From positions 1 through 32,005 of IMG/VR virus record IMGVR_UViG_3300032116_000849: DNA of 32,005 nucleotides; one strand, given 5' to 3'. The position numbers and the translations under genes were made by a program. This document shows positions 1-32,005 of this stretch, piece after piece; the stretch's first letter is position 1, and each line of letters starts with the position of its first letter. The stretch comes from a virus. The notes below the pieces were generated by a model. That model was not told the DNA's origin. It did not search any database and saw only the letters and a list, made by a program, of their open reading frames with translations.

Positions 1-3000
1 TGCCCGTGTAGAACTTGCGCATCTCAGCAAGCTCTTTGGTCGTGTAGTTACCAGCTACGTTGTACTTCTCAGACTTCTCATCAAACAGCTTCGCCGCCAT
101 CTCCGGAGTGACGGGCTTGGCCTTGCCTGCAGGTCCAACAAACTTGGCGTGGTTGTTGGGATCATCGACGATCTTGTCCAGCATCTGACGGTACTTGACC
201 GCATCTGCTTCTTTGGTTGTCGGATGAGCAAGACTCTCCAGAATCTTCTTACGCGCTGCGTCCGCTGCAGGCTCCAGAGGAACTGTCTTGATGTACTTGA
301 CCCTGCGGCGCTCTGGCTCGTGCATGACGATGGAGTAGCCATGCAGAACTTGCAGGGCCTCATCAACTGTCAGCTTGTGTACGGTGGCAAAGTTCTCGAT
401 TGCCGTATGAACGTCATTGGTTTTGCCAGCAAGCCTGTTGACGAAGTTCCACCATGCGCGGCCTGTAGCCAACGTGGCCTGTGACCAGACGTTGTTGATC
501 TTGTCGCCCGTATAGATGATCTTGCCGAAGGCGTCGTACTTTTCCTGGGCGCGTTTCAACGGTTCCTGAGCGTTCTGGAACTTCCGTACCACGTTCTGCC
601 AAAAGCCTTGGCTCTTGAGTGCCTGCGCAATCGACGGGCGCTCAGCTTTACCAGCAAGGGGCAGTGCCTTCTGAATCTCTTCAGGAGTTCTTTCGAGCTT
701 CGGGGGTGCCTTCTTAGTGACACCGGCTTTGCCCTTAGAAAGCAATTCCGTCCCAATACTTCCCTTACCAGCAATCCGCTCGATGCCGCCCTCAGGTGCG
801 GCAAGGATGTCTTGGAACGCCGACGAGATCTCCAGCAGCAGATTACCCTTGTACCCAGGCTCAATGAGGATGCTGCGACGGAGGTTGGTGACTCCAAGCT
901 GCGTGACTAGTTCGCCTTCAATCGGCTCAATTTTGGCTTCTTCTTTTTCTTGCTCAAACAAAGCCTCTGGCTGCAATGCTTCGACATCAGCCGCGCTTAA
1001 TTGCCGCCTCTCTTGCAGTTCCTCAGGCGTCAGAGCGCCTTCTTCAAGTTCAATTTCAGCGAGGCGCTCTTCCCCTGGAGTCAGATCTTTTTTCTTCTGG
1101 ACAGCGAGTTTTCCTTTTAGCTCTTCTTCACGTTCGCGCCGCGCCGCCCTGACAGTCACGTTTGACTTTTCTGTGGGCAACAAAGTTTTTTGGGTGCGAG
1201 CAGCGGGCGTAAACAGACGGTACAGATACGCCAGAGTGCCTGTGAAGTAATCCCACAGGTTATCGAACATAGAGTCGTATAGATCACCGACTTCCCGTGC
1301 AGTCTGAAGTACACGTGGGGCTTGCTCCGTCTTGGCCGTGGCCTTAGCCAGCCGAGGGATGCTGATGTTGGCGAGTTCTTGTTGGAACGGCCCATCCGTC
1401 ATTGCATATGCAATGAACTCGTACAGGTTCTCGAAAGCGTTGGGGTACTTGCTCCCGATCTTGTTCTTTGCGGCACCAGCAATCTCGATGAGGTGCTCTA
1501 CAGCTTTGATCGACCGAGCATCGAGCTTCGTCTTGTCAGAGAAATACTGATTGATGATCTTGACTGTGGCTGCGTGCGTCAGTTCGTGCAGCAGCGTAGC
1601 TTCATCAAGACCGTTCGGCCCCAGGTAGATCGTGTTGGTTGCAGCGTCGTACTTGCCAATCTCATCGAACACCATGTTCTCGTCGAACACGATGTTGACG
1701 TTGAAGTTGTCGATACGCTGAAATGCACCAGCCAGCGCTTCGTAAAGCTGCCGGGTAATCCAGTTTTTATTTTTTAACTGGAAAAGACCAACGGATCTTT
1801 CTACCCGGCTCTTTCCTGTCTCAACCGGGGTATATCTACCAAACGGTTCGCCTTTCGGAACTTTTTCTGGAGTACCAGCAAGATACCTGAGAACACTTTT
1901 AAGGTCCCCGGACAGCAGCTTGCTGAGAATGTCATCAGGGAGGATCGCTCCTTTACCGGCAGGCTGAGCTTTCCTAGCGCGTTCAGCGGCGCGAACTATC
2001 TCGTTCTTGACCTGGGACTCAGCGGATTGCAGGGCTTCGCGGCGTTGCTGCTCTGCTTTCTCCGTTTGAATCTGCTTACGAATAGCCCGGAAGGCCATAT
2101 CGTTTTCGAGAGCAGAGTCTGTCTTGTTGACGGTCGTGAAGAGATTCTTCGACGCTTCAGACAGCGAACCCCAGGTCGGGAAGGAATACGCAAGGCCCGT
2201 CTTCTGGCCCATGACCGGGCGCTGCCGCTCGTATCTGTACCGCGCAGAGACTTCTTCCTTGGCCTTAGCGCGAGCTTCTTTTCTCGCTTCTTCCGCTTTC
2301 GCCTTTACCTCTTCAGCCTGCTTCTCTTCAGGCATCAGGCCAGCAGTGACCCCGCGCACTGCCTGACGGCCTTCAGCCTCGGCCTGCACGTTCTTGGATT
2401 GCAAGTACTCTGACAGCGCTTGAGCAGCCTTGTCGTGCTCAAACTGAGAGTTATCTCTTATGTGCTCCGTGAAGTAGACACGCTTTTCTTCAGGACGCAG
2501 CTTGTCGAACTCGGGCAGATTCTCCTGATCCGATTCAGTCGTCTGGTTAAAAGCCTGCCGAGTCTCCTCGTACAGCAGTTTCTGTTCTTCAGGGATGACA
2601 ACCTGACGCTCAGGTTTGATCTCCTGCGCAGCAATCAGCGACGGTTCAACGTCAGCAGCCCGCGTAGCCAGCCCACCAACTTCAGGGGCAGCAATCTCGG
2701 ATTCCAGCGTCATCGCGGGCTTGACCCGCGTCCAGTATTGACGCGCAGTCTCACCGTCTTTCCGAGCAACCCCGAGTCGAGTACCTTCGGCTTCTAGTTC
2801 TCTCTCACGCTCTTTCTGAGCAGGGGTAAGTTCAGCAGCGCCTCTCGTGAAGAAGTCTTCATCTTCACCGAACGCTGCATCAAACTTACCGATCTTGTCT
2901 TTAAGACCGGGTGCTCCACCCGCCACCGGAGGCGGTGCCCCTTCCACTTTTAACGGAGGGCTCGGTGGGGGTGGAGCAGACGGTGCAGTAGCAGTGGCTT

Positions 3001-4714
3001 TTTCAGGCGGACTGATTCTCAGCCGAGCGCCATCGGGCGCATCTTTATCCCGCATAAGAAGCAACGTGCCCCAACGCTGCCCCTTGGTGTCCTGCATCAT
3101 TTCATTTTTGATGCCGACAATACGATGCGGTTTTCCTTCTACTACGTAATCGACTACGTTGCCTTGATCCAAAGCCTCTTGAACAGAGCTAACGATGTCT
3201 TCGGCAACTTTTGGCGCGTCAGTGATGCCCTGTGCGTTGGTGTACTTCTTAGATATCTCAGATACAGGAACGTAGCTGACCTCTGCTTTTACTGGAGGGG
3301 GCTTTGCTCCTTCTCCTCCAGCAGGTTGTTCAGCATCCGTGACAGGAGGAACCACTCCACCTGGGACAGTGGTTCCAGCCCCTTCGGCGGCGGGTTTTGC
3401 ACCGGGCTCGCCAGCCACTTGAACGCCTGCTCCACTTGGCGGGGTGACAGCTTCTCCAGCATCTTTGGCTCCAGTCAGCGTTTTCAGTAAATCTTCCACA
3501 CTCATGTCAGGAGACACGGAGCGTGCAGCAGGGGCAGGGGCTGGGGCACCAGCAGGTGCCGGGGGAGCGGGCGGGGCTTCTTCCTCTTCTTCCTGAACTG
3601 TTGTGCCAGCGGGGGGAGGAGGCGTAGTTATACCTGGGAATTGCTTCGGCGCTTCTTTGCGCCCAGTGATTACATCTGCAGTCCCCGTAATAGCCCCGCC
3701 ACCAATGCCACCCTTGAGGAAGGCATCCACTACGCGGTTGAAGTTCTTCTCGCTGAAGAACTGCTGATTCTCATCAACAAACTTCTCGGCAGCGGCAGAT
3801 GATGTTTCCTGGGCGGCTTCAGTCCCGCCTTCAATCAGGAAGCCCTTGCCAGCACCCTTGGCGAAGCGCTTGTACCACGCCCCCATGATCTGTTCTTCGG
3901 GGATACCTGCCTTACGTACTTTAGCAAGCAAAGTAACAGGCATAACAGCATCCAGCGCTGCATTAAACCCGCCGAATGCAAGGGCTGCGCCAAGGTCTTC
4001 TTTGCCTGTCGCTTCCTTGATGTTTTGGTAAACATCGGGAATGTTCTGCGCTGCAGACCCCGCAAACGCACCCGCTGCCTGATACTTCAGAGCTTCGCGC
4101 TGAGCAGCCTTGACCCCCGCCGCAGTGGCGGCGTCGATTGCCGCCTTAGTGGGCGGACCTCTCTTTGCGGCCTCAGCTAGCAGTACTCGCTCAGCAGCCT
4201 CTTTGGCTGCGATGGTCGCACCGCGCCCAGCGACACCCGCAAGTCCACCCGTAAGGATGGCAGGTAGAAGGGAAGCAATGCTTTCCCCGACGGCTTCCTT
4301 GGCGTAAGTCCAAGCGTCACCGAGGCTCTTAACGTCTGTGTACGAAGGAACCGCAGCGGGCATCTCCCGCTGAATCTTTTGCTGAGTGGCGGCGGCTTCT
4401 TTCCACTGCTTCTCAGCGTATTCGTCCGCGCCTACGGCACGTGCCGCCATTGCCGGGAGGACATCTCCTAGCAGAACCCCAGTCTGGTAGAACCCGCGCT
4501 TAACGGCAGGAATGAACCCGCCCTCCGGCGCGGGAGTAGGAGCTACGGCTCCACCCCCCAACCCGAATCTCTGCTGAATGGCGGCTTGAGTCGCTTCATT
4601 CGCACTTGTATAGTTTTGATCCTGAGGCGCATAGCGTTCAAAGATAGCCCGCTTAGTCGCTTCATTAGCGTTAATGTAATTCGGGTCTCTCAGGATCTCG
4701 GAAAGCGTTGGCAT
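1..4714 (-). CDS. Giant polyvalent virion protein with zinc metallopeptidase domain, C-terminus cut by window edge
   Basis: The frame stays open from an ATG at 4714 to the window edge, giving at least 1571 residues. A GAGGCG Shine-Dalgarno element precedes the ATG, which lies 7 bases after the previous stop. The N-terminus has two copies of a Y-x-x-ANEAT-x-x-AI motif (residues about 8-45), then an Ala/Gly-rich hydrophobic stretch (about 105-140), an EGGTEAAQE segment near 295, proline-rich linkers, and a charged probable coiled coil around 700-900. A metallopeptidase motif HELTH lies at residues 1043-1047, with a possible third ligand, Glu1099, in YEFIAYAM. Giant multidomain proteins at the end of a phage structural module are usually internal virion or ejected proteins (known of the class). 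That this peptidase acts on host or virion proteins is inference. The gene continues beyond the window, so further domains may follow. Confidence 0.85.
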   Translation of the reverse strand, partial: MPTLSEILRDPNYINANEATKRAIFERYAPQDQNYTSANEATQAAIQQRFGLGGGAVAPTPAPEGGFIPAVKRGFYQTGVLLGDVLPAMAARAVGADEYAEKQWKEAAATQQKIQREMPAAVPSYTDVKSLGDAWTYAKEAVGESIASLLPAILTGGLAGVAGRGATIAAKEAAERVLLAEAAKRGPPTKAAIDAATAAGVKAAQREALKYQAAGAFAGSAAQNIPDVYQNIKEATGKEDLGAALAFGGFNAALDAVMPVTLLAKVRKAGIPEEQIMGAWYKRFAKGAGKGFLIEGGTEAAQETSSAAAEKFVDENQQFFSEKNFNRVVDAFLKGGIGGGAITGTADVITGRKEAPKQFPGITTPPPPAGTTVQEEEEEAPPAPPAPAGAPAPAPAARSVSPDMSVEDLLKTLTGAKDAGEAVTPPSGAGVQVAGEPGAKPAAEGAGTTVPGGVVPPVTDAEQPAGGEGAKPPPVKAEVSYVPVSEISKKYTNAQGITDAPKVAEDIVSSVQEALDQGNVVDYVVEGKPHRIVGIKNEMMQDTKGQRWGTLLLMRDKDAPDGARLRISPPEKATATAPSAPPPPSPPLKVEGAPPPVAGGAPGLKDKIGKFDAAFGEDEDFFTRGAAELTPAQKERERELEAEGTRLGVARKDGETARQYWTRVKPAMTLESEIAAPEVGGLATRAADVEPSLIAAQEIKPERQVVIPEEQKLLYEETRQAFNQTTESDQENLPEFDKLRPEEKRVYFTEHIRDNSQFEHDKAAQALSEYLQSKNVQAEAEGRQAVRGVTAGLMPEEKQAEEVKAKAEEARKEARAKAKEEVSARYRYERQRPVMGQKTGLAYSFPTWGSLSEASKNLFTTVNKTDSALENDMAFRAIRKQIQTEKAEQQRREALQSAESQVKNEIVRAAERARKAQPAGKGAILPDDILSKLLSGDLKSVLRYLAGTPEKVPKGEPFGRYTPVETGKSRVERSVGLFQLKNKNWITRQLYEALAGAFQRIDNFNVNIVFDENMVFDEIGKYDAATNTIYLGPNGLDEATLLHELTHAATVKIINQYFSDKTKLDARSIKAVEHLIEIAGAAKNKIGSKYPNAFENLYEFIAYAMTDGPFQQELANISIPRLAKATAKTEQAPRVLQTAREVGDLYDSMFDNLWDYFTGTLAYLYRLFTPAARTQKTLLPTEKSNVTVRAARREREEELKGKLAVQKKKDLTPGEERLAEIELEEGALTPEELQERRQLSAADVEALQPEALFEQEKEEAKIEPIEGELVTQLGVTNLRRSILIEPGYKGNLLLEISSAFQDILAAPEGGIERIAGKGSIGTELLSKGKAGVTKKAPPKLERTPEEIQKALPLAGKAERPSIAQALKSQGFWQNVVRKFQNAQEPLKRAQEKYDAFGKIIYTGDKINNVWSQATLATGRAWWNFVNRLAGKTNDVHTAIENFATVHKLTVDEALQVLHGYSIVMHEPERRRVKYIKTVPLEPAADAARKKILESLAHPTTKEADAVKYRQMLDKIVDDPNNHAKFVGPAGKAKPVTPEMAAKLFDEKSEKYNVAGNYTTKELAEMRKFYTG

Positions 4715-4721
4715 CCGCGCC

Positions 4722-6545
4722 TCACTGCTTCAAAAGCGGGTTGTTAGTGTCAACCTGTCCAGCCCCGCCGCCAAGCGGTATGTTAGCGCCAAGTGCAGCA
4801 TTGATTTCCCGAATTTTTGCTCTGCGGGCATCTTCGAAGACTTGCGGGTTCTTGGCGTTCATCGCCTTTATGTTCGCGCCAAGCCCCTTCTCCCACTCGC
4901 CCAACTCTCTCAAAGCCGCGACGTTGTTTCTACCTGCAGCGCCTTCCAAGCGCCCTGTAGCTTCAATTTCAACAAACGTCTTGAACCCCGCTTCAGTGAT
5001 AGGGATACCCAGCGTCCGCATCATCCTGATTTTTTCCGGCTCTCTACCAGCCTGCGCTGCCGCGAGACGAGCTTGACGTTCTGCTACAGCCAACTGCCCA
5101 CGTTGGATGTCCCGCTGTTCCGCACGATCAAGTTGAGTGGCGCGTTCTTTCTCGATACCAGAACGCAAGTCAGTGATCTTAAGTTGAGCTTCCGCAACCT
5201 TGATGTCAGCTTGGCGCTGCAGGTTTACGTCACCACTGCGATCCGCCACGCGCTTTTCAGCCAGTGCTTGATTGAGGTCCTCAATCGCTTTCTGCTCTTG
5301 GCTAGAAACTGCTTGCGCTTTCTGCAATTCAGCACGCTTCGCAGCACGTGCAGTGCCTGCACCCTTAGCAGCACCGCTAAGAACATCAAGAGCAGTCTTG
5401 CCGCCAGCAGCAGATCCCGCCATAGCAAGAAGCAAATCAGTTGGGTCTGCGCTTGCTGCTTGTGCAGCTTGCAACGCTGCTTGTCGGTCACGCTCGCGGC
5501 GTGCAGCAATATCCTGTGAAGACTTGTACGCGGCTTCACGCAGCTTCATCAGTTCAGGATCAGTCGTGCCTTGCTGACGGTATACATCTTGCACACCTCT
5601 GATGCCTGCAATACCCTTGGATTCAATGTCAGACAGCGTGTCAGGTCCAGGGGTTGACGGTTGTTCCGCAAGGAAGCCGAGTCCTTGACTCATGGCAGAG
5701 GGCTTATTGCCAGTGGGGTTTTGGACCTGCCGACGAGCCCTAGCGACTTGGATCTCGGGCACGGACATCATCGGGCTCTCAGGTGGCCCAAAAGGGAACA
5801 GCTTGCTAGTGTCCGTAGGCTGCGCGGCTGCGGCTGCGGCTGCGGCTGCGGTAGGAACTACAGCACGGGACGTCCCGCGCATTTCATCCATACGCTGTTC
5901 TCCTGTACGAGACAGCGGACGTAACACATTTTCTTTCAGCCAACGTAGACCACGAGGTATTGGACGCTCTGCCCGGGCTTCCTCCGCTTCGCGTTCTTTA
6001 CGCGCACGGTATTCATCCTCACTTTCCCCTGGTTCTTTATCTGCGCGGAGGGCATAGATAGGAATGTCCCCACTTACATCAATTCTATTTGGGTAGGGTA
6101 ATCCTGCTGGCCCAGTACCATTTGTAAACGCCACCGCTCCACCACCAGCATAGCCGTGCATCTCACCGCCGTATGCAGCCATGACGGGTTCTTCCATCTG
6201 CTCCGCAGCTTGCACAACTTGCGCCGCCACCGGGGGCTGCTGCTGCATCTGCTGGTTCTGCGCCATGACTTGCTGGCCCTGCATGGCCTGCGCCGTTTTA
6301 GCTGCCTTCTGCTTTTCAGCCAACGCCGACATCACTGCGTAGAGCGGAGGCCCGTCAGGGCGCGGGTTTAGCATCAATTGAACCAACTGCTGCATATGCA
6401 TTTGCGTCAACGGCCCAACCATAGCAGCAGGCGTAGCTGCGCCTTGCTGCGGCATCATTCCCGGCATCGGTTGTTGTTGGGCCTGACCCGGCATCGGGCC
6501 TTGCTGCCCCTGGGGGCCTCGCATCAGTGAAGCTACGCCAGCCAT
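4722..6545 (-). CDS. Gln/Pro/Ala-rich structural protein with long coiled coil and YAGGGAV motif
   Basis: A 607-residue protein of no recognised enzyme family. Residues 1-120 are rich in Gln, Met and Pro. Residues 125-139 carry the Gly-rich motif YGGEMHGYAGGGAV. A run of nine alanines follows near residue 235, encoded by a short hexanucleotide repeat. Residues about 330-505 are rich in Ala, Glu, Gln, Arg and Lys with heptad-like spacing, so a long helical coiled coil is likely. The ATG lies 3 bases after the preceding stop, with GGTGGGGG upstream. Its place between a repeat-rich protein and the giant peptidase protein suggests an internal or ejected virion component; that role is inferred from context only. 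Confidence 0.75.
   Translation of the reverse strand: MAGVASLMRGPQGQQGPMPGQAQQQPMPGMMPQQGAATPAAMVGPLTQMHMQQLVQLMLNPRPDGPPLYAVMSALAEKQKAAKTAQAMQGQQVMAQNQQMQQQPPVAAQVVQAAEQMEEPVMAAYGGEMHGYAGGGAVAFTNGTGPAGLPYPNRIDVSGDIPIYALRADKEPGESEDEYRARKEREAEEARAERPIPRGLRWLKENVLRPLSRTGEQRMDEMRGTSRAVVPTAAAAAAAAAQPTDTSKLFPFGPPESPMMSVPEIQVARARRQVQNPTGNKPSAMSQGLGFLAEQPSTPGPDTLSDIESKGIAGIRGVQDVYRQQGTTDPELMKLREAAYKSSQDIAARRERDRQAALQAAQAASADPTDLLLAMAGSAAGGKTALDVLSGAAKGAGTARAAKRAELQKAQAVSSQEQKAIEDLNQALAEKRVADRSGDVNLQRQADIKVAEAQLKITDLRSGIEKERATQLDRAEQRDIQRGQLAVAERQARLAAAQAGREPEKIRMMRTLGIPITEAGFKTFVEIEATGRLEGAAGRNNVAALRELGEWEKGLGANIKAMNAKNPQVFEDARRAKIREINAALGANIPLGGGAGQVDTNNPLLKQ
5826..5849. repeat. Four perfect copies of GGCTGC hexanucleotide, coding for alanine run
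   Basis: The plus strand reads GGCTGC four times without interruption. On the coding strand this gives alternating GCA and GCC alanine codons within a run of nine alanines. Gain or loss of units keeps the reading frame, so length variation would be tolerated. Confidence 0.8.
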
Positions 6546-6548
6546 TAT

Positions 6549-8498
6549 TTAACCCCCACCAAACAGCGCCTTGTACAGCGCCAAACCAGACAAACCACCG
6601 CCCAACGCGCCAGCGATACCCGACGTTCCAGAGTCATAAGGCCTAGCCTGCACAGGCAATCCTTGCATCAGGCTTTGCATGTACTGCGCTTGCTGCATCG
6701 GGTACTTCAAAGAATCTCGGAATTGCTCGTAGCCAAAGTCCAACGGCTGCTGAGCAATGTCACGTTGCACACCGCCAGCCCGCAGCAAAGACTCCAACCC
6801 TTGGAGTTGCGTACCGAACTGTGAAGTGCCTACACCACTTAGCGCCTGAGCAATCGCCTGCTGTTGACGCAGCGCATCCATGCCGTACTGAGCGCCGAAC
6901 TGCCGAGACCGCTCTGACGCCTCAGCGCCTTGCATACCGTACCGTGCCGCTGCTTCTGCCGCAGTCATCTGCTGACCGAAACCAAACTGCCGGGACTCTT
7001 CCGCTTGCCGAGCCGCTTGCAACGCCGCGTTCTGATTTGCTACCTGTGCCTGATACTGCGCAAGCTGGTTGGCCTTCTGCGCATCCAGACCGAACTGCGC
7101 TTGAATCTGTGCAGCGGTCATTTTCTGCCCAGAAGCAAACTGTCGGGACGCCTCTGCCGCCTGATCTGCACTCAGACCAAACTGAGCCTGCAAATTTTGC
7201 GTTTGCATTGCCTGTTGGGCTGCAAACTGCCTCTCTGCAGCAGTCTGCTGCTGCGCTTGAAGGCCCAGTCGAGCGCCTGTTTCCGCCGCCTGTGCGGCTT
7301 GAGAAGCTCCGTATTGCCGGGACATCTCTTCAGCTTTCTGCGCGTCCATCCCAAACTGGGTTTGGAGTTGTTCTGCTGTCAATGCCTGACCAGCGTTAAA
7401 CTGCCGCGCCGCTTCCTGAGCTTGCTGTGTGGACAGGCCGTACTTGGCCTGCATATCGCGGGAAGTCATCTCCTGCTGGGCACCAAACTGGCGGGATGTT
7501 TCCCCCATCTGCCGAGCTTGAAGCAACTGCCCCAAGCCTTGTTGACCGAATGTAGCGCCAAACTGACGAGAGCCTTCCGTTGCCCGCTGGGCTTCCATAC
7601 CAAGACCGGCTTCCGCAAGGCGCTGTTTTTGAGCGTTCTCGAACGCGTCTTGCAAACCTTTGGCGCGAATGTCACCAATCTGCGTACTCAGATTTCTCTG
7701 ACGCTCAGCCTCCATGATGGCTTGCCGAGAGCCACCAAACGCACCTGCTTGAGCCAGACGGGCTTGCTCTGCATTACGGCTGATGTCTGCTTGACGAGTA
7801 GCTTCACGCGCAGCAATGTCCGATACACCCCCGGTGTAGTCGCTCATGTAGTCTTGAACAGACTTGACCGGACCTAGACCTGTTTGGAATTGCGTGGAGT
7901 CATAGCGCTGACCGCCAACACCCTGAGTGAAGTCGGTATTCGGCTGGTAAGAGCTTGGCGCTTGAAATAGATTCTGGAACTGTGTAGCCGGTCCCGCCTG
8001 ATAGTCAAACCCTGAAGTAAACCTTCCTGTCTGATACGGCGAAGGTGCTTGATAACCTGACGTTGCTGTTTGCGGTTGGTACGCGCCGGGGCCTTGAAAC
8101 CTGTTAGCAAAACTTGTCGGTTGATACGCCTCTGGAGCTTGGTACTGCGAGAACACATCGCGGTTCTGCACTTGACCGTAAGACGGCATGCCTGACGGCT
8201 GATACGTGCCTGGGCCTTGATAGAAGTTCCCAAACAGCGCGGGCATATATCCCATGCCCTGAGCCTGCATGCCCGCTTGCGTGAGCATGTTGGTGGCAGT
8301 CTGGTACTGCGCCGGCTGTTGAAGCCCTGCAAGCCCTGTGAACGCAAGGTTCTGAAGCTGCGACGGATCAGCAAAGCGCTGACCAGTGAACGGCTGGAAC
8401 GGCAGGTTAGCCGCCGCCTGCCCACGAGACAAGTAGTCGTAGACGTAAGGCGCGAAGTTTGGGCTCAGTGTAGACTGAGAAGGATCAATGGTTGACAT
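6549..8498 (-). CDS. Repeat-rich Gln/Ala structural protein, probable internal virion protein
   Basis: A protein of about 649 residues. I chose the ATG at 8498, which overlaps the preceding stop as TGATG and has AGGA seven bases upstream; a GTG one codon earlier is possible. The N-terminal 30-60 residues carry an LSRGQAAANLPFQPFTGQRF segment of a type I recall from uncultured phages. Residues about 95-190 contain several PxxYQP or PxxYQ units. Residues about 337-536 hold a degenerate 29-residue tandem repeat beginning RQF/RQY and containing (F/Y)G(L/M)-x-x-QxA. The C-terminus is Gly-rich and hydrophobic (LGGGLSGLALYKALFGGG). Long helical Gln/Ala repeats suit a filamentous or ejectable internal protein, but this is inference. 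No enzymatic motif is seen. Confidence 0.75.
   Translation of the reverse strand: MSTIDPSQSTLSPNFAPYVYDYLSRGQAAANLPFQPFTGQRFADPSQLQNLAFTGLAGLQQPAQYQTATNMLTQAGMQAQGMGYMPALFGNFYQGPGTYQPSGMPSYGQVQNRDVFSQYQAPEAYQPTSFANRFQGPGAYQPQTATSGYQAPSPYQTGRFTSGFDYQAGPATQFQNLFQAPSSYQPNTDFTQGVGGQRYDSTQFQTGLGPVKSVQDYMSDYTGGVSDIAAREATRQADISRNAEQARLAQAGAFGGSRQAIMEAERQRNLSTQIGDIRAKGLQDAFENAQKQRLAEAGLGMEAQRATEGSRQFGATFGQQGLGQLLQARQMGETSRQFGAQQEMTSRDMQAKYGLSTQQAQEAARQFNAGQALTAEQLQTQFGMDAQKAEEMSRQYGASQAAQAAETGARLGLQAQQQTAAERQFAAQQAMQTQNLQAQFGLSADQAAEASRQFASGQKMTAAQIQAQFGLDAQKANQLAQYQAQVANQNAALQAARQAEESRQFGFGQQMTAAEAAARYGMQGAEASERSRQFGAQYGMDALRQQQAIAQALSGVGTSQFGTQLQGLESLLRAGGVQRDIAQQPLDFGYEQFRDSLKYPMQQAQYMQSLMQGLPVQARPYDSGTSGIAGALGGGLSGLALYKALFGGG
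6896..7493 (-). repeat. Degenerate 87-bp tandem repeats coding for 29-residue units
   Basis: Units begin RQF or RQY (for example RQFGAQQEM, RQFNAGQAL, RQYGASQAA, RQFAAQQAM, RQFASGQKM, RQFGFGQQM, RQFGAQYGM). The first four are spaced exactly 29 residues apart. One later spacing is longer because of an extra insert. The units share (F/Y)G(L/M) near the middle and Ala/Gln/Glu-rich helical ends. Confidence 0.8.
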
Positions 8499-10105
8499 CA
8501 CGCCTTCCTTTCAAGCGAATTCATCAGGGCGTAGAGTTTTTTGGTGTCGTGCCCTGGAGGGATGTAGGCTTCACCGTTGGAGACTCGCGCAGGCGTGACG
8601 CCGTTCTTCCCAATGATACCTGTGATGCCCCTGTCATCGGTGCCATTCCCTGGGGCGGAGATCATCTTTCCACCAAGAGACGCAATTCCTTGATGGCCTA
8701 GCTGGTCGGTTGCCTTTTTGGTGAAAACGAACCCGCCGTCTTCCATCGTCAACGGCCTGCCGCCTGCGTAGGCGCGTGCTTCACCACCTTGAGCAAACTT
8801 GTAGCCGTTCTCGCGCAAAGCCTGAAGTTGGGCGTCAGTCACACCCTGCGACTTCAGCATCGCAGGAGTGGCGTTATTGGCGTTAAACCAATCGCTTTTT
8901 TGCTTCGGACTGTAATTATCCCAATTGTCAGGGAGGCGAGCTTTCAGAACCGCCGCTTCGGTTTGAACGCTGTTTGGCGAAGCCCCCGTTGCAGGCAATA
9001 GATCATCTGGTAGCTGCGCGGCCAAAGTTTTTAGATACGCCCAATCAGATTCTTTTTGCGGACCAAACTGCTTTTCTGCCATCGCCCGCACTTCAGCATC
9101 AGTCAAACCACGCGCCAAATAATTTTCGTAAGTGGCGGCTTTGGCTTCAGGAGAATAGTCCTTTACCTGTTGACCAATACCAGTTGGTTTTGCAAGATTG
9201 CGTTGATATGCGGACTCAAGTGATTGTTTCTGCGTTGCAGATAAAGGCCCGTATTTGGCTTCCAACTGCCTGTAAGCTGAATCAGCGCTAAGCGATGTAC
9301 CTTCACCAACAGTTGCCGAAAAACCTCTGAGCGTTGAGTACTCATTCAGCATCTGTGCTGGGTCAGTCACAAGTGTTTTTGGCGGTCCAGTCAGTGCTCC
9401 GGGGGGAGGCCCGGAGGGAGCAGGAGTGCCAACAGGAGGTGGCGTAGTAATGCCGCCGACGGGAGGCGGAGCAGCAGGAGCCGCGATTCCAGTACCAACG
9501 CCAGCAAGGCGCGTCAGTTCATTCCAGTCTGTATCCGGTATAGCGCCATACATCGTCTCAGCAATGCGGCGAATCCTGTCTGGCCCCAACCCATACCCCG
9601 CCAGTTGCTTGTACAGATCAACCTTGGCTTGCACAGACATGCCCGTGCCAGGAGCCCCAGGTGCCGGAGCCGCAGCGGGGGGAGGAGGCGCAATAGTAGG
9701 CGCTCGGAATGGCGTGTAGTCAGGCGCTCCGCCTCCGGGTCCGGTGTACTCGGCCAACGGTCCATATGGCCCCTGAACCATCTTGCGCTGCAGTTGCGCC
9801 GCGCCTGGATAGGCCATAGTGGTGCCGCCACCAGAAGGCTCGGGTCGGTTAAGGAAGCCAAGCGCTGCACCGCCAAGACCTGCGATGCCTGCGGGGGAGG
9901 AAATACCTTGTATTAAATTCTTGGCCCAGGAAGGAATTGTGTTAATCCAACTTGTTGTGGCATTAACTGGGCTTCCACCAGGGCCTTGGGTTGAGGCTAT
10001 GTTTGGATACCTCGCCTCTAATCTTGTGGCTTCATCCGTGTAGTCATTTGATGTTGAATCAGTACCACCAAGGGAAAGCCAACCCAGATCGTCATCGTCA
10101 CCCAT
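8498..10105 (-). CDS. Phage structural protein with conserved C-terminal DGGFVF...ARVSNGEAYIP module
   Basis: A 535-residue protein starting at an ATG one base after the previous stop, with AGAGG upstream; its own stop overlaps the next ATG. An acidic N-terminus (GDDDD) is followed by a Gly/Ala-rich hydrophobic stretch (about 66-85) and long Pro/Ala linkers (about 130-245). Two similar helical modules occur at about 170-206 and 330-363, each of the form GL-x-x-x-x-(I/V)R-x-x-AE followed by (Y/F)G and DWxxLxxLA. The C-terminus has AQGGEARAYAGG, then DGGFVFTKKATDQLG, then ARVSNGEAYIPPGHD. I recall this last kind of module at the end of several phage virion proteins. The function is unknown; an internal virion or tail component is most likely from its neighbours. 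Confidence 0.75.
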   Translation of the reverse strand: MGDDDDLGWLSLGGTDSTSNDYTDEATRLEARYPNIASTQGPGGSPVNATTSWINTIPSWAKNLIQGISSPAGIAGLGGAALGFLNRPEPSGGGTTMAYPGAAQLQRKMVQGPYGPLAEYTGPGGGAPDYTPFRAPTIAPPPPAAAPAPGAPGTGMSVQAKVDLYKQLAGYGLGPDRIRRIAETMYGAIPDTDWNELTRLAGVGTGIAAPAAPPPVGGITTPPPVGTPAPSGPPPGALTGPPKTLVTDPAQMLNEYSTLRGFSATVGEGTSLSADSAYRQLEAKYGPLSATQKQSLESAYQRNLAKPTGIGQQVKDYSPEAKAATYENYLARGLTDAEVRAMAEKQFGPQKESDWAYLKTLAAQLPDDLLPATGASPNSVQTEAAVLKARLPDNWDNYSPKQKSDWFNANNATPAMLKSQGVTDAQLQALRENGYKFAQGGEARAYAGGRPLTMEDGGFVFTKKATDQLGHQGIASLGGKMISAPGNGTDDRGITGIIGKNGVTPARVSNGEAYIPPGHDTKKLYALMNSLERKA

Positions 10106-10106
10106 A

Positions 10107-11927
10107 TTAACCTCTTAATCCGTACATGAGTTCATAGCCAAGCGGCTGAATGTTAGCCAGTCGGTACTCTTCTTCCTGCTCAGGTCGCTGACCCTGCATA
10201 GCAAGTAGCAGCTTCATAAGATCTTCTGTGCTCATGCCGGGTTTTGCAGTGGTCTTTGTGCCGCCAGTAGTTTTTGTGCCGCCTACTGGGGCCGTTCCAG
10301 ACGTCCTGTCATCATCAGGCAGGACAGTGCCCGGAGTTGTGTCCGTCGGGCTACCGGGAGTGCGGTCAGGCTCTTCCATGAAGTCCCAGTCTGGGATGAT
10401 GACATCGTTTTTCGGCAGCGTGCCCGTTGTCGTGATTGTTTGCCGGTACAACTCAGGGAAGTAATTCTGCATCAACGTGTCGATGGTGCCGGGGTCGTCG
10501 ATGTTGGCCTCAAGGAACTTCGCCATCTCTTGCGGTGGCATTGACGTTTTGGGCGCGGTGTCGTAAGTTCCAGGGATGATGTCTGCCTCATCCCACTCAT
10601 CAACAATTTTGTCTAGCCCAGCGTAGTAGTCGCCGGGTTTGGTTTCATCTTTATACGGATCAAGCGCCCAGTCAGGAAGTGGGCTTGTTTCCGCGTCAGG
10701 ATCAAAATACGGATCAAGCGCCCAATCAGGTAGCGGGCTTGTTTCTGCATCAGGATCAAAATATCCTGGGTCCGCTCCGCCATATCCTGCAGATGCGGCT
10801 TGCCCCGACTTCAAAGCTGCTTTTCCGGTGGCCTTAATTTGCCCTTGCAAGTCGCGCATGAAGGAGTTGACAACGGCCTTGTCTATGTCCTTACCAAGAA
10901 TTCCTGCGCTGGCAGCAGATAGCACTGCGTTTTTGATCGGCCCAGGAACATCCTTGAGGTACTGTCCAAGCGTTGAGTTGGTGCCCTTGACAAGCAAATC
11001 TGTACCAGCACTCGCTGCGCCCCCTGCTGCGCCTGTGAGGATGGCGTCTAGAACACTGTCTCCAGTGATCACTGCCCCCACAGCACCGCGCCCAGCGCCT
11101 GTTACTGCACCGGAAACGATGTCACCAAAATTGCCGCCACCTACCAGCTTGCTGGCTTCTGAGCCTAACTGACCAATATACGGAGCGGCTACGGCACCGA
11201 GAGCACCTGCGCCCGCACCTCTGGCAAAACCGGAGCCAAAACTCCCCGTGCCTTGAGCGACGTTACCTGCTCCGCCAAGAGTCCCACTTATTGCCGCTTG
11301 CGTAAGTATTGGCGCAAGCGCAGGAGCCACCCCAGCGCTAATTAGTGCCGTCGAGGCCCAGCCTGTAAACGGCGCCGCCGCCATTGCAAGAAACTGCACA
11401 AGCTCCGGTGTCAAGTCGCTCGTAGACCCCCACCGAGGAACAATTACAGTTTTACCTGAGGCATCTTTTACTGCCTCAAACTCTGTCCATCCTTTGCCAG
11501 CAGCGGAGTACCCAAGACCGTAGCGGCCTGGATCTGATTGTTGCAAGTACTCCTGAGGGGCAGAGAATTCTTGCTGGCCTTTTGATCCAAACCCACCAAG
11601 GCGTCCAAATGTTTGATCACCGTAAGTTAGCTGCCCACGGTTTCTTGTAACTGTTTGCCAATCATCTACTGCATTTTCGCCGCCGTAACCAAGATTAACC
11701 AACTCCTCATACGGGGTTTCTTTAATTCCTATTTTTGACAGGTCAGTTATGCCGTAGTTTGCAAGGATCTGGGCAAGCTCATTGGCACGGTTGATACCCC
11801 TGATGTCAGGGTTGATTCCGTACTGCTTCCACTGCTGTGAAATTTGCGATGCCAATGGAGCCCACGCAGGAGTAGACGGAGTTCCGCCCACAATCTGGCG
11901 CAGTTCTTCTTCGGTCAGATCATCCAT
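10107..11927 (-). CDS. Large phage virion protein with Gly/Ala hydrophobic core and acidic duplicated segment
   Basis: A 606-residue protein. Residues about 178-310 are strongly Gly/Ala-rich and hydrophobic (ALISAGVAPALAPILTQAAI; later GAVTGAGRGAVGAVITG), a composition seen in proteins that enter or cross membranes during phage DNA ejection. Residues 389-424 are a perfect tandem duplication of an 18-residue acidic segment, YFDPDAETSPLPDWALDP. Thr/Pro-rich linkers follow, and the C-terminus ends in LANIQPLGYELMYGLRG, a tail I recall from related uncultured phages. The ATG at 11927 has AGGTGA upstream and lies 11 bases after the preceding stop. Membrane-active ejection protein is a reasonable guess, not shown. 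Confidence 0.72.
   Translation of the reverse strand: MDDLTEEELRQIVGGTPSTPAWAPLASQISQQWKQYGINPDIRGINRANELAQILANYGITDLSKIGIKETPYEELVNLGYGGENAVDDWQTVTRNRGQLTYGDQTFGRLGGFGSKGQQEFSAPQEYLQQSDPGRYGLGYSAAGKGWTEFEAVKDASGKTVIVPRWGSTSDLTPELVQFLAMAAAPFTGWASTALISAGVAPALAPILTQAAISGTLGGAGNVAQGTGSFGSGFARGAGAGALGAVAAPYIGQLGSEASKLVGGGNFGDIVSGAVTGAGRGAVGAVITGDSVLDAILTGAAGGAASAGTDLLVKGTNSTLGQYLKDVPGPIKNAVLSAASAGILGKDIDKAVVNSFMRDLQGQIKATGKAALKSGQAASAGYGGADPGYFDPDAETSPLPDWALDPYFDPDAETSPLPDWALDPYKDETKPGDYYAGLDKIVDEWDEADIIPGTYDTAPKTSMPPQEMAKFLEANIDDPGTIDTLMQNYFPELYRQTITTTGTLPKNDVIIPDWDFMEEPDRTPGSPTDTTPGTVLPDDDRTSGTAPVGGTKTTGGTKTTAKPGMSTEDLMKLLLAMQGQRPEQEEEYRLANIQPLGYELMYGLRG
10656..10763 (-). repeat. Two tandem 54-bp copies coding for an identical 18-residue acidic unit
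   Basis: The two units are identical in protein but differ at several third codon positions, for example TCAGGAAGT against TCAGGTAGC on the plus strand. The duplication is therefore not brand new, or the protein sequence is under selection. Confidence 0.85.
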
Positions 11928-11938
11928 ACGTCACCTAC

Positions 11939-13306
11939 TCACTGCGTCAAGTCGTAGAAGGTCAAAGACCCGATGGCCGCGCCAGAGGAGCCTGACAGCA
12001 CACGGATGCCCAGCGTATAGATATCGCTCGTCCCCGTCAAGGAAGAACCCAACTGAAGATCCCAGTTGTACCCGGCAGTCTGGTTGATCGTCCCGCTAGA
12101 CTGATTTGTTGCCTTCACGTACTGGATGTCCACGATGGTGCCCAGCGTCATGGCCGTGGCAGAAGTATCCTGCTCCACGTTGGCATCGCTTGAGACCGCA
12201 GCCCAGGAGGCCGAGGTCAGCCCGGTGCAATTCTTAGCCAGAATCACCTCAAAGTCATCCCCCGTCGAGGTCGGCATCACGTTAAATTTGGCAGGCAACA
12301 CCACCGCGTTCAATGCCGTGGAAGCCAGCCGGATGGACACCAAAGGCACAAAGGTCGTGCTGATTGAAGTCAGCGTTGCTGTTCTGCGGGCCACGTGCTC
12401 AATGGAGGTCTGCTCGTAGCCGCCTTCTGAAACCACCGAGGAGCAAATCTGCTTCAGAGACGAAGCACTTGCAGTCGCAGCGGTGTTGGTAATCTCATAC
12501 CTGACCGGCAAAATTGCCGTGGTCATGTAAACAGAAGTGATGTCGTTTGCGTTCTCAAACGTGTGGCAGACGATGTACTCGCCGTTGATGATGAACCCGC
12601 ACCGAACAGACCCGACACCCAACCATTCAAAGTCCATCCACAAGATCTGGGCTTTGGTCAGGTCAAGGGTGTAGCCAGAGTCTCCCGTCCCATTAAGTTT
12701 GTCGCCGTTCCAGTTGTCCTGCGTCACGATCCGCGCATCGCTGACAGATCCTGAGATGTAAGACCGAAGGACGAAGGAAACGGTGCTGTCGTTCTGCTGG
12801 ATAAAAACACCATTTTGTGTACCAAAGTACCCCGCCCGTTGGCGTAGCCCCGTCTTGGCGGTGTTCATCACAAAGGTTTCTAGCACCAACAAGCCTTTAC
12901 CGGGCTGGTACGGCATGCACCTGTAAGACTGCCTTACAACTTCAGATCCACTTGAGGTAGTGACATCCATCCGCACCGCTGCTTCATTGGGCAGGTACGT
13001 GGTTGAACCCCCAGTGGCCGTGCTGGTGTCGAACTGGTTGTCAATGGCGTAACGATTTTGAGAATCAAACAGCGTGTACGGTTGACTGACCCGCACTCGC
13101 CCAAACGCATCAGTATTGGTCCCGCCAATGGAGACTGGAACGGTTGAGGATGTAGACACAAGCTGCCCCAGAAGTTGGTCGAGTTGGTTGAAGTACAGCC
13201 GCAGGATGGAGTTGTATTTGTCGAAATACTTCTGGTCGTACTGCTCCGTTGCGTTGGGCAACGCTGGGGCAACAAACCGCTTGATGACGTTGGTGATGAT
13301 GGACAT
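11939..13306 (-). CDS. Conserved phage virion structural protein (GRVRVSQPYTLFDSQ family)
   Basis: A 455-residue protein with TAATG overlap to the preceding gene. Residues about 1-50 form a short N-terminal helical region. Then come FGRVRVSQPYTLFDSQNRY, RQSYRCMPYQPGKGLLVLET and LRQRAGYFGTQNGVF, which I recognise as conserved blocks of a virion structural protein found in cyanophages and many uncultured phages. The remainder is rich in Thr, Ser and Val and predicted to be mainly beta strand. The family is usually annotated only as structural protein; a tail- or fibre-associated beta-rich protein is likely from its position just after the tail hub gene. No catalytic motif is visible. Confidence 0.78.
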   Translation of the reverse strand: MSIITNVIKRFVAPALPNATEQYDQKYFDKYNSILRLYFNQLDQLLGQLVSTSSTVPVSIGGTNTDAFGRVRVSQPYTLFDSQNRYAIDNQFDTSTATGGSTTYLPNEAAVRMDVTTSSGSEVVRQSYRCMPYQPGKGLLVLETFVMNTAKTGLRQRAGYFGTQNGVFIQQNDSTVSFVLRSYISGSVSDARIVTQDNWNGDKLNGTGDSGYTLDLTKAQILWMDFEWLGVGSVRCGFIINGEYIVCHTFENANDITSVYMTTAILPVRYEITNTAATASASSLKQICSSVVSEGGYEQTSIEHVARRTATLTSISTTFVPLVSIRLASTALNAVVLPAKFNVMPTSTGDDFEVILAKNCTGLTSASWAAVSSDANVEQDTSATAMTLGTIVDIQYVKATNQSSGTINQTAGYNWDLQLGSSLTGTSDIYTLGIRVLSGSSGAAIGSLTFYDLTQ

Positions 13307-15147
13307 TAGCTCTTTCTGCCATCAGGACGCAAATCGAGTCGCGGTGAGCCAAGCTGCCAAGCCACGCCCAGACCATCGGACGAAATCTTCATCGCCATCT
13401 GCCGCCCACGAACGCGTATGTTGACCTGCCCCGTGAACTGCTCCACCGGCACCGTGGCTGTGCGCGTGATGACCCCATTGTCTGAGCCGCCAAGCGATGC
13501 GGGGTTGTTGTACCCGGAGCCAGAGTTCTGCAGGGGGTAGAGCGTCAGCGTGGCGCTGGGAGAGCCGTTGGTAGACCCCCGGAACGTGATGTCAGGCAGC
13601 ACCCGCCAGATAAACGCCATGTTTTCACCATCGTCGATGTCAAACTCGGACGAAGTGATGTACGCGGGCAGGGCTACAGGCGTGCCCGTGGTGTTGTCGT
13701 CCACCCCGGCTTCTTGGTACAGCAGTTGATCGTCGTAGGCGGCGATGGGGAAGTTGCTGATGATGCTGGCGTCTATCCACGTTGTGCGTGCCATCGTGCC
13801 GTAGTACCAGATCTTCTCCAAGTAGTTGTAAACAACGTACTTGTCGGGAGAGGACGTATTGTTGTTTGCGGAGCAGTAGAACCACCACACCTCATTGAAC
13901 TGTTCAACAGTAGAAGCAAACACCTGCTCCCGCTGGTTCTCGTTAAAGTCGCTAAACACGTATTGCCGCAAATCGCAGGGGAGTGTTTGCACACGACCGT
14001 CGTAGACGTAAAACTTTTCTTCCCCCATCCAGTACGTGACACCAGCAGCGGTAGTCATGCCCCGGTCACTGATCAACGTGACGTTGTCTGCGAGAAGCTG
14101 TGAGCCCCAGACAATCGGAGGGCCGAGGTACTGCAGGGAGTAAAGCGAGATATCCGTCCAAACCAGAATTTCCTGCCGGACCTGCGCCACGCCGACGATT
14201 TCTGACCCGCGTGAAAGTGTCAAGCTGCCCGCTTGGTTGGTGGCAGCAGGGGTCCAGTTAGCGGCGCTTTCCTGATCGCTCCAGCGGATCAGCATCAGGT
14301 TCTGGTCGGCAGTGCCGTAGTCGTTGCACCCGAAGGCCAGCACAAAGCGTGAGGAGTCCGAAACAAGCAGAAGCCTCTGCACCGTTGGAACATCCGTAGC
14401 ACCGGTCAGTGAAGTCAAGTTCACACCGCGTGTGGATAGCCCGGAAGAGTTGTCCCAGTAGTACATCGGCCCGTCCTTGGGGCCAAAGATCAGGTCTTCA
14501 CCAAAGTTCTGCTGGTTCCACACCCGCAAGCCTTCAAGTGACGTAGTGCCAATACCCCAAGCGCCACCACCCCAAGGGCCAGCGCCCCAGCCTGCCAGAG
14601 GTGTTTGAGTGGCAGGGCCTGAGTTGATCTGGTATGCGGCAGTGACCGTGCCGCCACCCGTGGCGGTGGAGGAGGCGTTGCTGCTGGCCGTGATGGTGTA
14701 GTTGTCGATGTCTACTACCGTGACCTGATACTCGCCGTTCAGCGTCAAGCCGCCGACAGCAGAGGCCCCGGAGAAAGTGACAAAGTCTCCGGTAAGGCAC
14801 CCGTGAGCCACATCCAGCACGTTGACCGTAGGCAGTCCGCTGGAGGTCGTGAACGGGTTGGTCAGCGTAGCAGTAGCGCGAATGGGCGTGATGTCAAAGT
14901 ACGCACCGCCGTACATGATGTAGAACTTGAGGTTCGTGCCTACACCCAACAGCGAAGACCACGGCCACAAAGAACGCGCTACACCATCAAACGTGTTTAC
15001 GTTAGATAGCGGCTCCCAGCCGCCAATCTTTTCAGGGAACCCACTTCTAAAACGAACTTTGTCGCTGTCATACCAGCCTCCTTCTGCCGTGTAGCGCGTT
15101 CCTTCTTTCCAAAGTCCTGGCTTCAATTGTATTTTTTTAAGAGGCAT
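13306..15147 (-). CDS. Tail hub/nozzle-like protein resembling P22 gp10 family
   Basis: A 613-residue protein. I place the start at the ATG at 15147 (MPLKKIQLKPGLWKEGTRYT), which has a GGAG element about 8 bases upstream; an in-frame ATG 48 bases earlier lies inside the upstream endonuclease gene and is less likely. Conserved features are EGGWYDSDKVRFRSGFPEKI at the N-terminus, then repeated W- and Y-rich beta segments such as YWDNSSG, LIRWSDQESAANW, YWMGEEKFYVYDGR and VWWFYCSANN. An inserted beta domain (about residues 105-185, AHGCLTGDFVTFSG) is common in this family. Repeated W/Y beta segments suggest a beta-propeller like the podovirus tail protein P22 gp10 or T7 gp12. Assignment to tail hub/nozzle is by architecture and context; a search would be needed for certainty. 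Confidence 0.7.
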   Translation of the reverse strand: MPLKKIQLKPGLWKEGTRYTAEGGWYDSDKVRFRSGFPEKIGGWEPLSNVNTFDGVARSLWPWSSLLGVGTNLKFYIMYGGAYFDITPIRATATLTNPFTTSSGLPTVNVLDVAHGCLTGDFVTFSGASAVGGLTLNGEYQVTVVDIDNYTITASSNASSTATGGGTVTAAYQINSGPATQTPLAGWGAGPWGGGAWGIGTTSLEGLRVWNQQNFGEDLIFGPKDGPMYYWDNSSGLSTRGVNLTSLTGATDVPTVQRLLLVSDSSRFVLAFGCNDYGTADQNLMLIRWSDQESAANWTPAATNQAGSLTLSRGSEIVGVAQVRQEILVWTDISLYSLQYLGPPIVWGSQLLADNVTLISDRGMTTAAGVTYWMGEEKFYVYDGRVQTLPCDLRQYVFSDFNENQREQVFASTVEQFNEVWWFYCSANNNTSSPDKYVVYNYLEKIWYYGTMARTTWIDASIISNFPIAAYDDQLLYQEAGVDDNTTGTPVALPAYITSSEFDIDDGENMAFIWRVLPDITFRGSTNGSPSATLTLYPLQNSGSGYNNPASLGGSDNGVITRTATVPVEQFTGQVNIRVRGRQMAMKISSDGLGVAWQLGSPRLDLRPDGRKS

Positions 15148-15862
15148 TGTGTTTCTCCAAACGTTTTTGTTCCCAATAACGTTTTTTGGCTTCACTTAGT
15201 TTTAACTTTGTTTCAGAAGAAACATTAGCTTTAGCCAACCTTAATTTTTCCAAAGTTTCTGGCGTGTGTTTTTTTCCAGTCTGCGCAATGCGTTGTTTTT
15301 CTTTTTCTACTTCTGTTAAAGGTCTGCGAGTTTTACCTAATTGCCTAGCAGTTACTGCTTTACCAAAACTCTCAGGACGCTTTAATCCTTTACCTGCGTC
15401 GCTAATTTTACGCCGCCACTCTTCTGGAAGTGCTCCGCGTTTTACGCCAAGTTTTTTCTGCCTAATTTTTTCACGGGTCTCTTCAGATGCGGGTTTTCTT
15501 TCAGTAAGATTCCACTGTTTAATAGCCGCAATATGCTTTGCCGAAATTGTTTTGCCCTTGTGTGTTTGGCTAATTTTTTTTCTAATTTCTGGCGTGTACA
15601 AAATGGCACCAGCAACATTTAAATTGTAGCAAGGCACACTTTGAGCAAACATCGCTTTAATAATTGCAATCTCAAAGTCTCTACACACTTCGTATGTGTT
15701 CCGTGTTACAACTTCTCGCGTAAAGTCTTGTGGTCGCTCACGATATTCCTTAAGCAGGTGCTTAGAAGACGATACATAACCATCGTCCGGTCGTCCTTTG
15801 TGCATGCCTACGTACAACTTGCTAGTTTTATGGTCTGTCCAACAGTAGACAAAAGTATCCAT
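15137..15862 (-). CDS. GIY-YIG homing endonuclease with NUMOD-type DNA-binding repeats
   Basis: A 241-residue protein. The ATG at 15862 is chosen because GAGGCG precedes it and the upstream gene stops 8 bases before; a longer in-frame start would run into that gene. The N-terminus FVYCWTDHKTSKLYVGMHKG matches the GIY-YIG layout (VYC and LYVG). A conserved Glu follows in RDFEIAII, the usual metal-binding position. From residue about 90 on, repeated basic helix motifs (KKISQTHKGKTIS, KIRQKKLGVKRG, KISDAGKGLKR, AQTGKKHTPETLEKLRLAK) match NUMOD3-like DNA-binding modules. The gene is visibly richer in A and T than its neighbours. Its end overlaps the tail gene start by 11 bases. Such enzymes nick or cut DNA to spread their own gene among phages. 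Confidence 0.88.
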   Translation of the reverse strand: MDTFVYCWTDHKTSKLYVGMHKGRPDDGYVSSSKHLLKEYRERPQDFTREVVTRNTYEVCRDFEIAIIKAMFAQSVPCYNLNVAGAILYTPEIRKKISQTHKGKTISAKHIAAIKQWNLTERKPASEETREKIRQKKLGVKRGALPEEWRRKISDAGKGLKRPESFGKAVTARQLGKTRRPLTEVEKEKQRIAQTGKKHTPETLEKLRLAKANVSSETKLKLSEAKKRYWEQKRLEKHNAS

Positions 15863-15869
15863 ATACGCC

Positions 15870-16244
15870 TCACTTACCTGCTGCCTTGCGCGAGTAAAAC
15901 AGGGTACGGTCACCAAACAGGTAGAACCCCACTGCAGCGGCAAAGTTGTCTACGCTATCGTTTGTTTGCCCGTTAAGCGTCATCATGGCCCAAGTGAGCA
16001 ACACAATTGCAGCCACTCCTGGCCGCATCAAGCGCACGATGGCCTCTACCCAGGGATATGAGGGGTTGGACCCGCCCGCCTCGTTCAGCGCCTTGAACAT
16101 ATCAAGGTCGAACTGCCGCATCTTGACGTACTCATCGACGTTGACGGGCTTGTAGCTGTCGGTCTGAATAAATTTGCCGATGAGTGACTTGCCGAGGTCA
16201 ACTATCAGCGGGCCGAAGGCAGCTAGGACGGTCATGGGGTCCAT
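15870..16244 (-). CDS. Small membrane protein, probable holin of the 3-TM type
   Basis: A 124-residue protein directly downstream of the muramidase gene, with one base between stop and ATG and GGAGA seven bases upstream. An N-terminal hydrophobic segment (residues about 5-25, VLAAFGPLIVDLGKSLIGKF) is followed by a soluble helix and WVEAIVRLMRPGVAAIVLLTW (a membrane segment at about 72-90) and a third hydrophobic segment near FAAAVGFYLFG (about 100-110). The pattern of a short amphipathic region, an R-P-containing turn and two late membrane segments resembles the 3-TM holin family (PF11351). Adjacency to the muramidase supports a holin that lets the lysin reach the wall. The membrane topology is inferred by eye. 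Confidence 0.7.
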   Translation of the reverse strand: MDPMTVLAAFGPLIVDLGKSLIGKFIQTDSYKPVNVDEYVKMRQFDLDMFKALNEAGGSNPSYPWVEAIVRLMRPGVAAIVLLTWAMMTLNGQTNDSVDNFAAAVGFYLFGDRTLFYSRKAAGK

Positions 16245-16245
16245 A

Positions 16246-16722
16246 TCAGGTCTCCATCAAGTCACACACTCGCCGAGTCCAGCCGCGCCCAAAGGTGCCG
16301 AAAGTGTTGAGGTTGGTCAGGAAGCGTAGCCTCTGAGCCAGTATGCGCATCCTCAGCGCGTCGGCGTTGAGCGCGTGGACTGCAGTGAGGGTTTTAGGGC
16401 CAATGACCCCATCATCGGAAACACCTGCGGCCCTCTGAAGCCAAAGAATGGATTGCCTGACCCCGCTGTTTACAGCAGCATCGAAGACCGCGTACCGAAT
16501 GGAAGGGGGCAGTTCGTCTGCCCGCACCTTGTCCCAGTAGCGTGTCTTGTAAATGCGCTTGGCGAGATCAAGCGGCAACTGCCTCATGTCACCTTTGTAG
16601 CCCTCTTCACGGGCTACGGATTCGGTGATGCCAAAGTTGGTCTTCCGTCCGGGATCAAGCGGGTGATCTACATACCCACCCTCGGACATCAAAACGTGTT
16701 TGACAGCAGTTGAGAAGTCCAT
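16246..16722 (-). CDS. Endolysin, GH108-type N-acetylmuramidase with peptidoglycan-binding domain
   Basis: A 158-residue protein. The N-terminus SEGGYVDHPLDPGRKTNFGI carries the E-G-G-Y...DPG-x-T-x-x-GIT signature of glycoside hydrolase family 108, with Glu14 the catalytic residue. The usual DPGG is here DPGR, a small variation. KRIYKTRYWDKVRADELP and YAVFDAAVNSG are typical of the family, and the C-terminal part (GVSDDGVIGPKTLTAV) matches the peptidoglycan-binding domain that follows it (PG_binding_3). The enzyme cleaves glycan strands of the host wall at lysis. No signal peptide is seen, so release would need the downstream holin. The ATG lies one base after the preceding stop. Confidence 0.92.
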   Translation of the reverse strand: MDFSTAVKHVLMSEGGYVDHPLDPGRKTNFGITESVAREEGYKGDMRQLPLDLAKRIYKTRYWDKVRADELPPSIRYAVFDAAVNSGVRQSILWLQRAAGVSDDGVIGPKTLTAVHALNADALRMRILAQRLRFLTNLNTFGTFGRGWTRRVCDLMET

Positions 16723-16723
16723 C

Positions 16724-16894
16724 TCAGTCGCTCAAGCCAGCGGACTCGGGCGTGGGCATTTGTGCTTCGCCCTGGGCCTTGACTCGCATAAACACATCAA
16801 ACACAACGTCCAGCGGCAACTTGCCAAGCCCTGAGAGCAGTATGTTTACATCATTCACCGACAGGTCGGTCAGCGTGATCTTGGGTTCGTTCAT
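16724..16894 (-). CDS. Small conserved-type phage protein, 56 residues
   Basis: Frame read directly: starts MNEPKITLTDLSVNDVNILL and ends TPESAGLSD. Its ATG shares one base with the preceding stop (TGATG), and its own stop is one base before the muramidase ATG, so it is part of the same translationally coupled run. The segment LSVNDVNILLSGLGKLPLDV resembles small phage proteins of the form L-x-x-x-x-V-x-x-x-L-x-x-LPY, which I recall next to tail and lysis genes; they have no known function. It has no hydrophobic stretch long enough for a membrane protein, so it is unlikely to be a spanin. Confidence 0.75.
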   Translation of the reverse strand: MNEPKITLTDLSVNDVNILLSGLGKLPLDVVFDVFMRVKAQGEAQMPTPESAGLSD

Positions 16895-17202
16895 CAGTTG
16901 CTCCAGGGAAGGCCAGAGGCCGTTGAGGGGTTGATCTGCGCGTCAATTTTCGCCTGAACTGCGGCTTCGTGGGCAGCAACTTGATTGCCACCCATCTCCT
17001 CCTTGACCCACTGGACGACTTGCGCTTCGGTGAGGTCTGCGTAGGGGATGAAGTCGGGGGCTTTGTGATCTTTGTGCGGCAGGCTGATCGTGCCGTAGAC
17101 GGACGCAGAGGCGGCACCGTCGGTTTTGGAAACGCGCCAGTGCGCGGTTTGAACGCAGCACTCGGGCAGGGTGTAGTCAAGTTGGGCGATATTCCAGTTC
17201 AT
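16894..17202 (-). CDS. Small phage protein of 102 residues, resembles the DUF7936 type
   Basis: An ATG with AAAGGAAAC upstream lies 11 bases after the tail fibre stop. The sequence runs MNWNIAQLDYTLPE, then VQTAHWRVSK, VYGTISLPHKD, FIPYADLTEAQVVQWVKEEM and ends with SGLPWSN. The order of a W-x-I start, a beta-rich first half, FIPYxxLTE, a W-V helix and a PW near the end fits a small cyanophage and freshwater-phage protein family (DUF7936 as I recall it). The family function is unknown; it often lies beside fibre genes, so a fibre accessory role is possible. Confidence 0.75.
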   Translation of the reverse strand: MNWNIAQLDYTLPECCVQTAHWRVSKTDGAASASVYGTISLPHKDHKAPDFIPYADLTEAQVVQWVKEEMGGNQVAAHEAAVQAKIDAQINPSTASGLPWSN

Positions 17203-17213
17203 GTTGTTTCCTT

Positions 17214-19406
17214 TCAGTTGGATTCCAACGCCTCAACACGGGCGCGGAGGTCGGTGATGAGGGCTTGCTGTTCTTGGATGCACTTCATCAGCGCGTATTG
17301 CAGGTCGGTCTGGTAGATGCTCAGGCGCTGCTTGGGCTCGTCTGCTGTGCCCCAGTTACTCTCCATGACCAACTCAGGCGCGACGGCTTGAACGTCCTGC
17401 GCCACCACGCCCAGCGTCAGGCCGGGATCGTCTTCCGATTGGTCGATGTACTCAAAGGTCTGCACGGGGATCGCGCAGATGGTGTCGAGATAAGACTTGG
17501 CCGGGGCGAAGTTGGTCTTCTCGCGGCGGTCGGACAGGTTGACGTTGTTGGCGCTGTAGTTTGCTAGGCCGCCGTTGGAACGGATAGAGGCGCGTTGAGT
17601 GGCACCACCAAAACACCTGACGAAGAAAGAATCAGTGGCATTGGGGTCTACAGTCAAATCAACATACAGACCATAAGCGCCCGATACAGCAGTTGAAGTG
17701 TTTGTTAAGCGAACTGTGTCAGAATTGTTGGTCTGATAGAACTCATGGTACGAAGCTGTGCTTCCGGCATACGTCCCCGTATTACTCGCCTTAAAGTACC
17801 CCCCGCTGGTGATGCGGGCGCGTTCGGCGCTGCCGGTCAAGTCATAAAACGCAAGTGCACCGGCGCTGTTACGAATGCTCCAGTTGTTTGTGTTTTGGTA
17901 CAGGCGAAGCTCAGGAGTACCAGCACCGCCGATGATGTCGGCAAAGGTTTCCAGCCGTGCGCCGCCGTTGACGCTGAGTTTTTCCAACCCAACAACTGCG
18001 GTGCGGTTGACCAACAAATTCCCACTCGCATCCAGCGTCATCGCCTGCGTGAAGCTGATCGCGTTGCCTGCGGTGCCGGAGGGGGCGGTGTACCATTGGT
18101 GGCCAGAAACCGATGCGTTGTAACGAGAGGCGGCTGCACTTACGACATAGCTGAACGTATTAGTGCTCGACTCGTATGCATTGCATAGCATGTTTGCCGA
18201 GCCGTTTGCTTGCTGACCAAAAGACGTTGTGGACAGCACTTGCAAGTATCTGCCTGCACCAATTGCACTCGGCGTCACCCCCAAGCCGAGGTTGCCGGAG
18301 GAGTCGAGGGTGGCGTTAATAGCCCCACCAACCCCCCTAAAGTAAAGCGGCGAACCTTGTATTGACAACTGCACCGTAGCACTGCCAGCATCGTTTAGTG
18401 CTGACAAACGCATATCCCCACTACCGCCTGTAACTACGTTCAAATTTTCATTTGTTCCTGTTTTGACCGTCAACTTACCAGCAGGAGAACTCGTCCCAAT
18501 CCCCAGACCTGTGGAGGTCAGGCGCATGCCTTCTATTCCGTCGGCATACCCGGCCACATAGGAACCATCAATAACGATAGGCACCCGCGCCGCGCCTGTT
18601 CTGTTGTACCCAAGAATGCGCCCAACCCCAGCAAGCGCACCGTAAGACAGTTCAATGCCAGCCCCGGAACTGGGAGCCGTAGCTCCTTGGAAAGCACCGC
18701 CGCCAGAAGTGATGAATCCGTTAGTGCCGCTAAAAACAAGGTCTGTCCCGCTCGTCGCCACCTTGCTGCCGTTGAGGTACAGGACGCCGTTGGCGGTGCC
18801 CGCTGAAAGCGTCGGGTTCCCTCCGAGCGTCAAGCTCGTCCCGTCAAACGTCAGGTTGGAAGACCCAGTCAGCACCTTGGATGCATTCAGGTACTGGACC
18901 TGATTCGCTGTGCCAGCAGACAAGGTGGGGTTCGCGGCGAACGTCGCGGTTCCGCCAACAGACAAAGCTCCGCTCAGGGTCAGTGCCCCGGCAGAGTTAA
19001 ACATCTCCACCACATTGGTCCCGTCGCAGTACAGGAACTTGTACTGGCCCGCAGGAACTGCAATCCCGGTGCCGCTTGGCGTCTTCAGCGTCAGGGCAAA
19101 GCCGCCCGTCGTGTCGTTCCTGAACACGTAGAACTTGCTGACTGCAGGGCAGATGACGTTCTTGGCCTCTCCAGGCGCACCTGTCGCCAGGATGAACATC
19201 CGTCGCGCTTCATCCGACGTGCCTGAGTTGTTGCTCAGTGTGTACGCTACACCTGCTCCGCCCCAGGTAGAGATCGAAGCCGTACCGGCTACGGCAGCAT
19301 CTAAAAGCTCCGTGATACCCGTGTTTACGGTATTTCCCCACTGGCCTGCAAGTTCACCAGTAGCCGGAAGAGTCAGACGAAGCGAGGTGGTGTATGAAGA
19401 AGGCAT
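17214..19406 (-). CDS. Tail fibre with C-terminal S74 intramolecular chaperone
   Basis: A 730-residue protein. The N-terminus (residues 1-45, SLRLTLPATGELAGQWGNTV) is a module I recall at the start of many phage fibre proteins. The middle has repeated beta-strand motifs such as NPTLSAGTAN-x-V-x-YLN (twice) and Gly/Ser/Thr-rich segments. The C-terminal 110 residues contain NLSDRREKTNF and the segments LGVVAQDVQAVAPELV and LSIYQTDLQYALMKCIQEQQ, the peptidase S74 chaperone layout. Ser625 and Lys630 match the catalytic pair of the S-D-x-R-x-K motif. Family knowledge: the chaperone trimerises the fibre, then cuts itself off. A terminal coiled coil (LITDLRARVEALES) supports trimerisation. TGAGG precedes the ATG. 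Confidence 0.9.
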   Translation of the reverse strand: MPSSYTTSLRLTLPATGELAGQWGNTVNTGITELLDAAVAGTASISTWGGAGVAYTLSNNSGTSDEARRMFILATGAPGEAKNVICPAVSKFYVFRNDTTGGFALTLKTPSGTGIAVPAGQYKFLYCDGTNVVEMFNSAGALTLSGALSVGGTATFAANPTLSAGTANQVQYLNASKVLTGSSNLTFDGTSLTLGGNPTLSAGTANGVLYLNGSKVATSGTDLVFSGTNGFITSGGGAFQGATAPSSGAGIELSYGALAGVGRILGYNRTGAARVPIVIDGSYVAGYADGIEGMRLTSTGLGIGTSSPAGKLTVKTGTNENLNVVTGGSGDMRLSALNDAGSATVQLSIQGSPLYFRGVGGAINATLDSSGNLGLGVTPSAIGAGRYLQVLSTTSFGQQANGSANMLCNAYESSTNTFSYVVSAAASRYNASVSGHQWYTAPSGTAGNAISFTQAMTLDASGNLLVNRTAVVGLEKLSVNGGARLETFADIIGGAGTPELRLYQNTNNWSIRNSAGALAFYDLTGSAERARITSGGYFKASNTGTYAGSTASYHEFYQTNNSDTVRLTNTSTAVSGAYGLYVDLTVDPNATDSFFVRCFGGATQRASIRSNGGLANYSANNVNLSDRREKTNFAPAKSYLDTICAIPVQTFEYIDQSEDDPGLTLGVVAQDVQAVAPELVMESNWGTADEPKQRLSIYQTDLQYALMKCIQEQQALITDLRARVEALESN

Positions 19407-19413
19407 TTGAACC

Positions 19414-20580
19414 TCAGTTGTTTACCGGCCCCCAATTGGGGATCTGCGTGTTTGTGGGCACTGTCCAGACGGGAACTTGGGTATCAGGCACTTGAGTCCA
19501 CCCCGGCGTCTGCGTGTTTCCAATCGAAGCCCATGCAGGTATTTGTATGCCCGAGATGTCCTGCCAGTTCGGATTCTGCGTATCCGGCACCAGCCCCCAG
19601 ACGTTTACCGATCCTACCAGCCCAAGGGCTTGAACGCCAGTAGGAAGTATGGTAGCGCCACCCGTAACGGTGACCGTTCCAACGAACCCCTGCGCCTGTA
19701 CCCCAGTGACCGGGACAACAATCAAAAGCTCGACCGTGACCGTGCCAGTCTGACCTTGTGCCTCAACCCCCGTGGGGTACACATTTGCCGTGCCAGTGAC
19801 CGAAACTGTGCCTACTGCCCCTGTGGCCTCGACCCCCGTGACCGGGATGTCTGTGTTGCCAGTGACGGTGACGGTGCCTACCGCGCCGGTAGCCTGAACC
19901 CCTGTGACAGGGACATCAATGTCCGTGAAGGCATTGACCGTGCCGACCTGCCCAGTAGCCTGTACGCCAGTCGGGAAGACGTTCGCTGTGCCTGTGACCG
20001 TAACCGTGCCGGTCTGGCCTGTAGCTTGGACGCCTGTGACCAGAACGATCTGGTCTAGAGAAACCGTGACCGTTCCCGTCTGGCCGGTGGCTTCGACGCC
20101 AGTAACGCTTGTATTGGCATCGCCTGAGACAGAGACCGTACCCGTCTCACCCGTGGCCTGGACCCCGGTGACATCTACAACCGCTGTGCCAGTGACGGTA
20201 ACAGTGCCGGTCTGTCCGGTAGCTTCAACGCCTGTGACGGCAGCAATCGCACCCGCCAGAACCGTGACGGTGCCCGTCTGCCCCGTGGCTTCTACGCCTG
20301 TGAGTGCAACAACGGCAGTGCCAGTGACAGAGACGGTGCCGGTCTCGCCTGTAGCTTGAACCCCAGTGACATCAGCCGTAGTGCTGATGCTGACGGTGAC
20401 GTTGCCAACCTGTCCAGTGGCCTGGACTCCGGTAACTTCGTAGTTAGAGTCACCAAAGACGGAGACAGAACCGACAAAGCCGGTTGCCTCAACGCCGGAA
20501 ACAAGGACCGTTACATTGACGGCAGCGACTGTTTGGAATGCGTCATTCTGAAACGCATTACTCTGAAACGCCGCCGTCAT
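19414..20580 (-). CDS. Tandem-repeat beta-rich virion protein, 14 x 22 residues
   Basis: A 388-residue protein. A short N-terminus has FQSNAFQNDAFQ, a triple A-F-Q pattern I recall from other phage virion proteins. Residues 28-335 are fourteen back-to-back 22-residue units of the form TGV(E/Q)ATGxxGTVxV followed by eight more variable residues. Each unit would give two short strands with Gly turns, as in a beta-solenoid or beta-roll. The last 50 residues have a different repeat with TQ-x-P-x-W (NTQTPGW, DTQVPVW, NTQIPNW). The gene lies between the methyltransferase and the S74 fibre, 7 bases before the latter's ATG. Role probably a fibre shaft or tail decoration; inferred. Confidence 0.82.
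   Translation of the reverse strand: MTAAFQSNAFQNDAFQTVAAVNVTVLVSGVEATGFVGSVSVFGDSNYEVTGVQATGQVGNVTVSISTTADVTGVQATGETGTVSVTGTAVVALTGVEATGQTGTVTVLAGAIAAVTGVEATGQTGTVTVTGTAVVDVTGVQATGETGTVSVSGDANTSVTGVEATGQTGTVTVSLDQIVLVTGVQATGQTGTVTVTGTANVFPTGVQATGQVGTVNAFTDIDVPVTGVQATGAVGTVTVTGNTDIPVTGVEATGAVGTVSVTGTANVYPTGVEAQGQTGTVTVELLIVVPVTGVQAQGFVGTVTVTGGATILPTGVQALGLVGSVNVWGLVPDTQNPNWQDISGIQIPAWASIGNTQTPGWTQVPDTQVPVWTVPTNTQIPNWGPVNN
19576..20499 (-). repeat. Fourteen in-frame 66-bp tandem repeats
   Basis: The array is exactly 308 codons long, 14 units of 22. The first 14 residues of a unit are nearly constant (TGVxATGxxGTVxV) and the last 8 vary. DNA copies diverge at third positions, so unequal crossing-over is possible but the copies are not identical. 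Confidence 0.9.
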
Positions 20581-20583
20581 GGG

Positions 20584-21129
20584 TTAGTCCACTTTTGTTA
20601 CAGGTTTGACGAGGGTTGCGTGGGTGTCGAGGGCGGCTTCTTTGTAGTTCTGCAGGGCAAACTGAACATGGTCAGGGTGCCGAGCGCCAAGCTCTGGGGA
20701 GAAAGAATAACCCCAGGTTGCAGCGAAATTACATGAGTAGCCCGCCGGGTTCCACTTCTTGTCCGTGTGCGGAGCGTTGGTGTTACGCCACTCCTGGCTC
20801 AGATAGTAGTAGAACATCTCTGACACCGGGGGCCACTGATGCGTGAAGTCCCCGTAAGCCCGGTTTGATGCCCAGTGAGGCGTGACCACCGTAGCCCTTG
20901 CGCCTTCCTTCATTACCCGGAAGGCTTCGTTCATGAAGTGAACCCGCTGCGGCGCAGTCAGATGCTCAAGGAAATGGCTGGCGTGGATCTCTTCCACCGT
21001 GCCATCCTCCCAGGGCCAAGGGTCAACGCCGATGTTCAAAACGACATCAACCCCCTCCATCGCGTACTGATCTACGCCGAGGAAGCCTTCTTTCTTCTTA
21101 CCGCCACAACCAAGATCAAGTTTTGTCAT
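20584..21129 (-). CDS. Class I SAM-dependent methyltransferase
   Basis: A 181-residue protein. The start MTKLDLGCGGKKKEGFLGVD is a textbook motif I (D-x-GCG) with an acidic residue (Asp20) at the end of strand 2, where SAM ribose usually binds. HASHFLEHL (about 49-57) and NEAFRVMKEGARATVVTP (about 67-85) match the later core strands of small-molecule or sugar methyltransferases. The C-terminal third carries EWRNTNAPHTD and aromatic residues but no target-recognition domain for DNA, so it is not an obvious DNA methylase. It follows the glycosyltransferase with 3 bases between stop and ATG. Methylation of a sugar or a fibre component is a reasonable guess from context. Confidence 0.85.
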   Translation of the reverse strand: MTKLDLGCGGKKKEGFLGVDQYAMEGVDVVLNIGVDPWPWEDGTVEEIHASHFLEHLTAPQRVHFMNEAFRVMKEGARATVVTPHWASNRAYGDFTHQWPPVSEMFYYYLSQEWRNTNAPHTDKKWNPAGYSCNFAATWGYSFSPELGARHPDHVQFALQNYKEAALDTHATLVKPVTKVD

Positions 21130-21132
21130 TGT

Positions 21133-21867
21133 TCACCACACGTAATCAGGAATTCCGCCGCGCTTGCCTTCCAGATCGTAATGCCCGACCTTCACTGAAC
21201 AGTCAATAGCACAACGATAGCCGTACTTTCGGGCATCACCCCAGAAGTAGAGGTCTTGCGTGGCAACGCCACCTTCAGTCTGAGTTACAAACCAAGGCTT
21301 GCGTAGGCGCTCGTCCTTGAACATATCAAGACGCCAGACGTTGAACCCCATGCCGGTGCCGCAGCACTCAACCAAACCACCAGCAGGATCAGGACGCTGA
21401 GGGCGGAAATTGACTACTGGATCTTTAGGATCACCCCAGATCTGTGCACACCCCCCTGGGCCTTGAGTGAAGTAAAGACCGCCTATACAAGCGTACTCAG
21501 GATGGTTCTCCATCTGAGTAAGCAGCTTGACCATGCCATCAGGCGGAGGGATGTTGTCGTGCTCCAGCGTGATGACGTACTTCCACTTGCTCAGGTCTGG
21601 GTGAGCCAGGATGCTCTCAATGGCAGAGGTAAACGCCTTGCCAACCTCCATGCCCACAGCCCACAGACGGGTGAACTTGGCATTGGGAGGGGCGTACATA
21701 TTCATCCATGACGCCACCGCACGGGTAGGAATCTGCCCGAAGCACGGCACGATCTGGATGCAAGACAGGTCTTTGTACGCCTTGTCCTGCGTAAGACGCG
21801 AGATGGTCTTTTCCAGATCAGCGTTGTGTGCGCCGCCGTCATAGGAAGAGATGATTTGTGGCTGCAT
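21133..21867 (-). CDS. GT-A fold glycosyltransferase-like protein
   Basis: A 244-residue protein. Features in order: SSYDGGAHNADLEKTISRL near the N-terminus, VGKAFTSAIESILAHPD (helix), VITLEHDNIPPPDGM at 99-113 where E102-H103-D104 occupies the place of the metal-binding DxD-type motif, GGLVECCGTGMGFNVWRLDM, and ATQDLYFWGDARKYGYRCAI with Asp205 in the position of a catalytic-type acidic residue, then GHYD near the end. This order fits GT2-like glycosyltransferases carried by phages. The acceptor is unknown. The start ATG shares a base with the preceding stop (TGATG). Together with the methyltransferase it suggests modification of a fibre, capsid or host surface molecule; that is inference. 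Confidence 0.82.
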   Translation of the reverse strand: MQPQIISSYDGGAHNADLEKTISRLTQDKAYKDLSCIQIVPCFGQIPTRAVASWMNMYAPPNAKFTRLWAVGMEVGKAFTSAIESILAHPDLSKWKYVITLEHDNIPPPDGMVKLLTQMENHPEYACIGGLYFTQGPGGCAQIWGDPKDPVVNFRPQRPDPAGGLVECCGTGMGFNVWRLDMFKDERLRKPWFVTQTEGGVATQDLYFWGDARKYGYRCAIDCSVKVGHYDLEGKRGGIPDYVW

Positions 21868-22028
21868 CAGGGCATCTCAACAATCAGTGTGGGCACGTAA
21901 GGTGCGCCAAAAGTTACATCAGATTCCCGAACGCAGAGTGCAATTCTTGGCACGGGGATAGACAAAACGATGTAGACAATGTCGTCTGACGTAATCCGCT
22001 GGCAACCATCAAAGTCGTTGATGTTCAT
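21867..22028 (-). CDS. Small hypothetical protein, 53 residues
   Basis: Frame read directly: starts MNINDFDGCQRITSDDIVYI and ends YVPTLIVEMP. The ATG at 22028 lies 2 bases after the fibre stop codon, and the stop overlaps the glycosyltransferase start by one base. It has 3 Cys/Cys-spaced positions too few for a zinc site and no membrane segment, being mainly short beta-like segments (IVYIVLSIPVPRI). I do not recognise a family. Tight spacing on both sides is the main evidence that it is translated. Confidence 0.6.
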   Translation of the reverse strand: MNINDFDGCQRITSDDIVYIVLSIPVPRIALCVRESDVTFGAPYVPTLIVEMP

Positions 22029-22030
22029 GC

Positions 22031-24457
22031 TTACACCGTGCCGTTGAAGAATCTGATAGCAGGTGCGCGTAGAGCAAGCGAGTCAGACCCGCGAATCTGG
22101 CTAAACGCCACGCTGTTTGGAAGTCCAGACGTTGTTACCGAATACACCCCCTGCCCCTGAGTAAATTGCATCGTAGTGTTGTGAGACTGCCCAAAGAAAC
22201 CAACAAAGTTACTATTAACGTTGGTAACCAACATCTGAGAGATCGATGCGTTTGCACCGGCTGTTGTGGTTCTGGAAAGCTGCCCTATGTAAATTTCTTG
22301 CTCTGGGACAGTCAAGCTCCACGGGAACGTCAAAAACCGCATACCAGAGAACAGAGAATAACTGCCCACCGTTCCGGAAAACGTAAAGCCCGTTGAGAAC
22401 GAAGTGCTGCTGGCTAGCGACAGCGTACTGACGTTTTGGGTATAAAAGCCCACCCAGTAGCTGAGTGTTACCGATCCGGTGGAATTGTTTGCGTTGCTGT
22501 ACGCAACTGGGACACCCACTCGGTCTTGGAAGTAATATGGGCAGTGTTCCGGCTCAAAGTACAACGTGCCTTGGCCCTGCTGACCGGCAACTACCTCCAA
22601 GTCCCCGTACGGGGGCCAGCCATCATAGGCGGTGTTCGCGATGATTGAGGCAGTCATCGTGCTGCCGTTCAAGCCAAAACTTACACCGTTGGAGTTGCTG
22701 AAAACCACCGTGCCCGAGGTAATAGTCGAGCCCGCCACAGCGATGTTCGGACCCGTCTGGTTGGTCGTGCCACCGCCCGCACCCGCAGAGATGACGATGG
22801 TATTTGAGTTCCCGCTCAGGGTGATGTTGTTGCCGCCGTGAAAGTAGAGCGCCCCTTGCGTGGTGACCGTCGTGGCAGTGGTTCCAGCAGTGTTGCCCAG
22901 CAGGTTCCACGCATTGAAGTCCACATCTGGAACACTCATAGACAGCGCCACCCCGTTGGTGTTCGCGTTAAGAGTGGCGCTGATGTTTGTGGTGCCAAGC
23001 GTAGTTCCCGTACCGGCCCGCCCAGAGGTCAGGTCATTGACAAAGGTCGTCAGGTATGCCGGGACTGCCATTGACAATCCGTTCGTGCCAAGTGCAGCAG
23101 TAATGTTCGTACCAGCCGTTGTGGTGCTGGTGAACCCAGTACCTGCGTAGTCTGTCCTCACAGACGCCGTCATCTGGTTGGTGCTCAGGCCAAACGTGAC
23201 GCCGTTGCCGTTGGCAAACTGAATCGTGCCCGTGTTCTGGGTGTAAGTTCCAGAGCCTTGCAACGCTGCACCACCGCCACCACCAGCAGCGTTGCCACTC
23301 AAAGACAAAGCTACGCCATTGGTGCCGACATTCAACGTGCCGGTAATGTTGGTTAGCGCAAGCGTAGTGCCCACGCCAGCGATGTTGCCTGCGGGTTGCG
23401 TCTGTGTTGTCTGAGCGGCAAATGTGGTGATGTACGCCGGGACAGCCATGCTCAGACCGTTGGTCCCGAGAGCCGCCGTGATTGCGGTGCCTGCGGTGGT
23501 CGTTGAGGTAAACCCAGTACCCGCCCGTCCAGAGGTCAGATCATTAACGAAGGTCGTTATGAAGGCAGGTACGGCCATAGAAAGGCCGTTGGTGCCCAAG
23601 GCGGCGGTGACCGCCGTTCCAGCCGTTGTCGTTGATGTAAACCCAGTCCCTGCAATAGCGCCTGATGCCTGAGTTTGAACAGACTGTGTAGCTGTCGTGA
23701 TGAACGGAGGCCAAGCGGCTGACAAGCCGTTGGTGTTTAGCGTGACGCCTACCGTCGATCCTGCCTGCGTGGTGCTGGTGTAGCCCGTCCCCGCTCGACC
23801 TGAAGTCAAGTCGTTGGTAAACGTCGTAATGAACGCCGGGACGGCCATCGAAAGGCCGTTTGTACCCAGCGCAGCAGTGATCGCTGTGCCTGCCGTAGTG
23901 GTCGATGTAAACCCAGTGCCTGCCCGCCCCGATGTCTGGTCGTTGACAAAGGTCGTGATGTACGCTGGGATAGCCATTGAGAGGCCATTGGTCCCAAGCG
24001 CCGCAGTAACAGCAGTGCCCGCTGTAGTTGTGCTGGTGAACCCAGTCCCGGCCCTACCGGAGGTTTGATCGTTTACGAAGGTCGTGATGAACTGGGGCAC
24101 GGCCATACTCAGGCCATTTGTGCCCATAGCCGCCGTGATGGCGGTTCCAGCCGTCGTAGTGCTGGTAAACCCTGTGCCTGCAATGGCACCCGAGGCTTGA
24201 GTCTGCACGGTCTGCGCAACCGTGTTGGCCCCACTGATGATGATCGTGGCTGCGCCTGCCGCTGTGGCGGCGCTCAGTGTGACGTTATTCCCGCCTTGGA
24301 GGACAAAATTTGTCCCTGTAAAAGACGACACCCCCGCCGTGTTACCGGAGAGGGTCTGGCCTTGAACGTGTGCAGAGTTCCAGTCACTGGGACGAACGAC
24401 AGATGTCGCTGTCCCATCCGCAACCGTCTGCGTATAGGCGTGATACAGCGCCGTCAT
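22031..24457 (-). CDS. Large repeat-containing tail fibre or decoration protein
   Basis: An 808-residue protein, overlapping the preceding gene by one base (TAATG). The first 90 residues contain VVRPSDWNSAHV and QGGNNVTLS, an N-terminal module I recall in phage fibre proteins. Residues about 93-509 are tandem repeats, about 43 residues each, with the core TTTAGTA(I/V)TAALGTNGLSMA and a linker PAxITTFVNDxTSGRAGTGFTS; about 7 close and 2 diverged copies, with an insertion at about 388-435. Residues about 610-808 are a separate, non-repetitive C-terminal domain (GDLEVVAGQQGQGTLYFEPE, YYFQDRVGVPVAYSN) with high Ser, Thr and aromatic content. This is the usual layout of a fibre with a receptor-binding tip; receptor unknown. 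Confidence 0.8.
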   Translation of the reverse strand: MTALYHAYTQTVADGTATSVVRPSDWNSAHVQGQTLSGNTAGVSSFTGTNFVLQGGNNVTLSAATAAGAATIIISGANTVAQTVQTQASGAIAGTGFTSTTTAGTAITAAMGTNGLSMAVPQFITTFVNDQTSGRAGTGFTSTTTAGTAVTAALGTNGLSMAIPAYITTFVNDQTSGRAGTGFTSTTTAGTAITAALGTNGLSMAVPAFITTFTNDLTSGRAGTGYTSTTQAGSTVGVTLNTNGLSAAWPPFITTATQSVQTQASGAIAGTGFTSTTTAGTAVTAALGTNGLSMAVPAFITTFVNDLTSGRAGTGFTSTTTAGTAITAALGTNGLSMAVPAYITTFAAQTTQTQPAGNIAGVGTTLALTNITGTLNVGTNGVALSLSGNAAGGGGGAALQGSGTYTQNTGTIQFANGNGVTFGLSTNQMTASVRTDYAGTGFTSTTTAGTNITAALGTNGLSMAVPAYLTTFVNDLTSGRAGTGTTLGTTNISATLNANTNGVALSMSVPDVDFNAWNLLGNTAGTTATTVTTQGALYFHGGNNITLSGNSNTIVISAGAGGGTTNQTGPNIAVAGSTITSGTVVFSNSNGVSFGLNGSTMTASIIANTAYDGWPPYGDLEVVAGQQGQGTLYFEPEHCPYYFQDRVGVPVAYSNANNSTGSVTLSYWVGFYTQNVSTLSLASSTSFSTGFTFSGTVGSYSLFSGMRFLTFPWSLTVPEQEIYIGQLSRTTTAGANASISQMLVTNVNSNFVGFFGQSHNTTMQFTQGQGVYSVTTSGLPNSVAFSQIRGSDSLALRAPAIRFFNGTV
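22931..24181 (-). repeat. About nine tandem 129-bp (43-codon) repeats within fibre gene
   Basis: The unit core GTNGLSMAVP occurs repeatedly with small changes. Some copies lose the regular spacing, and the last two copies (GTNGVALSLS, NTNGVALSMS) are clearly diverged. The adjoining spacers contain NDxTSGRAGTG. Confidence 0.85.
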
Positions 24458-24876
24458 TACGCAATCCGAACAACCGCATCAGACGCTGTGTTAGCAGGGA
24501 ACTGGACCGTGAACGTGCCAGCGGTAGAGGTCTTGTCCGAACCGAAGTCCAGCACCGCAATCGCCTTGTTGCTCTTGCTGCTGTTGTAGATCAGCGCACC
24601 ACGGGCCGTAATGGTTGCCGTCGTCCACGAGGTATCAGAGAAGTCCACAAACGCTGTAGTCCCAGACAAGGACACCGTAGCACCAGCAAGCGTGTTGCCG
24701 CCTGCCGTGTAGCCAGCACCAACAACTTCATCAGAGGTGGAGTAAGCAGTCGTTGCTGCGCCCAACGTAGCCAGAGACGTATACAGCGCAATTTTGAGGA
24801 CGTCGGTGTCCAGATCATGTTCGCCAAGCAGAATCTGCTGCTTGAACGAACTGCACATTGCTTGAGAGATCGGCAT
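24457..24876 (-). CDS. Conserved phage virion protein, 139 residues
   Basis: MPISQAMCSSFKQQILLGEH, FKIALYTS-like (LKIALYTSLATLG), EVVGAGYTAGGNTLAG, WTTATITARGALIYNSSKSN, AIAVLDFGSDKTSTAGTFTV are conserved blocks that I recognise from a small structural protein of many tailed phages (usually annotated as hypothetical or structural). The fold looks mainly beta. GGAGG lies shortly before the ATG, just downstream of the HNH gene stop, so that gene insertion left the ribosome site intact. Role unknown; probably head-tail joining or tail tube related from neighbours. Confidence 0.78.
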   Translation of the reverse strand: MPISQAMCSSFKQQILLGEHDLDTDVLKIALYTSLATLGAATTAYSTSDEVVGAGYTAGGNTLAGATVSLSGTTAFVDFSDTSWTTATITARGALIYNSSKSNKAIAVLDFGSDKTSTAGTFTVQFPANTASDAVVRIA

Positions 24877-24885
24877 ATTGCCTCC

Positions 24886-25506
24886 TTAAATGACTTTATT
24901 ACCTTTTGCGATATTGGCTTTTGCCGGGATTACCTGCAAATTCCAAGGTACGTGTAATCCAGAAACACTTCGCCCCCGTAAAGGAACTACATGATCAACA
25001 TGCCATGTAAAGCCAAACATTTTTGTACGTTGTTTTGCAAGGGCGTACGCTTCTCTTATGAGCCACAACTCGTCTTTTGAGAGCCAAACCGGAGTTCTTT
25101 TTAGTTTATCCGATCTTCTCTTTGCTGTACTTGCGTTTTTAGCATCTGGGTGCTTTTGCCTGTGCCGATTTGCGTAAACACTGCGCTTTTCTGGGTTTTG
25201 TAAAAGCCAAGCCTGCGTTTTTGCATACAGCACATCTTTTGTTTTTTCGTAGTACGTTTTACCGCGCAGCTTTTTCTTTTCTACATTATCTTCGTTTTGA
25301 ACTAGCTTTTGGTAATCTTTTTTCCTTTGAGAGGATGTGCGCTCTTTATTTTTGTTTCTATTTGCGTTTAACGTATTTTTGGCGCAATCTACACACGCGC
25401 CGGATACCCGCCGCAGGCCCTCTAACTCAGGGTGTTTAACGCACACGGACCCAAAGCATGTAGGTAGTCCTTGTGCTTTGGCTGCTTGTCGTGTTAGTTT
25501 TTCCAT
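24886..25506 (-). CDS. HNH homing endonuclease with N-terminal zinc-binding motif
   Basis: A 206-residue protein starting at an ATG that overlaps the upstream stop by one base (TAATG). The C-terminal 45 residues carry the HNH site: HVDHVVPLRGRSVSGLHVPW followed by NLQVIPAKANIAKGN, with His169, Asp171, His172, Asn189 and Asn198 in the expected spacing. The N-terminus has a C17...C22/H25...C38-x-x-C41 pattern that could bind zinc and DNA. The middle is very rich in Lys, Arg, Asn and Gln. The gene is visibly more AT-rich than its neighbours, as expected for a recently acquired mobile endonuclease. It would cut DNA near its own insertion point in a phage that lacks it. Confidence 0.9.
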   Translation of the reverse strand: MEKLTRQAAKAQGLPTCFGSVCVKHPELEGLRRVSGACVDCAKNTLNANRNKNKERTSSQRKKDYQKLVQNEDNVEKKKLRGKTYYEKTKDVLYAKTQAWLLQNPEKRSVYANRHRQKHPDAKNASTAKRRSDKLKRTPVWLSKDELWLIREAYALAKQRTKMFGFTWHVDHVVPLRGRSVSGLHVPWNLQVIPAKANIAKGNKVI

Positions 25507-26156
25507 TAACGCACCGGCACTCTTACCTGTCCGCTACGATAAGCGTCCATCCTATTTTTACCGTCACCGAGGTTCTTTAGCAACTCCATAGACTGGCCGT
25601 ATTCCTTGTCCATCATCGCCACAATGTCCTGCTCCTGCTTCATGAACCGGGCAGCTTCGACCATCACTGCGTTAAACAACGCAGAGTCAAAGTTGTCACC
25701 AAGCCATGACGTACCCGCAGTCACGATGCTGACTGGGTAGTAGAAGTAGTGAAGCTCCGCTGTGAGCCCAGCACTGGGCGTGGGGCCAAGGATGAGCGTT
25801 AACTCTGTCAGAGTGGCGCTGTCCGGGCCAAACAGGGCGTAATACTTCGGGGTCCCCGTCGTTGACGGGTTCGGAAACGCCGAGCGGATGAAGTTCACAT
25901 CCTTGTTCAGCAGGTACTCGTAGTTCCCGGAGCCGTCGATGACTGCAAGGCTGAAAACAGACAAAAAGTCTGTTGGCGCGGCAAGGTATTGGTTGCCAGA
26001 GGTCAACGTGCCCGTGACGTTCTTGCGCAACGCAGGAAGCTGCACCGAGTTGTAAATACGCTGCTCAGCCAACTGCGTGAGCGTGGCGAAGTCAGTAGAC
26101 GAGAAAGTGTTCTCGGTACTGTCCTCTACAGCGGTCTTCAACTGGGTGTAGTTCAC
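25506..26156 (-). CDS. Phage adaptor-like protein (DUF6682 type), head-to-tail joining
   Basis: A 216-residue protein with a GTG start; no in-frame ATG lies upstream before a stop. Conserved blocks: NYTQLKTAVEDSTENTF, LAEQRIYNSVQLPALRKNVT, GNQYLAAPTDFLSVFSLAV, YEYLLNKDVNFIRSAFPNPS, GTPKYYALFGPD, LILGPTPSAGLTAELHYFYY and SWLGDNFDSALFNAVMVEAA. I recognise this set as the phage adaptor family (DUF6682), proteins sitting at the portal-tail junction. The HNH endonuclease gene follows at once. Confidence 0.8.
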   Translation of the reverse strand: MNYTQLKTAVEDSTENTFSSTDFATLTQLAEQRIYNSVQLPALRKNVTGTLTSGNQYLAAPTDFLSVFSLAVIDGSGNYEYLLNKDVNFIRSAFPNPSTTGTPKYYALFGPDSATLTELTLILGPTPSAGLTAELHYFYYPVSIVTAGTSWLGDNFDSALFNAVMVEAARFMKQEQDIVAMMDKEYGQSMELLKNLGDGKNRMDAYRSGQVRVPVR

Positions 26157-26186
26157 TTTTTGGGCTTCCCGCCAAAAATTTCCAAA

Positions 26187-26381
26187 TTACGCCATCGGAC
26201 CACGAGCCATCGTGCCCTTGGTAGCACAGCCATTGCCACGCGTGCGGATGCCAGAGGTTTTGATGCCCGGAGCAGGGTTGGCAGCAATGTTGCCAATCAC
26301 CATGCAACTTTCATCCCTCAAGGTCTCAATGGTCTGAGGTTGCCCAGGCTTGGCCGGGGCAAGTTTCTTGGTCTTCATCAT
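26187..26381 (-). CDS. Small basic phage protein (RGxGxATKGxxARGPMA C-terminus)
   Basis: 64 residues (or 63 from the second ATG). Overlaps the preceding gene by 4 bases (ATGA). The C-terminal RTRGNGCATKGTMARGPMA matches a conserved C-terminus of small phage proteins in this position. The N-terminus is KTKKLAPAKPGQPQ, basic. Function unknown; size and charge suggest a DNA- or capsid-bound accessory protein, but nothing shows it. Gly- and Lys-rich ends are shared with neighbours. Confidence 0.65.
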   Translation of the reverse strand: MMKTKKLAPAKPGQPQTIETLRDESCMVIGNIAANPAPGIKTSGIRTRGNGCATKGTMARGPMA

Positions 26382-26536
26382 GGTGCCACCTTCTGGTTCG
26401 CAACCTTGGCAAGGCCACGCCCGTACTTGAGCATGTCAGCGTCGGTCTTGCCGCCCTTCTTGAAGCCCTTGCCTTTGTGCATGGCCTTCACATGCTTGCC
26501 AACCTCTTCCTTGGCGACTTTGCGCATCTTGTCCAT
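26378..26536 (-). CDS. Tiny Lys/Gly-rich basic protein, 52 residues
   Basis: Frame read directly: starts MDKMRKVAKEEVGKHVKAMH and ends RGLAKVANQKVAP, with GFKKGGKTDADMLKYGR in the middle. The ATG at 26536 is 10 bases after the zinc-ribbon gene stop, with AAGGAGCAAGAG upstream. I recall related small proteins (AMHKGGxFKKGGxTDxDM) in uncultured phages. Strongly basic; might bind DNA or membrane, function unknown. Confidence 0.65.
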   Translation of the reverse strand: MDKMRKVAKEEVGKHVKAMHKGKGFKKGGKTDADMLKYGRGLAKVANQKVAP

Positions 26537-26546
26537 CTCTTGCTCC

Positions 26547-26978
26547 TTAGGTCGTCACGACCACAACTGTACCAACATATCCTACCGGGGCCAAGGCATT
26601 GGGGGTCAGCCCAATGTCAAAACTTCTGGCACCACCTACGGGGTTCCAACCCCACTCAATCACTCTGCTGCCCTCGCCGGGGAAGCCCTCTTGGTCAGGG
26701 CCGGTTCCAGATACTGGGTTGGTCTGCAAACCGTTTGTACCTGACTGATACCAAGTATTTGTATCTGGACGAGGATCACGGATGGCCTGCGGGTCTGAGA
26801 TCGGATACATGCCAAGCTGCAACTGCGGCTGATCCGGTGTCCAGCACTGGGGGCAGGCTTTGGTCTGCGTCTGTTTGGTCTTGACCGTCAGGTTCTTGAG
26901 CTTCTTCAGGTCGAAACGGAACCCACAGACATCACAAAAACCGAATGCCTTTTTACCGTTTGCAAACCTGTTTGCCAT
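26547..26978 (-). CDS. Zinc-ribbon phage structural protein
   Basis: 143 residues. Residues 15-18 are CDVC and 42-45 are CPQC, a CxxC...CxxC zinc ribbon separated by LKKLKNLTVKTKQTQTK. Then WTPDQPQLQLGMYPISDPQA and RDPRPDTNT follow, blocks I recognise from a conserved phage protein next to head-tail adaptors. The C-terminal half is Pro/Gly-rich, ending in VGYVGTVVVVTT. Zinc binding is inferred from spacing. Starts one base after the previous stop. Confidence 0.78.
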   Translation of the reverse strand: MANRFANGKKAFGFCDVCGFRFDLKKLKNLTVKTKQTQTKACPQCWTPDQPQLQLGMYPISDPQAIRDPRPDTNTWYQSGTNGLQTNPVSGTGPDQEGFPGEGSRVIEWGWNPVGGARSFDIGLTPNALAPVGYVGTVVVVTT

Positions 26979-26979
26979 G

Positions 26980-27675
26980 TCAGCTTATGAACATCTGGCG
27001 CGGGACGAACCGCACCGCACTCTTATCTCTATCTTCCGTCGAAGCGAGGTCCCAGGCTTCGTCGTATTGCTGTTTCAAGACCTGCATACGCTCCATCGCA
27101 CCAGGGATCTTCATTGACAGGTAATACGCCAACCCTGCCACCAAGCAGGGGATGAAGCGGAACGGGACATCCTGCGTGTACGTACCACCGGCACCAGCGT
27201 CTTGGATGCGGCGCAGTCTCCAGTACACAAACTGGTAGTTGTTCGTCTGATCCGGCACAGGCCACACCGTGATGGTTGGCGTGGGGGCTTGGCGGTTGAT
27301 CCAGACTTGGATTGGACGAGCCTGCTGCAGCTTGTTGGGGATCGACGAGTAGGTAGAAACACTGATGCGCGTGATGGTCAGATCGACCTGGGTGGAGACA
27401 TTCCCTGCCCCCGTGCGGATCACATGCTCAATGAGGTCTACCGTGTCGTTCGGCAGGTTGTATGTGGCCGTGCCCTGGGTCAGATTGATCGAGCCTTGCT
27501 CAACAGTCCAGAGGTTGATACCCCGGTTGGCCCAGTCTGCAAACAGCAGGTTCATTGACCGCCGTGCGGTCTTCAGGTCATAGCCCGTGCGAAGCTCTGC
27601 ACCACAGCGCTCAAAGGCTTCCTCAACGTATTCGTTGAGGTCAAGATTGAACGTGGTAGTGTTAGAGGTTGTCAT
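26980..27675 (-). CDS. Head-tail adaptor/connector-like protein
   Basis: 231 residues. Conserved blocks: LNEYVEEAFERCGAELRTGY, LKTARRSMNLLFADWANRGI, NLWTVEQGSINL, TVDLIEHVIRTG, WPVPDQTNNYQFVYWRLRRI, VPFRFIPCLVAGLAYYLSMK and ASTEDRDKSAVRFVPRQMF. I recognise this protein family in tailed phages; its fold and position (after capsid genes, before tail genes) fit a connector ring such as P22 gp4. Two different adaptor-like genes exist here (also the one at 25506), so each may form one ring. ATG 3 bases after the FG-rich gene stop. Confidence 0.75.
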   Translation of the reverse strand: MTTSNTTTFNLDLNEYVEEAFERCGAELRTGYDLKTARRSMNLLFADWANRGINLWTVEQGSINLTQGTATYNLPNDTVDLIEHVIRTGAGNVSTQVDLTITRISVSTYSSIPNKLQQARPIQVWINRQAPTPTITVWPVPDQTNNYQFVYWRLRRIQDAGAGGTYTQDVPFRFIPCLVAGLAYYLSMKIPGAMERMQVLKQQYDEAWDLASTEDRDKSAVRFVPRQMFIS

Positions 27676-27678
27676 TGT

Positions 27679-29316
27679 TTATCCCAACATTGCCCGCCCT
27701 TGAGGGCTGTTTACGCCAAAACCTTGCAATTGTTGTAGTAAAACTTGTTGCTCTTGCCTTTGTGCAGGGCTCATATTGCGCATGTTTTCGCGTGCAGACC
27801 TTGCATTTTCCGCGCCCATTCCGCTGTCACCAAAAGGGTTAAATGGTCTTTGTATCGGCATCCCAAACTGAGGCCCCATCATCGGGTTGAACCCAAGGCC
27901 ACCGATGCCGCCGAACATGGGTTGGCGTGAACCAAACCCTGGGCCTATAGACATATTGTCTACGCCCCTGTTCATGCCGCTGTCAACAGGAGTCATTGCC
28001 CCCATCATTGGTGAAATAGTGTATGTTTCTCCAGCATCAATACGGTCGCCTTTAACCATATCCGAAGCGGTTCTATACTTTTTACCTGTTTGTGAAGATA
28101 CTAGCGTCCCGCTAGGGTCGACGTAAGTATTTTCTTTACGTGCTGCTTGAGGAGCTGTAGCCTGTGTTTGCGGCGATGCCTGCTGCCCGTACTGCCTTTG
28201 ATACGCCAGCGCATCAGCAGACGTGATTTTCCCGTCCTTGTTCAGATCGTACTGCATGTCTTGAGGCGTCTTGCCTACTGCCATGCTTAGGATATCTTGT
28301 GCGGAACGCTGAGGACCGGTGAATGGGGACTGCGGCTGTTGCGCAGTCGGAGAAAACGGGTTTGTTTTTTCGTATTCGTTTAGTTTATTAAAGTATGTCT
28401 TGAAGCCGCTTAGGTAATCTCCGTAGATTTTATCGTACTGCGCTTTTAATGCAGGATCGCCACCGGCAAACTCGCTATAACTAAACGGATTGGGGTTGGC
28501 TTTTTTAAACGCTTCTAGTGCCTCATTTGATTTGTTATATGCAACACCTTCTGGGGTTTGATCTGCCCACTGCTTTTGTTTTTGCTGCCAATCACCAAAT
28601 CCTGGAGTTTCTGTAACTGTTGGCATCCACAGCGCGGGCACTTGCGGCTGCGAATTTGCCATGCGCTCCATGTTGCGCATATCTTGCTCACGGCGCTGCC
28701 GCATCTCTGGCGGCATTTGAAGTCCACCGCGATACATCATGTCCATCGGGGGGTTGTAGCCTTGACTTTCTTGCATCTGCCTTGCCAGATCCTGCCGCTT
28801 CTGTTGGAACCCCTTAAATCCTTCACTGCCTTCCCAGGCTTTCTGCGCGTTTTGTAGCGCTTGATACTCAGGAATTTTTTCTATCAGAGAGTTCAATTCG
28901 GCGTCTTGCGCCCGGACTTGCGCGTGGAAAGAATTTGGTTGTTGGGGTTGGAACGGTTGTGGTTGGAACTGCTGTTGCTGCTGGTACGGGTTGAACCCAC
29001 CCATTGGCATGCCAAACCCTTGGCCCATCATGGGGTTGAACCCAAGACTTCCAATCCCGCCAAACATCGGGTTATACCCACCGCCAAAACCACCAAAACC
29101 TTGCGGTTGAAAACTCCCGCCAAACCCGCCAAACGCTTGGCCTCCACCGAACCCAAAGCCCTGCCCTCCGCCAAAGCCACCAAAGCCTTGACCCCCGCCA
29201 AAACTTTGCTGTGGCATCTGGTAACCACCAAAGCCACCGAAGCCGCCCTGAGGCTGCTGCATGGACTGGCTAGAACTAAAGTTTTGCCTAGCAGGTTGGT
29301 AGAAGGGCTGCGACAT
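27679..29316 (-). CDS. FG-rich structural protein with dockerin-like calcium loop
   Basis: 545 residues. Residues 25-80 are Gly/Phe repeats (GGFGGFGG, GFGGFGG), then a Gln-rich run (110-125). Residues 140-330 are helical and charged. Residues 357-368 form an EF-hand-like loop, D-L-N-K-D-G-K-I-T-S-A-D, followed by a helix (ALAYQRQYG); this matches one dockerin type I loop, but a dockerin normally has two. Residues 466-487 repeat a 22-residue segment found at 83-104 (both contain PMFGGIG and GFNPMM). The C-terminus is again Gly/Met/Pro-rich, ending in GVNSPQGRAMLG. I do not recognise a family. A flexible virion component or condensate-forming protein is possible. Confidence 0.7.
   Translation of the reverse strand: MSQPFYQPARQNFSSSQSMQQPQGGFGGFGGYQMPQQSFGGGQGFGGFGGGQGFGFGGGQAFGGFGGSFQPQGFGGFGGGYNPMFGGIGSLGFNPMMGQGFGMPMGGFNPYQQQQQFQPQPFQPQQPNSFHAQVRAQDAELNSLIEKIPEYQALQNAQKAWEGSEGFKGFQQKRQDLARQMQESQGYNPPMDMMYRGGLQMPPEMRQRREQDMRNMERMANSQPQVPALWMPTVTETPGFGDWQQKQKQWADQTPEGVAYNKSNEALEAFKKANPNPFSYSEFAGGDPALKAQYDKIYGDYLSGFKTYFNKLNEYEKTNPFSPTAQQPQSPFTGPQRSAQDILSMAVGKTPQDMQYDLNKDGKITSADALAYQRQYGQQASPQTQATAPQAARKENTYVDPSGTLVSSQTGKKYRTASDMVKGDRIDAGETYTISPMMGAMTPVDSGMNRGVDNMSIGPGFGSRQPMFGGIGGLGFNPMMGPQFGMPIQRPFNPFGDSGMGAENARSARENMRNMSPAQRQEQQVLLQQLQGFGVNSPQGRAMLG
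27856..27921 (-). repeat. Second copy of 22-codon module of FG-rich gene
   Basis: This segment codes for a 22-residue unit with PMFGGIGG and GFNPMM near the C-terminus of the FG-rich protein. A partner copy lies at 29005-29070 near its N-terminus. Confidence 0.8.
28213..28248 (-). other. Codons for a single EF-hand/dockerin-like calcium-binding loop
   Basis: The twelve codons encode D at loop positions 1, 5 and 12, N at 3 and G at 6, with I at 8, as in calcium-binding loops. No second loop is seen in the same protein. Confidence 0.65.
29005..29070 (-). repeat. First copy of 22-codon module of FG-rich gene
   Basis: Codes for residues 83-104 of the FG-rich protein, PMFGGIGS and GFNPMM included. 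It differs from the copy at 27856-27921 at several third positions and a few residues. Confidence 0.8.
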
Positions 29317-29319
29317 CAG

Positions 29320-29565
29320 TTACTTCCCTGCGGTCTTGGCAGACTGCTTGAACGCTTTGGCAGTAGGAGCGCCGGAAGTACCCGGCCTGCGCATTGCTTC
29401 ACCCGATCCTGCGGCAATGCGTTTACGCTTGGCATGGATGTTGGCGTAAAGCCCCGTGGGGCCACCCTCTGCATAGAGTTCGGTCGGAACATCAGCGTCT
29501 TTCCGCATCACCGCTTTAGGTAGCTTCTTGGGGTTTACGGCACCCATGCCGCGACAATTTCTCAC
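29320..29565 (-). CDS. Small basic phage protein (YANIHAKRKRIAAGSGE family)
   Basis: 81 residues from a GTG that overlaps the preceding stop by 4 bases (GTGA), with AAAGGGA upstream; an ATG 18 bases later is an alternative start. The conserved block GLYANIHAKRKRIAAGSGE, then MRRPGTSGAPTAKAFKQSAK, matches a small phage family found in head-gene neighbourhoods. Many Lys and Arg residues suggest nucleic acid binding; not shown. AEGGP precedes the block. Confidence 0.7.
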   Translation of the reverse strand: MRNCRGMGAVNPKKLPKAVMRKDADVPTELYAEGGPTGLYANIHAKRKRIAAGSGEAMRRPGTSGAPTAKAFKQSAKTAGK

Positions 29566-30119
29566 CGTATGGTCCCTTTGGTCCTGCCCTTGACAGCGCG
29601 CCCATCGATCTTGCCGCCCTTAGCGAAGCCCAGAGCCCCACGAATGCGCTCACCAACCGAGCGGGTATCGGTGCCGGTGCTACTAGACCTTGCGCTTTCA
29701 CGCATGGCCTTCATGCGATCCGAGATAGACCGAGTGTCCGTCGAGGTAGAGGACCCCTTGCGCTCAGTGCCACCCATGCGCTCGGTGGCTGACCGTTCGT
29801 CAGTCTCAGCGCTGCCCATCCGGGCGCGTTCACGAGCCGCCTTGGCCCGTTCAGAAACGGACTTGGTTTCGTCGTCCTTGGGGTACTTCTTGCCGGTGAC
29901 TTCGACCCGTTGTGGCGACGGAGATTCAGCACGCTGCCCCCGGTTTGCACCGCCCGGAGTTCCTGCGGGTGGCTTAGCCTTGGGTTTTGAAGCAGCTTTG
30001 GCCTTGGGCTTCTCAGGCATCAACTCAGCAGCCTCAGACATGCCCGTAGCGGCGGGGCGCTCATCCTCGCCGTAATCGACTTCGCCGCCTTCGTCGTAGC
30101 GGAATTTACGCTTCTTCAT
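29562..30119 (-). CDS. Ser/Arg-rich basic protein with repeats and KGGKIDG C-terminus
   Basis: 185 residues. I use the ATG at 30119 (MKKRKFRYDEGGEVDYGEDE), preceded by GGTGGTG and just after the previous stop; an in-frame extension upstream would overlap that gene. The middle is Lys/Ala/Pro-rich. Then three or four degenerate repeats occur, for example DTRSISDRMKAMRESARSSS, DTRSVGERIRGA and ETKSVSERAKAARERAR. The C-terminus GGKIDGRAVKGRTKGTIR is a motif I recall from similar basic phage proteins. Function unknown; the charge and low complexity suggest binding to DNA or to a capsid surface. Confidence 0.7.
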   Translation of the reverse strand: MKKRKFRYDEGGEVDYGEDERPAATGMSEAAELMPEKPKAKAASKPKAKPPAGTPGGANRGQRAESPSPQRVEVTGKKYPKDDETKSVSERAKAARERARMGSAETDERSATERMGGTERKGSSTSTDTRSISDRMKAMRESARSSSTGTDTRSVGERIRGALGFAKGGKIDGRAVKGRTKGTIR

Positions 30120-30120
30120 G

Positions 30121-30504
30121 TCACACCACCTTGCACTTTCTAACACCACGTTGTGTGCAGCCTGCGCCCTTGACGGAACCGCCAGATTTGTAGCAAGAAC
30201 CCCCCTTGGCAAGCTTGCGGCCCTCATGAGCTTTCATACCAGCCTCATTTGCCTTTTCCTGCTTCATGGCATCCAACTCAGCGCGGATGCCAGCAGGGGG
30301 CTTATCCTTGGGTTTACGTGAGGCGTGATACGCCTGCATCTCTTGGGCGGTTGGTCCGCCAATTCCAGTAGAACGCATAATTTCGCCTCCTTCGGCATGG
30401 GCTTTAGGCCCGACAAATTTCTTCGCTACGCTAGGCGGGACATCCGTCTTGCCAGCGAGAGACGCATACATGAACCGGCGCTGCTTTTCAGACTTGACCG
30501 GCAC
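30121..30504 (-). CDS. Basic phage protein with KSEKQRRFM start and Cys/Gly C-terminus
   Basis: 127 residues from a GTG that overlaps the preceding stop by one base; a strong GGAGGGG lies six bases upstream. The N-terminus KSEKQRRFMYASLAGK is a conserved start of small phage proteins. AHAEGGEIMRSTG lies near 36-48. The C-terminus KLAKGGSCYKSGGSVKGAGC then TQRGVRKCKVV has three cysteines, which could bind a metal or form disulfides. The role is unknown. Confidence 0.7.
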   Translation of the reverse strand: MPVKSEKQRRFMYASLAGKTDVPPSVAKKFVGPKAHAEGGEIMRSTGIGGPTAQEMQAYHASRKPKDKPPAGIRAELDAMKQEKANEAGMKAHEGRKLAKGGSCYKSGGSVKGAGCTQRGVRKCKVV

Positions 30505-30677
30505 TATTTACCCCTCCACTTCTTCACCGTGTCCGTTTCCCAGATCCGTATTCCGGTCCAGATTATTGTGAAGGCAGCAGCAATAGAAGGTAAAAATTCC
30601 ACAAGCGTACCCAGCACTGTAACAATTGACAGGGCATCAACAACATGCTTTGTGGGTTCCGAAATTTCGTGCTTCAT
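30504..30677 (-). CDS. Small membrane protein, holin-like, 57 residues
   Basis: Frame read directly: starts MKHEISEPTKHVVDALSIVT and ends WETDTVKKWRGK. Residues about 14-43 are hydrophobic (ALSIVTVLGTLVEFLPSIAA, then AFTIIWTGIRIWE), with a Pro that may make a turn, so one or two membrane segments are likely. A short basic tail follows. I recall phage proteins ending in IWTGIRIYET-TV and annotated as holins. It sits with head-accessory genes, far from the muramidase, so a holin role is uncertain. Starts one base after the DUF6321-like gene. Confidence 0.6.
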   Translation of the reverse strand: MKHEISEPTKHVVDALSIVTVLGTLVEFLPSIAAAFTIIWTGIRIWETDTVKKWRGK

Positions 30678-30678
30678 G

Positions 30679-30924
30679 TCAGCAATTCCACGCCCGCAAG
30701 GATTTGTTGATCCGGCTGTTTGGGTCTTTTGCCGTTTTCTCGCTGGTGAGCTTCTTCTTCATGCCCTTCATCCGGGCACAGAATGAGTCACGGCGAGAGC
30801 CACCTTCAGGCTGCGGAGGCTTGAGGTTCATGCCCTGCGCTTTAGCAGATGCACGGCCCTTGGCGTTGAGGCCACCGGCCTCAGACTTGCCTTCCTTCCG
30901 CTGCCATGCAGGTGACTTAGCCAT
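30679..30924 (-). CDS. DUF6321-like small basic protein
   Basis: 81 residues from the ATG at 30924 (MAKSPAWQRKEGKSEAGGLN); a longer frame exists but the family begins here. Conserved blocks: WQRKEGKSEAGGLNAKGRAS, then SRRDSFCARMKGMKKKLTSE, KTAKDPNSRINKSLRAW, ending NC. These fit DUF6321, a phage family of unknown function. Its start overlaps the preceding gene's end by 8 bases. Very basic, with two cysteines that might pair or bind metal. Confidence 0.85.
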   Translation of the reverse strand: MAKSPAWQRKEGKSEAGGLNAKGRASAKAQGMNLKPPQPEGGSRRDSFCARMKGMKKKLTSEKTAKDPNSRINKSLRAWNC

Positions 30925-31195
30925 AGTACGCCACAGCAGTGGTGCTGGCCCCACAAGTCACCGTCAAGCCTTCTTCAGCAAGGATGCCCTCGCCAGGAAT
31001 GATGATGTGGATAGCGCCCACAACAGCCGGAGCCGTAAACGAGAACAGCGTGACGCTGAGTCCGTTCGTTGCAGACACCGTACCGCTGGTGGTATGACTA
31101 ATCGTCAGCGCCTTAAGGCGAGTTCGATTGCCAGTGACCGCTGTTGCCGCGCCAGCCGCACAGGCGGCTGACTTAACGTCGGTTTGCATCGACAT
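30917..31195 (-). CDS. Small conserved phage virion protein, 92 residues
   Basis: The ATG at 31195 has GGAG six bases upstream. The sequence is beta-rich: RLKALTISHTTSGTVSATNG, LSVTLFSFTAPAVVGAIHII, IPGEGILAEEGLTVTCGAST. IPGEGI with a following beta segment is a pattern I recall from small phage proteins beside capsid genes, possibly a capsid-decoration or head-completion protein. No enzymatic motif. Assignment is tentative. Confidence 0.65.
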   Translation of the reverse strand: MSMQTDVKSAACAAGAATAVTGNRTRLKALTISHTTSGTVSATNGLSVTLFSFTAPAVVGAIHIIIPGEGILAEEGLTVTCGASTTAVAYYG

Positions 31196-31207
31196 GATGC
31201 ACTCCTA

Positions 31208-31567
31208 TCAGGTAGCGGTGGTAACAGCAATCCAAGCAGACGCGCCGCGAACATACAGGCGGTCGTTGGTGGTCGTGCCGTCCGTGCGCAGGTACAGAGA
31301 GCCCTGAGCAGCGGTAACGCTGGGAGCGCCAGAGCCCACGAAGACGCCAAAGTTGGCAGTAGACGAGGCCAGGAACGCAGCCATGCCGCCTGCGGCAGGG
31401 GCGGTGCCACTGTCAGCAGTGACGTTGCCCGTAGCGGCAACAGAATCAACCACCATTGCGGGGCCAATGGTTGCCGTCGTGGTGACCGCGCCGGTCGTGG
31501 CGTCAACAGAGATAGTTTGGAAACCGTTTTGCGAACGCACCGGTCCGCTGAAGCTGGTATTTGCCAT
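31208..31567 (-). CDS. Capsid-associated or head-fibre-like protein, 119 residues
   Basis: The ATG at 31567 has GAGGAG upstream. MANTSFSGPVRSQNGFQTIS begins as many head-fibre or capsid-decoration proteins do, then a Thr/Ala-rich beta region (TTTATIGPAMVVDSVAATGN) and LYLRTDGTTTNDRLYVRGA, a beta-prism-like end. It is the first gene after the major capsid protein and its terminator, consistent with a protein on the head surface. This is an inference from position and composition. Confidence 0.68.
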   Translation of the reverse strand: MANTSFSGPVRSQNGFQTISVDATTGAVTTTATIGPAMVVDSVAATGNVTADSGTAPAAGGMAAFLASSTANFGVFVGSGAPSVTAAQGSLYLRTDGTTTNDRLYVRGASAWIAVTTAT

Positions 31568-31660
31568 GAGAGGCTCCTCAGTTTGCGCCCGCTGTCTGTG
31601 AGGTCAGTCCGCCAAGTCGGTCAGCAGGCAAGGTGAATCTTGGACTGTGAGCAGGGTAGC

Positions 31661-31689
31661 ACAAAAGAAAAGGGGGCACAAGGCCCCCT
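31661..31689 (-). terminator. Intrinsic terminator after the major capsid gene
   Basis: On the minus strand a 7-bp stem (AGGGGGC with GCCCCCT) and a 5-base loop are followed at once by TTTTCTTTTG. This would stop or partly stop transcription coming from the capsid gene and so lower expression of the downstream genes. Confidence 0.85.
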
Positions 31690-31696
31690 CTGGTTT

Positions 31697-31766
31697 ATAG
31701 CGTCCCGGATTCAAACCGGGCAACCGTGCATTGTCTGCCTGCGTGTACTCACCACACCGCCGCTAC
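31697..31766 (-). ncRNA. tRNA-like element, possibly degenerate tRNA
   Basis: Seventy bases on the minus strand have a perfect T-arm (CCCGG, loop TTTGAAT, CCGGG), an acceptor-like stem (GTAGCG with CGCTAT, one G-T pair) and a D-arm-like hairpin (GTGT with ACAC). Spacing is close to that of a tRNA, but the anticodon stem does not pair (CAGGC against GCACG) and no T precedes a plausible anticodon. It could be a decayed tRNA, a tRNA mimic or chance. A functional tRNA is not supported. Confidence 0.35.
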
Positions 31767-31772
31767 AAACCC

Positions 31773-32005
31773 TTAGGCGCCAGGGCTTCCGTAGATGCCA
31801 AGCGGGTCCGAGACCCCGAACGAATATCGCTCTCGTGCCTTGTAACGAGCGTTGCCCGTGTCGAAGTCAGCGTCCATTGACGTAGCCATAGGCACACGCA
31901 CGAAGTGCTTCAGACCGTTGGGCACATCCGTGGTCAGGAACCACGCATTGGTGTCGGTCAAGAAGTGGTTAACGGTATATCCCTCAGGGATGGAACCGTT
32001 GTTCT
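31773..32005 (-). CDS. Major capsid protein, C-terminal part only
   Basis: The frame enters from the window edge and ends at a TAA at 31773. The visible 76 or so residues include SIPEGYTVNHFLTDTNAWFL, KHFVRVPMATSMDADFDTGN and RYKARERYSFGVSDPLGIYG, ending SPGA. This end (GLKHFVR, DFDTGN, RYKARERYSFG) is what I recognise as the C-terminus of a major capsid protein found in many tailed phages. The start lies outside the window. A terminator follows. Confidence 0.85.
   Translation of the reverse strand, partial: NNGSIPEGYTVNHFLTDTNAWFLTTDVPNGLKHFVRVPMATSMDADFDTGNARYKARERYSFGVSDPLGIYGSPGA

Follow-up and report, generated by a model that had tools for sequence, protein, structure and literature searches.

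A predicted half-dockerin module shared by otherwise unlike structural-region proteins of uncultured phages, one of them rich in FG dipeptides

A short module resembling one half of a dockerin is common to otherwise unlike phage proteins encoded in the virion structural region, and this is the more general finding of an analysis centered on a single FG-rich protein. The protein is encoded on the minus strand at positions 27679–29316 of a 32,005-base IMG/VR virus record from an uncultured phage; the whole of this stretch is referred to here as the window. FG tract and calcium-type loop are separate elements, each of them recurrent in phages, and their combination in this protein is a local one. 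That the half-dockerin occurs in otherwise unlike proteins encoded beside capsid, portal and adaptor genes suggests a reusable, calcium-stabilized peg for fastening virion parts. For the protein itself, we tentatively favor, with a confidence somewhat short of even, an accessory component of the phage head or neck in which a flexible, sticky tract is joined to a calcium-stabilized docking peg.

The ORF begins with an ATG, is intact over its 545 codons, and has an identical copy in the contig L002. All the features of the protein described here lie on the minus strand. An FG-rich, low-complexity tract (residues 24–106; 28999–29247) includes the first copy of a repeated module (residues 83–105; 29002–29070), which is also found in two related phages, L004 and L005. 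It is followed by a conserved region (residues 129–185; 28762–28932) that is predicted to be helical and is 72–76% identical to L004 and L005. The next 278 or so residues (186–463; 27928–28761) are an insertion relative to these two relatives, and hold a further helical region (240–318) and the half-dockerin module of about 48 residues (334–381; 28174–28317). The second copy of the repeated module (residues 466–488; 27853–27921) then leads into a conserved C-terminus (residues 489–545, MGAENARSAREN...GVNSPQ; 27682–27852), of which residues 495–545 are 100% identical in L004 and 61% identical in L168. A weak Pfam hit to Com_YlbF over the helical stretch at residues 139–227 was set aside, as its 16.8 bits fall below the cut-off of 23.9.

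The whole protein had no match by tblastn among cultured phages, no relative in the genome collection and no family in PHROGs, and its full-length model gave no significant Foldseek match. The module alone fared little better: against cultured phages it returned only matches at E 0.6, to an E. coli phage tail fiber, and against BFVD nothing significant. There is thus no characterized homologue at hand. Neither virion dockerins of phages nor phage proteins rich in FG came up in the literature that was searched, an absence that counts as weak evidence.

The core of the module is a single D-x-N-x-D-G-x-I-x-x-x-D loop, DLNKDGKITSAD (D357-L-N-K-D-G-K-I-T-S-A-D368; 28213–28248), just as it had been noticed when the sequence was first read. 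At the composition of this protein the pattern is expected 6e-5 times, and it appeared in 2 of 20,000 shuffles. Residues 334–381 match a profile of 23 aligned modules with an E-value of 4.8e-28, the window sequence being itself one of the 23 rows. Besides the window, 26 records of uncultured phages contain the module, the relatives being up to 73% identical, and the shared stretch reads S-A-x-D-I-L-x-M-A-V-G-x-x-P-x-D-L-x-Y-D-x-N-x-D-G-(K/R)-I-T-S-A-D-A-L. The sequence-only reading had listed a lack of conservation of the loop aspartates in related phages among the results that would refute it, but they are conserved: D1, N3, D5, G6 and D12 of the loop are invariant in all 23 sequences. Conservation between otherwise unlike proteins also extends to both helices and to the linker motif DIL.MAVG..P.D.

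Dockerins are the plug half of cellulosome assembly. The likeness of the phage module to them is seen in several comparisons. The AlphaFold model of the module has a pLDDT of 93–95 over its core; in the full-length model, made with four sequences only, the same region is at about 35–43. In VIA-align all 14 of the matches listed for the module model are dockerins, the best being 1ohz_B (46 residues aligned at an rmsd of 2.2, with Z 4.7; a Z under 8 is modest). Foldseek also placed dockerins on top, with weak E-values of about 0.5–1 (0.47 at best) as expected at a length of about 45 residues. Among solved sequences, the module profile matched best to 2mte (CelS, 1.4e-6) and 1daq (endoglucanase SS, 1.5e-6), and in the genome collection it picked up one archaeal and one Ruminococcus protein. 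The archaeal protein, L106, has two loops and aligns with the phage module over helix 1, the linker and loop 2 (50% identity over 34 residues). At the position of its first loop, where L106 has DCNGDTKLDERD, the window has SPFTGPQRSAQD, with ligands 1, 3 and 5 lost.

By sequence and predicted fold, then, the module is a half-dockerin, that is, a dockerin in which the first calcium loop is lost and its helix retained. The earlier description of the loop as dockerin-like holds for the sequence and for the predicted fold, but what is present is only half a dockerin, with one loop and both helices. Like type I dockerins (PF00404; 1ohz chain B, 2mte), the module has a D-x-N-x-D-G-x-(I/V)-x-x-x-D loop and, in its predicted fold, two helices in the dockerin arrangement with a linker between them. 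Unlike them, it lacks the first calcium loop and is carried by phage proteins. Its PF00404 score is 17.5 bits in the window and 14.7–17.9 in the other module proteins, against a gathering cut-off of 22.9. With one loop and a score below the cut-off, it is not classed as a type I dockerin and is better called a variant. Single-loop EF-hand-like calcium sites, as in proteins with a DxDxDG motif, also have one calcium-type loop, but the phage loop sits within a conserved helix–linker–loop–helix frame, and in structure this frame matches mainly dockerins rather than ordinary EF-hands. The search for a cohesin-like partner that had been proposed for the phage gave none: cohesin (PF00963) was not found in 19 of the virus records, which may be fragments. 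The partner, if there is any, is probably something else.

The proteins that carry the module in other phages have little else in common. One is lysine-rich (L085), one collagen-like (L086) and one a coiled coil (L088), and several are very long (L090, L091, L093–L097). The module may be N-terminal, internal or near the C-terminus, and it also occurs in phage proteins that have no FG repeats. Some proteins have two half-dockerin modules (L090:5497–6144, L100 and L114).

Among the loci with readable gene context, which do not include L095, L096, L099, L114, L115 and L122, many of the module genes lie within the portal–capsid–adaptor block. The module gene touches a gene for an SU10-type adaptor in the window, in L086/L087 and in L110, and in L088 the adaptor gene follows within 2 kb; in L089, nearly the same phage as L088, a capsid gene lies upstream. 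Further module genes come directly after the capsid gene (L085), directly after the portal gene (L102 and L125) or close to it (L100), or between the terminase and portal genes (L091). In L090, L097, L101 and L116 an SU10-type adaptor lies some kilobases upstream of the module gene. Since the proteins that carry the module differ, the shared gene position is not simply that of one inherited gene.

In the window, downstream of the FG gene and after a gap of 3 bases, comes a gene for an SU10-type adaptor protein of 231 residues (26980–27675, minus strand; Pfam PF24175, 2.9e-11), then a gene for a zinc-ribbon-like protein and one for a second protein of the SU10_adaptor family (25506–26156, minus strand; PF24175, 7.9e-21). 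The next gene upstream encodes a small protein, phrog_16028 (29320–29565, minus strand; 5.4e-24), which is one of several small proteins on this side; in L002 and L004 the small-protein genes are preceded by those for a DUF6321 protein and the major capsid protein. With capsid upstream in these two contigs and adaptor downstream, the FG gene lies in the capsid-to-adaptor interval. Further along, there are genes for an endolysin, for a tail fiber with an S74 chaperone (17214–19406) and for structural proteins of the virion. The position of the gene, which is indirect evidence, makes it likely that the 545-residue protein is located in the virion, as the sequence-only reading had supposed.

The other element of the protein is its FG tract. 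The richness in FG that had been remarked on for the N-terminus is real: residues 1–130 contain 13 FG dipeptides, as compared to 6.3 ± 1.9 after composition-preserving shuffling, and a count of 13 was reached in only 2 of 5000 shuffles. The tract has a pLDDT of about 30–43 in the full-length model and no secondary structure. With its dense FG/GF dipeptides and disordered chain, it resembles the FG-repeat nucleoporins and other Gly/Phe-rich low-complexity proteins; it differs from them in being viral and in sharing no sequence family. The module reported to repeat near both ends of the protein was found again, with 23 residues in each copy and the sequence PMFGGIG(S/G)LGFNPMMG..FGMP(M/I). At the DNA level the two copies are identical at 54 of 72 positions, and more of their codon differences are synonymous than change the amino acid. 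This makes it probable that the duplication is an old one in which the amino acids have been kept. L004 has three occurrences of the module core, GFNPMMG, and L005 has two.

A comparison of residues 1–106 between the window and L004 (104 codons), the one pair of sequences in which it could be made, gave dN 0.077 and dS 1.08. The resulting dN/dS of 0.07 points to strong purifying selection on the FG tract, and rules out that the tract is a neutral product of slippage.

L002 and L003 come from the same phage as the window, or nearly so. The closest relatives apart from these, L004 (328 residues; 94% identity to the window protein in the best segment) and L005 (220 residues), share the N-terminus, the FG tract, the repeated module and the helical region, and lack residues from about 186 to 463, including the loop; their helical region runs straight into the second repeated module. 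In L168 only the N-terminus and C-terminus are in common with the 545-residue protein. The first reading of the sequence had remarked on the combination of FG repeats and loop. Both are indeed present here, but the combination is not fixed, as the FG tract and the repeated module occur without the loop in L004 and L005 and the loop is found elsewhere without FG. The L003 copy has a peculiarity of its own (L003:988–3175): beyond residue 511 the FG gene runs out in another frame, and the adaptor has no start of its own. Some 140 bases seem to be missing here, through a deletion or an assembly error.

The 3′ part of the gene has a different history from the rest. Over the last 68 codons the window and L004 have a dS of 0.02, as against about 1 for the remainder of the FG gene. 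The nearly identical segment (window 27682–27870 and 27556–27675; L004 3530–3865) covers the end of the FG gene together with about 120 bases at the start of the adaptor gene, and these adaptor bases are identical in both. Given the low divergence, the 3′ part is read as a recent exchange by recombination, the edge of which falls within the repeated module.

Of the 62 nearest adaptor loci for which 1 kb or more of upstream sequence is available, only 1 (L004) has a comparable FG gene. The FG gene is therefore optional, and a role as a core gene is ruled out. As the half-dockerin is missing in the closest relatives and the FG gene in most near ones, neither part is essential. Nevertheless, many other phages proved to have FG-rich genes when they were scanned with the GFNPMMG pattern. 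Of the 66 loci that are informative, 44 have an SU10-type adaptor no more than 1.1 kb downstream, in most cases encoded by the very next gene; the pattern was taken from the query itself, and the adaptor position is independent of it. FG-rich proteins encoded before SU10-type adaptors thus form a recurrent class in uncultured phages. At L165:775–2736, a GFNPMMG-repeat protein of 653 residues is encoded before an SU10-type adaptor and has a stretch that looks like a Hint/intein domain (CPSPEEHIQLANN...HPYFV...).

In the tentative reading of the protein as an accessory head or neck component, the N-terminal FG/GFNPMMG tract would be a flexible, self-sticky, low-complexity arm. The half-dockerin would be a peg, stabilized by calcium, that fastens the protein to a partner in the virion; the most plausible candidates are the proteins of adaptor, portal and capsid, the genes of which adjoin the module-bearing genes. 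The main rival takes the half-dockerin as a calcium-stabilized folding element only, which rigidifies one spot in a long and mostly disordered virion protein and docks on nothing. Structural stabilization by a single calcium loop like this one is known from many proteins, and such a role would agree with there being one loop instead of two, no cohesin found, and a module whose place differs between the proteins that carry it. However, a bare metal loop needs less than what is conserved here, namely both helices and the linker motif, and we consider this rival rather unlikely, if serious. About equally doubtful, on the side of docking, is a wider proposal that the one-loop dockerin is a general calcium-dependent plug taken up by phages, through which FG-rich, collagen-like, coiled-coil and lysine-rich carriers dock on a common portal, adaptor or capsid site, in an assembly like that of cohesin and dockerin inside virions, with a receptor other than cohesin. 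A single-loop dockerin on unlike phage proteins would represent a new way to attach interchangeable virion parts, possibly under calcium control, and the half-dockerin offers a concrete target for binding tests.

The remaining explanations concern mostly the FG tract. The protein might be packaged within the head, to be ejected together with the DNA, its FG/GFNPMMG tract then lining or sealing a channel. Its gene does lie in the structural block and adjoins the adaptor gene, and the SU10 ejection proteins gp20–24 leave the head at genome release (PMC9509320). The genes of gp20–24 are not adjacent to that of the adaptor gp11, however, and the long downstream proteins of the window (2–11927) look like better candidates from their size and position, which makes ejection improbable for the FG protein. 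The tract could instead be displayed as a glycine-rich adhesin or surface decoration that binds the host surface or debris. The variable number and arrangement of repeats, the optional presence of the gene and the recombination in the repeat resemble host-range genes, and L086 has a collagen-like fiber on the half-dockerin. In SU10, gp10 is encoded between the capsid gp9 and the adaptor gp11. Its predicted fold resembles those of a minor capsid protein and of the head fiber of phi29, and the virion map does not show it (PMC9509320). The FG gene is like that of gp10, and the phi29-type head fiber/epsilon15 minor capsid type in general, in lying between major capsid and adaptor, but no immunoglobulin-like domain is seen in the 545-residue protein, which is low-complexity and helical with only a few short strands (397–407) in a low-confidence model. 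Against display there are the purifying selection on the tract and the separate tail-fiber gene with its S74 chaperone, and an adhesin is likewise improbable. Least probable of all, and very unlikely in our view, is the original suggestion of a condensate, in which the tract would drive phase separation during assembly and be tuned by calcium: the composition is FG/GF-rich, Q-rich and disordered, but low complexity alone is no predictor of condensation in vivo, and most near relatives do without the FG gene.

A few observations on the surrounding genes may be added. For the small proteins phrog_16028 (window 29320–29565) and DUF6321 (L002:1553–1828), the matches in several PHROGs are to the ends, or to segments, of phage proteins that are much larger, in one case to residues 846–928 of 928. 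For this reason the two look like mobile modules of virion-region proteins. Genes for endonuclease VII-like, HNH-like or homing endonucleases (window 24886–25506 and 15137–15943; L004:4451–5065; L005:1477–2163) differ in their place around the adaptor and structural genes between related phages. At the other end of the window, an ORF of 1571 residues (2–4714) runs off the edge and weakly matches virion RNA polymerase (phrog_2206, 1.4e-7).
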